Source: Cephalotus follicularis (lineage: Eukaryota > Streptophyta > Magnoliopsida > Oxalidales > Cephalotaceae). From it: DNA of 64,000 nt. The number at the start of each line of letters is the position of its first letter. The stretch's first letter is position 1. Positions 1-64,000 of the stretch are shown one piece after another. Position numbers and translations under genes: made by a program. The stretch lies in contig BDDD01000048.1 in assembly GCA_001972305.1 (NCBI GenBank), positions 62,001-126,000 on the forward strand, in the 5' to 3' direction. The notes below the pieces were generated by a model. It worked only from the letters and a program-made list of their open reading frames with translations, searched no databases and was not told where the DNA came from.

Positions 1-2110
1 GTAGGGAGCCGGTTGTTGCTGAGGATGCTCCAGCTGATGTTCAGTTGGGAAGAGAAGTTGGGGGCAGGACTGACACACCTACTTATATCTGGCTAGAGCG
101 GTTCCAGAAGCAGAGACCGCAGTGTTTCAGCTCAGTCGTGACTCCTGTGGAGGCTGAGCACTGGATTGCTCATATGGACAAGATGTTTGATGTGCTTGGC
201 TGTAGTGACAAGTAGAAGATTAAGTTAGCTGTTTACAAGCTTGAGGGTGATGCTCAGAAATGGTGGAAAGCTGTGGATTTGGCTAAGGGTGGCAACTATG
301 CGGAGACTTTGACCTGGTCTGAGTTTTGCGAAGTCTTTTATCCGCAGTACTTTCCCACTGCTGATATGGAGGCTTACGCCAGGGAGTTCATTAATACCAG
401 ACAGAAGGATAGAGAGTCGGTGACAGAGTTTCTGACTCGTTTCACTAGGCTTGCTGGTTTTGCTGGGTCCGCGGTGGGGACAGCACTGGAGCAGGCCAAA
501 AAGTTCAAGTGGAAGTTACATTATCAGTTCCGGGGTAAACTGATCAACACCAGGTTTGTTGATGTCTCTGAAGTGGCAAATGCAGCGAAGAACATAGAGC
601 TGGAAAGGTTAGATTTCCAAGCAGCTCGTCAGGAAAGTGACAGAAAGAGAAACAAAGGAGATTATCAAGGGCAATGTTCTGGGCAGAATTATAAGAATAG
701 GAATGGCAAGCGAGGGAAGAAGAATGACAACCGGGGACAGCAACATCCCGGTAATGATCAGAGGCAGACTCAGGGAGCTGCGAATGTCCAGATTGCCAAG
801 GGTGATGTGTGTGGTAGACAGCATCCGGTGGGAGTGTGCTACAAGGCTATCGGGGCCTGTTTTGTTTGTGGTAAGAAAGGGCATTTTGTGAAGGATTGTC
901 CTGACCCTCGTGCGAAGGAAAGGAAGGGGAACAATGCAGATCATGGACAGTGCAACGTGGGAGGTCGTGTCTTTGCTATCACGACTCAGCAGGCTGCTAA
1001 TGCACCAGGTACTGTTTCGGGCTTTATTTCTGTTGGTAACCGTAGGGCTTATGTTTTGTATGATACTGGATCGACCCACTCGGTTGTAGCGAGGTGTTTT
1101 GTTCGACATCTTGGGATGTCTTCACAGTTGCTTGATCCAGCTTTGGTTCTTTCATCCCCTACGGGTTCTTCTGTTGTGATATCTGAGTGCTTTTTTGCTT
1201 GTCCTCTTGTTTTCGATGATCGGGTTCGTGATGCAGATCTTTTGCCTATCGATATGTATGACTTCGATATGATTCTGGGAATGAACTGGTTGGATCGTCA
1301 TCGGGCTACGATTGATTGCTATGCTCGGAGGATTCTATTTGGGGATGTGAACAGTCCTGAGTTTCTTTATCAGGGTTCACAGCCGAGGAAAGAAGTGAAA
1401 GTTATTTCAGCTCCGAAGGCTAGGAAGTTGGTAGCTAAGGGCGCTGAAGGTTTCTTAGCTATTGTGAAGGATGTCTCAAAGGTTGAGCCTCGCCTTGAAT
1501 ATTATCCTGTGGTACGAGAGTTTTCTGATGTGTTTCCGGAGGAGTTACCGGGTTTGCCACCGCAACGGGAAGTGGAGTTTACCATCGAACTCATTCCTGG
1601 AGCGGCACCTTTATCTAAGGCACCTTACAGAATGGCACCGTTGGAACTGCAAGAGTTGAAGGACCAGTTGCAAGAGCTGTTGGATCGGGGTTTCATTCGG
1701 CCTAGTGTTTCACCGTGGGGTGCTCCGGTTCTTTTTGTGAAGAAGAAAGACGGGTCTATGTGGCTATGCATAGACTACAGAGAGTTGAACCAAATTACTG
1801 TTCGAAATAAATACCCGCTACCTAGGATTGATGACTTGTTTGATCAACTCTAGGGTGCTCGGTATTTCTCGAAGATCGATTTGAGATCTGGATATCATCA
1901 GCTTCGGATAAAGGATGAAGATGTGCCTAAAAGTGCTTTCCGTACTCGGTATGGGCATTATGAGTTTTTGGTGATGCCTTTCGGACTCACTAATGCACCG
2001 GCAGTTTTCATGGATCTGATGAATAGGGTGTTTCATGAGTACTTGGATCAGTTTGTTATTGTGTTCATAGATGACATTCTTGTGTATTCCAAGTCAAAGG
2101 AAGAACATTG
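1..2110 (+). pseudogene. G1 gag-protease-RT remnant (Ty3/gypsy chromovirus, Del/Tekay-like)
   Basis: The polyprotein encodes the Gag capsid protein, the protease and reverse transcriptase of an LTR retrotransposon. Gag enters from the left window edge. A stop (TAG) at 213-215 precedes an open frame 273-1853 of 526 codons. In that frame a CCHC zinc knuckle ([14 protein letters not shown]) lies at residues 196-209, the protease active site YDTGS has its Asp at residue 264, and RT begins near residue 430 with the [15 protein letters not shown] blocks. A second TAG at 1851-1853 interrupts RT. RT continues to FIDD near 2063 and breaks off at about 2110, where the sequence switches directly into LTR. 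RNase H and integrase are missing. Protein and LTR closely match G4 (41484-50791, opposite strand), so the two are one family. Clade naming is from family knowledge and not from a tree. Confidence 0.93.
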
Positions 2111-2288
2111 CATCAGATTGTCAAGGTAATCTCAATTTCCTGTTGTCCTTTGGTTGGATTTCTTTGATTGGTTTAAAATTCTATACTTTTCTCTTGGTCT
2201 TGTTCTCTTTGGTCTCGTGTGTACAGCCGGTTAAAAAATTAATTGTGGTGTTCTTGCTGTGTTTTCGTGTTCTTGGTACTCATTACAG

Positions 2289-4011
2289 GTTAGTAATCTT
2301 ACTGTAATGATTCGTTTCTCTAGTCTTTGGTTTTTGTTGTTGGTATTCTTGGTATTTTCTAAGTTTTGATCTCCTGTATAATTATATGTTTTGTCATGGT
2401 ATTAGTTGGTTGTCAGCATGTTTTGTGTACCATAACTTGTCACAAACTAGTTTTAAAAGTCTGTAAATTACACTGGATAGAAAACTAGACATATATGTAT
2501 GCATTGTCTTCTTGCTTCCTTTTGAAAGTTAAGTCACTGTCCAGATAATTCTATGTCAATTGTGTGTTTCTATGTCACCTAAATGTCATATATGGTCATA
2601 TGATTGTGTCCTTGTGTCACTGGATTAGTTTTGTGCTTATTAGAACTCGTTTATGTATTGAATTGTCTAGTTTCCTACTGTTCTATCGTCCAGAACAGTC
2701 GGCTGTTCCTGTGGACAGTTGGCTGGATTGGATGAACAGCCGACTGCCATATGAACACAGTCGACTGTTTTGGGTTGAGTAGTCGACTGGATCTATGAAC
2801 CAGTTGACTATCTGCATGCTGGTTTGAGTAGTCGACTGGCCCTTGTGATTTGTCGACTGCCAAGCTTCCCCAGTCGGCTGGTGCTCTGTAATAGTCGACT
2901 GTTTTGCCCAGAAATGTACTGTTTTCAACTGTTTTGATCCGTTTGTTCTCGGAATCGATCCGAGTCTTTTCTAAACACAGTAATGAGTCTGTTAAATGTT
3001 TCTAATGTGTCTTAGACTCTTATACGTGTGGCTTTGGTGTCTTTTAGATTGTTGTGCCTCAAGTGGAGTTTGTTTGAATCATCTATCCGTAAGTGCATTG
3101 TAAACGCATAAGGTACGGATACTTCGTTCCTTGATACACTCTTATGATTTCATCAAATAAAATCAGTTTTGCTTTATACTATGTTTCTTCGTTTATGAAA
3201 TTGATAATGTTTTATGGTCTTGACATGTTTCGAAAATAATGATGGTTCGGATATTTATGAATGATTCCGACTTTATACGAAATGGTACGAAATGTTATGA
3301 TATGTTATGATCATCTCTTTTATGGTGGAAATAAATGACTTGATATCGTTGGCGAACGATTTGTGAATATGTTTTGTGAAAGCATATTTTATGTGTTTTA
3401 AATTGATTTTGATAAATCAATGTTTTCTAAATGATTAAATACTGAGTATTGTACCCACCTATGGGGCGTACCATAGGCACGTAGTGGGCCTGGCACGGGG
3501 ACGTGACACTTCCATAGCGGTGTGATTAGTCTATGACGTCTCTGAGTGTTATGAATAAATCCCATGAGGTGGATTTATGGATCCGCTATGCATGATAGAG
3601 GCGTATGAATCGATTCTAGTTTTTGATATGTGATCTGAGGTGAAATCAGAGATGTGATCTGTGAGAATTGACTTGTGCAGTGCCGTACACTTCAATTCTA
3701 GTGGGCATGTGGAATTAGCGCCTCCCTTGCCAATATATGATATGAAATGTGATATGTATGTGGCTCAAAATGTGATATGTATGTGGCTCAGTATGATTCT
3801 GTGAATTATGAAATGATGATTTGAAATGTTTCGTAAATGTTTCGAAAGATATGAAATTGGTATTTGAATATGATTAAACTGTTTTAATTGCTTAAGATTT
3901 CCGTTACGAATTTTATTGAAATCTTACTGCTTTTAAATTTATTGTGTATTGTTTTATTTCCCTTATCCGTACTGAGGTTTACTCAGCCGCGTTTTTGTTT
4001 CCATGCGACAG
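2289..4011 (+). other. Putative leader intron inside the G1 LTR
   Basis: A good donor context, ACAG then GTTAGT, stands at 2285-2294. A pyrimidine-rich run followed by GCGACAG ends at 4011 and suits an acceptor. Both sites recur at the same relative places in G4 and S4. If used, splicing removes about 1.7 kb, including the palindrome array, from the untranslated leader when this LTR sits at the 5' end. This is inferred from sequence only. Confidence 0.45.
2697..2900. repeat. Phased palindrome array, word AGTCGACT (G1 LTR)
   Basis: Ten copies of AGTCGACT or a close variant (AGTCGGCT, AGTTGGCT, AGCCGACT, AGTTGACT) start at 2697, 2717, 2738, 2759, 2781, 2802, 2830, 2851, 2872 and 2893. Steps are 20, 21, 21, 22, 21, 28, 21, 21 and 21 bp. 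The spacers share no sequence, so this is not an ordinary tandem repeat. The two G4 LTRs carry the same ten positions. Confidence 0.9.
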
Positions 4012-4350
4012 GTTATCGGGAGCATCGGGGAAATGTGTGAACGAATGATGACTACCCTATGTCTTTGGATCCCTAGGAGTGTGATCCCCATGTTATGTCT
4101 AGTGGTCATAAACAATGATATTTATGTTTTCAGCTTTTAAATTTGGAACTTGGATATGTTTGAGTTTTTCCGCATATGATTAATTGCTAAGTTTTTAATG
4201 TTTCAGTTATGATTAGACCGCCACGTTTTTGGCTAATAAGGTAATGTTATGATCTGATAAAGTTATGTTTATGCTCAGATAAGTTATGATATACTTTGAT
4301 AGGTTCTGTTTTATGTCCTGTGACGACTCCCGCCGTCCAGGGGTGTTACA

Positions 4351-4705
4351 TTAACAAAGCAAATTAAACCATCCAAAAAAGAAATCAAAAGCTAGGTCCA
4401 GTCCCATAACCAGCCATCATGCATAAGACATTTAAAATCTACATCCACTATGGACTTTAAATAAACACAAGTAATTTCAATTTCCGATGGCCTATCGAAA
4501 CAATTCCACAGGTTCACCAACATTCCAATAAACCTCCCACTAGATTATTTAAAACCTACTTTCCCGAAAAATAAATTTTATTTTATAAAACAACTGTGGG
4601 AAGGGAATTAAACTAGAATTTCAGGTACTTTAATTATTCCAAAATAGCCACCAAAACCGAAATTAAAGTCCAATTGAAATTAAAACAGATCACTCTGATA
4701 CCACT
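4351..4705 (-). mobile_element. C1 leader with primer-binding site (4692-4703)
   Basis: On the minus strand, TGGTATCAGAG lies two bases inside the LTR end at 4706. It is the complement of the 3' end of plant initiator-Met tRNA and the usual primer site of plant copia and gypsy elements. The remaining 340 bp are AT-rich leader without an open frame. G1 inserted here, so the C1 coding region lies to the left of the window. Confidence 0.75.
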
Positions 4706-7315
4706 TGTTGGAAACCTGGCAAGGGTTCCCAGTCGATTTGGTCCTAGGACGCAATTGTGTATAATTTTAATTTTTCAAAAACACCAAGACAAAAAGTCAT
4801 GGTCCACACTTACATCTTAGTACCAAATTGAAAAGCCTAGGATCTCCGTTTAATTAACAATCGAACTAAAAACAAGAACAACAATGAACAAAAGGAAAAA
4901 CCGAACACACGTCGGTAAAGATAAAAGTAAGAGCGAAGCAATCATACCAACGTTGGAGGCTCCACCACTTTGTGGCTACACGCTTGCAGTAGCAACCGCC
5001 GATCACCGGTAACACCGCCGGCTTTCAGACAGTCCATGTTTGGTCCGATCTTGACACCAACGGACTCGAAAAAGATAGCTCAACCTGAAACTGGAGGAGA
5101 CTCGCCTGGAACCACGCCGGAACACGGCGGCCAGAGGCGGCGACTCGCTGAGTTCAGACTCAGTGTGTCTTGGTGAACTCTTCATTGATCGGCCTTGACA
5201 TATGTGGACGCCAACACCCCGACGAACACGCTGGTGGCCGAGACTCAGGGAGACTCGGCCTGGAACGACGAAAACAATCGGTAGCGAGTCACGGGGTTGA
5301 CTCGTCGTTCGTCGTCAGCGGTCGCCAAGCCACCAAACGGCTGAGCGACACCAGCCCGACACACCCCAACCTAAGACTCGCCGTGACTCGGTGCGGGACG
5401 CCAAGTCACAGCAGCCCGACGCGTCAACTCGCCCAGTTGACTCACCATGCACAAACACCGGCCAAAACGACCGAAAAATGCTAAACAAAGATCAAAATGG
5501 ATAGAGCCATTTATTGGCTCCACCCACGGTGATCGTCAGTGGTGGAACAGGCGCCTGGAGCAAGCAGAGGCAGAAAATGCAATCTACCCCAAGGAGAAAA
5601 GAGAGGATAAAATGGGAGAGAGAAGGGAGGAGACATACCGGGGAAGGACGCTCGACTGCACTAGGACACCGGCGCGAAGCGCCGTCACCATATTTGGCCG
5701 AAACGCGTGCCTCAAGCGCGCTGCGTACAAAGCGCAGTCTCTCTCTCGGCTTCTGGCGCAAGAAAGCGGGAGAGAAAAAGAGGGAGAAAGTGTGAGAGAG
5801 ATTAAGAGAGAGATTTTAAAATTGATTTTAAAATGCATTTTTAACTTAATAAATAAGTCTCTCTTTTTCTCTCTTATTTCTCTTTTCTCCTTTAATTAAA
5901 ATCTCTTTCAATTTTAATTTTGTTTCTCCCACATGTTTAATAATTCTCTCAATTAATTAAACATGTTTCTCTTTATAATTAAAATCTCTTTCAATTTTAA
6001 TTTTTGTTTCTCCTTTCTGTAAATTAAAGACTCTCTCTTTAATTTTGATTGAATAAAATTAAGTCATGCTCCGGCTTTAAATCTCTTATATATCAAGATG
6101 ACTATTAGTGGAATGAAAAACAAACCACTAATGTCAAAATAATATATACTAGTTAGAAACTAGATTTACCAGCAAGCGAGCATGTGTGCAGCATGCCCCA
6201 CTTTTCCAATAATCGGGCGGGACCAGAAAGCCCGGTGGATTTCCGGTACGATGATAAATTTCTCAGAACATCCCGAAGTTCTGGTACGACTATCCAGCTA
6301 ATAGTCCCGGTGTGATCTATAATCACCTCGGATCCGCGGACCAAAAAGTACCACGTATATGATTCGTTAACCGGTTCCCTAATACTTTATCACTGTCATC
6401 GGTTTGCGTGCCATGTATCCTTCTTCATCTCGGCTCCAACCGCGGACTGGGGATTGGATAAATGTCACCCCTATTATCGCACTGAGACTATGGGAGATAT
6501 CCTTGGAAATCTCTCATTCCCAATCTCCCAGTACCCCGCCAGGAATTTTGAGTCTTCAACGGTCATAGATGTTATAGAGCCTATAACCCTCAACACGGGT
6601 GTGACGATCCCATATTGCAAACTCGCCCATACATCTCAATGCAGCTCCCACAAGGCCCAAAGACAACCATTTTACCAGCACGTGGCTAGTGCTGGGGAAG
6701 GCGGAAATCAAAGCCATGCAGTTACTACATAACGTATGCCAGCCGCTCAGGTCTAACCATACAACGTAAATCATATGTGATCTACTAGTCACCTTTGACT
6801 AAGCACTACCGCGGCAATAGGAACTCTATTGACAGAGGTGTTGACTCTCCAAATAGATAACCTACGGTGGGTTGGTTCAGTGTCATGCCTCTGCACGCAC
6901 CCAGTATCAGCTTTAGGGTAAAACCCAAATTGCAATGAGATGATCCATCCTCCTTTACCATTCGGAGCAAGAATAACATGGCAAGTCTTTGCGGTTCATC
7001 AGTTGACCTAAGAAAGTGAACCTATGACTTGGAACTTTTGTCACAAGGGAGTAAGGATCTTATTCTCATAACCTCTCAGGCACGAGATCCAACCCTTTAC
7101 GGACAGGGCGCTATATGTGTATTCTGTTGACATGGTGATCAACTGATTCGTTGAGATGGTATGGGATAATACATATAGCAAGATGCCAATCTTTTATTTA
7201 AAATGCACAATAAAACATGAATGGAACTAAGAATGTACAATTCAAGAGTGTGTCATATGTCAACAACATATGTCTGCAGCCTTCTCTTGGCTTGCAGGGA
7301 CACCCTAATTTAACA
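4706..7315 (-). mobile_element. C1 5' LTR (Ty1/copia-type, 2.6 kb)
   Basis: The boundaries are TGTTGG at 4706, beside the primer site, and TAACA at 7315. The outer 1.1 kb (about 6150-7315) is clearly homologous to the outer part of the C2 LTR (20580-21719) and of solo LTR S3 (55990-57130). Beyond that, toward the promoter, C1 differs from both. It has a GC-rich stretch with repeated GACTCG/GACTCA words (5090-5460) where C2 and S3 carry GCGTCAACGC-type words. On the minus strand a TATA-like TATATAAG lies near 6090 and a donor-like GGTATGT near 5637. Short open frames at 4970-5900 cross the repeats and do not resemble genes. Confidence 0.82.
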
Positions 7316-8517
7316 CGGCTACTGATGAAAAACAGGCTCTCTATTTATGCCGTCTTCTCCCCTTTTATATACATTGCAATACATAGTAGAAAAGGGAAAT
7401 AAATTTAACCTAATTACTCCTATGTAAGCAAAATATTACAATCCCAAAACATTCCTAAAATACAAAGTAAACTACAGTAAAAATTTCCAGAATTTTGTCG
7501 GCAAACAACATCAGAATTTTGTCGACAAACAACATTCACGTGCGCAACTTTATATTTAAAGCAGACCACAAAGCGTCAATGCTTTAATCGTAGCGTCGTC
7601 ACTTATAACAAATGTATTTGACCAAAGTGCTGAGATGTGCGTATAACATTTGGCGCTTAAGGGCTTAAGCGTCATCGGTGTCGATTAAAGCGTCAGCACT
7701 TAAGACATGAAATCAGACTTGTCAGTGCAACATGTAGCTGAGCAAAGCTTGAAATGTTGCCATGAACTGAGGACATAAATGTCGAGCTGAGAATGAACTT
7801 GCCGAGCAATGAGCAGATTCCGAGATGTTGGGGCTTTGTGCATAGGCAGAGCTTGTATGAGAAGTAACGACCATGAAGAACATCCGAGCAGTCCTTGAGG
7901 AGCATAACAACACAAAACTTCCATACCAGACCTATCAAGTAACATTGCCGAGCAGTGAAGCCAATTAGAAAATACCCAAGCACCAAACTAACCAAACCAA
8001 CTCGACAAATGATCAGGCCACACATGAAATAGCCGAGATGCTGAGATACTAAGCATGCATTATGAACAGAGCATGAATGCCAAACATTTTATCCAGGTAG
8101 ACTATGAATTTCTGAGCGTGAAGTCCGAGCATGAAAGGTAGACCAGTTGAAGTATTGGATAGTAAAGCATAGCATGAGATATTGAAGCCGACCAGACCAG
8201 GCTTGAGGTGTTGAACTGAGAAAACCATCAAATGCCGAGCATGCAAACCAGAGCACAAAGAAAGTGCTAAGCGGAGCAGAGAAAACATTGATGCAGAGAA
8301 GTCAAGCGTCGATGCCTTAAACTAACCATCATTGCTTAAAATATAAGCGTCGATGCTTTAACTTATCCCATCGACGCTTTATACTGCAGTTTGTGCCCAT
8401 TTAAGCCAATTTCCACTACTTTGACATTTTTCCTCTGTGTACCTGCAAATCCAATAAAAACAACCCAAGTAATCTGATTCAAGCATAAAGATATAACAAA
8501 TAATTCCTCAAAAAACA
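7316..8517 (-). mobile_element. Athila/Tat-type LTR, copy A (partial)
   Basis: Read on the minus strand, this matches the LTR of the Athila/Tat-type element at 41273-52582, including the start (TGTTTTTTGAGG versus TGTTTTTAAAG) and the ATGCTTG.ATCAGATTACTTGGGT segment. It also shares degenerate GCCGAGCA/TGAGATG text at 7730-8290 with 50890-51420. It is cut at 7316 by the C1 insertion. A TATA-like TATATAAAAGG lies near 7370 on the minus strand. Gypsy gag sequence of G5 directly abuts 8518, so this copy inserted into G5. Confidence 0.75.
8301..8385. repeat. Phased word cluster GCGTCGATGC (Athila-type LTR A)
   Basis: Four words of the form (A/G)TCGA(T/C)G, one of them degenerate, start at 8308, 8328, 8349 and 8370, in steps of 20, 21 and 21 bp. 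The same cluster in copy B lies at 41413-41481, also in 21-bp steps. Confidence 0.75.
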
Positions 8518-9720
8518 ACATATTTTTTTACTAAATGCCTGACTTCCACCACTAGAAAGTCTAGAGTGGTCTCCCTGCATCCCTTGACTCCATTGCTGAG
8601 AATCTTGCCCTCTGCGCCTCTGCTGGGAACTCTGACCTCTACCCCTCTGCTGTGACCCTCTGGACTGACTTCTCTGATCGAAAAAACCGGGCGGACTGCC
8701 AACACTCTGAGGCGAGCCACCCTAACCAGGATTGTTATTCCTGGATCTTTGGGACTTGTTACTGTTCCCAGAACTCCTCCCTAACTACCATCCCAAAGAA
8801 GCAGGTATGTTACGATCATTCTGAATCCACAATTTACAAAACTCCTCTGCTAACGCCTCACTATTGCTGGCTCTGCTAGCCAAGTCCACGAAGGATCTCA
8901 ATATGAGAGGTGCTAGCCTCTATCTGATATCCGGTCTGAGGCCACCAACAAATCTCTTAGCCTTTCTTGCTTCTGTACCAACCATATGCAGAGCTACCCT
9001 TGATAATTCAATAAATTTGGCTTCATATTGCACTACTGCCATGCTGCCTTGAGTTAAGGCCAGAAATTTAGCCTCCCTCTTATCAACCTCAGCCTCTGGA
9101 TAATACTGCTCAGTGAACTATGTTCTGAACATATCGCATGAATTCGGTAGCCCATTTTCTTCCCATGAGGTAGTAACCAAGTTCCACCAATGTTCTGCTT
9201 CGCCCTGCAGCATATATGTGGCAAAGACAACTTTCTCAGAATCTGAACATCTCAAGACTCGAAAGATCTTCTCCATTTCCATAAGCCATCTCTTAGCGGT
9301 AGTTGCATCAGGATCCCCTGTAAATGATGGAGGATTTAAAATCAAAAATATGACTAAAGGGTCCTCCCTGTGTGCAGGTAGGTCAACGAATCTCCTCGCT
9401 GTTTCGACACGCCTAGCGGCCATACAGCTGGGTTTTGCTCTGGTGCCTCTGCTGCACGCCTAACCGGTCTCGTAGCATGGGTTTTCTCAACTGTAGTCGC
9501 TTGCCATTGCATAAACTCATTCATCCCTTTCATCATATTATATATCTTTCTCATGAAACCTCTGGGTTCCCTTTGGTTAGGAGCATCAAAATGAACTTCT
9601 TGGCTCACATTTTGTTCCTCTGGTTCTTCCACATCTCTACTAGCTCGGGCACGTCAGGTCGACGACCCCGCCTTAGCTTTTCCTATAGCTCATCTTCGAC
9701 CTTCCATATCTACCTTCTAT
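8518..9720 (-). pseudogene. G5 gag remnant (Ty3/gypsy)
   Basis: Minus-strand translation gives a typical plant gypsy Gag. An acidic N-terminus containing EEPEEQNVSQ is at 9570-9640. The capsid block (NPPSFTGDPDATTAKRWL, then ATYMLQGEAEHWW) is at 9118-9340. An EQYYPEAEVDKREAKFLALT-like block and a KAKRFVGGLRP-like block are at 8930-9110. A Gln/Arg/Ser-rich tail precedes 8518. There is a stop after FRT near 9118, a TAG at 8930-8932, and frame changes near 9400. The zinc knuckle and all of pol are absent because the Athila-type LTR interrupts at 8517. Gag would have coated the element RNA in cytoplasmic particles. Confidence 0.88.
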
Positions 9721-9881
9721 AAGAGACAAAAGTCAGCTATCCAATTTATATCCATAATTCCAAAGTAGATATAGCAGCCAACAACTTATCAATATCACTC
9801 AATTCCAATAACAAAAATGTTATCCATATCACTTAATCCCCATAGCCAAGGATCCTATCCTGGCATAGCCAACATAGCGGG

Positions 9882-9893
9882 GCTCTGATACCA
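9882..9893 (-). other. G5 primer-binding site (tRNA-iMet type)
   Basis: Minus-strand TGGTATCAGAGC is complementary to the 3' end of initiator-Met tRNA and lies three bases from the LTR end at 9897. About 160 bp of leader separate it from the start of gag. Confidence 0.85.
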
Positions 9894-11283
9894 AACTGTC
9901 AAGCCCCGAACCACGGGGAAACCCCCAAGGTCCGACACGTGATATACCATCCATGGAATCCAGACATAACATACTCCAAAATGTGTTATAAATTTAAAAA
10001 TTTAAATACCATATGCATGCGGAAGATATATCAATATACAAAGATAAGCCTAACTGTATCCATATTATCCACATACACATCTTAAGCACTGCCACAAGCT
10101 GGCAGGTCAAAAGCTGAAATACAAATGTCTCATAGACAACCACTCCTATATAAAAGGTAGAAAATGAAATCCAAACCATTGACCAAGATTTGTCTGGAAA
10201 GCTCGATCCGCCTCGAGCTGCTTCACTACGGTGCACCACCTGTACCTTGACCTGAACCTGAATCTGACCCATAATGAGAATGGGACAGCAGTCAAAGGTT
10301 GTGCAGGCTACACTATATGCTATGCATGCAACAGATATAACAGATATATATGCATGACATGTTACATACCTGAATGCCAATTGTGGATAGCGTCAGTATA
10401 TCAACCGTCCCTAAGCGGTGGTATACTTGGCAACACATCAATGGTCATAGGCCTGTAGACACTCCATAAAACCATACATGGGGACAATCAATCCATAGGG
10501 TCAAGTACTTCCTGCCACTCATGCCCGAGATAGTACTTGCATCATCTATACACTCTCCGTGCCATAGCCATATGGAGCATATGATAACACCGATCACATA
10601 ATCCACTAGTCCCCTATAGAAGGTACTAGCCCATACCATAATAGAGATCTCTAGGAGCTAAGACATGTCTGTAAGCATACCATACCATACCATATCCATC
10701 CACAATGCGGTGATTGCTCAAGTCACCCAAAAAAGGGAGGATTCCATAACCATAATATGTGGCCTACGTCCATAATTCTTCATGATGGAAATGAAGATCA
10801 TGAATGGGTTATCCCATAAGGTCTCATCCATAACAATCCATCAATCATAGTCGTTCCATACCCATAGCCCATAACCATGTTTCCATTTAAAGGATAGGGA
10901 CCTACCATAAAGGATCACATAGGATCCATCCGTCAAAACCATTTTCCATAACCATATTTCAAAAACCATTTTCCATTTGTTGGTCCCTATCGGAGTTTTA
11001 AAAAACAATGGAGAGGCAATCTAATTAGGATATCCGCGTCTAGATGTCTCAATTGAACTATCCTAACCATTTTTTAATACCATTTGTATAAAACCCTTTT
11101 CGTTTGATTTTCTTTAAAATTCCACTTCAAAAGTTGATTTCGAAATCAAAGGTGTTAAACAAGGATTTCCATAGGCTACAAGGCCTTGGGGAGGCTTCCT
11201 ATGGAATCCATTTGAAGAGAAAACCATTTGGAATTGCAAAGGGGTGAAAAACAGTGTGGTTCTGTCATAATAGGGCACTAAGC

Positions 11284-11429
11284 ATCAACTGCTTCACCCA
11301 CATCATCGACAAACATCGATGCTTTGCATGAATCATCGACGCTTTGAAAAGAGTGTAAAGCGTCGACTGATGCCTTAGCCATCGACGGCTAACACATAAA
11401 GCGACGACGCTTCACTCGAAAGCGTCGAC
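11284..11429. repeat. Word array ATCGAC/GTCGAC (G5 LTR)
   Basis: ATCAAC, ATCGAC or GTCGAC words start at 11284, 11305, 11315, 11335, 11362, 11381, 11403 and 11424. Steps are 21, 10, 20, 27, 19, 22 and 21 bp. Most words are embedded in AAGC..GCTT context, so the complete word is near palindromic. Confidence 0.75.
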
Positions 11430-11902
11430 GATTTACAGCAGCGGCAGATCGCCAAACAGCTAAAAAATCCATTTTAAAACCATTTAAAACCTGATCCAAA
11501 GGTTGCTATAAGACCCTAAGGTTGATAGCAAGTTAAAAACAGCTTTAACCCTTTAGATCTGTACCCATAGCTCATGAATCTATAGAGAAAAGGAATTAGG
11601 CTTATAAACCTAATCTCTCAATTCTCTCTTTGATTTCCATTCCAATCCGTTTTAAACCATAACAGATACCCTAGTCCATCTATCTAGCATGCATACAACT
11701 ATCCATAACCATAATATTATGTAAATCCATCATAATATGGAGATCATAGCATATGTAGAACCTATCTCAAATTAGCTAAGAATGGAGAATATGTTGCTTG
11801 GAACCACAAACTGATTCTCCCTTCAGGTTCTACACGCTGCCACGATCCCAAAGACACCTTCCTTGCTTGATTCCACCTACTTCTCTCTCTAGCTCACTCT
11901 TC

Positions 11903-11926
11903 CTCTCTCTCTCTCTCTCTCTCTCT
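11903..11926 (+). repeat. (CT)n microsatellite
   Basis: Twelve CT dinucleotides in the predicted leader of the G5 LTR. On the minus strand it reads GA-rich, as in many plant 5' leaders. Confidence 0.95.
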
Positions 11927-12163
11927 AAATTAGAATGAGAAATGAAAGATCTGAGCCGCCTATATATAGAAATAGGCTCCCTTTAGGCGAAAATCATATA
12001 AGCAATGATCAGGTTCTACTGAACCTCCACTACCCAGAAACAGACATAGAAGTGGAAAATAGTACATATCATATGCAATCCATACCATCCATCAATACAA
12101 TATTGTACAATACCATATATAAACACATACAATTCCATACATATAAATGATATGGGGCTTACA

Positions 12164-13992
12164 CACTAGGCATCGATGATTAAGGCATTATGCCTTAAGT
12201 GTCGACGCATAGTCGTTTGCAATGCATAAGCGTCGATCAATTGCGCATGAGTGTTGACTAATCTAACTAATCAACACAAAGCGTTGACTGATGAACCCCA
12301 AGGCATGAACAATTCGGCAACAAATGGGTAGTTCATCAATAGTTCAAGGAAACCATATGGAAATCCATTTCAAGTCAATTTACAATTCGGTTCAAAAGAA
12401 GAAATAATCACCAACATAAATTGAAACTCAAAACCAGTTTCAAAAACCATTAAAATCCATTTTCATAACCCTTGAATTGAGAGAAGGCAGAAATTCACTT
12501 TCTCTCAATTCTCCGTTTCATCCATTATACCCGTACACAGTTCCTTAAACCATGAAATCGTCAATCATGCATAACCGTAACAATCCATTTAGCACACAAT
12601 TATCAATTAACAACCATATCAGTGCATACGATCTGTTCAAAATGCATGAATGCAAGTAAAATAGTATAACCTACCTGTTAATAACAACAGTTGCGCTTTG
12701 CGGATTAGGAGGATTGGTTGCAGAATCGACGAGCTGCTACTTGCTCCAAGATTCTCTCATTGTCACAAGCACATCTCCTTCTTGTGCCATCGGAGCTTCC
12801 ACTTTCTCTCTTAGCATCACTGCATTAACTATCACACTTTCATTATGACCTACACATTGAAAGCAACACACTGTCATCACCGGAGCTCCGGCCAGATTCT
12901 GGCTAACACATTGGAGCTCCGATAATGCCATAAACAACCCTCAAATTAGACGATCTATACATTACCACCAAAGACTCACCATGATTCACAGCAGAATGTG
13001 CTGTCATGGCCAACAGTGAGTCTGACTCACTGAGTCTACTCACCGGTCATCAATAACTCCAGTCATTTCACAAACAAGCATCCACAAGGTCCGTTTGACA
13101 TGTCTCTGTCTGACACTCACCAATAATCAGCGTTGGTACGCCTCTCCAAAGCTTTAGCTAGGTTGCTCGAGCTTCGGTTATGCCATAACCAGCTTCAAAT
13201 ACTTTCGATCAACCCACTGGTGACCGAGACTCACCGTGACTCGGCGCCAAAGGCAGAGCCACAGGCGGCGGCGAATTAGAATGACTAAGATGACTCAGTG
13301 TCAAGAATCTGGCAGATTCACCAATGATTTAAGCCTAAAATTGAGATAGGTGAAGCTGATAAGGCTCCACCTATGATGACCATGCCAGCGACAAAGGAAA
13401 ATCATTGAAAAAAGTGGAGCTCCGACCTTCACTTTCCATGGCGAAGAAGGAAAAATACGACAGAGAGGAAGAAGAAAAGGCTTAAGGAATTCACCTTCAC
13501 CCTCGGTAAACGGCGCTGGAGACGACGACGGCAAGAGCAGTGAGCCTCTCTCTTTCTCTCATTCATTTTTGACGCCTGGCTCTCCCTGTCTCCCTCTCTC
13601 GCTCACACTCTCCTTCTCCCTTATACGGGCGCTTCATGCACCCGTCTCTCTTTTTTTTTTTAAATTCAGGACATTACAGATCAAAGGATTTGAAGGCCGG
13701 TTATCGCATGACCGGAGCTCAGGCGTCCTGGCCAGAGCTCAGGCCAGGCGACATAGCGCCGAGTCTCGACGAGTCTTGGGCAGACAAGTGTAGAACGGGT
13801 CATATGGAAGCCTGTTTATGGAGTGGCCGGAACCACGGCGATGCGGCAGGAACTCACTGAGTTAACTCAGTGAGTTTCTATTGGCGTTGGTTGTGGCTTC
13901 GCGATCCATGGCGCTTCACAGCGGTTCTCTGGCACCTATGCATAGATCTATAGTTTTGGGGGCCGATTTTGGCGTGGTCGGGGCTCCGGTGG
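12164..13992 (-). mobile_element. Old LTR-like fragment hosting G5 and S4 (unclassified)
   Basis: No coding homology is recognisable. The minus strand has promoter-like order: a TATA-like GTATAAGG near 13620, a GA-rich leader (13560-13610), then a GC-rich stretch. Several palindromic words recur: GAGCTC at 12883, 12914, 13417, 13715 and 13735; GACTCACTGAGTC at 13024; paired AACTCACTGAGTT/AACTCAGTGAGTT at 13851-13876; and GTCGAC-like words with AAGC flanks at 12172-12300. A donor-like ACAG-GTAGGT lies near 12672. The short minus-strand frame 12737-12937 has no recognisable domain. The layout suits a further LTR, but its ends are not resolved. Confidence 0.4.
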
Positions 13993-15067
13993 TGTAACAC
14001 GCCCATTTCAGAGGGAGTCATTACGGTTCCTAATCCGAGACTAAACATAACCTATCGTGAAATATGGCTCAATTTTATTCTTTGTATCGAAATGTTAAGT
14101 CATCTTTTATTCAAATTGCGTGATGGTCTAAACATAACGTTTATAATCTAAAACGTAGTCTGAAAACTTTATTCATAATTTGAAAACTTAAACATAACCC
14201 AAAGCTGAGCCATAATCCAAAGTCATAAACTGAAAGACATAATATTACTCAAATATGGGTTCTAACATGACCATAAAATAACTAAGCATAAACGAGTCCA
14301 TCTCCTAGGTGATCCTTATCATAAGTGACATCTCGCTCATCAAAATTGCCCATGCTGTTGTCCCCGAATACCTGCCGCATGGAAACAAAAACGCGGCTGA
14401 GCAAACCTCAGTACGGATATAGAATCATAAAACATAAAACGATAATTTAAAAGATAGAAAACACCTGAACTTTGAAATATCATACGACACATGTATAAAA
14501 TAATTATATACAGTTCTATCAATTCAAAACCAATATCCAAATTTCAAAACGTCAACAAATTTCAAAAACGATATCTGAAAGCAAAATCTGATTTTCAAAG
14601 CATAATCCAAGTTTCAAAGCAAATCAAAAATCCCAAAACGATACTCAAAATCTCGTTGTTCGAGTGAAAAAGGGTTTCAAAACAAAACATATCCGATTCC
14701 GATATCTCATAATAGAGATCCAAAACATATAACAGAGACTTATTCGATTCCGAAATCTCATAATAGAGATCCAAAGTACATATACATAAGTGCAAGGGGT
14801 TTGCAAGGCCCACATGCTCCGACAGAAAGACGTGTACGGCACTACACAATCAATCCCCAAAATCCGAATCCATAACATATCCTAGGATCGATCCATACGC
14901 CTCTATCACGTAGCGGATCCATAAGTCCACCTCATGGGACTTATTCAAAACATAGAGAGACGACGTAGACTAATCACACCGCTACGGAAGTGTCACGTCC
15001 CCGTGCCAGGCCCACGTCGTGCCTATGGTACACCCCATAGGTGGGAAATATCTTTGTATATCCAAAG

Positions 15068-15203
15068 TTAACATACTTCCTAAGTTGAAAGTCATGTTCG
15101 ATTAACATACTTCCTAAGGTGAAAGTCATGTTCGATTAACATACTTCCTAAGGTGAAAGTCATGTTCGATTAACATACTTCCTAAGGTAAAAGTCATGTT
15201 CCT
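15068..15203. repeat. 34-bp tandem repeat, 4 units, in S4
   Basis: Units starting TTAACATACTTCCTAAG begin at 15068, 15102, 15136 and 15170. The middle units are identical and the outer ones differ by a few bases. It lies inside the putative LTR intron. The corresponding segment of G1 and G4 lacks it, so it expanded in this copy or sublineage. Confidence 0.93.
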
Positions 15204-15800
15204 TATCAATTCCAAAATCCGTATACTTTCGAATGTGAAAGTCATACTCAGTTTATAAAAACAAGTGATATTAAACTTTAGTAGTAAAACAGATTTTATA
15301 AAATATCCAAAGTTGCATAACATTTCATAAACGTTCGAAGCCAAAACATAAAGCCAGGAAATATTTATTTTCACAAAAATATTTTACCGACTTTATTTCA
15401 AAACATATCGAATACGGAGCATAACGGAGTTCATAAAATTAAAGGGACATATTCATAAAGTAACTATCTTTTTACCATAATAAAACAGTAGGAGGGTATC
15501 AAGGAACGAAACATCCGTACAAAAACATATTTTAATTCATTTCAGTAAGACCGAAGGAATAAGCCAAAGAGCAGAAAATCCGTACCTTAAGCGATCACAA
15601 AAATAACTTTACGAATCGATCAACAATTTAAAAGTCCTTCGGAGCACAAAAATCTAAAAGATACAATACCATTCATACAAGGGTTCAAAATCACTTTCAA
15701 ACATCAAACAGTAATTTAACAATGCTCAAAACATGCTCCAATTCATTACGAAACCAAACGGATGACAAAACTTGAAACCAGAAATTTCCTGCACAATTCC

Positions 15801-15949
15801 AGTCGACTGCATCAAGATCCAGTCGGCTACTCAAAGGTGGCAGTCGACTGTGTGGCAACTCAACCTGCGTATGAATCCAGTCGACTGGGACAGGGGTCCA
15901 GTACACTGTGTAAGGCCAAACAATCGACTGTTTCAAGAGGCAGTCGACT
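15801..15949. repeat. Phased palindrome array, word AGTCGACT (S4)
   Basis: Words start at 15801, 15821, 15842, 15879, 15900, 15922 and 15942, in steps of 20, 21, 37, 21, 22 and 20 bp. Variants are AGTCGGCT, AGTACACT and AATCGACT. The spacers are unrelated. Confidence 0.88.
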
Positions 15950-16923
15950 GTTCTGGGCGACATAACAGCAAAAACACAGCAATTCAATCCTAATTTTCTA
16001 TCAAAACCATGTTACAACATTACCAGAAGATTACCAACATTTAAACAAGACTTATGTGACTTAACCGTGGCATTTAAACATCCAGAATCAAAATTTTCAT
16101 GCAATTGGTGATCACACTTATAGGGAGAAGCAAGTTCCAATTTTTATTTGCATAACCATGTGTTAAATTTTCTGTCAAACCTTTACTGTTAAATCCAAAA
16201 CCAGTTTAGTACCATTACTAGAATTCCCAGGACTTACTAATAATCTCAAAACATTAACAAGTCGTGCATAGCAGGAATTAACACAAAGCTTCACTAGTAG
16301 CCTCCATGAACATGCAACCAACACCCAAATTAAACCTTAAAAACAGAGAGACCAACCTGTTATGATGAACAAGAAGAACACAACAGCCTTCTCACTTGCA
16401 GGTTCGGTTCTCAGGCACCACAAAGTCGTGAGGCATAAACAATGTGCAATTGTGCATATAAACAGAAAATATGAGGCAATATTTGGCTAGATAGGGAAAG
16501 GAGAATCCAAAATCTGTTAGGAATACGGGAAGAGGCACACAATTCGGGATTAAGGGGGAGAATTAAGGGAAGAAATCTGTTTTTGTGGGGAGAGAGCAAG
16601 AGTACGGGAGAGGGAGGGAAGAAAAGTGCAAGAGAGGGAGCGAAATTGAAAGAATCAAATAAAATTGCCATAATTCTCTTATTTTATTTCCAATAAAATG
16701 CTTTTGCCATATTACTTAATAAAAACTGATTTAATAATTATACAAAATATCAAACAATTAATTTTATTTTTCCCATAATCCTTATTACCTTAATTTATCA
16801 AAAGCCCAAAAATTATAATATCATATAGTCCGTAATTTAAAATAGGCCAACATAATATAACAAAGCGAAATAATAATCAAATAAAAATCCAAAAATAAGC
16901 ACACGAATGAACGGGGTATTACA

Positions 16924-17083
16924 TGTGGCGACAGTGTTTAGCTACCTTTGCGTAGGACGTATCGAAAGTGTGTTGTTTATGTAGTGTGAAGGAGGTGGCA
17001 AAGATGGTGGAGCCTCCAAAGGATGACGAGGATCCGATAGCTGATCCAGATCATAGAGGGGCTAGTCCGTGGTAGTGTTTGGC
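16924..17083 (+). other. Unassigned fragment, possible coding debris
   Basis: Two short open stretches are visible. One translates to VATVFSYLCVGRIESVLFM and then stops. The other, in a shifted frame, is acidic (MVEPPKDDEDPIADPDHRG) and ends at a TAG near 17075. I recognise neither. It may be the tail of a degraded transposon protein or chance. It continues the 12164-13992 host sequence across S4. Confidence 0.25.
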
Positions 17084-19083
17084 ATTAATACTGTGAGTAG
17101 AACTTTCCCTTTTCCCTTTTGCTTTTTGTTTTGCTCTCGGTTATCTTTCAATTTATCTTGTCTTATTCGATGCCCTTATTTGTATTCTTGATATGAGATA
17201 GCCTGTTGTGAGTAGAACTTCTCATTCTTGTAGTCTTATTAATTTACATGCATTTCCTATATGTTACATGATGATTCCATAATTTTTTACTTGGAATCCT
17301 TTATGAGGTATTCTCAATTGAACTCTCATATGGATATGACACGTTTATTGCTTGTGTATTCATTTTGCCTCTGCTGTTATATCCGTTTGGCTCCCGCAGA
17401 TATGTATTTGTTTCCTTTGTTACAGCTATATTCATTCTGTTTCCATATCTTCATACTTGAACCCCTATTGTTGGTATCTTTGATCAATTCTTATCTATTG
17501 TTAGAATTGTTGTTGTGTGAGCTAAGTGTTTGTGAGTGGGACATTCCCTTGTCTTACCTTGTTATTGAGATTCTTTGTATGTGCCCTTTTTTATTTTCTT
17601 GATATGAGATAACCTATTTGGGATTTGAATCCTGTATTTGATTGTGATACTGATTTTCCCATACTCTAATACCGTTGATGTGGACATGATTATTTCTGGT
17701 TCTGGGTGATAATGTCACCTTCCAGTATGTGCATTATTGAGGCGATATTTCATTTTGTACTCTGATGCTGGGTACCCTGTGTTATATGTATATATACACT
17801 TTCGGACGTAGGTCCATCAGACGAGGGTGGGGTGTTAAGCATGATGCATAGCTTATAAGTACTCTGCACCGATGTATGAAGTATGGCGTCTACTGTAGCC
17901 TCAGGCTTATTACTATTACTTGATGACATTGTGTGTGTCAACCAACATCTCCAAACCTCTTATTTATATGTGGGCACTTTTGTGGAACCATTTATTGAGT
18001 ATTGAGTTTTCTTTCAGTGGGTTATATGGGCACATTTGTGATTCTTGTTTGTACTATGGAGCCCACTTATGGATAATATTTGTGTATCTTGTTATATTTG
18101 TAGAGCCCATTTGTTGAGGATCGAGATTCCTGTAGATCTTGTTTATATTTGTGGAGCCAATTTAATTGAGATTTGAGATTCCTTTCAGTGGATTTACATT
18201 TTATTCATACATAATTGTGATTATATTCATGTTTAAATTATTTCCCTTATTGTTCACTTTATTCCCAAACATTATATTTCATACGTGGACACATTTGTGG
18301 ATCCTGTTCACGTTTGTGGATTTTGATTACTTTTGTGGGTCTTGATTTCCTTTGTGGATCTTGTGTACTTTGTGGATCTTGATTCCCTTTTCGGATCTTA
18401 TGTACTTTGTGGATCTTGATTTCCCTTGTGGACCTTGTGTACGTTTGTGGATCTTGTTTATATTTGTGGATCTTGTTCTCATTTGTTAATCTTGTTTATG
18501 ATATTTCATGGGATGTGTTCTATCTCAATTAGTCATTTGGACTACCCTTTTTCAGATAATGGCAAAATAGTTGGTAAGTCTGGTTCAGCCGATTTCAGAC
18601 CATGAGGGCATGCCTACCATAGTTTAAACACTTGTATATCATCCACAACATCAGCATTTAAATTATGCATTATTTATGTTCTTATATAAATGTTTTTATA
18701 GTTTTTTTGAAGGGCTGAGCCATATTTATGATTCATGTTTTGATAATATGGTTGAGGTGGAGCCCAACCCATGCATATTTTCTATTTTAATTGTGGTTGG
18801 TTGAGGGCTAAGCCCACTTTATAAACTGTGTTTTTCTTTACAGGGGGTATGTCAGATAAACGGATACTACATGCCCGATTTTCATAAAAATTTAAGAGTC
18901 TGAATAATTTTCAAGTTTTTATAAAATTTCAACTTATGATTTTTAATTAGATTATATGGTTTTAAGTAGTTTTCAAACTGATTTTAAGATATCACGTGGG
19001 GGTTTCTGAAAGGAGGCTTGTCACGTGATTGTCACATCCGTCTCGGTAGGATTATCTGGTACTTGTCAGGACGGGGTGTGACA
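17084..19083 (+). mobile_element. LTR-like segment ending GGGGTGTGACA
   Basis: The right end, ACGGGGTGTGACA at 19083, matches the ends of G2 and S1 read on their own strand. The body is T-rich with no coding frame. It contains repeated phrases (TGAGTAGAACTT at 17094 and 17210; CTTGATATGAGATA at 17188 and 17598) and a degenerate minisatellite (18285-18495). The left boundary and any target duplication were not found, so length and type are uncertain. Confidence 0.4.
18285..18495 (+). repeat. Degenerate ~18-22-bp minisatellite (TTTGTGGATCTTG)
   Basis: About ten imperfect units built on TTTGTGGATCTTG followed by 6-9 variable T-rich bases. Weaker relatives (TTTGTGGAGCC, TTTGTAGAGCC) occur back to about 17970. 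The unit length is close to that of the palindrome arrays, but the word itself is not palindromic. Confidence 0.75.
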
Positions 19084-19242
19084 AAATGAAGTAAACCAAA
19101 AACTTCAAAGTTTAATCCTTCCCAAAACACCTTCACCTAGTACTCCCCAAAAAGAACCCAAAAATAAAATGCAAATTAATATCATTCAAGAAGAAGATGA
19201 AACACTTTCAGATAATTCTGTACAAGAAATTACGAATCAATT
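19084..19242 (+). pseudogene. Short open fragment, Gln/Asn/Glu-rich (unidentified)
   Basis: An uninterrupted frame of about 53 codons, rich in N, Q, K and P and then acidic (IIQEEDETLSDNS), lies between the LTR-like end at 19083 and the C2 LTR. It resembles a polyprotein linker. Candidates are a gag tail or an endogenous pararetrovirus fragment. No catalytic motif is present, so no family is assigned. Confidence 0.3.
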
Positions 19243-19988
19243 TGTTGGGAACGACTCAAATGCAATGGAAGGAAAACAACAAATTCGAACTTTAGGGTAT
19301 AGGGCCGATTAATTTTAAATTTCATCCAATTGATTAATCCCCAAGCAATGGGATGCCCTAATCTATGTCCAAATTGTCTCAATAAATTTCAAAGGAACCC
19401 TAATTAACAATTAATCAAGTCGAAAACAAAAACCAAGCATAGGGAAGATCGGGTCCAACATAGGGTTGCCATAAACCCTAAGAAGGGGGGTTGGAAAAAA
19501 TGGCTCACAAGGACAACACACAAACCGTAGCCAATAACCCAAGAAACCAGAACCCTAGCTTCCCTAACAGTAAGGGTATGCTAGGGTTCCCACCAAAGAG
19601 ACATGGGGGTTCGGTTAAGTTTCACCAACCCTAGCTACAACCCGCTGCCATGCGCCACAAAGCAAGAAGAAAGAGATAGTTAACAAAGGTGATGCCTCAT
19701 TCCTTCAAGTCTAGCTCCCTCTAACTTTAATCCCAAGAACACCAAGGATCTCCAATCTCCTCCTTAAGCCATAAATAAGGAAGGTGGTTTGTTGGAGTCC
19801 AAGTGTTTAACCTATGCTAAAACACTCTAGGTAAAGATAAGATGCAGTGTACAAGTTATCTCCACCTATCATGAGGTTTGAGTGGTGAAAGGAAGGTTGA
19901 AAATGGCATTTCTTCAAACTAGGCGTTTTTGACGTCGACGCCTAGCGTAAGATGAGACGCAATGAAGAGAAAGAACATGTCGTCTGGG

Positions 19989-19990
<2 letters not shown>

Positions 19991-20024
<34 letters not shown>
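19991..20024 (+). repeat. (GA)n microsatellite
   Basis: Seventeen GA dinucleotides in the leader-like part of the C2 LTR (minus strand reads CT-rich). Confidence 0.95.
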
Positions 20025-20027
<3 letters not shown>

Positions 20028-20199
20028 TGTGTTGTGAAAAAATGTTTTATCCCATGTGACCTCTTGTACTTTTTGTCATTAAAGAAACCATTCTTTAATT
20101 CTTTTTGTCCACTCTTATTTAATGCTCAAGGTCAATTCTCTAGCTTCTTGAACACACCACTCTTTTTCCCACCAACTTCTCTTAGGCTTAGTATGTGCC

Positions 20200-20460
20200 G
20201 TGTGTCATCCCAGCATGGCATCCACGCCATGTACCTCTTCTTACCATGGCGTCAATGCCAACGATAAGATGAAATAGGCTATCTCATTCTGTCAAGACGT
20301 CAACGCATGCTCTTCATGGCGTTAACGTTTAAGTCCCTACTTCTCTTGGCATCAACGCATGCTCTTCATAGTGTTAACGCTCAGTGACTCAACTAGACAT
20401 GGCGCCAATGCATGATCTTCATGGCGTCGATGCCTAAAACATAGGATGAGACAATCTCTT
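20200..20460. repeat. Paired word cluster GCGTCAACGC/GCGTTAACGC (C2 LTR)
   Basis: Three dyads have their two half-words 22 bp apart: 20299/20321, 20351/20373 and 20404/20426. Between the halves is a conserved CATGCTCTTCATG-like linker. Further words lie near 20220 and 20250. S3 has the same arrangement at 57285-57470. The cluster lies upstream of the leader-like (GA)n tract. Confidence 0.75.
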
Positions 20461-21719
20461 CTAAGTTTCAACCCCTTCACATGGAATATTTCATCGTGGC
20501 ATTGCATGGACCTATATCAACCAAATGAAATACTCATTACCAAAGTAACATCTCCTTGATGTTATCCTTTCACTAAATGACATGTGTCCAAAACATCTGT
20601 CAACCTGTCAAAGCCAGGTACGACCCGAAAGCCTGTCAATATCCGGTATGATGATAAATTCTCAAAACATCCTGATTTTTGGTACGACCATTCTAACAGT
20701 CACAGACTATTAAAACAACCCTGGTGTCAGTTCCAGTCACCCCCCGGATCCGTGTATTACCACGTCTATCTATCATAGTTTGAATAACCAGTGCTTGGCT
20801 CAGTCATCGGCATATGTGTCATGTTTCCCTCGTCATACTTAGCTCCGATCGTAGCCTAGGGTTTGGATGAATGTCACCCCTAGATATGCTGCGATAACTA
20901 TGAATCTATGATGCACTGAGACTATCGGCAAACCTCCCATGGAAACCTCTCGTTCCCAGTACACCTATGCCTGATCAGGACTTTTAAGTCTACAACGTAC
21001 ATAGATAAATAGAGCCGGTCACCCTCAGCCCATGTGTGATGATCCCCTATTTCGCACTCGCCCATACATCTCAATACAGCTCCCACAAGACCCAAAGACA
21101 ACCCTTTTGTCAGCACGTGGCTAGTGTTGGGGAAGTCAGAAATCAAAGTCAAGCGGTTACTACAAAGTCAAAGGAGACAACGAAGGCTATAGACCTACTA
21201 GTCACCATAGACTATACACTACCGAGACCATAGGAATATTATTGACATTGGGTATTGACTATCCAAATATGTTTCCTATTGTTGTGTCTTTTCAGTGTCA
21301 TACTCTCAGCACCCACCTCACATTAGCTTTAGGGATAAACCCAAATGGCAATAAGATAACCATCGTCCATAGTTAACCCAGGAGCAAGCATAATATGACA
21401 AGTCTTCGCGGTTCATCAATGGCCCTAAGAAAGTGAACCTATGACTTGGAACATTTTGTCACAGGGAGTAAGGACTTCATTCTCATAGCCTCCTTGGCAC
21501 GAGATCCAACGCTTATGGTGTGACAGGGCGCTATATGACAAACAATTAATTATAAATTATTATGTTCCTTTTGGTTAGTTGGGATGAGCCATATGGCATT
21601 GCCAATATAATAAATATGCACATAAAACATGAATGGAATTCAGAATTGTATATATCAAGAGTGTATATATACAGACAATGAGCCATGTCGTGGCATACAG
21701 AGACACCCATAACCTAACA

Positions 21720-22026
21720 ATCTCCCACTTGGCCTTATAGCCACGATGACCTATAGCCTAAGCCCATGGCACTTCTATGTCTCTCCAGAACAGTGCTGCT
21801 CTAGGCCTTGGTCAATGGGTCTGCTAAATTTGCGTTCGCGGAAAGTCTCTCAAGTGTAATGTCTCCTCTGTCAATGATTTCTCTAATAAGGTGATACCGT
21901 CGTTGTATATGCTTGGACCGATGATGAGACCGTGGTTCTTTGGCTTGTGCAACAGCCCCATTGTTTTTGGAGTACACCACAACTAGATGTGCAATGGCTG
22001 AAACCACATCAAGTTCATCAATGAAC
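21720..22026 (-). pseudogene. C2 pol C-terminus (copia RNase H end) and polypurine tract
   Basis: Minus-strand translation gives the copia RNase H tail: YSKNNGAVAQAKEPRSHHRS, KHIQRRYHLIREI, and NLADPLTKA at the end. The polypurine tract at 21720-21735 primes plus-strand DNA synthesis. The frame is cut at 22026 by G2 and resumes at 37043 with AVWMRKF; the two halves join across the TGAAC duplication. Confidence 0.9.
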
Positions 22027-23325
22027 TGTCACACCCCGTTTTGAGATGACGACATTAAAGCGGTAAAGGCAATTAACACATAAATTCAGCTCATGCAAAT
22101 ACCATAAAATTTAAGCTTATAAATAAGATATCAGTTGCGGAAGCATAAGGTTCATAAGCTGAAAATACGTAACGTGCATCCCATACTGCACGCTACCCAA
22201 TTACAAGTCATTGTTAAAAGCCCACAAATGGAGCGTGATCACAGTACATTAAAGAAAGCCCAGTCTTATCAAAACCAACAGAATGGTACATTAGAATCTT
22301 AACACAACAGTTTATTACAAAGCGAAAGAACATAAAGCCAACAACAAGAAGCTAAGACTTGCTCTTCGTCCATGCTATCCCACCAGTCAGCTGCATCAAT
22401 CTGTAAAGTAGGGGGTTAGCCTTTGTACTCACTCGGCTAAGTCATAAAAGTAGTTCGGGAATTAACATTAAAAGCATGTCATGATATGAATGCATAGATG
22501 ATGCAGTACAGTAGAAATCCCAGTTTATATATATATGAAAATATATGTTTAACAATACAGTAAAATATCAGAGGGGGCATATATATATATATGTAAATAT
22601 ATGTATGCAACAACAGTACAGTAGTAACCCGGCCAAGGTTACATCAACATGCACAGTAATGTTCGAGAAGGACCAACAGGCAGTACAGGATGTCCATAAA
22701 GGACCACAACAAGCAAGCAGTATATGTAACACCGCCAACTCCTAGCCCCACGCTACACTCCCACTCCGTTCCCTACTTGAAGCAACCGAGCGAGGCAACA
22801 GTACAGTACAGTGAGTCACCCAGCCATACTCCTGGCCCCTAGGTCAACCCTACCACTAGCCGGCGCTGGCAGCCTCCGCCATGCAACTAGTGGCTCAAGC
22901 ACAAACACATAGAAATTCACAGAGCAACCAGTGAATCAGACAGTAAATAGTGTAGTAACAGTACAGTGGTGATCGTTAGGTCGACAACAGGCAGTTCATT
23001 TCCGAAATGTTTCCAAAAGTGACAACATTGAAATATGCATTTTCGGTAGAAAATACTTTTAAACAGTTTCAGTAGTGTAAATCGCTTTCCAAAGATGTTA
23101 GAAAATACGAAAACAATATTCATTTCGTACTTAACATAGTAGTTTCAATTTATATATGCATTTCTAAAGTAGCAATACTTAGAAATCATAATCCGATTAC
23201 AAACGGTCCAGAACAGGCAGTAAACAGTGTATATGCATTGCATACAAATGCTCAAATTCAACCAAGAAGGAATCGGGATCGTTTCGCATTGTTTTAAGCA
23301 AGAAGAGTCCAACAACAGTCCAACC

Positions 23326-23592
23326 AGTCGACTGGAATCCTTACCAGTCGGCTGTTCTGGGTCGAGCAGTACCAGGTAGTCGGCTGGTTCCTTCTACCAG
23401 TCGACTGTCCATCAGGCAGTCGGCTGTTATCCTTCAACAGTCGACAATTACTGCACACCCGTTCAAAAACGTTACCCAGATCACACTTCCTGCCACTTTC
23501 TGGGCAGGATGAAGTATGAACAGTCGACTGCTTTCCATTGACAGTCGACTGGTTCCATTGAGTAGTCGGCTGTCTTCCTTCGACAGTTGGCT
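23326..23592. repeat. Phased palindrome array, downstream block (G2 3' LTR)
   Basis: Words start at 23326, 23346, 23378, 23399, 23418, 23439, 23522, 23543, 23564 and 23585. Steps are 20, 32, 21, 19, 21, 83, 21, 21 and 21; 83 is within one base of four periods. Because AGTCGACT reads Ser-Arg-Leu on both strands, it creates spurious open frames such as 23516-23755. Confidence 0.9.
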
Positions 23593-24421
23593 GCCCCGCG
23601 AACCAGTTGCATGCAAATCGATCTATCTACTCCAACGGATCATTGTAAGCAGAGAATTCAAGCTCAAGGACAGAAACATAACTACAGGTTATCACATCGT
23701 CCATATAACACCTCATCCAACATACATTTCATCATACAAGTCAACACCAAGATAAGGGTTCAACATGCATGCACATAATCTCATTTGATTCTTAGTAGCA
23801 AGCATAGTGGATGAAAAACAGTAGCAACCACGTCCTAAAACCAGTGGGTACAACTCACGCATGCAGGCATTCAAATCATAGAACATGCAGTAACTTTAAA
23901 CTCAAAATACCATTACAACTTCCCCTACCTTTTGATTCCAAGTTAGGGATCTGTAAGTCCACCTCTTTGTGTTCCAACAGTGACGTTTTGGGCTCCCCAG
24001 AAGTTCCAACGCCAAGCCCAGTAGCTCCAAGAACAGCCCAAAAGCTCCAACCCGAGCTCCAAGCTTCAACAATGGAGAAACACTCCCTTCCCTCTTTTCT
24101 CTGTGTTTTTCTCTACTATCCTCTTTGGTTCTTAGACCTTTTCAGTACTAGGACGAAGGAGATGAGGGAAGACGTTTTATGCAGAGTGTTTCTCTCCCTC
24201 TCTGCCTTAGCTCCCCTCACATGGCACTAAATGCCACTTTCCTTCTCCACATGCATGCACACACTCACAGGTCTAAACTCCTTCCCCCCATGAAGTTTGC
24301 ATGATCCACAGGTGTCCTCTTCTTCCATTCCTTAGCTGCATGAAACACAGATGGCACCCACTTCCATCTGTCAGCTGTAGCATGTGATTTCCGTCACATG
24401 CAACAAAACAGAGCACGATCC

Positions 24422-24570
24422 AGTCGGCTGTCCACACATAACACCCGGCTGCTTGCCTGGCAGATCGTTACCATGTGGCTCGACAGTTGGCCAGTCGACT
24501 GGTTCATCCCTCCAGTCGACTGCTCCCATACTCAGTCAACCAGTCGGCTGGTCTACTGCACCAGTCGACT
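24422..24570. repeat. Phased palindrome array, upstream block (G2 3' LTR)
   Basis: AGTCGGCT at 24422, a CCCGGCT variant at 24443, AGTCGACT at 24493 and 24514, AGTCAACC at 24534, AGTCGGCT at 24542 and AGTCGACT at 24563. Principal steps are 20-21 bp, with two extra half-overlapping words 8 bp away. It lies 160-300 bp inside the LTR start, upstream of any plausible TATA. Confidence 0.82.
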
Positions 24571-24726
24571 GCTCTTTGTGTACATACTAAGAAATCACAC
24601 TTCTAAGTACTTAATTGATTTAAAATCAACATCATAAAATTCGGAAAATCCATCCGTTTATTAATTCCACAAATAAAGTACATTTACATTGTGAAATTAC
24701 AATACATGAAATTTTCGGGCGTTACA

Positions 24727-24739
24727 TCCACCCCTCCTT
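24727..24739 (-). other. G2 polypurine tract
   Basis: Minus-strand AAGGAGGGGTGGA directly precedes the 3' LTR start at 24726. It follows a GAATTTCGAGGACGAAATT segment typical of plant chromoviruses. Confidence 0.85.
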
Positions 24740-25551
24740 CAAAGGAATTTCGTCCTCGAAATTCAAAACGAGACTAGAACAAGTGCAGGTAGCATTCTCG
24801 GATATCCTCCTCACACTCCCAAGTTGCTTCATCCGATCGGTGGAACTACCATTGAACCTTTACCATGGAGATGGCTCGGTTCCTCAAAATACGCGTCTTC
24901 CAATCTAGAATCCGTACAGGCAACTCTTCACAGGATAGGTCATCTTGTATCGGAACAGTATCATAATCCAGGACATGTGACAGGTCCAGGATATATCTCC
25001 TCAGCATAGATAGATGGAAGACGTCGTGCACGTTTTACAGTGCAGGAGGTAAGGCAAGTTGGTAGGCTACCTCCCCAACTCTCTCAGAAATCTCGAAAGG
25101 ACCAATGTAGTGAGGAGCTAATTTTCCCTTTCTCCCAAACCTTTGCACGCCCTTCCATGGTGAGACCTTTAAGAACACATGATCGCCCACACAGAACGTC
25201 AAAGGCCTCCTCTTGACACTGTCCGCATAGCTCTTCTGACGGCTCTGAGCAGCAAGCAGCTTCCTTTTGATCATCTTGATATTCTCCAAAGTTTCCTCCA
25301 CTAACTCAGTCCCGATTAAAGGTCGCTCTCCGACCTCATCCCAACATACAGGAGATCTGCACTTCCTCCCATACAGCGCTACAAACGGTCATGCGGATAC
25401 TGGAATGATAGCTGTTATTATAAGAGAACTTTATCAAAGGAATGTGATCCTCCCAGGTACCAGCAAAATCAATAATGCAAGCCCGTAGCATATCCTCCAA
25501 GGTCTGGATGGTACGCTCAGACTGCCCATCGGTCTAAGGGTCGAAGGCAGT
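24740..25551 (-). pseudogene. G2 integrase C-terminal half and tail
   Basis: Read on the minus strand from the G3 junction, the segment holds the integrase Glu region ([15 protein letters not shown]), preceded by a TAG at 25534-25536. It then has the KSYADSVKRRPLTFCVGDHV and FLKVSPWKGV blocks and YIGPFEI (25035-25301). The HDVFHLSMLRRY block and a tail with EEATWE-like spacing (SDEATWECEEDI) close it (24740-25031). This tail is typical of chromovirus integrases, where it helps direct integration. Stops and frame changes break it. Confidence 0.88.
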
Positions 25552-25556
25552 ACTCA

Positions 25557-26034
25557 TGTAATACCCTGCTTACCTGTACGTAATTTTCTTACGGGTTTTA
25601 ATTGTTTCGTTTATGTATTTATCCGTAGTATGTTGGGTTTACGTTTTTGGGCTGACTGATACCAGCCTTATTTTTGTTTGGGCTTGTGGGTATGGATTTG
25701 ATTATTGGATAAGTAGCTATATTATATTTTATTATTACAAGCAATTCTATTAAACACATAATTATATTTTCAGAAATTATCTTATTTTAAAAACAAAATC
25801 CTTATTATTAACTTTAATTCCTTTTCTATTTTATTTCCTTTTCTCTTATTTTCCTTTTCTATTTTTATTTCCTTTTCTCTCAAACTCTCCCTCCCTCTCA
25901 CGACACCTCTCACTCTCTCTCAACATTCTCTTCCGAAATCTCTTCATCTTAATGGTTACACGGCAATAATCTCCTTCTTCCATATTTAGATGATTGTGTC
26001 TCATGGTTTCCTTATCCTTTTCCCCAAATTCCTC
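25557..26034 (+). mobile_element. G3 5' LTR remnant (first 478 bp)
   Basis: It begins TGTAATACCCTGC and breaks off after CCCCAAATTCCT. The 3' copy continues at that point with different sequence (27887). A pyrimidine-rich CTCTC/TTCC tract at 25860-25930 may be promoter or leader. Confidence 0.9.
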
Positions 26035-27606
26035 CAACAACAGAACCGGGAACACGTTGCTGAAGAGAATGTTCTGGCAGAGGTTCAGGCGGGTGTGGAA
26101 GCTGGGGATAGGCATGACACCCCTACTCATGTTTGGCTTGAGCGGTTTCAGAAACAGAGGCCGCAGTCCTTCAGTTCAGCTGTGACACCAGTGGAAGTTG
26201 AACACTGGATAACACATATGGAGAAGATCTTCAATGTTCTGAGGTGTGATGATCAGCAGAAGGTAAGATTGGCGACTTACAAATTAGAAGGGGATGCTCA
26301 GAAGTGGTGGAATACTCTGAATTCGGCCAAGGGTGATGGTTACGCTGATGCTCTGTCATGGTTTGAGTTCCGGGATGTCTTCTATCAGCAGTATTTCCCC
26401 ACTGCTGATAAGGAGGCCTACGCTAGAGAGTTCGTAAACACTAGGCAGAAGGATGGAGAGACAGTTTCAGAGTTCTTGGCCCGTTTCACTAGATTAGCTG
26501 GGTTTGCTGGATCCGCGGCTGGATCAGCGTCTGAGCAAGCTGAAAAATTCAAGTGGAAGTTGCATTACCTGTTTCGGGGGAAGCTGATCAACTCTAGGTT
26601 TTCGGATGTAGCTGAGGTTGCCAATGCCGCGAAAAACATTGAATTAGAGAGACTGGATTTTCAGGCAGCACCTCTGGAAGGAGATAAGAAGCGGAATAGG
26701 AATGAGCAAGGTTGTGGACAGCAGAACAAGGGTCAAGGCAATTCATGGAACAGGGGAAGAGGAGGTAAGCAACATAAGAAAGATCACAATCAGAATAGGG
26801 ATGGTAATCAACAGCGTCAGCAAGGAAATGCACAGGGAGCTGATGGGGGTAACCCCGATGTTCAAATTGCTAAGTGCGATGCTTGTGGTAGGTATCATCC
26901 AGTAGGTACCTGTTATAAAGTCAGTGGGGCTTGCTTTGTATGTGGGCAGATGGGGCACTTCGCGAAGGATTGTCAGGATCCTCGTGCTAAGGAAAGGAAG
27001 GGTAATGGTGCAAATGCTGGGCAGCGTAATGTTGGAGGCCGAGTCTTCGCAATTACGACTCATCAGGCAGCTAATGCTCCAGGTATGATTTCGGGTTTTA
27101 TTTCTGTTGGTAACCGTAGAGCTTATGTGTTATATGATACTGGATCGACACACTCGGTTGTGGCGAGATCTTTTGTTCGGCATCTTCGTATGCCTTCGCA
27201 GTTGTTTGATCCTGGTTTAGTTCTTTCTATCCCTATGGGGACATCTGTTGTGATATCTGAGTGTTTCTATGATTGCCCTATTTTTTTTGACGATCGGATT
27301 CGTGATGCGAATCTTTTTCCGATGGATATGTATGATTTCGATATGATTCTAGGGATGGATTGGTTGGAGCTTCATCGGGCTACAATTGATTGTCACGCTC
27401 GGAGAGTTCTGTTTGGAGATGTGGAGCGACCAGTAATTTTCTTACGGGTTTTAATTGTTTCGTTTATGTATTTATCCGTAGTATGTTGGGTTTACGTTTT
27501 TGGGCTGACTGATACCAGCCTTATTTTTGTTTGGGCTTGTGGGTATGGATTTGATTATTGGATAAGTAGCTATATTATATTTTATTATTACAAACAATTC
27601 TATTAA
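25990..27606 (+). CDS. Chimeric LTR-Gag-protease-LTR open frame (538 codons, uninterrupted)
   Basis: Residues 1-15 (from MIVSHGFL) come from 5' LTR sequence. Next comes the Gag capsid region (VEHWITHMEKIFNVLRC and WKLHYLFRGKLINSRF). A basic Q/N/G-rich linker follows, then a CDACGRYHPVGTC half-knuckle and a full CCHC knuckle (CFVCGQMGHFAKDC). The protease active site is YDTGSTHS, and a FDMILGMDWL block follows. The last 50 or so residues are LTR-derived and very hydrophobic (from VIFLRVL, ending YYYKQFY), reading like membrane segments. It is the only long intact frame in the window. G1 and G4 homologues are full of stops, so the integrity may reflect youth. Whether it is expressed is unknown; the 5' LTR piece may not include the whole promoter. 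Confidence 0.75.
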   Translation: MIVSHGFLILFPKFLQQQNREHVAEENVLAEVQAGVEAGDRHDTPTHVWLERFQKQRPQSFSSAVTPVEVEHWITHMEKIFNVLRCDDQQKVRLATYKLEGDAQKWWNTLNSAKGDGYADALSWFEFRDVFYQQYFPTADKEAYAREFVNTRQKDGETVSEFLARFTRLAGFAGSAAGSASEQAEKFKWKLHYLFRGKLINSRFSDVAEVANAAKNIELERLDFQAAPLEGDKKRNRNEQGCGQQNKGQGNSWNRGRGGKQHKKDHNQNRDGNQQRQQGNAQGADGGNPDVQIAKCDACGRYHPVGTCYKVSGACFVCGQMGHFAKDCQDPRAKERKGNGANAGQRNVGGRVFAITTHQAANAPGMISGFISVGNRRAYVLYDTGSTHSVVARSFVRHLRMPSQLFDPGLVLSIPMGTSVVISECFYDCPIFFDDRIRDANLFPMDMYDFDMILGMDWLELHRATIDCHARRVLFGDVERPVIFLRVLIVSFMYLSVVCWVYVFGLTDTSLIFVWACGYGFDYWISSYIIFYYYKQFY

Positions 27607-29022
27607 ACACATAATTATATTTTCAGAAATTATCTTATTTTAAAAACAAAATCCTTATTATTAACTTTAATTCCTTTTCTATTTTATTTCCTTTTCTCTT
27701 ATTTTCCTTTTCTATTTTTATTTCCTTTTCTCTCAAACTCTCCCTCCCTCTCACGACACCTCTCACTCTCTCTCAACATTCTCTTCCGAAATCTCTTCAT
27801 CTTAATGGTTACACGGCAATAATCTCCTTCTTCCATATTTAGATGATTGTGTCTCATGGTTTCCTTATCCTTTTCCCCAAATTCCTATTCTTTTCCGATT
27901 GGGTTTATGTTGCTATATATGGGTGTCAAGACTTCATCTCTGTCATATCTTCTTGCTGCCGAATCTGCCATTTGAAGGGTCATTGTCTTCTTAGTGTTCT
28001 TGCTCCATTTAACAGGTTAGTTCTTCATGATTTGTACATAGATATCGTTTTTGGTAATATTGGAAATGGTGGCTGGCTTGAAATTTTTATGTCCTTCTCT
28101 AATTTTTCTTTTATGATCAGCCACTGTGTCACTCAATTGGTATTCCTGCAATCGTTCTTGACTTTTAACAGGTTAGTTTTCCATAGGGTTATGCCTTAGT
28201 ATTTGGTTTTTGGATCATCGTCAGCAAAAATATGAACTTTTGTTGCTATAAATGATTTTAATTATTATTTCGGCATCCTTGTTTTTCTGTCAAATGAATA
28301 TGTGTTTAGAGCCTGCTGTAGACGTCTAGGATGTGTTAATAATCTATTGTTCATGTATATAATCACCTGAATTGGACAGAATTGAATTGGGTAATGGTGT
28401 GCCATGGTTTAAAGTCCCTACCACATAGGAATAATTTTCTGTTAATGAGGTTCTGTCAGATTCAGTGATGTAATGTGGTTTTACATGTCATATAAGGTTG
28501 TTCTTAATGCTGGTAATCATCTGGTAATGAACGAATCAATTATGGGCAGCAAGATTGCATCAAATCTGCCATTTTCTGGTTTCTATCGAGCAAGGCAATC
28601 GGCTGCCCTATGAATGCAGTCGACTGGTTGTCCTATTCAGTCGGCTGGATACCCTGTTTCAGTCGACTGGTTGCTATCTGGTCTAAAGTAGTCAACTCCT
28701 TATTTTGATAGTCGACTTGTTTAAAATTATGCAGTCGACTGGTTCTTTATTTCAGTCGACTGTCTGCAAGTCCAGGTTGGGTAGTCGACTGGCCCTGTTT
28801 TACAGCATGTGGTCATAGTGGAACCACATAAATTGACCAATATGTTAATTTCAGTTTATGATTTTGGATTTTGAATAAGCTCAAGTTTATGATCAGTTTT
28901 ACATGTTATGGTTACGCTTTAAACCATCACGTTTTAATAATGATGAACTATTCAATATGATGTGACCTGTTTAGTTTTGGTATTATGCACTGTGGCGACT
29001 CCCACGTCTCGGGGGTGTTACA
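27439..29022 (+). mobile_element. G3 3' LTR (lacks about the first 24 bp)
   Basis: It aligns with 25581-26034 and then extends to GGGGGTGTTACA at 29022. It holds two donor-like ACAG-GTTAG sites (GT at 28016 and 28172), a phased array (28597-28790), and an acceptor-like ATGTTAATTTCAG near 28852. The inferred full LTR is about 1.6 kb. Confidence 0.88.
28597..28790. repeat. Phased palindrome array, word AGTCGACT (G3 LTR)
   Basis: Nine words start at 28597, 28618, 28639, 28661, 28690, 28710, 28733, 28754 and 28783, in steps of 21, 21, 22, 29, 20, 23, 21 and 29 bp. Its steps and spacers differ from those of G1/G4, so this is a separately evolved version of the array. Confidence 0.88.
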
Positions 29023-29691
29023 ACTCAGGTTTAGCTTCGTCCCGAAAGCTGTCTGAAACCTCTTCCAGAAGTTGGAAGTGAAGATAGCATCTCTATCACA
29101 TACAATACTGACTGGAACACCGTGTAGCCTTACTATCTCATTCACATACAAACGAGCTAGCTTGCTCGCAGAATCAGTAACGTGTGTAGGCAGAAAGTGT
29201 GTTGATTTGGTGAGTCTATCCACGACAACCCACACGGTGTTGTGATGGTTCCTAGTCAGAGGAAAACCCGAAACAAAATCCATCGTGACATGTTCCCATT
29301 TCCACTCTGTAATTGGTAAGGGTTGTAGCAAACCTGCCGGTCTCCGGTGTTCGGCCTTAACTGTCTGGCAAGTCAAACACCTTGCCACATACTCGGCGAT
29401 CTCTCGTTTCATGCCAAGCCACCAGTAAGTCTTCTTCATATCCTGGTACATTTTAGTGCTACCAGGATGGATGCTGTACAAAGATTTATGAGCCCCACGA
29501 AGTAACTCACTCTTAATCCCTGGTTCATTCGGAAGACACACACATCCCCGATATCTCAGAATACCATCAGCATGCACTCCAAAATCGGATTCCGAGTCCA
29601 GGTTCTCCCGAATTCGTTGCAGCTCCGGATCGTGTGGTTGTGCATCCCTGATGTGATCCAGTAACACAGGCTGTACTCGCATGTCAGCCAC
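29023..29691 (-). pseudogene. G2 integrase N-terminal half
   Basis: The minus-strand frame begins MADMRVQPVLL. The zinc-binding module shows the His pair (around HKSLYSIHPG) and CLTCQ. The catalytic core shows the first Asp in TMDFVSGFP and the second in SIVCDRDAIF. The third catalytic residue, Glu, is across G3 in the 24740-25551 piece. Integrase joins element DNA to host DNA. The frame is open here, but the gene is split by G3. Confidence 0.92.
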
Positions 29692-29724
29692 AAAGATCCC
29701 CGATGACTGATTGAACGGAGAACA

Positions 29725-30645
29725 TTATTGGATGTCTTCTAGCATCTTCCATTGCGACACCATCGCACTGGCAACCATAGCCTTGCAGCTCAAGGCATCA
29801 GCGACTACATTCGCTTTCCCCGGGTGGTACTGAACACTGCAATCATAATCATTAAAGAATTCTACCCACCTGCGCTGTCTCATGTTCTGTGTGTTCTGAC
29901 TAAACAGGTACCTCAAACTCCTATGATCGGTAAAGATCTCAAACTGCGCCCCATAAAGATAGTGCCTCCACTTCTGAAGGGTAAAGATAATAGCTGCAAG
30001 CTCAAGGTCATGAGTCGGGTAGTTTTCTTCATACGGTTTCAGCTTTCTCGAGGCAGATGCAATCAATCTACCTCGCTGCATCAATACACAGCCCAAACCC
30101 TTACCCGATGCTTCACTATAGACTGCAAAGTCGTCATTACCATCAGGTAATGCCAAGACAGGAGCGGAAACTAACCGATCCTTTAGTTCACGGAAACTAG
30201 CTTCACAGTCTTCATCCCAGACAAAAGGGGTCTTCTTCTGGGTTAGTCTAGTCAAGGGCTCGGCTATCCTTGAAAAGTTCTGGATGAACCTTCTGTAATA
30301 CCCCGCCAATCCAAGGAAACTGCGCACCTCCGTCACGTTCTTCGGTTGTGGCCAGTCTCGTACTACTTCAGTCTTCGACGGATCCACCGTCAAGCCTTTC
30401 CCATATATGATGTGACCGAGAAAGATCACATGATTAAGCCAGAACTCACACTTGCCAAACTTGGCGTACAACCGATGTTCCTTGAGAACTTGCAATAATA
30501 TCGTCAGATGATGAGTGTGCTCCCCCTCACTCCTCGAGTATACCAGTACGCCATCAATAAACACTATAACAATAGATCCAGGTATGGCTGGAACACGTCA
30601 TTCCTCTTGTTCATGCCATGTAACTCCATGCAAAACTCCTTGACT
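29725..30645 (-). pseudogene. G2 RT C-terminal half and RNase H, catalytic changes
   Basis: Frame 30564-29725 encodes the RT palm end, thumb and RNase H. The RT metal site reads FIDG where the family has FIDD. RNase H reads YSEAS where YxDAS is usual, while the other acidic residues ([21 protein letters not shown]) are present. A one-base shift just before FIDG (near 30575) separates the preceding [12 protein letters not shown] block. Sequence before 30645 is no longer RT. The usual upstream RT blocks and the protease are missing. Confidence 0.88.
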
Positions 30646-30905
30646 CATTACCATGAGTCATTCAATATGAATCCAAGCGATACATTTCATATTCTTTGGT
30701 TACGTTATCTGGGTTCTAGAAGTTTACTAAGCATGCTTGTGGTTTCGTAGTAGCCTACACATGTGCATGACCGTTCATCAATATAGTACTGAGAACCACC
30801 ATTCTATTACTCGTTAGCTAGTCCCAAAGGTCCAACTTAGTATTCACTTAACCACGGCTACAATAAGGTCAACCAGTTAACAACATTATGGTCAAGTATG
30901 ATGCA
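30646..30905 (-). other. G2 spacer between gag and RT remnants, intron-like
   Basis: About 260 bp with no coding similarity lie where protease and the front of RT should be. On the minus strand it starts after GAGAG with GTACGATT and ends near AATGAGTCAAG. It could be a spliced segment, a filler insertion at a deletion, or an old insertion. Confidence 0.35.
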
Positions 30906-30956
30906 AGTAAGAGTGAAAATCGTACCTCTCATGATGCCCTTGCCCTTGCCTCCCCG

Positions 30957-31684
30957 CTACGAAGGTCCAGTTATGGCATTGCTATTACTCCTAGGCCCAG
31001 TAGGCACTGCCCATTGTCTCTCTGGACAATTTCTCACCAAATGGCCAGGTGCCCCGCACCTCAAGCACCATCCGTTCCACTTCCAGCAATTCTTCAACTG
31101 GTGATCCGCACGACCACAATGTGTGCAGCCTCTAGCTCTCGCATCCCCCCCCTGATCAGGAGTTCCACAGTTAGCAGTTTGTTGAGATGGATCCCCTGTA
31201 CAATTCTTCATCATATGACCAGTTGCCCCGCATCTCATGCATAACTATTCCTCAACCAACAGTCTTTCACTTGATGGCTCGCACGACCGCAGTAGAAGCA
31301 AGCCCCAGGCCTTATGTTACCTTCTTGACTCGGAGGTCCCTTAGCGGCCGTTTGCTGAGAACTGTTCTTTGATGACTTGGTTGAAGAGCCACCATCTTGC
31401 CATTCTGACGGAGCTGGTCTAGTCCGCTTAACTTGTTGAGTTAGAACACACAACTGCCGCATTTCCTCTAAGTGAGCTGTATTAGTAGCTATCTGTTGCT
31501 GGAAATATTCAGCAATACGATCCGTGTATGACCACTTCATCTCTTGTAGATGGATCGCGCTAGCAGCCATCTGCTGTTGGAAATATTCGTTTATGCGGTC
31601 CTCCGGATCTCTTCCTTCATTCACTTCTTGGGGAATGTTATCCGCAACAGTTCGCGACCTCACATGTCTCCCCCTTCCGTCCAT
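30957..31684 (-). pseudogene. G2 short Gag-like protein with duplicated zinc-knuckle module
   Basis: The minus-strand frame from M at 31684 has two copies of a 21-residue helix-like block starting 26 residues apart (DRINEYFQQQMAAS at residues 29-49; DRIAEYFQQQIATN at 55-75). A linker and the knuckle CFYCGRASHQVKDC (129-142) follow. After a one-base shift near 31239 come CMRCGATGHMMKNC, CTHCGRADHQLKNC and CLRCGAPGHLVRNC. Knuckles 1 and 3, and 2 and 4, are alike, and the linkers (SSQQTAAKG and PSQQTANCG) also match. The capsid domain found in other Gags is missing. It probably bound RNA. Confidence 0.82.
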
Positions 31685-31775
31685 TCTGTCTCCTATAAGG
31701 AATGATATAAGGAATCATCAGGAAACGTTACATTAATTGCCGAGAAACTTATCCAAGCTGAGCATATTTGGAATA

Positions 31776-31788
31776 TGCTCTGATACCA
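31776..31788 (-). other. G2 primer-binding site (tRNA-iMet)
   Basis: Minus-strand TGGTATCAGAGCA lies three bases from the 5' LTR end at 31792. It matches the complement of the initiator-Met tRNA 3' end. Confidence 0.9.
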
Positions 31789-33089
31789 TGCTGTCACACC
31801 CCGTTTCAAGATGACGACATTAAAGCGGTAAAGGCAATTAACACATAAATTCAGCTCATGCAAATACCATAACATTTAAGCTTATAAACAAGATATCAGT
31901 TGCGGAAGCATAAGGTTCATAAGCTGAAAATACGTAACGTGCATCCCATACTGCACGCTACCCAATTACAAGCCATTGTTAAAAGCCCACAAACGGAGCA
32001 TGATCACAGTACATTAAAGAAAGCCCAGTCTTATCAAAACCAACAGAACGGTACATTGGAATCTTAACACAATAGTTTATTAAAAAGTAAAAGAACATAA
32101 AGCCAACAACAAGAAGCTAAGACTTGCTCTTCGTCCATGCTATCCCACCAGTCAACAGCATCAATCTGTAAAGTAGGGGGTTAGCCTTTGTCCTCACTCG
32201 GCTAAGTCATAAAAGTAGTTTGGGAATTAACATTAAAAGCAGGTCATGATATGAATGCATAGATGATACAGTGTAGCAGAAATCCCAGTTTATATATATA
32301 TGAAAATATATGTTTAACAATACAGTAAAATATCAGAGGGGGCATATATATATATATGAAAATATATGTATGCAACAACAGTACAGTAGTAACCCGGCCA
32401 GGGTTACATCAACATGCACAGTAATGTCCGAGAAGGACCAACAGGCAGTACAGGATGTCCATAAAGGACCACAACAAGCAAGAAGTATATGAACGCTGCC
32501 AACTCCTAGCCCCATGCTACACTCCCACTCCGGTCCCTACTTCAAGCAACCGAGCGAGGCAACAATACAGTACAGTGAGTCACCCAGCCATACTCCTGGC
32601 TTCTAGGTCAAGCCTACCACTAGCCGACGCTGGTAGCCTCCGCCATGCAACTAGTGGCTCAAGCACAAACACATAGAAATTCACAGAGCAACCAGTGAAT
32701 CAGACCGTAAATAGTGTAGTAACAGTACAGTGGTGATCGTTAGGTCGACAACAGGCAGTTCATTTCCGAAATGTTTCCAAAAGTGACAACATTGAAATAT
32801 GCATTTTCGGTAGAAAATACTTTTAAACAGTTTCAGTAGTGGAAATTGCTTTCCAAAGATGTTCAAAAATACAAAAACAATATTCATTTCGTACTTAACA
32901 TAGTAGTTTCAATTTATGTATGCATTTCTAAAGTAGCAATACATAGAAATCATAATCCGATTACAAACGGTCCAGAACATGCAGTAAACAGTGTATATGC
33001 AATGCATACAAATGCTCAAATGCATCCTAGCAGGAATCGGGATCGTTTCGCATTGTTTTAAGCAAGAAGAGCCCAACAGCAGTCCAACT

Positions 33090-33356
33090 AGTCGGTTGGA
33101 ATCCTTACCAGTCGGCTGTTCTGGGTCGAGCAGTACCAGGTAGTCGACTGGTTCCTTCTACCAGTCGACTGTCCATCAGGCAATCGGCTGTTTTCCTTCA
33201 ATAGTCGACTGTTACTGCACACCCATTCAAAAACGTTACCCAGATCACACTTTCTGCCACTTTCTGGTCAGGATGAAGTATGAACAGTCGACTGCTTTCC
33301 ATTGACAGTCGACTGGTTCCATTGAGTAGTCGGCTGTCTTCCTTCGACAGTCGGCT
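33090..33356. repeat. Phased palindrome array (G2 5' LTR)
   Basis: The partner of the 23326-23592 array, with the same layout and a few base changes (for example AGTCGGTT at 33090). The last word starts at 33349. Confidence 0.88.
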
Positions 33357-35513
33357 GCCCCGCGAGCCAGTTGCATGCAAATCGATCTATCTACTCCAAC
33401 GGATCATTGTAAGCAGAGAATTCAAGATCAAGGACAGAAACATAACTACAGGTTATCACATCATCCATATAACACCTCATCCAACATACATTTCATCATA
33501 CAAGTCAACACCAAGATAAGGGTTCAACATGCATGCACATAATCTCATTTGATTCTCAGTAGCAAGCATAGAGGATGAAAAACAGTAGCAACCATGTCCT
33601 AAAACCAGTGGCTACAACTCACGCATCCAGGCATTCAAATCATAAAACATGCAGTAACTTTAAACTCAAAATCCCATTACAACTTCCCCTACCTTTTGAT
33701 TCCAAGTTAGGAATCTGTAAGTCCACCTCTTTGTGTTCCAATAGTGACTTTTTGGGCTCCCCAGAAGTTCCAACTCCAAGCCCAGCAGCTCCAAGAATAG
33801 CCCAAAAGCTCCAACCCGAGCTCCAAGCTTCAACAATGGAGAAACACTCCCTTCCCCCTTTTCTCTGTGTTTTTCTATATTATCCTCTTTGGTTCTTAGA
33901 CCTTTTCAGTACTAGGACGAAGGAGATGAAGGAAGACATTTTATGCAGAGTGTTTCTCTCCCTCTCTTTCTTAGCTCCCCTCACATGGCACTAAATGCCA
34001 CTTTCCTTCTCCACATGCATGCACACACTCACAGGTCTAAACTCCTTCCCCCCATGAAGTTTGCATGATCCAAAGGTGTCCTCTTCTTCCATTTCTTAGC
34101 TGCATGAAACACAGATGGCACCCACTTCCATCTGTCAGGTGTAGCATGTGATTTTCGTCACATGCAACAAATCAGAGCATGATCTAGTCGGCTGTCCACA
34201 CCCAACAGCCAGCTTGTCACACCCCGTTTATATAAAATGCGACATAAAGCGGTAAAGGCAATTAACATGAAGTACAGCTCATGCAAAACCATAAAATTTA
34301 AAACTTTTCCAATAATAACAGTCGCGGAAGCAAAAAGGAACATAAGCTGCCAACACGTAACGTGCGTCCCATACCGCACGCTACTCAAAACGAGTCATCA
34401 GGGTTAATCGCCCATAAAACGGAGCGTGAATCACACTACAATATAAAACTCCTTCAGGAACAGAACCATAAAAAAGGTACATCCGGAAATCATAATCCTC
34501 ATGGGTTTATTACAAAACAAGATCATAAGAAAACAGGAATATAACAGCTTGGTCTTCGTCCATGCCGACCCAACAGTCCACTGCATCAATCTGTAAAGTA
34601 GGGGGTTAGCCTTTGTCCTCACTCGGCTAAGTCATAACAGTAAATCGGGATCAACATAAAGCATATCATGATATGAATGCATAAATGATGCAGTGCAGTG
34701 GAGACTCAGTTTATACATATATGAAAATACGTATATCAGTACGGTAAAATATCAGTGTTACATATATAAGAAATATATGTGTACAGTATCAGTGCAGTAG
34801 TAACCCGACCAGGGCTACGTCAACAATCACAGTAATGTCCGTAAAGGACCAGTAAACAGTACAGTATAGTATGTCCACATAGGACCACAACAACAGTCAG
34901 GATGTCCACATAGGACCACGACAACAGTATATAGCGCCGCCAACTCCTGGCCCCACGCTACACTCCCACTCCGGTCCCCACATCGGGCAACCGAGCGAGG
35001 CAACACTACAGTGAGTCACCTAGCCATGCTCCTGGCCCCTAGTTTCGACCCTACCACTAGTCGTCGCTGGCAACCTCCGCCACGCAACTAGCAGCTCAAA
35101 CACAATCACAAAAAATTCACAGAGCAAACAGTGAATTTAAACAGTAATGATCGATTTGATCGACAACAGGCAGTCATTTTCCAAAATGTTTCCAAAATTG
35201 ACAATATTTGAAAATAGGTATTTTTAGTAGAAAATATCAGTAACAATTTCAGTGGTGAAATTTTTTTATTCTTTTGGTCGAAAACACGTTATTCAATCAA
35301 TATATATTTTCATACTCAAATATCTTATTCTGAGTTCATATATATGCATTTCTAAATATCAATACTTTAGAAATCATAAACAATACACAGACAGTACAAA
35401 CAGGCAGTAAACAGTGCATATGTAATGCATACATATGCTCAAATGCACCCTAACAGGAATCGGGATCGTTTCGTATCATTTTGATGAGGGAAACCCCGAA
35501 CAGTGACAAAGAC

Positions 35514-35724
35514 GTCGACGTCTTTCCCAAAGGCGTCGATGTCTTTCATGGCAGACGTCGATGTTCAAGCCCCAGTGTCAGCGCGTTCTTCCACAGAAGG
35601 CGTCGATGTCCAATTTTCTCACGTCGACGTTCAAGGTCTGGAACCTCAAAATGACAGTGTATTATTCAATGACGTCGATGTCTTTCTAAAAGGACTCGAC
35701 GTCATTTCCAACAGTAGTCGTCTT
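35514..35724. repeat. Phased word array GACGTCGATGTC (S1, downstream block)
   Basis: GTCGA cores start at 35514, 35535, 35557, 35602, 35623, 35674, 35695 (CTCGAC) and 35717 (GTCGTC). Steps are 21, 22, 45, 21, 51, 21 and 22. TCTTTC or similar follows many words. Confidence 0.85.
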
Positions 35725-36459
35725 CTACCTCACGACTTATCAAACAGTGACCTCAATAACCCATAGCCAAGCATAATAACGGGTTTTCATAGCAATAAAC
35801 CAACATGCAGATACTCCAAACATATCTAGCATATCATGGCATCAATCCAGTAACAAAACCAGTACAAGAATTATGCATTTTATACATTCAAAATCATAAA
35901 CCATGCATTAATGTCAAACTCAAAATTACAGTATGGCTTTCCCCTACCTCTGGCCTCAAGTTAGAAACCGAAAGTCCACCTCTTTTAGTATCCAAACAGG
36001 TCACAGCAGCCCCTCTAGGTCCGTCCCGTAGCTGCACCAGTGGTTCCAAGGTCCAAGGTCAAAGGTCCAAGCTCAACAATGGTGGAACACACACACTGTT
36101 TTATTCTCTCTCTTCTTCTGGCGTTATAAAACGGGAGAGATAAGTGGGGAGGGTGATTCTTATGCAGATTTCTCCCCCCCGACATTCTTCTCCTGGCATT
36201 TGATGGCCACGTTCATAACCTCTCCCACCTACTTTCTTTCTGTATTTCTTTTGCATATTTCTTCCCTTCTCTCTTACAGGTTGCATGTGAGGGTGGTAAT
36301 CCCTTGCATGTTCCATGTGAGGGCATGTTCTGGGCATTCCTGGCAGCATACCGACATGCACAACACGTCACAACGCACTTGTAAAGGCATTAGGTAAGCC
36401 TCTAAACAAATCCCCCTTGCATGTTGTTCTGCCGACGAAGAACGTGCTGGCCATTCCTA

Positions 36460-36625
36460 CAAAGGCGTCGACGTCTTTTACTTAGACGTCGATGTCTTTT
36501 CTCCTTTTGTAAGAAGGTGTCGATGCTTTCCTTCCAAGTCGATGTGCATGCCACGCATCCACGCGTATCTCAAGACCCAAAGGCGTCGACGTCTTTCCAA
36601 AAGGCATCGATGTCTTTGTCCCAAA
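36460..36625. repeat. Word cluster GGCGTCGACGTCTTT (S1, upstream block)
   Basis: Words at about 36466, 36486, 36517, 36538, 36585 and 36606, again with many steps near 20-21 bp. This occupies the same place in S1 as the upstream AGTCGACT array does in G2. Confidence 0.75.
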
Positions 36626-36794
36626 ACAGTGCCGTTTCAAGCATCAACATACGCATTCCATTTTCGAAGCCATAATAGGGTTTGCAATCATCCTTTGAGC
36701 TCAAAACTCAACATTGTCATTAAATCTAGTTTAATGATTACATCATAAATCGAAATGGGCTGGTCGCCTGGCAGATCGTTACCATGTGGCTCGA

Positions 36795-36890
36795 CAGTTG
36801 GCCAATCGACTGGTTCATCCCTCCAGTCGACTGCTCCCATACGCAGTTAACCAGTCGGCTGGTCTACTGCACCAGTCGACTGCTCTTAGT
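36795..36890. repeat. Upstream palindrome array remnant (G2 5' LTR)
   Basis: The partner of 24485-24570. AGTTGGCC, AATCGACT, AGTCGACT, AGTTAACC, AGTCGGCT and AGTCGACT words follow each other. The first words of the array lie on the other side of S1, near 34186. Confidence 0.8.
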
Positions 36891-37042
36891 GTACATACTA
36901 AGCAATCACACTTCTAAGTACTTAATTGATTTAAAATCAACATCTTCAAATTCAGAAAATCCATCCTTTTATTAATTCCACAAATAAAGTACATTTACAT
37001 TGTGAAATTACAATACATGAAATTTCTGGGCGTTACATGAAC

Positions 37043-38300
37043 TTTCGCATCCAAACAGCTTCCTTGGCTGCATCGGAGGCTACTACATATTCCGCTTCTG
37101 TTGAGGAGTCCGTAGTAGATTCCTGCTTGGAACCCCTCTAACTCACAACACCTTCATTCAGGACGAAAACTTATCCCGATATGGATTTGTGATTATCCGG
37201 ATCACTGTTGAAACTAGAGTTTGTATAGACCTCTAATCTCAATTCACTATCTCCTCCATAGACCAAGAAGGTATCTTGAGTCCTTATTAGGTATTTAAGA
37301 ACCCCCTTGACTATTTCCTAGTGTTTCTCACCGGGATCAGACTGAAATCGACTAGCCATACCCAATGCATAGGTGACATCATGTCTAGTACATAGCATGG
37401 CATACATGATGGAGCCAACAGGAAGAGCATATGGCTGCCTACTCATGCAAGCCCTCTCCACATTTGTCTATGGAGACATCCTCTTGGAGAGTTGAATTCC
37501 CTGGTGAATCGGTAGAAGGCCATGCTTGGAATTGTGCAGGCTATACTGTTTAGCACCTTGCTGATGTACTGGCTTTGAGAGAGTCCCTACAACCTATTAG
37601 ATCTATCTCTATAGTTCTTTTTACACAATATATAGGAAGCCTCTCCCAAATCCTTCATGGAGAAGTTCTTGGACAACCATACTTTAACGGATTGCAACAT
37701 ACCCACATCATTCCCTATGATTAGTATGTCATCCACATATAGTACCAAGAAAGTGATGTTTGGGCCATCCTATTTTCGGTAGACACAAAGCTCATCCATG
37801 TTTTTGATGAAACCAAAAGTTTTAACGATCTTGTCAAAATGGATGTTTCATCTATGAGATGCTTGCTTAAGGCCGTAGATAGACCTTTGGAGCTTACACA
37901 CTCTCTATGGATGCTCTTCGGATGTAAACCGCTCGGGTTGGGACATATAATTGTCCTCTTCGAGAAAGCCATTCAAGAAGGCTGTCTTGACATCCATTTT
38001 CCATATCTCATAACCGTAATGTACGGCGATAGCAAGCAATATCTGAATGGACTTAAGCATAGCGACTGGTGAGAAAGTTTTGGTATAGTCGACGCCATGT
38101 CATTTCCTATTCCCTTTCGCGACCAATCTCGCTTTATAAGTCTCTATCTTACCATCAGTGCCAATCTTCCTCTTGAAGATCCATTTGCAACTAATAGGGT
38201 TAATATACTCTGGTGCATCGACCAAGTTCTATACTTGGTTGACGTCCATGGAGTCCATCTCAGATTTCGTGGCCTCTAGCCAGGCCCCGGATTCAGTGCT
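37043..38300 (-). pseudogene. C2 reverse transcriptase and RNase H (Ty1/copia)
   Basis: On the minus strand the catalytic YVDD is encoded at 37728-37739. Thumb and RNase H follow down to 37043, where STEAEYVVASDAAKEAVWMRKF joins the 22026 piece across G2. Frames are broken by many small shifts, so no long open frame survives, yet the metal-binding motif is intact. RT copies element RNA into DNA in cytoplasmic particles. Confidence 0.88.
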
Positions 38301-38309
38301 CTTCACTAC

Positions 38310-39751
38310 TTACTCGTAGCTGACAGGCTCATCATCATTGATGTCATTGAGTTCGTTAGTGCCCTCAATGAGAAAACCATATCTCTTAGGCTCTATCAGA
38401 ACTCTGTCTGATCTCCTCACATGAGAAGCGCCTAACTGAGATGCACTCTCAGGTTGGGAACCTTCCCCAACTATGTCTATAGAGGGTTGAACCTCTAATT
38501 CCTCCTTATCCTGTGGGCTTTCACCAGTTGATAGCTCTCTTACTTCCACCTTGCTCCCACTGCTCCCTGCAAGCAGGTATTCCTTCTGCATGAATTTTGT
38601 AGTTCGCAAAACAAAAGTATTTCGTTTGCTGGGATGGTAAAAGTAATATCCTATGCTCCCACAAACCAGCAACGATCCGCTCGTGCCTCCAGCTTAGAAG
38701 GCTCCTGCCTCTTAACATAAGCTAGACAACCCCAAACCCTCAAATGGTTTAGGCTGGGTTTCCTCCCTATAAAAACATTATAAGGAGTGGAGGGATGGAT
38801 TTAGATGGAATCCAGTTTAGGATGTACACCGCCTCATGTAGTGCATAACCCATAATGATATAGGAAGATCCGCAAAAGACATCATGGACTGGACCATATT
38901 CATTGAGGTCTGATTCCTCCGTTCGGACACACCATTATGCTGTAGTGTTCTAGAAGGTGTCCACCGACAGAGAATTCCGTTATCCCTAAGATAACCCTGG
39001 AATTCAGCAGATAGGTATTCTCCACCTCGATCCCACCGAAGGATCTTAATGGGTCTACCCATTTGCTTTTCTACTTCTAGTCTGAATTCCTTGAACTACT
39101 CAAAGGCTTTAGACTTGTGTTTCATTAGAAACAATACCCATACCATGACAAGTCATCTGTGAAGGTAATGAAGTAGGGAAACCTCCAATAGCATTGACCG
39201 ACATAGGTCCGTAGACGTCGGTGAGGACAAGTCCCAGTATGTTCACTACCTTTTCTCTTACCCCCGAGAAGGGAGATTTGGTTATCTCTGCCAATTAAAC
39301 ATGGCTCACACGTAGGAAAGGACTCCACGTCCTGGATGTCCAAAAGTCCATCCTTAACCATACGTGTTAGCCTAGCCTCGCTAGGATGACCTAATCTACA
39401 ACGCCATATGTATGAAGGGTTTACATCGCATATCTCTCTTTGTCTTTTAATTCTAGTTCCAGTTTGAATTGTTAAAGCCATTTGTTCATTTGTATTTAAA
39501 ACATAGATCCTATTGTCAATGTTCCCATCACTTATAAGAGCATTGTTATGTATAAATCTACAGTCATTTACAGAAAAAGTGAGCTCCATACCCATGTAAT
39601 ACAAATAGGAAATAGAAATAATGTTTCTTATAAGGTTCTTCACAAAATAATAAGGATCAAGTTTAATTACACAGCCATTACACAAAAACAATTTAAAAAC
39701 ACCTATTACCGTGGTGTGAATCCTCGATCCATCACCTAAGCGCAAGTTCAA
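38310..39751 (-). pseudogene. C2 integrase (Ty1/copia)
   Basis: The zinc-binding end shows YIWRCRLGHPSEARLTRMV and CEPCLIGR. The catalytic core shows LVLTDVYGPM (first Asp, frame near 39200), ILRWDRGGEYLS (second Asp, near 39020) and NGVSERRN (Glu, near 38930). A less conserved C-terminal part rich in E, S and Q follows (38672-38310). In copia elements integrase precedes RT, and the order here agrees. At least three frame changes break it. Confidence 0.9.
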
Positions 39752-39769
39752 AGCTTCAGCCTCTCTCAG

Positions 39770-40039
39770 CTATCCAGAGCCTCTTAGCCCCTGCAAAGAG
39801 TTCCAAATGTTAGTTCCACGACCTGAATCCAAAACCCAAGTTGAACTAACATTAGTAGCTAGAAAAAGCTCAACCATAAAAGTACTTGACCCTGAGGCAC
39901 CTCCATATTTGGATTTTTGGAACTCACTGCACTGAGATCTCCAATGTCTGTGCTTTCTACAATAAAAGCAACAACCATCATCTTGTAGCTGTCGGATAGT
40001 ATCTAGGGCTGCTCTCCCAACAACTAGCCCCGCTGACAC
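39770..40039 (-). pseudogene. C2 Gag zinc knuckle and protease
   Basis: The frame from 40039 holds CFYCRKHRHWRSQC at residues 24-37 (CX2CX4HX4C) and then the protease motif WVLDSGRGTNI, whose Asp-Ser-Gly matches copia proteases. The usual Cys/His after DSG is replaced. A frame change separates it from the integrase domain. Confidence 0.88.
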
Positions 40040-40051
40040 AGCTGCTTTTCT

Positions 40052-40790
40052 CTATTTGTTCTTCTTCCCTTTTGGTTTCATGGGTGCCTTGCCCTTGGAC
40101 GTGGATCCTGTCGATCCGCCCCTACTAGGAGCTATCCAGCAAAATGTAGAAGGAAGAAACATCACATTTGACTTGGACCTTCGGTGGTCCATGTTAGCTT
40201 CGGCCGTACGAAGCATTTCCAAAAGTTCAGGTAGATTGGTACCCACCTTGTTCATGTGGAAATTTGTGATGAACTGAGAGTATGACTAGGGAAGAGACGA
40301 AAGTACCAGGTCAATGTAGAAATCATTGTCCATGGTAAGATCTAGTTAAGCCAGATGCTTAATAAGATCAATCATCTTCAATACATGGGCATGGACTGAA
40401 GATTCCTCGGCCATCTTTGTACAGAAGAGCTGACCGAACAAGTTAAACCTCTTGGTCCTCGATCGGGATGCATACAACTCATGAAGGTGGAGACGTATGT
40501 CTCCTAGGGTATCAAGTATCTCGTGCTGTCTTTGCAATTTCGGGACCACACAAAAAATTGCTAGGCAACGAGCTTGCTCGTCCTTATCTAATCATTTGGC
40601 CCTCTTGGCCTTTTGCTATTCCGTCGGGTCGGATCCCAATTTAGGGNGAGGGTGCTCTCATTCATTACATGAGATAGTTTCATGCTCATGAGTGCAAAGC
40701 ACAGAGTGTGCTGCCAATCCAAGAAATTTGGACCCGTAGTTTGTTTCCAAAACTCGTGATAGTGCAGTGCCAACTGACATTTTGTAGAAT
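40052..40790 (-). pseudogene. C2 Gag capsid region (Ty1/copia)
   Basis: Minus-strand pieces read TGPNFLDWQ (40588-40773), LHELYASRSRTKRFNLFGQLF (40346-40549) and NLPELLEMLRTAEANM (40052-40255). These are the usual copia Gag blocks in order. There are frame shifts between pieces and one undetermined base at 40647. Confidence 0.85.
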
Positions 40791-41272
40791 ATGGGTGATA
40801 ACTAGCAACCTATAAAAGAGGAAACAAAAGAGAGTATAATTAGCAAATCATTCCATTTATGTAATTACCATAATACTTGGTCTTTTGTAATTATGGATCC
40901 TCCCACTATTCTAATCGTATCCCACACCTCCATATGGAATTCGGGAAGCCTCTCGCCTCCTAGTGGTGATCAAAATCTATCCAGCATACTATAGTCCTGA
41001 CTTTCGCCATGCAAACCATAATACCTGAATAGGTAGACATGAGTGCCAATTTACATTAGTACCACTTTCCCTATGTGTAAGATTCGATACTAGATTCAGC
41101 CTACCAGCCCATATGTTCCCAACTTCCGTTGTGCAAACCATATAATCCTAGTATAAGTCAAACCCATAATCCTCAAAGAAATTACCTTGCTTTGAAACAC
41201 CCACATGTATCGATGTTCTGATGCCAAAAAAAAGTCATTTCCTTCCAGTGCACCTGTTTAGCATAAAAATTT
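40791..41272 (-). mobile_element. C2 leader and degenerate primer-binding site (41215-41226)
   Basis: Minus-strand TGGCATCAGAAC differs at two bases from TGGTATCAGAGC. The 5' LTR expected next is not recognisable in the 46 bp before the Athila-type LTR begins at 41273. It was either displaced to the right of the window by that insertion or lost. Confidence 0.6.
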
Positions 41273-41483
41273 TGTTTTTAAAGATTTAATTGTTATATTT
41301 TTATGCTTGGATCAGATTACTTGGGTATGTTTTATTTGATTTGTAGTTACAAAGGAGAAATGAGCAAAGTACAAAAAAATTGACTTAAACTGCTCAAGTT
41401 ACAGTTGAAAGCATCGACGGGTTTGTATAAAGCGTCGACGCTTATCTTCAAAGCACTGACAGTTCAATTTAAAGCATCGACGC
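41273..41483 (+). mobile_element. Athila/Tat-type 5' LTR, first part (split by G4)
   Basis: It starts TGTTTTTAAAG, aligns with copy A (8517 downward), and is cut by G4 inside the word GCATCGACGC. It resumes at 50792 after the GACGC duplication. Total LTR length without G4 is about 2.0 kb. Confidence 0.82.
41413..41483. repeat. Phased word array GCGTCGACGC (Athila-type LTR B)
   Basis: Words start at 41413 (ATCGAC), 41434 (GTCGAC), 41455 (ACTGAC) and 41476 (ATCGAC), in exact 21-bp steps, each in AAGC..GC context. G4 inserted into the last one. Confidence 0.88.
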
Positions 41484-43903
41484 TGTAACACCCCCAGACG
41501 GCGGGAGTCGTCACAGGACATATCATAGCATAACATAACTTATCATAACATAACTTAACAGCTGAAAACCTGGTGGTCATATCATATCTGAAATTTAAAC
41601 AAACTGTTCAAAACTTAACAATTTAACAATTACGGAAAATAAACTTAAACTTAAAACATAACCCAATTTCGAAATTAAAACATAAACATATGTATCTCAA
41701 AAGTGTTCATGACCACTAGACATAAAATAAGGATCACACTCCTAGGGATCCTAACACAAAAGGTGGTCATCACTCGTCACACTTTCCGCCGCTACTCCTG
41801 AAAACCTGCCGCATGGAAACAAAAACGCGGTTGAGCAAACCTCAGTACGGATAAGGGAAATAAAAACAGTAAACGATAATTTAAAAGTAGTAAGATTTCA
41901 ATAATATCGTAACAGAAATCTCAAGTAATTAAAACGATACATAATTGTAAAATCATATTTGTACTTTCATAAATCCAGATAACTTTCGAAACATTTACGA
42001 TGCATTTCATAAAATCATCATAGGTTATAAATCACAAATCATACTGAGCCACATACATAACGCCTCTATCACATAGCGGATCCATAAATCCACCTCATGG
42101 GATTTATTCATACACTCAGAGACGCCGTAGACTAATCACACCGCTACGGAAGTGTCACGTCCCCGTGCCAGGCCCATGACGTGCCTATGGTACGCCCCAT
42201 AGGTGGGTACAATACTCAGTATTCATTTCAAAATATTGATTTATCAAAATCAATTTAAAATCATATAAAAATATGCTTTCACAAAACATATCGAAAAACC
42301 GCTCACAACGGTATCATAACATACATTTCATACACATATCATATCATTTCATATCATATGTATAAAGTCGGAATCATTTAAAAATATCAAACCAACTTTA
42401 ATTTTGGAACATATCAAAACCATAAAACATTATCGATTTCATAAACGAAGAAGCATATCAAAACTGTTTTCAGTTCGAATATCAGATAGCCAAGGAACAG
42501 AAAATCCGTACCTTATGCGCTCACAAAGTACTTACGGATAGACGATTTAAACGGAATCCATTTGAAGCACAATAATATAAAAGGCATCCAAAATCATACG
42601 TATAAGAGTCTAAGATACATCAGAAGCATTAAACAGACTCTTAACAGTGTTTGGAAAAGACTCGGATCGATTCGAGGAACAAACGAAGCAAAACAGTTGA
42701 AAACAGTACATTTCTGGGCAAAACAGTCGACTATAACAGAGCTCCAACCGACTGGGGAAGCTTGGCAGTCGACTATTCATAAGGTCCAGTCGACTACTCA
42801 AACTAGAATGCAGGCAGTCGACTGGTTCATAGGTCCAGTCGACTACTCAACCTAAGGCAGTCGACTGTGTTCATATGGCAGTCTGCTGCTCATCCAATCC
42901 AGCCGACTGTCCACAGGAACAGCCGACTGTTCTGGGCGACAGAACAGTTGGAAATTAGACAATTCAATACTGAAAATGGTTCAAATGGTTTCTACATTAA
43001 ACCAGAGACATATGGACATAAACATATGATCATGTATGACTTTTATATGACTCAGGAACACAGAATTGACAAGAAAACAACTTGACAGTGACTTATCTTT
43101 CAAAACGAAGCAAGAAGACAATGCAAATATATGTCCAGATTCTGTCCATTATCAATTACAGATGTTATAAACCCAGTTTATGACATAACTATGTGTATAA
43201 AACGTGTTGATAATCTTATTAAAACAATGACAACACATTTAAATATGGGAATTGAAACCAGAAGATATCTAGAGCATAAAACCGAAATTATGCCATTGAA
43301 ACAAAACCATCACTAGGGGAAACGAATTAACTGACCTGTAATGATTTCCCAGAACACGAAAACAGTAGAAGGAACACTAGCACACACTCACAAACGGCTG
43401 TGTACAAAACAGAGGAAGAAGAAAAGAACCAAAACCAAGACATGCTTAGCAAATCAACAGGATTCAATCCAAAAGAACAGAAAAGGACTGGGATTACCTC
43501 TTCGAATTTGATGAAACGATTACACAACAGCTTGACACACACTCACAAGGCAGAATCGGCTGTGGCACAATGCAAAAAAAGAAGAATGCAATTATAGAAT
43601 GGCAATGGCACTCACAAAAGGAAAAAGGAGACAAAAACCTACTATAAAGGGAAGAAAGGAGGATTTCAGGGGATTAGAAAAGGAAAAGGAGATTGAAAAA
43701 GAGTGGAATTTAATGAGGGAGAGGGAGGACTTCGGGAGAGGAAGAAGGAGAAAAGGAAAGAAGAGAAGAAAATAGGAAGAAAAAGAATAAAGAAAAAGAA
43801 AAATAAAAGGAAAAATAAAAATAATAAAAATAATGAAATAAAAGGATTTTTAAAATAATAAAAATTGTTTTAATAAAATAAAACTTGCTTAATTAAAATA
43901 AAA
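41484..43903 (-). mobile_element. G4 3' LTR (5' side truncated)
   Basis: It begins TGTAACACCCCC and joins integrase coding sequence near 43903. Donor-like (43335) and acceptor-like (41806) sites flank the array 42725-42928. It retains the conserved GTACGCCCCATAGG-containing block that the 5' LTR has lost. Confidence 0.9.
42725..42928. repeat. Phased palindrome array (G4 3' LTR)
   Basis: Words start at 42725, 42746, 42767, 42788, 42816, 42837, 42859, 42880, 42901 and 42921. Steps of 21, 21, 21, 28, 21, 22, 21, 21 and 20 are the mirror image of G1. Confidence 0.9.
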
Positions 43904-46064
43904 GCCAACATTCGAAAGGCCCGATAAAACGTGGACTCAACTTTCCTTTCAGCCCAAAATGTCGGACTCCTTTCCAAGGTGAAACTTTTAAGAACACATG
44001 TTCACCAACCTTGAACTCCAAATCCCTCCGATGTCTGTTCGCATAACTCTTCTGTCGAGATTGAGCCGCTTTTAATCTCTCCCTTGCTATTGCCACTTTC
44101 TCCGTAGTGATCTGTACTAGCTCGGGTCCCTCGATAACTCGCTCTCCAACTTCATCCCAACAAGTCGGAGCACGACACTTCCTCCCATACAGAGCTTCAA
44201 ACGGCGCCATACCGATACTAGCATGCCAACTGTTATTGTAGGCAAACTCCACCAAGCTCAAATACTCATCCCAGCTCCCAGTCCACTCTAAAGCACAAGA
44301 CCTCAACATATCCTCTAAGATCTGGATGGTTCTCTCAGTCTGCCCATCTGTCTATGGATGAAAAGCTGTACTGTAACTGAGCCTAGTACCCCAAGCTTTC
44401 TGAAACCCCTTCCAAAACCGCGATGTGAAGCGAGGATCCCTATCCGAAACAATGGATATCGGAGTCCCATGCAGTCTCACTATCTCCTGCTGAAATACCT
44501 CAGCCAAACGGTCAACAGAGAAGTCCTCTTGGATAGCCAAGAAGTGAGTCGATTTCGTCAATCGATCCACTACTACCCAGATAGCATCATTCCTTCTGAA
44601 AGTTCTCGGTAAACCCATCACAAAGTCCATCGAAATACTTTCCCATTTCCATACCGGAACTTCGAAGGGCTGTAACAAACCACTAGCACGTTGGTGCTCA
44701 ATCTTTACCTGCTGACAGATCAAACACTTCCCAACGTACTCCGCAACATCCCTTTTCATTCCATTCCACCAGAAGTTCTTCTTCAAGTCCCTATACATTT
44801 TCGTAGAACCCGGATGTATAGAAAATGGAGAACTGTGTGCCTCCGACAAAACATCATCTCTGATAGAAGAATCTGACATAACGCACAACCGATTACCCAG
44901 CCATATCACGCCATGCGCATCCATACGGAACTCTGATTGCTTACCCTTTTCAACATTCTGGACTAAGGCCGAAAGCTTACCATCATCACTCTGAGCTGTC
45001 TTAATCCGAGATATAAGAGTAGGCTCAACATTCATCGCAACAACACAACCTTCAGAACCCCGAACATACAGATGTAAATCCATGCGTTCCATATCAGCTA
45101 TCACCTGCGGCTGAGTAAGCAAAGCCGCTACACTCCCAGAACTCTTCCGACTAAGAGCATCAGCTACCACATTTTCTTTACCAGGATGGTATTGAATATT
45201 CAAATCATAGTCTTTCAGAAGTTCTAACCATCTTCTCTGACGCATGTTCAATTCTTTCTGCGTAAAGATGTACTTAAGACTCTTATGATCGATAAAGACG
45301 TCACAAGTTTCTCCGGACAAGTAGTGCCTCCAAATCTTAAATGCAAACACTACCGCTGCCAACTCAAGATCATGTGTAGGATAGTTCACTTCATACGGCT
45401 TCAACTGTCTTGAAGCATAAGCTATCACATGACCGTGCTACATCATAACACAACCCAAACCTTTCTTAGAAGCATCGCTGTATATCTGGTATCCACCCGA
45501 CCCAGACGGTAAATGAAGAATCGGTGCTGACACATGACCATTCTTCAGTTTCTTGAAACTTGCTTCACGCTTCTCATTCCATTCGAACTTAGCTCCTTTT
45601 CTCATAACCTGAGTTAGCGGTAAGGCTATAGAGGAAAATCCTTCCACAAACCGCCTATAATATCCAGCCAATCCCAAGAAGCTCCTAACCTCCATCACTG
45701 TGGCAGGTCTTGGCCATTTAGTAATAGCCTTAACTTTAGCAGGATCCACACAGATACCTTCAGCTGTAACCACATGACCCAAAAACGCCACCTGTTCCAA
45801 CCAGAACTCACACTTCGAGAATTTCGCGTAAAGCTGATTCTTCCTCAGAATACTCAACACAATGCGAAGATGTTCTTCATGTTCTTCCTTCGACTTGGAA
45901 TACACAAGAATGTCATCTATGAACACAATAACAAATTGATCCAAGTACTCATGGAACACCCTATTCATCAGATCCATGAAAACTGCCGGTGCATTAGTGA
46001 GTCCAAAAGGCATTACCCAAAACTCATAATGCCCATACCGAGTACGGAAAGCAGTTTTAGGCAC
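43904..46064 (-). pseudogene. G4 RT (second half), RNase H and integrase
   Basis: [11 protein letters not shown] is intact (near 45900). RNase [29 protein letters not shown] and VVADALS are intact. Integrase shows [34 protein letters not shown] and, after a TAG, the region before WDEYLSLVEFAYNN. The conserved KVGEHVFLKVSPWKG block ends at FIGPFE, where LTR sequence starts. In-frame stops are TAG at 45438-45440 and 44352-44354. Most frames between stops are open and all major catalytic residues seen are conserved. Confidence 0.93.
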
Positions 46065-48131
46065 ATCTTCATCCTTTATCCGAAGCTAATGATATCCCGA
46101 TCTCAAATCGATCTTCGAGAAATACCGAGCTCCTTGGAGTTGATCAAACAAGTCATCAATCCTAGGTAGTGGGTATTTATTCCGAACAATAATTCGGTTC
46201 AACTCTCTGTAGTCTATGCATAACCTCATAGACCCGTCTTTCTTCTTCACAAACAGAACCGGAGAACCCCACGGCGAAACACTCGGCCGAATGAAACCCC
46301 GATCCAACAGCTCTTGCAACTGTTCTTTCAACTCTTGCAGTTCCAACAGTGCCATTCTGTAAGGTGACTTAGATATAGGTGGCGCTCCAGGAATGAGTTC
46401 GATGGTAAACTCCACTTCCCGTTGCGGTGGCAAACCCGGTAACTCCTCCGGAAACCTATCAGAAAATTCTTTGACCACAGGATAGTCTTCAAGGTGAGGC
46501 TCAACCTTTGAGACATCCTTCACAACAGCTAAGAAACCTTCAGCGCCCTTAGCCACTAATTTCTGAGCCTTCAGAGCTGATATAACTTTCACTTCCTTCC
46601 TCGGCTATGAACCCTGATAAACAAACTTAGGACTATTCACATCCCCAAACAGAACCCTATGAGCATAGCAGTCGATCGTATCTCGATGATGATCCAACCA
46701 ATTCATTCCCAGAATCATATCGAAGTCATACATATCGATAGGCAAAAGATCCGCATCACGAATCCGATCATCGAAAACAAGAGGACAAGCATAAAAACAC
46801 TCAGCAATCACAACAGAAGAACCCATAGGGGTCGAAAGAACCAAAGCTGGATAAGGAAATTGAGAAGACATCCCAAGATGCCGAACAAAAGACCTCGCTA
46901 CAACCGAGTGGGTCGATCCAGTATCATATTAAACATAAGCCCTACGGTTACCAACATAAATAAAGCCCGAAATAGTACCTGGTGCATTAGCAGCCTGCTG
47001 AGTCGTGATAGCAAAGACACGACCTCCCACATTGCACTGTCCATGATCTGCATTGTTCCCCTTCCTTTCCTTTACACGAGGGTCAGGACAATCCTTCACG
47101 AAATGCCCTTTCTGTCCACACACAAAACAGGCCCCGATAGCCTTGTAGCACACTCCCACTGGATGCTGTCTACCACACATATCACACTTGGCAATCTGAA
47201 CATCCGCAGCTCCCTGAGTCTGCCTCTGGTCATTACCGGGCTGTTGCTGTCCCCGGTTATCATTTCTCTTCCCTCTCTTACCATTCCTATTCTTATTGTG
47301 TCCAGAACATTGCCCTTGAGAATCACCTCTGTTCCTCTTTCTGTCACTCTCTTGTCGAGCTGCCTGGAAATCTAACCTTTCCAGCTCTATGTTCTTAGCC
47401 GCATTGGCCACTTCAGAAACATCAGCAACCCTGGTGTTGATCAGTTTTCCCCGGAACTGGTAATGTAACTTCCACTAAAACTTTTCTGCCTGCTCCAACG
47501 CTGTCCCAGCCGCGGACCCAGCAAAACCAGCAAGCCTAGTGAAACGAGTCAAATATTCTATCACCGACTCTCCATCCTTCTGTCTGGTATTGATAAACTC
47601 TCTGGCATAAGCCTCCTTATCAGCAGTGGGAAAGTATTGCTGATAAAAGACCTCGCAAAACTCAGACCAGGTCAAAGTCTCCACATAGTTGCCACCCTTA
47701 GCCAAAACCACAGCTTTCCACCATTTCTGAGCATCACCCTCAAGCTTGTACACAGCTAACTTAATCTTCTATTCATCACTGCAACCAAGCACATCAAAGA
47801 TCTTATCCATATGAGCAAACCAGTGCTCAGCCTCCATAGGAGTCATGGCTGAGCTAAAAGACTGCGGTCTCTACTTCTGGAACTGTTCTAACCAGACATA
47901 AGTGGGTGTGTCAGTCCTGTCCCCAGCATCTCTTCCCAACTGAACATCAGCTGGAGCATCGTTAGCAACAACCGGCTCCCTGCGGCCCTGATTCTGATTC
48001 TGCTCACTCAGCGCGTGCCGTATCTCCTGAGCGATAACCTGACGTACTAGCTCCTCCATGGTAGGCGCATTTTGGGCTTCCTGAGCCTCAGCAGGTGCAG
48101 TCCTTCGAGCAGCGTTCCTTGTACGTGCCAT
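46065..48131 (-). pseudogene. G4 gag, protease and first part of RT
   Basis: Gag starts at M (48131) with MARTRNAARRTAPAEAQEAQ. The capsid blocks run to about 47480. The knuckle [14 protein letters not shown] is preceded by a half-knuckle, [13 protein letters not shown]. The protease active site is YDTGSTHS (near 46920). RT begins near 46350. Stops: TAG at 47871, 47769, 47475, 46605 and 46086, and TAA at 46929. Gag normally packages the RNA; protease cleaves the polyprotein. Confidence 0.93.
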
Positions 48132-48285
48132 CTACGAAAAGGCATCCAAAACATAAAACATCACAAGGAACAAAACCAAAACAGAAAACATATATGAAAA
48201 TCATAACCGAAACAGCCTAACCCAGTGTCTACCCAATCTCACAGGTCAAACCTAGTTAGGTCTTCTAAGGAAACAAAACCTAATT

Positions 48286-48296
48286 CTCTGATACCA
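48286..48296 (-). other. G4 primer-binding site (tRNA-iMet type)
   Basis: Minus-strand TGGTATCAGAG lies five bases from the LTR end at 48302. It is shorter than in G2 (11 matching bases). Confidence 0.85.
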
Positions 48297-48301
48297 AAAT
48301 C

Positions 48302-50791
48302 TGTAACACCCCCGGACGACGGGAGTGGTCACAGGACATATCATAGCATAACATAACTTAACAGCTAAAAACCTGGTGGTCATATCATATCTGAAATTTA
48401 AACAAACTGTTCAAAACTTAACAATTTAACAATTGCGGAAAATAAACTTAAACTTAAAACATAACCCAGTTTCGAAATTAAAACATAAACATATGTATCT
48501 CAAAAGTGTTCATGACCACTAGACATAAAATAAGGATCACACTACTACGGATCCTAACACAAAAGGTAGTCATCACTCGTCACAGTTTCCCCCGCTGCTC
48601 CTGAAAACCTGCCGCATGGAAACAAAAACGCGACTGAGCAAACCTCAGTACGGATAAGGGAAAGAAAAACAGTAAACAATAATTTAAAAGTAGTAAGATT
48701 TCAATAATATCGTAACAGAAATCTCAAGTAATTAAAACAGATACATAATCGTAAAATCATATTTGTGCTTTCATAAATCCAGATAACTTTCGAAACATTT
48801 ACGATGCATTTCATAAAATCATCATAGGTTATAAATCATAAATCATACTGAGCCACATACATATCACATAACATAAATTTGGCAGGGGAGGCGCTAATTC
48901 CACATGCCCACTAGAATTGAACAATACTCAGTATTCATTTCAAAATATTGATTTATCAAAATCAATTTAAAATCACATAAAAATATGCTTTCACAAAACA
49001 TATCGAAAAACCGCTCACAACGGCATCATAACATACATTTCATACACATATCGTATCGTATCATTTCATATCATATGTATAAAGTCAGAATCATTTAAAA
49101 ATATCAAACCAACTTTAATTTCGGAACATATCAAAACCATAAAACATTATCGATTTCATAAACGAAGAAGCATATCAAAACTGTTTTCAGTTCGAATATC
49201 AGATAGCCAAGGAACAGAAAATCCGTACCTTCTGCGCTCACAAAGTACTTACGGATAGACGATTTAAACGGAATCCACTTGAAGCACAATAATCTAAAAG
49301 GCATCCAAAATCATACGTATAAGAGTCTACGATACATCAGAAGCATTAAACAGACTCTTAACAGTTTTTGGAAAAGACTCGGATCGATTCGAGGAACAAA
49401 CGAAGCAAAACAGTTGAAAACAGTACATATCTGGGCAAAACAGTGGACTATAACAGAGCTCCAGCCGATTGGGGAAGCTTGGCAGTCGGCTATTCATAAG
49501 GTCCAGTTGACTACTCAAACTAGAATGCAGGCAGTCGACTGGATCATAGGTCCAGTCGACTACTCAACCTAAGGCAGTCGACTGTGTTCATATGGCAGTC
49601 GGCTGCTCATCCAATCCAGCCGACTGTCCACAGGAACAACCGACTGTTCTGGGCGACAGAACAGTTGGAAATTAGACAATTCAATACTGAAAATGGTTCA
49701 AATGGTTTCTACATTAAACAAGAGACATATGGACATAAACATATGATCATGTATGACTTTTATATGACTCAGGAACACATAATTGACAAGAAAACAACTT
49801 GACAGTGACTTATCTTTCAAAATGAAGCAAGAAGGCAATGCATATATATGTCCAGATTCTGTCCATTATCAATTACAGATGTTATAAACCTAGTATATGA
49901 CATAACCATGTGTATAAAACGTGTTGACAATCTTATTAACACAATGACAACACATTTAAATATGGGAATTGAAACCAGAAGATATCTAGAGCATAAAACC
50001 GAAATTATGCCATTGAAACAAAACCATCACTAGGGGAAATGAATTAACTGACCTGTAATGATTTCCCAGAACACGAAAACAGTAGAAGGAACACTAGCAC
50101 ACACTCACAAATGGCTGTGTACAAAACAGAGGAAGAAGAAAAGAACCAAAACCAAGACATGCTTAGCAAATTAACAGGATTCAATCCAAAAGAACAGAAT
50201 AGGACTGAGATTACCTCTTCGAATTTGATGAAACGATTACACAGCAGCTTGACACACACTCACAAGGAAGAATCGGCAGTGGCACAAGGCAAAAAAAGAA
50301 GAATGCAATTATAGAATGGCAATGGCACTCACAAAAGGAAAAAGGAGACAAAAATCTGCTATAAAGGGAAGAAAGGAGGATTTCGGGGGATTAGAAAAGG
50401 AAAAGGAGATTGAAAACGAGTGGAATTTAATGAGGGAGAGGGAGGACTTCGGGAGAGGAAGAAGGAGAAAAGGAAAGAAGAGAAGAAAATAGGAAGAAAA
50501 AGAATAAAGGAAAAGAAAAATAAAAGGAAAAAGAAAAAGAATTAAAATAATGAAATAAAAGGATTTTTAAAATAAGAAAAATTGTTTTGATAAAAATAAA
50601 ATTTGCTTAATTAAAATAAAACCCAAAACCCAACATAGCATAACATACCCAAATTTCGGACTGGTATCAGTCAGCCCAATTCACATAGGCCCAAATCATA
50701 GGGCAACCAGACTTTAAAATTAAACACAATTAAAAGCCCGAAAACACACATAAAATCCGTAAAATACATTTACGAACGAGCAGGGTATTAC
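48302..50791 (-). mobile_element. G4 5' LTR (2.49 kb)
   Basis: Ends are TGTAACACCCCC at 48302 and CAGGGTATTACA at 50791. Array 49442-49645. Donor-like ACAG-GTCAGT (minus strand, GT at 50052) and acceptor-like GTTTCCATGCGGCAG (to 48609) enclose it. The AG-rich part 50390-50600 is probably the leader or promoter-proximal region. Confidence 0.93.
49442..49645. repeat. Phased palindrome array (G4 5' LTR)
   Basis: Words start at 49442, 49463, 49484, 49505, 49533, 49554, 49576, 49597, 49618 and 49638. Steps are 21, 21, 21, 28, 21, 22, 21, 21 and 20. Confidence 0.9.
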
Positions 50792-51437
50792 AGACGCTTT
50801 ATGATTACATGCTCGACACTAGACCACCTTCATTTGTTTGCTCTGCTTAGCAGTTTCTTGTGCCTTCTCTGATTTTGTGACATGGTCGAATTGCTCGGCA
50901 CTTTCTGGTCTGACAGACAACTCAAGTATGCCTTATACTTGTGTTCTATGCTTTGCTCTACCATCATTACCATGCTTGGCATCTCGGCATTTCTGCAAAG
51001 TGGTGCTCGGATATGCATGGTTTGATTGGCTAAGTCTGACTTCATGCACTGCTCGCATTCTCTTAATGGTCTGACTTCGGAATGCTTTGCTCATCTCGAC
51101 ATCTCGACATCTTGCCATATCGGCTCCTTTCATGTCTGGTTTGGAAGATTGATGTTATTATGCTCCTCAAAGTTTTCTCAGCATCTCTGCTAGGCAATTC
51201 ATTCTTCATGGTCTGATCAACACTTCATCTATGTGGTGCTAGAAAATCCAATGTCTGCTCGACATCTCGGCTATTTCAAGTATGGTCGGATCATTTGTCA
51301 AGTTGGTTTTTTTAGTATGGTCGGATACTCGGCTATTGCTTCTCTGCTCAATGCTTGATGGTGCTGTGCATTAAGGAAGATGGTTTGAAGCACGGCTCGG
51401 CAAGTTGTATTTCAAAGTCTGATTTTACATGTTAAGC

Positions 51438-51520
51438 GTCGATGCTTTACTTGAGTCTGTCGACGCTTGACGCCTAAAGTGCGGATCAAGTTTGCCATCA
51501 TATTTCAAAACATCGATGCT
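51438..51520. repeat. Word cluster GCGTCGATGC upstream of TATA
   Basis: GTCGAT at 51438, GTCGAC at 51459 (21 bp on) and ATCGAT at 51512, with a degenerate TTGACG near 51468. The block ends about 90 bp upstream of the TATA box. Confidence 0.72.
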
Positions 51521-51609
51521 TACGGAAAGAACAAAAAATGGACAGCTTTGATTTTTGCACGGATTGTAATCAGGGTTGATTTATTTCCGTTTTTGATCAG
51601 CTTTGTAAG

Positions 51610-51617
51610 TATAAATA
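51610..51617 (+). promoter_or_regulatory. TATA box of the Athila-type LTR
   Basis: TATAAATA in a GC-poor context, about 100 bp after the word cluster and before the AATAAA-containing stretch. Start of transcription is expected about 30 bp downstream. Confidence 0.6.
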
Positions 51618-52264
51618 CAATATAGGCCGGCTATAATAGACAGTAGATAGTGTGTACCACCCTCCTGCTCTCTTCTATTCTTCATTAGTTTTTGAATCTT
51701 TTTACAATGTTTAGTTGCTAAACCTTTAAGGTTTTTAGGGAAAGCACAAGCCATTATATTGTATTGCTTCAATTCAATCAATAAAATCCTTGAAGTTTCG
51801 ATTTGTTCTTCAATTTTTTGCCTTCACACACACTTTGTCTGTCTTATTAAAACCCACAAACATCTTGTTGGAGAATAAGAACATCGGTGAATAAATGGTT
51901 TTTAACGCAATCAATGGAGTCTACTCATACGGTTTGTCATGCTGAACACACTCCGTATAAACCTAGCATGTCTACTCATACGATTTGCCGCTGCTGCCGT
52001 ACTCCGTATAGACCTAGCATGACTACTCATACGATTTGTCATCATAGTCACACTCCGTATCGACCTAGCTGCTATTGGTTACCAAGGTTTGATCATTCAA
52101 GTAAGTGAATTGTTCAATATAATCTATGGTGAGTTTTTATACCCTATAACTGACTTTTTCTTGCATATTTCATTCAGCTTATTTTCTATTTTGCTAGTTT
52201 AATAAATTGCGTGCCTATTTCCTGTTAGTTATATCCTGTTAGTATTGCTCCAGCCCACATAGCC

Positions 52265-52390
52265 GTCGACGCTTCTCTCAAAAGCGTCGAATCTTTTCGT
52301 GCTATTTTGTAAGTTTACGTCGATGCCTTCAGTCGACGTTTTCATTTTCCAGTCATACCGTCGATGCCTTGACAAAGCGTCGATGCTTTC
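52265..52390. repeat. Word cluster GCGTCGACGC downstream of donor-like site
   Basis: Cores at 52265, 52286, 52319, 52332, 52360 and 52379, in steps of 21, 33, 13, 28 and 19. It lies between the donor-like site (52101) and the LTR end. Confidence 0.7.
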
Positions 52391-52588
52391 TTACCTGTTT
52401 TCAGTAATTTAGTTTATTTTTCATGTTTAGGAATAGTTTTAAACAATAAACCCTGTATTTTGCATACTATGCTTATGTTAAATAGATTAAAATTAATTTA
52501 ACTTTATTACCTAGTGTTCGACCCGTTACTACACAACCGTGCACTTGCGGTATAAAGTTAAAACATTCAAAACACATGAACAAGTTTT

Positions 52589-52605
52589 TGGCGCCGTTGC
52601 TGGGA
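52589..52605 (+). other. Athila/Tat-type primer-binding site (tRNA-Asp)
   Basis: TGGCGCCGTTGCTGGGA matches the complement of the 3' end of plant Asp tRNA, with one change in the last part. That primer is characteristic of Athila/Tat elements and separates this element from the iMet-primed ones. Confidence 0.88.
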
Positions 52606-52867
52606 AAATAAGTTTTAGATTAATTTTAATTTGTTTAACCGATTCGCAGTATTTTGTGTAGTTTAATTTAATTTAATTTTTAAAAAAATGGTTTGCTTTA
52701 ACGTTGTGTTTTCTGCTTTAATTTATGTTAGTTAATTTAATTTAGTATTTTCTATTTTAGTGCGTGTTTTGCGTTAGTTTTTAATTCCCTGTTAGTGCGT
52801 GGTGTTTTGTTTTGTTTTTGTTTTGCGTTAATGTATGACTGAGTAGGTTCGTGGTCCAAATCATCGT

Positions 52868-53194
52868 TTGGAAAGAATCAATCATCAACAAGCAGCAATG
52901 GTCGATGAACGCCCAATTCAAACTTTGTGTGATAGATTCTATCCTGCGAGGACAGCGCAACTATCCTGTATCCTATTGCCTTCTTCTCAAGGGAATAATT
53001 TTGAGTTGAAATCTCAGTTTATTAGTATGCTTCTGCACTTTCATGGTCTACCCAATGAGGATGCATATCTCTTCCTTCGTGAGTTCGAGGAGGTGTGTGC
53101 CCTCATGAAACTTCAGCAACTCTCGGATGATGCAATCAAATTGTGATTTATCAAATTTTCTCTGAAAGATGGAGTTAAAAAGTGGCTCTACAGT
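52868..53194 (+). pseudogene. Athila/Tat-type Gag, N-terminal part
   Basis: The frame from ATG 52868 includes ELKSQFISMLLHFHGLPNED and FLREFEEVCALMKLQQLSDD, followed by a stop (TGA) and then FIKFSLKDGVKKWLYS. These are the usual capsid blocks of Athila Gag. It is cut at 53194 by solo LTR S2 and continues at 55600 with an SPKWFHLYMR-like block. Confidence 0.9.
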
Positions 53195-55594
53195 TGTAAC
53201 ACCCCGCACCCGCAAAGCGGATATGTGGCATTACTCTCAGTCCAATACACAATACGATGGTCGGGACTAGCAATATAAAAAATTTGGAAAACTTTAAAAC
53301 TTTGCGATACATATCAGTTGCGGAAGATACAATACAATTCCATCCATACAATACAAATCCTTTATAATACTAGTCTTTTCAATACATTAACAATCCTTTA
53401 AACAACATTACAAAACAATACATTTCCATCTTTCACTACAATATCTCTATTAGCTTCACAAACCCAAGGAGTCGTGCGGTCAACGGGTCTTCAGTCCTTC
53501 TGTCCACTGCTACTTGCTGCCCTACCTATGCCGCACACAAAGGTACAACACAGCCCCACCCCGAAGGATGGAGTTAGCCACACTGGCTAAGCAGAAACCC
53601 CATGCAGCATGCATGCATGTACAATGTGCAATATCGGTGACAATCTATACAATATCAATGTGCGGTGTACAATATTAATGCATGACATGGCAAATGTATA
53701 TGTACAATTGGCGATCAGACTACCCGTATGACTGTGGCCCATAACAGAGCATACGGATAGGTTCTATAACAATCAATCAATGGCAGACACTCAATGGTGG
53801 TGTATGAAACACCCAATTAATCAATCAATCAATCAATTAATATCCCATAGAGCGTGCGACTGGTGTCAATTCAATATAAATCAGTTAGCAGTGATCAATC
53901 CCACGGAAGGTAGTCCTTCGAAAAGGGTGGAAGATCTTCCTACGGTTCTCAGACTGATCAGGTCTGGAACGCATAGATCTTCCAGCCTATGGCTGGGCCA
54001 ATACAATCTTGATGAGCTACAACTGAGGGAGCTATTGATGCCGTTAGGGAGCTATGGCCCTCAGCGAGCGTCAATCCTCAATCAATCGTGCTCGTCAGCA
54101 AGACAATATAATAAAAGAAACGGCCGACAGAATAGGTGGACAAGGTCAACCTAACATGCCGATGTAAACCACAAGGTCGCTCTATAGGATCCATACAATA
54201 CAATCAATCATTCAATCGAGTCAATACAATATTAAGTAAAGTCAATAAGTGGTGGTGTCTAATGGAGAAATGGGAACGCGCGTCCATCTTACCAACTTAG
54301 ACTCACAACAACACTCACGAATCAAGCAATCGATCAATGTATCAATACAACGTCGAAGCAAGGCCGATAAATGAATGGAGGGATGGAAACGTGCGTCTAT
54401 TTTTCCGACTTAGACTCACAACAACACTCATGACTCAAGCAATCAATCAATTAATACAATCATTAAAACTATTTTCAAACACTTGAACACCTCAAGTGAG
54501 GCTCTAGCCAAGTGGCAAGGTGAAAAGAAGTTGAAAACTAGCTTTAAAACAGTTAAAAACTCCTTTCAGTACATTAGGCGTCGATGTCTTTGGTGAAAGA
54601 CATTGACTCCTCTTTAAAACGGTGGAAAGACGTCGATGTCTTTAAAAGACATCGATATCTTTAAAAGACATCGATATCTTTCCCTATTTGTATGGAGATC
54701 TGGCCGAAGACGTCGATGTCCTTGGAGAAAGGCGTCGACGTCTTTCAATAAAAATAGCCTAAGAATGCGCATCGATGTTCGGCACCGATGTCTTTCCAGG
54801 GGAGAGACATCTCTAGGCAAAGACGTCGATGTCTTTGCTGCAGAATCAAGGATAAAGCACTCAAATGAGAAAGACATCGACGTCTTTGGGCTAAGGGTCG
54901 ATGTCTTTTCCGGGCAAGGTTGATTTTTATGTAGAAAAATGGCCAATCTGAAGTTAAAATCCAATTTAAAGCCATTCTTTAAAAACCAAAGTTTACAATC
55001 GATCATTTGAGGTTAGTAAGACCAGTTACAACCTTCCAAATTCAATTTCAATCCTTTAATCAACAATTAGGTCAAGGGTTTGCTATAAACCTTAAAAACC
55101 CCAATTCACTCAATTCAATCATTCAATCAATCATTCAATCAATACAATCAATCATTCAATCAATACAGGAGGCAGGAAATTTAAGTAAGAAGTCCTACCT
55201 ATCACTGAAGCTTTAAACTTGAGCTTCCAATCTCTCAATCGGCTGCTATGTCGTTCAAACGCCAACCCACAACTTGCAATCGTTGTCCTTGTCGAGGGAG
55301 ATGCAATCCGGGACTGCAATGGTGGAAGATGGAGGCTGCTCAGCTAGAGAGAGAGAGGGAGAAGGATAGAGAGAGAAAAAGAATGAGAAATATGAGAGAA
55401 AGGAGAGAAAGAATTGACTTAAATAGTCGATTCGATCAACTCTCCGAAACTCGGCCCAAAATCCCGACTATACATGCATATGATCAATACAATATCAATA
55501 GGTATAAGAATACCTCAATTCAATACAGTTCAGTATGGTACAATACGATATGATGCATGCATGAACAGTACAAAAGGGAATTCGGGTCGTCACA
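53195..55594 (-). mobile_element. Solo LTR S2 (2.4 kb)
   Basis: TGTAACACCCCGC at 53195 and GGGTCGTCACA at 55594 are flanked by exact ACAGT duplications (53190-53194, 55595-55599). No coding sequence. A donor-like ATAG-GTAGG (minus strand, near 55198) precedes the GTCGATGTCTTT array. A purine-rich leader (55340-55420) fits the promoter end. The (CAAT)n-like stretches at 53770-53850 and 55100-55170 are simple-sequence expansions. Confidence 0.92.
54580..54910. repeat. Word array GACGTCGATGTCTTT (S2)
   Basis: Cores at 54580, 54602, 54632, 54651, 54670, 54712, 54734, 54771, 54784 and 54825, with further ones near 54877 and 54898. Many steps are 19-22 or 42 bp, but the spacing is looser than in the AGTCGACT arrays. 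The word is close to that of S1, although the LTR backbones look unrelated. Confidence 0.8.
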
Positions 55595-55599
55595 ACAGT

Positions 55600-55989
55600 C
55601 TCCCAAATGGTTCCATCTCTACATGAGACCATTTCACTATTTCATTCCTAAAGAAGTTCTTTCCGCTTCATAAAACCAATAAACTTAGGAACGACATTCT
55701 CCAGTTTTGCCTACGTCCAAATGAATCATTTCCTCTATGTATGGAGCGTTTTAAAGACCTTATCTTAGAGTGTCCTCATCATGGTTTAAACACGTGACTT
55801 TTATGCCAAATCATCTACGAAGGCATTGACTACCAGACCAAGCAATTGGTTGAGTCGATGTGTCCTGATGGGTTCCCCTCGTATACCGATGAAAATAAGG
55901 CTTGTAATTTCCTTTTAGATTTGGGTAAGCGAACTAGGAAGAGGGAGTCCACTCAAGTTTCTAAGAGAGCTTTGCCAAGGAAAGAGTAT
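55600..55989 (+). pseudogene. Athila/Tat-type Gag, middle part
   Basis: Continuation after S2. The frame shifts twice. The clearest piece, YEGIDYQTKQLVESMCPDGF followed by NFLLDLGKRTRKRES (55815-55970), is the conserved end of the Athila capsid region. It is interrupted at 55989 by copia LTR S3. Confidence 0.85.
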
Positions 55990-57284
55990 TGTTACGTTAG
56001 GAGTGTCCCTGTATGCCTCGATATGGCTTGTTGGTTGTATATACACTCTTGATTTATACAATTTTAAATTCCTTTCATATTTAATGTGCATATTTATTTA
56101 TTCGCAAGGCTATGTAGCTCATTCCAACCAACCAAAAGGAACACAATAAATATACGTAATTAATTGTATGTCATATAGTGCCCTGTCACATTCAAAGGGT
56201 TGGATCTCATACCGAGAGAGCTATGAGAATGAGATCCTTATTCCTTGTGACAAATGTTCCAAGTCATAGGTTCACTTTCTTTGGGCCATTGATGAACCAT
56301 GAAGACTTGTCACGTTAAGCTTGCTCCCGGGTTAGCAGTGGAGGATGGTTATCTCATAGCCATTTGGGTTTATCCCTAAAGCTAAATGTGAGGTGTATGC
56401 TAGAGAGCGTGACACTGAACTGACCCAACAATAGGAAACCTATTTGGATAGTCAATACCCAATGTCAATAGGATTCCTATGGTCTCGGTAGTGTATAGTC
56501 TATGGTGACTAGTAGGTCTATAGCCTGTGTTGTCTCCTTTGACCTGAGCGGCTGACATGCATTGTGTGGTGACTGCTTGACTTTGATTTCCACCTTCCCC
56601 AACACTAGTCAGGTGCTGGAAAAAGGGTTGTCTTTGGGTCGTATGGGAGCTGCATTGAGATGTATGGGCGAGTGCGCCATAGGGGATCGTCACACCTGGG
56701 CTGAGGGTGACTTGCTCTATTTATCTATGTACGTTGTAGACATAAAAGTCCTCATCAGGCATAGGTGGACTGGGAATGAGAGGTTCCCATGGGAGGTTTG
56801 CCGATAGTCTCAGTGCGATCATAGATTCGTAGTTATCACAACAATACTAGGGGTGACATTCATCCAAACCCTAGGCTGTGATCGGGGCCAAGTATAACGA
56901 GGGAAACATGACACATATGCTAATGACTGGATAAAGCGACTGGCTTTTCGGACCATGATTGATAGATGTGGTAATACACGAATCTGGGGGGTGACTGATG
57001 CTCACACGGGGGCTATTTTGATAGTTGGTGACTATCAGAATGGTCGTACCAGATATCGGGGTGTATTAGGAATTTATCATCATACCAGAGAACGACAGGC
57101 TTTCGGGTCCTGCCTGACTTGGAACAGATTGATATGTGGTGGGACACATATCATTTAGTGTAAGGACAACATCAGCGAAGATGTTGCTTTGCTAGTGAAG
57201 ATTTCATTTGATGGATTTAGTTCCATGCATGTCAGGATCAAATATTCCATGCGAGAAGAGACTGTCTCATCTTTGTCTTGGGCG

Positions 57285-57640
57285 TCGATGCCATGGAAAG
57301 CATGCGTCGATGCCATGTGTAGTTGAGTTGCTGGGCGATAACGCGAATGGCTTGCTTTGACGCTGACAAAACCAGTAGCTTTTAACACCGACGCCATGGA
57401 GAGCATGCATCAACGCCATAACTAGAAAAGGCCGCTGGACGTTAACGCCTTGGAGAGCATGCGTTGACTTTTTAAAAACCAGTATCTTCATGCGTTGACG
57501 CTGTGTTGGTTACACGTTGACACGAAGACAAATGAGACTAAGCGCCTGTTTCATCTTATCGTTGGTGTTGACGCCTAGAAAATATGAGACGAATGACGTT
57601 CACGCCATGAGAGGTTGATGCACGGAAATAGTAGGACAGA
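57285..57640. repeat. Paired word cluster GCGTCGATGC (S3)
   Basis: Dyads 22 bp apart at 57285/57307, 57387/57409 and 57441/57463. Each has the linker CCATGGA(A/G)AGCATGC or a variant between its halves. Single words follow up to the TATA box, and GCATCGATGCC with ACGTTGACGCC lies just downstream (57755-57790). Confidence 0.78.
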
Positions 57641-57651
57641 GAAAGTCTGAC

Positions 57652-57659
57652 TATAAATA
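57652..57659 (+). promoter_or_regulatory. TATA box of copia LTR S3
   Basis: TATAAATA, directly 3' of the word cluster and 5' of a T/C-rich leader (57690-57745). C2 lacks a clear equivalent. Confidence 0.6.
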
Positions 57660-58468
57660 GTGTATGAAAAAAGGTCAAAGCTTCCAAGACACACTTTGAC
57701 TTTTCTTCTTTCTTTCTCTTCCCTACGGTGTTTTCTCTCCTTCCTGCTTGCGTACGCATCGATGCCTATCGCCTACACGTTGACGCCTACATCGCCTAGT
57801 GCAATTTGCAACCATTTTAAAGCCTCTTTTCACCACTCAATGGTCATAATAGGTGGAGATACTTTGTACCTTGCATCTTATGAACACCTAGAGTGATTTA
57901 GTGTAGGATAAACACTTTGGTTTGCATCTTTGGATCCTTCCATCTGTGGCTTATGGAAGAGCTTGGGGTTTTTGGGATAAAGAGTAGAGGGAGATTATCT
58001 TGAAGGAAGGAGTCGTCACCTACATTAAGAATCTCTTCTTCTTATCCCTTGTGGCGCCATGGTAGTGGGTTGGTGCTAGGGTGTGTGTACCATAGCCGAA
58101 CCTCCATGGTTTTCTTTAGTGCTTTGTTTGTCATCCCTCAGGGTTAGGGATGTGTTGGTGTGGGTTGATTGGACTATGGCTAGGGTTTAGTGTGTTTTCC
58201 TTATGAGCCATTGTTGGAGTCCATTTCTAGGGTTTATGACAACCCTAGCTTTTTTGACCCGTTATGCCCAATTCTTGGTTTTGGTTTCAGTTTGATTGGT
58301 TGTTTAATTAGGGTTCCTTGGCACTCATTGAGACAATGCGAACTTAGCTTAGGGCATCCCTTTGCTTGAGGATTAATCTATTGGTAAAAAATTAAAGTTA
58401 ATCGGCCATAAACCCTAATGTAAGAATTGATAAGTCTTCCACTACCCGTGGGCCACGCGTTCCTAACA

Positions 58469-59300
58469 GATATTTCATAGAAGGAGCAGTTGCTAAGGAG
58501 GCAAAGCTAGAAAGCTGCCTCACGAGATTGGAATCAATACTTAGGGGCTCCGCGCAAGTAAATCACATCAATCAAAGCGCCCCTATGTGTTCTTGGTGCC
58601 AGTTACCTAGTCATGTTTTTGAAGAATGCCCAAATTATAACGACAATCAATACTCCCCTGAGAATGTGTCCGTAATGAATCAATACAAGCCGTATAGTAA
58701 CACTTACAATCCAGGTTGGGGAAATCATCCAAACTTCTCATTGAGTCAAAGGCAAAACGTGAGAGGACCCTCAAACTTTTCGGGGCAAAATTCTAAATTT
58801 TTTGGGAAGCCTTCAAACTTCGCTGCCTACCCTTCACACTTTGCTGGGCTACCTTTGAGTTTCCCAAGCCAGTCTGCACCATAGCAGACTTATCAAAGGT
58901 TCCCTCAAAATTCAGGTAATGTTCGACCATCCTTCCCACCACAAAATCAATTCCAAAATCAACAATCACCTGGATTGTTGAAGCGAAGGGAAGACCCATC
59001 TAATATTTCTTCGTTAGAAAAGAGCATCGAGCTTCTCATGAGCACTGTTATGACTAGTCAGCATAACATGGAAAAGCAAATCTCTCAGCTCGCATTTGCT
59101 CTACATGAAAGAGAAAAGGGAAAGATGTCGTCCCAACCTAAGCCAAATCCAAGAACGACCATGATCCAGCCCACGCACACCCAATCACAACATAATCCGC
59201 AATGCTCTTCTCCCTCCTCGGGCCCATGAAAACAAGTTGTTGTCCTGAGGAGTGGAAATGAGTACCAACCAACAGATCCATCAGATAAATTGAGCGAGTA
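58469..59300 (+). pseudogene. Athila/Tat-type Gag, C-terminal part with zinc knuckle
   Basis: YFIEGAVAKEAKLESCLTRLE leads to the knuckle CSWCQLPSHVFEEC (CX2CX4HX4C; 58588-58629). A long N/Q/S/P-rich stretch with NPGWGNHPNFS follows, then a helical block SSLEKSIELLMSTVM (58975-59229). Stops at 58882 and 59227 and small shifts break the frame. Confidence 0.9.
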
Positions 59301-60360
59301 GTTGGATGAGTCCTTGGCGCATGAAAATTTAAAAGAACAGATGGTTGACTCCTTTGCACAACCAACAAATTCAAGTGCGCAAGACAAAAAGAAGGAAGAA
59401 GAAGAGATGAAGAAGAAGGAACAACCGCGACATTACCCAAGCGTTCACATGATCCCCCAGCTCCTTTCCTAAAAAGATTGCAAAGTAAGAAAGCCCCATC
59501 AATGGAAAAGATCATTGAAACATTTAAGCAAGTCACAATCAATATTCCATTGCTAGAAGCCATTGAGGAGGTGCCCTCTTACGCAAAAGTCCTCAAAGAA
59601 TTATGCACTAAAAAGAGGATCCTTCAGAGTCCCAAAAAGGATTTCTTGGCAGCCAATATTAGTGCGATATTTTTGCAAGCTCTGGTACAAAAGTATAAAG
59701 ACCATGGCTACCCGACAATCTCATGTGTAATTGGAAACACCAAAATCAAACATGCTTTACTTGACTTAGGAGCTAGTGTGAATTTGTTGCCATCATTGGC
59801 CTACGAGAAGCTTGATTAGGAGAATTGCGGCCTACCACGATGTCCTTGCAATTAGTTGATAGGTCTGTGAAAGTACCAAGAGGGAAGATTAAGGATGTTT
59901 TAATCAAGGTTGAAGAATTTCCTTTTCTGTTCACTTTGTCATTCTAGACACCCAGCCGGTTAAGAATATTAATGATCAAATCCTAGTGATCCTCGGGAGT
60001 CCCTTCTTAGCAACTAGCAATGCATTGATCAATTGTCGCAATGGTCTGATGAAATTGAGTTTCGGTAACACGTTAGTGGATTTCAATATCTTTTGTTTGG
60101 GAAAGCATCCAGCTGATTTTTATGAAGTGAGTGCGATTAATTCAATTCCCAAAAATATTGAAACAGTTTTTGACATTGATTTTGATGGAAATTTTAACGA
60201 GTGTATGCGGGATTTAGAGGATGTTGAGGGAGGCGACTTCTTTGATGTGCTTAAATACTCATTCTACGAAGAGCCTCCGAAACTTGAACTAAAAGAATTG
60301 TCTTGTACACTTAAATACTCATTCTTAAGTGCAAACCAAACTCTTCATGTTATTCATTAA
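59301..60360 (+). pseudogene. Athila/Tat-type protease region
   Basis: Frame 59478-59819 has an ITINIPLLEAIEEVPSYAKV-like block (as VTINIPLL), which is typical of Athila just before protease. The protease motif is LLDLGASVNLLP, with Asp at residue 96 of this frame and DLG in place of DTG, usual for the clade. After a shift, LGSPFLATSNALINCRNG (59986 on) is the second protease block. An acidic linker (FDIDFDGNFNECMRDLEDVEG) leads to RT. Confidence 0.9.
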
Positions 60361-61164
60361 TCTGATCTTACTCCCCGTCAGGAAGATGAGGTTATTCACC
60401 TACTCAAATAAAATAAAGAGACAATTGGTTGGACAATGGCTGACATCAAGGGAATTAGTCCTTCTATTTGTGAGCATCGTATAAATCTCATAGAAGGATC
60501 CAAACCTTCTAGAGAACCTCAGTGACGAGCAAATCCATTGATGAAAGAAGCCATAAGAAAAGAAATCTTGAAGTGGCTGGACAATGGGATCATGTACCCC
60601 ATCTCAGATAGTCAATGGGTGAGTCCAGTCCACGTTGTTCCAAAGAAATCTGGAGTGAAGGTAGTGCAATCCTCCACCGATCACTTAATTCCTACTAAGT
60701 TCCAAACTATATGGAGGGTGTGCATTGACTACCGCAAGTTGAACACAACCACCTGGAAGGACAATTTTCCCCTTTTGTTTATTGATCAAACGCCGGATAG
60801 GTTGGCTGGTCATGAATATTACTATTTTGTTGATGGGTACTCCGGATATAATCAAATTCCCGTCGCCCCTGAAGATCAAGAGAAGACCACCTTCACATGC
60901 CCCTTTGGCACATTTGCATATCGACGCATGCGATTTGGCCTCTGCAATGGTCATGCGACTTTCCAGCGGTGCATGATGAGTATCTTCTCTGATATGCCGG
61001 AGGACTTTCTTGAAGTATTTATGGATGACTTCTCTATTCATGGTTCCATGTTCTCTGAATGGCTTTATCATATGAAATTAGTACTTGAAAGAAGTAGGGA
61101 GAAAAATTTGGTGCTTAATTGGGAGAAGTGTAATTTTATGGTGAAGAAGGGGATTGTTCTTTGA
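60361..61164 (+). pseudogene. Athila/Tat-type reverse transcriptase
   Basis: Blocks in order: KEILKWLDNGIMYPISDSQW, WVSPVHVVPKKSG, WRVCIDYRKLN, FVDGYSGYNQI, FTCPFGTFAYRRM, and the catalytic FMDDFS with Asp at residues 163 and 164 of frame 60538. A TGA at 61162 and a TAA near 61201 separate it from the thumb. The catalytic core is complete. Confidence 0.93.
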
Positions 61165-61863
61165 CATATAGTGTCAAAAGAGGGAATTCAAGTCGAACAG
61201 TAAAAAATATAAGTTATCAAACATTTGCCTCCACCTCGAAATGTAAAAGACATCCGAGAATTCCTCGGACATGCTGGCTTTTATCATAGGTTCATCATAG
61301 ATTTTAGGAAGGTGGCTCGACCCTTGACTTCGCTCCTAGTGAAAGATCAAGATTTTGTATTTTCTAATGAGTGCCTTGAAGCGTTTAACCACTTAAAGAA
61401 GGAGCTCACCTCTGCTCCTATCATTCATGCACCGATTTGGACTAAGCCTTTTGAGATCATGTGTGATGCTTCCAACAGTACCATTCGAGGTGTTCTTGGG
61501 AAAAGGATGAATAAATTGCCTCACGTCATTTACCATGCAAGTATGACCCTTTCTAATGCACAATTAAATTACACGACCACTGAGAAGGAGTTTTTAGTTG
61601 TGGTCTTCGCACTCAAAAAATTATGGTCGTACCTTTTAGGATCACATGTCATTGTTTATATTGATCTTACGGTGAATTGGTATTTAATGAGCAAAAAGGA
61701 TGCAAAGGCGCGTCTCATCCGATGGGTTTTGCTACTTCAAGACTTTGACGTGGAAATAAAAGACAAGAAAGGAACTGAAAAACTAGTGGCCGACCACCTA
61801 TCTCATCTTTCAAACACACCACAAATCAAAGGTCCTATCAATAAGAATTTTCTTGATGAGTAG
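61165..61863 (+). pseudogene. Athila/Tat-type RT thumb and RNase H
   Basis: The thumb ([19 protein letters not shown]) begins at 61237. RNase H has MCDASNS (Asp 81 of frame 61225), TTEKEFL (Glu 120 or 122), VYIDLT (Asp 147) and VADHLS (Asp 190), so all four acidic positions are present. It degrades RNA in the RNA-DNA hybrid. The frame is open from 61225 to 61863 and ends in a TAG. Confidence 0.92.
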
Positions 61864-63196
61864 TTTCTGCGCATTGAGAGCGAACCATGGTACGCTGACA
61901 TAGTAAATTATATTTTCATGGGAAATGTACCATCGAAGTGTTCTGCTCAAGATAAGCGTCAATTTTTATCGCAACCGAAACACTTTTTCTAGGATGATCC
62001 TTAACTTTTCAAAGCATGTCTCCACCAAATAATACGTCGGTGTGTTCCGGATCATGAACACCGTTCAATTCTGTCTTTTTGTCATGGTCGAGCGTGTGGT
62101 GGCCATTTTGGCCCCACCAAGATAGCGGCCAAGGTTTTACAATGTGGTTTTTATTGGCCGACCATTTTTAAAGATGCTTTTCAGTACTATAGGGCTAGTC
62201 CATCATGTCAATCTCTAGGCCGTGTAACTAAGAGAAATATGATGCCCTTACTCTGACTTTGACAGTAGAGATTTTTTGATGTTTGGCGCATTGATTTCAT
62301 GGGTCCTTTTCCAAATTCATTTGGAAATTTATATATCCTTCTGGCTGTAGACTGTGTTTTGAAGTGGATTGAGGCGATCCCTTGTCGAAGCAATGACAAC
62401 TCTATGGTTGTCAATTTTCTCAAGGAATATATCTTTTCTTGTTTTGGTACCCCACGTGCCATCATTAATGATAGGGGTACTCATTTCTGCAACCGTTCTT
62501 TTGAAGCCCTTATGAAAAGGTATGGGATTACCCACAAGCTCGTTACACCGTATCACCCTCAAACAAGTGGGCAAGTTGAAGTATCCAATCGCCAGATTAA
62601 GTAAATTCTCAAAAAAAAAAAAACAGCCATCCCTAGCCGAAAGGATTGGTCCACCCGACTTGTGGATGCTTTATGGGCTTATCGGACCGCTTTCAAGACT
62701 GACCTTGGTCAATCCTCTTACCGGTTTGTGTACAGTAAAGCATGTCATCTTCTGGTGGAATTGGAACATCGAGCCTTTTTGGTCATCAAGCAATTCAATT
62801 TTGATCGTTCCACTGTGGGTAGTCATCGTGCTCTCCAACTAACTGAGTTGGAAGAAATCGGAAATGATGCTTATGACAATGCAAAGATCTCCAAAGAAAA
62901 GACCAAGGCCTTTCATGATGCGCGTATTTTACAAAAAAAATTTAAAGTATGAGAGAATGTGCATTTGTATAATTCACATTTACATATGTTTCCTGGAAAA
63001 TTGAGATCACGTTGGGATGGTCCCTATATTGTTAAAACTGTTTAGTCACATGGTGTTTTTGAGATATGTAAGCCAGGCACTGAAGACGCGTTCAAGGTAA
63101 ATGGGCAGTGGTTGAAGAAGTATCTTGAGTTTCCGGCTTCACCGATGGAGGAGGCCACGGACGTTCATGAGCCTCTTTATTTCGAGCCTGCATGAT
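61864..63196 (+). pseudogene. Athila/Tat-type integrase
   Basis: The zinc module shows FCHGRACGGHFG and then SPSCQ, where the first Cys of CxxC is Ser. The core has WRIDFMGPF (Asp at 62292), INDRGTHF (Asp at 62470) and GQVEVSNRQ (Glu at 62578). A run of A at 62612-62624 adds a frame shift. The C-terminus has YRFVYSKACHL, RWDGPYIVK and FKVNGQWLKK. It ends at TGA near 63194. Several stops break the N-terminal part. No chromodomain is present, as expected for the clade. Confidence 0.92.
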
Positions 63197-64000
63197 TTTA
63201 TTCGGTAAACTCTGCCCCTTTTTGTTTTTATTTGTTGCATTGTTTCTTATATTTCTGATCATTCATTTTTATTTTATATAGTTGATTTTCATTGCATTGA
63301 GGATAATGCATAATTTAAGTGGTGGTGGTGGCGTTTATTTTGTCTTTCGATTTTATCTTGTGTTTGTGTTTTTGACTTTTACTTTTACTTTCCGTGTTGT
63401 TTTGTATTTGATTTAGTATTGAGTGAAAGCATCCTTAGTGCTAACGTAAATCGTATACGTTGTTCGACAATTTGGGGATCTACCGGGATCACCTGTTCAA
63501 AACAGAACACTCACAAAAAATCGCTTATTTGTGTGTTTTAAGTCAAGTAGTTTTGAAACTTTTATTGGTTTTACATAGAGATGAATTTTTAAGTATCCGT
63601 TGGGGGTATGAACTTAAAATATTAGAGTAAGGTTGAAGATCTTAGTTTTGCGTAGAGTTAATTCCTCGAAAGTCATGTAAAAAGGTAAAAAGGTGTTATA
63701 TATTTGGTTAGTTCTATACGTAAGAGTCATTGTATTTTAGAATTAAGCCTCAGCCTGTTTCTTGAAATCGTGAATGTGTGTAGAAAAAGAAAAGAAAAGA
63801 GAAAAGTAACTCGAATTAGGAGGTGATGCAAACCAAACTTACTGTACCTACCTCGTTTGTGGTCTGTGGGTTTAATGATTCATCGAAGCCTAAACTGGTT
63901 GAATTTAAGCACGTTACAGAACTAGAGAATTCGAAAGATATCCTGGGTACATCGCTCGAAAGCTGGCCAATGAGAGTTTGGTCAACCGAAATTCCTTGAT
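63197..64000 (+). mobile_element. Athila/Tat-type 3' non-coding region
   Basis: Directly after pol, GAGGATAATGCATAATTTAAG followed by GGTGGTGGTGGC (63298-63335) resembles the purine-rich signal conserved in this clade. The remaining 660 bp are AT-rich, have no frame of note, and show no match to the 5' LTR start, so the 3' LTR lies beyond the window. No envelope-like frame was seen. Confidence 0.7.

Follow-up and report, generated by a model that had tools for sequence, protein, structure and literature searches.

A palindromic site repeated at about two helical turns in the LTRs of Ty3/gypsy and Ty1/copia retrotransposons of Cephalotus follicularis

Plant LTRs carry stress boxes, such as those of Tnt1 and Tto1, and VANDALs, which are DNA transposons, carry short target words of their own. 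The heat-shock elements of ONSEN and DREB/CBF sites are likewise transcription-factor sites located in LTRs (PMC11656987). In VANDALs, the targets of the element-encoded VANC protein are short motifs that have been amassed by tandem repeat formation in noncoding parts of the transposon, and the word changes between related elements (PMC5735166). The closest described system is the repeated motif (RM) of Sireviruses: palindromic, CG-containing boxes, of which each element has at least eight. They occupy the upper half of the LTR, ahead of a TATA box, further copies precede the ENV gene, and the word differs between elements (PMC2829016). The RM bears a CGG-CCG signature with one exception (Tnd-1), it was called Sirevirus-specific, and in 2010 its authors could name no common binding factor (PMC2829016). 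Sireviruses are further marked by several octamers in the linker, the last of which lies at the LTR and is followed by AT/TG (PMC2829016). Here we describe arrays of a different palindromic word in LTRs of Cephalotus follicularis, and compare them with these systems.

The DNA analyzed, hereafter the window, is a stretch of 64,000 nucleotides (contig BDDD01000048.1, positions 62,001 to 126,000). An earlier note, made from the letters alone, had pointed out ten palindromic words in one LTR (G1). Their number and spacing were confirmed exactly: ten AGYCGRCT-like words start at 2697, 2717, 2738, 2759, 2781, 2802, 2830, 2851, 2872, and 2893, with start-to-start steps of 20, 21, 21, 22, 21, 28, 21, 21, and 21 bp (array A). 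Only four of the ten are exact AGTCGACT in G1, and the other six have one or two mismatches; across 42 copies of the family, however, each of the ten positions is most often occupied by either AGTCGGCT or AGTCGACT. It had also been claimed that the two LTRs of a second element (G4) keep every word position, and they do, with the same nine steps in element orientation. This is expected, because the LTR copies are homologous (G1 and G4 LTRs are 78-80% identical over the array-bearing part). The window as a whole contains 81 word matches with at most one mismatch, versus 16.3 expected (sd 4.2; largest 31; 100 dinucleotide shuffles), and arrays of the same kind start at eight further places (Table 1).

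Table 1. Arrays, LTRs and internal regions of the array-bearing elements, by position in the window
Feature	Position	Strand	Remarks
Array A	2697..2900	+	the array under study; G1 LTR; 10 words in runs of 6 + 4 split by the 28-bp step
G1 LTR body	2248..4350	+	homologous to G4 LTRs; 5' limit approximate; ends ...GGGGTGTTACA
Array D	15801..15949	-	7 words (at most 2 mismatches); LTR related to A
B element 3' LTR	22027..24726	-	
Array B1, 3' LTR of B	23326..23592	-	10 words
Array B2, same 3' LTR of B	24422..24570	-	near the 5' end of the LTR
Array E	28597..28790	+	9 words; LTR fragment related to A/D, inside element B
Integrase, RNase H and RT pieces of element B	28951..30597	-	Ty3/gypsy-type
Primer binding site beside 5' LTR of B	31778..31790	-	presumed iMet-type
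Array B1, 5' LTR of B	33090..33356	-	
Array B2, 5' LTR of B	36804..36881	-	beyond inserted solo LTR C
G4 3' LTR	41484..43907	-	
Array, G4 3' LTR	42725..42928	-	steps as in A
G4 internal pieces	43896..47474	-	zinc knuckle, RT, RNase H, integrase, SH3_Tf2-1
G4 5' LTR	48302..50625	-	presumed iMet-type primer binding site adjoining at 48286
Array, G4 5' LTR	49442..49645	-	steps as in A

Elements G4 and B are Ty3/gypsy elements, because each has RT, RNase H, and integrase in that order, a pair of LTRs, and a primer binding site which we take to be of the iMet type; in both elements the array is present in both LTRs. The LTR with array D resembles the A LTR in conserved blocks that are 85-92% identical, versus about 68% in the array region. 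Alignment between the B and A LTRs was found only in three stretches of about 33-62 bp, all inside the arrays. LTR C is 75% identical to B over its 3' half, yet it contains two scattered words and no array; the array is therefore a separable part of the LTR. C is a solo LTR (34215-36757), inserted in the 5' LTR of B beside the second array of that LTR. Element B also seems to harbor a nested non-autonomous element that has gag but no pol: at 25580-27886, 454-bp direct repeats (99.8% identical) flank a Ty3-type gag-protease ORF without pol.

The array is also found in Ty1/copia elements. In C1_3167 and C1_156311 it lies in LTRs that start with TGTTGGC after AAAAAGGGGGAGAT; C1_3167 codes for a Ty1/copia gag (Retrotran_gag_2, E 5e-32), and both elements contain an ORF of the PF20167 family. 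Their linkers carry three and four AGGGGGAG octamers, respectively, with the terminal one at the LTR and then AT/TG, as in Sireviruses, and no further copies of this octamer occur in 35.3 kb. The 5' LTR junction of C1_3167, CA/GTTGG-TATCAGAGA, is close to the Sirevirus CA/ATTGG-TATCAGAGC, though inexact. The copia LTRs contain 12, 12, 15, and 14 words, extending from +167/+178 to between +519 and +597.

In family A the words were as variable as the spacers (diversity 0.057 and 0.056, respectively, in 42 copies picked by similarity to the array), and no signal of selection after insertion was detected among these copies. Since words and spacers differ equally between copies, any selection acts in active lineages and not in dead copies. 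The diversity of the array is lower than that of its flanks, and this was rejected as a sign of selection, being an effect of how the copies were found.

The spacing of the word was then counted in the whole genome assembly (1,577 Mb, that is 1.58 Gb, in 9,746 contigs), using pairs of exact AGTCGACT and the reversed word as control. At steps of 11-41 bp there are 140,666 pairs (reversed word, 437), of which 108,824 lie at 19-22 bp (341) and 15,061 at 27-28 bp (28), versus 750 at 23-26 bp (1); the remaining 16,031 lie at 11-18 or 29-41 bp together, and are partly second neighbors (for instance, one at step 41 among the matches listed). The lack of an excess at 21 bp had been proposed beforehand as evidence against a spacing rule; the excess near 21 bp is large genome-wide, as measured against the reversed word instead of shuffled LTRs. 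Two sharp modes separated by a near-empty gap are not expected from random decay, in counts that are dominated by high-copy families. Regarding the second mode, many of the 20-bp spacers of the 27-28 bp class share, by eye and among the matches listed (C1 to C4), a CACG(C/T)A.CAG-like core, and the 27-28 bp gap may hold the site of a second factor. The lineage of array A has a different sequence in its 28-bp gap.

Forty-three arrays from the window, the C1 loci, and 20 further C1 stretches (window and contig C1 only) were clustered by their spacers and 200 bp of flanks, masking the words and one base at each side. They fell into nine groups without detectable similarity, which include Ty3/gypsy LTRs and Ty1/copia elements with Sirevirus marks. 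These nine groups represent fewer lineages, about five by our own reading, as several of them go back to two arrays within a single LTR or element; they may also be distant descendants of one array, saturation being indistinguishable from independent gain. Allowing one mismatch in the word and taking one array per group, 45 of 62 steps measure 20-22 bp, versus 5.1 in random placements (sd 2.2; largest 16 in 5000). The earlier proposal that all words sit on nearly one face of the DNA fails for a helix of 10.5 bp per turn, in which the last four words of array A, coming after its 28-bp step, are rotated by about 120 degrees relative to the first word (at 10.3 bp per turn, all would fall within about 100 degrees). 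A one-face rule for long steps in general was also rejected: of the 14 steps above 26 bp found in the nine representatives, most depart from whole turns, and the phases of the 14 cluster away from zero, at a mean of -83 degrees (Rayleigh R 0.58). Since long steps are off-phase and array A is rotated by its 28-bp step, the helical rule is two turns between neighbors inside a run, and not one face for the whole array. Runs of four words accounted for 11 of 23 runs, counted by eye from one array per group, four of them in one LTR. A copia LTR at C1 157790-158220 contains four such runs (21,20,21 / 21,21,21 / 21,20,20 / 21,20,21) joined by 50, 60, and 65 bp, and runs of four recur in other array groups.

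The bases that flank the word follow a rule of their own. Reading outward from words with at most one mismatch, the pattern G, not A, not G was found in all nine groups: G at +1 has a mean frequency of 0.86 (range 0.77-1.0), A at +2 of 0.02, and G at +3 of 0.01 (range 0-0.07); G is still uncommon at +4 and +5 (0.11 and 0.13), and composition is near flat or background from about +6. The same holds on sides with no other word 19-22 bp away (+1 G in 148/175, +2 A in 2/175, +3 G in 5/175). Since the flanks are constrained outward even where no word follows, the site is longer than the word: it is a dyad of about 14 bp, 5'-DVC-AGYCGRCT-GBH-3'. Pure avoidance of CpG was rejected as the cause of the flank rule: no more than about one site in three has C at +2, and yet G is missing at +3. 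One base is excluded while the other three stay common, which is unlike the decay of a shared ancestral consensus and, we infer, has the look of protein-DNA contact.

Changes inside the word are tolerated in a position-specific manner. CpG is expected to mutate fastest in methylated plant DNA. Among 282 word forms with at most one mismatch, AGTCGACT accounts for 172, AGCCGACT for 58, and AGTCGGCT for 30, and transitions of the central CpG for 5; A6G and T3C are thus common, and CpG decay is rare. Genome-wide, AGTCGGCT occurs 19-22 bp from an intact word 62,456 times (31,461 + 30,995; control 167), and the CpG-decayed AGTTGACT 10,047 times (4,779 + 5,268; control 201), both strands being summed. 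The decayed forms AGTTGACT and AGTCAACT would hold what we take to be the W-box core, and their rarity, in the 282 forms and, for AGTTGACT, in the genome-wide neighbor counts, led us to reject a reading of the arrays as WRKY sites. The form AGCCGACT contains GCCGAC, which we take to be the DRE/CRT core (RCCGAC). The DRE has no dyad symmetry, its binding protein acting as a monomer. In contrast, the commonest word here has GTCGAC, and GCCGAC is present, on one strand, in the 88 of 282 forms that are AGCCGACT or AGTCGGCT. DREB/CBF proteins were rejected as the sole reader, since they leave a dyad with both flanks constrained unexplained; they are possible as a partial reader. The sections of PMC11656987 compared here contain no description of one palindrome common to two superfamilies at fixed spacing.

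It had been stated that the spacers share no sequence, and this is nearly right for their middle 9 bp but wrong beside the word, where 25 of 27 spacers start with G and all 27 end with C or T. Between arrays, in element orientation, the mean identity of these cores is 0.268 versus 0.245 when shuffled (107 pairs; reached by 89 of 2000 shuffles); with the B arrays on the opposite strand, the values are 0.298 and 0.295. Within arrays it is 0.352 versus 0.299 (29 pairs; reached by 58 of 2000). The spacers had also been named as the place where recognizable decayed copies of one 21-bp unit would tell against selection on the words, and they turned out to be only marginally more alike than shuffles. 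These values bear on the idea that the array is a relic of tandem duplication, that is, an old 21-bp minisatellite with no present function whose words seem conserved by sampling. The small excess of likeness, within as well as between arrays, is what such a relic would leave, and so is the absence of word conservation within family A. Duplication itself can be seen in one copia family, which has modules about 75-76% alike at an offset of about 120 bp. In the duplicated modules of one LTR, the words are better preserved than the rest: word columns are identical in 62/64 cases and other columns in 107/133, with no gap in the words (Fisher p 0.002). Between the LTR arrays of the two copia families the lead of the words is less clear, the figures being 57/63 and 79/95, with four gap columns in the words, and both alignments are partly anchored by the words. 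However, the likeness of the spacers is marginal, the flanks exclude one base rather than favor one, the CpG is kept while A6G and T3C are tolerated, and steps of 23-26 bp are nearly absent, all of which makes a functionless relic highly improbable.

The words are also present outside the LTRs, about 80-300 bp before the PF20167 ORF, in the two copia elements and in two more loci (the first four found). For one PF20167 lineage, 20 loci spread down a list of 107 genome matches were sampled: three or more words lie upstream of the ORF in all 20, and in 18 of them a run of four is located at about -186 to -121 with steps of 20/21 (L127 and L130 differ). These 20 loci are copies of one lineage, so that one arrangement has been seen 20 times. 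The ORF itself has apparently undergone a large expansion in this genome, as an element-borne gene: a first look with the PF20167 profile gave 13,073 candidates, of which 150 were scored. The 30 best matches to the Pfam model among those scored constitute a distant subfamily (23-28% identity to P0089), and here the rule that every PF20167 ORF has the AGYCGRCT word failed, with at least two words upstream in 3/30 loci versus 1/30 in the downstream control. This failure led to a second palindrome. Using loci L091-L120 except L092, which has no sequence before its ORF (n=29), a GCGTYRACGC-like word (CGTCAACG, CGTTAACG, CGTTGACG) was found upstream of the ORF in 28 of 29, at steps of mostly 19, 31, 42-43, and 51. 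At least four CGTYRACG-like words (at most one mismatch) are present upstream in 28/29 loci, 287 in total versus 12.8 after shuffling of bases (largest 24), and each of these 28 loci has a TATA-like box within 200 bp upstream of its ORF. The exception, L095, has a AGTCGACT array upstream instead, which probably comes from a neighboring gypsy LTR. Conversely, the second palindrome was found upstream of none of the 20 sampled ORFs of the first lineage. These results indicate that the layout is kept while the word changes with the PF20167 subfamily, and that the AGYCGRCT word is not required for this kind of ORF, since the distant subfamily has a different one. A third repeated word, CCGGNCCG, occurs in several copies before some PF20167 ORFs (L093, L098-L100, and others). 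No PF20167 ORF was found in the window copies of the Ty3/gypsy elements. In sunflower, PF20167 has been reported in an extra ORF of Athila, together with a predicted nuclear localization signal (PMC11728184).

The position of the array relative to a possible start of transcription differs between LTRs. In both LTRs of one copia family, TATAAAAGG follows the last word, at 52 bp from where that word begins, and in element orientation a TATA-like box lies about 170 bp downstream of array B1 in the 3' LTR of B. In the second copia family the sole TATA match precedes the array, and in the G4 LTRs TATATAAAAG lies about 120 bp before it. No recurrent TATA-like box was found near the array in the A copies, the best place being shared by 4 of 42 copies, 119 bp before the array. 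That the array precedes the PF20167 ORF and, in some LTRs, the TATA box points to control of transcription; in G4 and in the second copia family the array may itself be transcribed, because there a TATA-like box precedes it. Transcribed arrays could form hairpins that feed the small-RNA machinery or shape the RNA of the element, in which case the palindromes would act in RNA and the DNA spacing would be incidental. Apart from these TATA-like boxes, this is favored by the high predicted stability of the array RNA (204 nt), -97.2 kcal/mol versus -85.2 (sd 4.6) when spacers were shuffled with the words in place (100 shuffles), and by the finding that the palindrome regions of maize Sirevirus LTRs are small-RNA hotspots (PMC5311732). 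However, the folding energy was nearly the same at real and at random spacing (-85.2 and -84.3); spacing adds no stability, and RNA pairing was therefore rejected as its cause, leaving the peak at 19-22 bp and the trough at 23-26 bp unexplained by RNA. Nor is there an obvious reason in RNA for excluding a base 3 bp beyond each end of the palindrome, and the array precedes the likely start in one copia LTR as well as upstream of the PF20167 ORFs. Consequently, action in RNA is regarded as unlikely.

Comparison with the Sirevirus RM shows what is shared and what differs. The earlier note knew of no named plant LTR feature of this kind and mentioned Sirevirus motif clusters as the nearest parallel: these repeated motifs are indeed the right kind, so that a precedent does exist (PMC2829016). 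The Vitis box CGGTCGACCG has the GTCGAC core in common with the present word (PMC2829016). Dyad boxes are present here in high copy in the upper LTR, in copia as in G1, and words also occur before an ORF in the ENV position, in this case PF20167. In contrast, the CGG-CCG signature is absent, as AGTCGACT has neither CGG nor CCG, and AGCCGGCT, which has both, accounts for 4 of 274 forms counted. As to a TATA box shortly after the boxes, the LTRs vary: one copia family has it and gypsy B roughly so, at about 170 bp; in G4, A, and the second copia family none was found in that place. CpG islands are formed by RM boxes (PMC2829016), whereas the arrays of two copia LTRs have a CpG o/e of 0.50 and 0.58 (0.70 and 0.45 in the rest of those LTRs). 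The present arrays also occur in Ty3/gypsy LTRs, and the sections of PMC2829016 compared here contain no description of the sharp 19-22 and 27-28 bp spacing or of the outward flank rule. The copia arrays fit the RM kind. As far as that paper was compared, the novelty lies in the occurrence in gypsy LTRs, in the rules that govern spacing and flanks, and in the link between word and ORF. Besides the cited papers, no account of the present array was found in the literature, searched by titles and the openings of abstracts.

Altogether, the array is probably a promoter-side platform that offers repeated binding sites to a putative protein, a dimer recognizing DNA by its sequence. One such dimer would occupy each dyad (about 14 bp). 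With sites spaced by about two turns of the helix (19-22 bp), and frequently grouped in fours, neighboring dimers could touch or bind cooperatively; the runs are joined by longer gaps, a recurring one being of 27-28 bp. In their bound state the arrays would drive transcription or gate it, at the LTR promoter and, for copia elements, also at a second promoter before the PF20167 ORF. As both superfamilies share the site, they would answer to the same factor. What was observed is the word, the flank rule, the spacing, the spread over two superfamilies, and the position before the ORF, whereas binding by a protein, its dimeric state, cooperativity, and activation rather than repression are inferred. 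Selection for binding by a symmetric protein, as proposed at the outset, is well supported at the level of sequence: word, spacing, and flank rule are alike in dissimilar arrays of two superfamilies, and position-specific tolerance and placement upstream of the ORF or, in some LTRs, of the TATA box add to it.

The bound protein might act otherwise than an ordinary transcription factor, and by analogy with VANC on VANDAL arrays it could alter DNA methylation or chromatin, making the array an anti-silencing platform. In both systems a short word is repeated in noncoding parts of the element and changes between related elements, here together with the ORF subfamily, and the reader, which is an element-encoded protein in VANDALs, is possibly one here (PMC5735166). 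The VANC motif, YAGTATTAY, is not the present palindrome, and helical spacing receives no mention in the sections of that paper compared here (PMC5735166). By sequence, each CAGTCGACTG site contains CG and CHG positions, but the arrays are not CpG islands by the o/e values above. This alternative, which we consider quite improbable, has its protein-binding core in common with the platform proposed above and differs only in the outcome.

As for the reader, it may be a host factor or a protein of the element; a tentative and rather doubtful candidate is the elements' own nuclear, Athila-ORF1-like PF20167 protein. Each subfamily would bind its own palindrome (AGYCGRCT in the Sirevirus-like subfamily, GCGTYRACGC in the distant one), both in the LTRs and at the promoter of its ORF, and this would serve as a switch for self-activation or against silencing. 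Gypsy elements would have picked up the word and be served by the copia factor. That the word changes with the ORF subfamily favors testing the element's own protein as reader, although shared descent alone could give this link. If the candidate were right, tens of thousands of elements from both superfamilies would be under a single trans-acting system.

The site is defined here base by base, including its flanks and spacing, forms more than 100,000 close pairs in this genome, and is common to copia and gypsy elements, so that a single probe would suffice to ask directly what reads it; whether the reader co-evolves can be tested naturally on the two ORF subfamilies, which differ in their word. 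These findings suggest that retrotransposons which are unrelated but live in the same host can come to share a regulatory code, by convergence or by theft.
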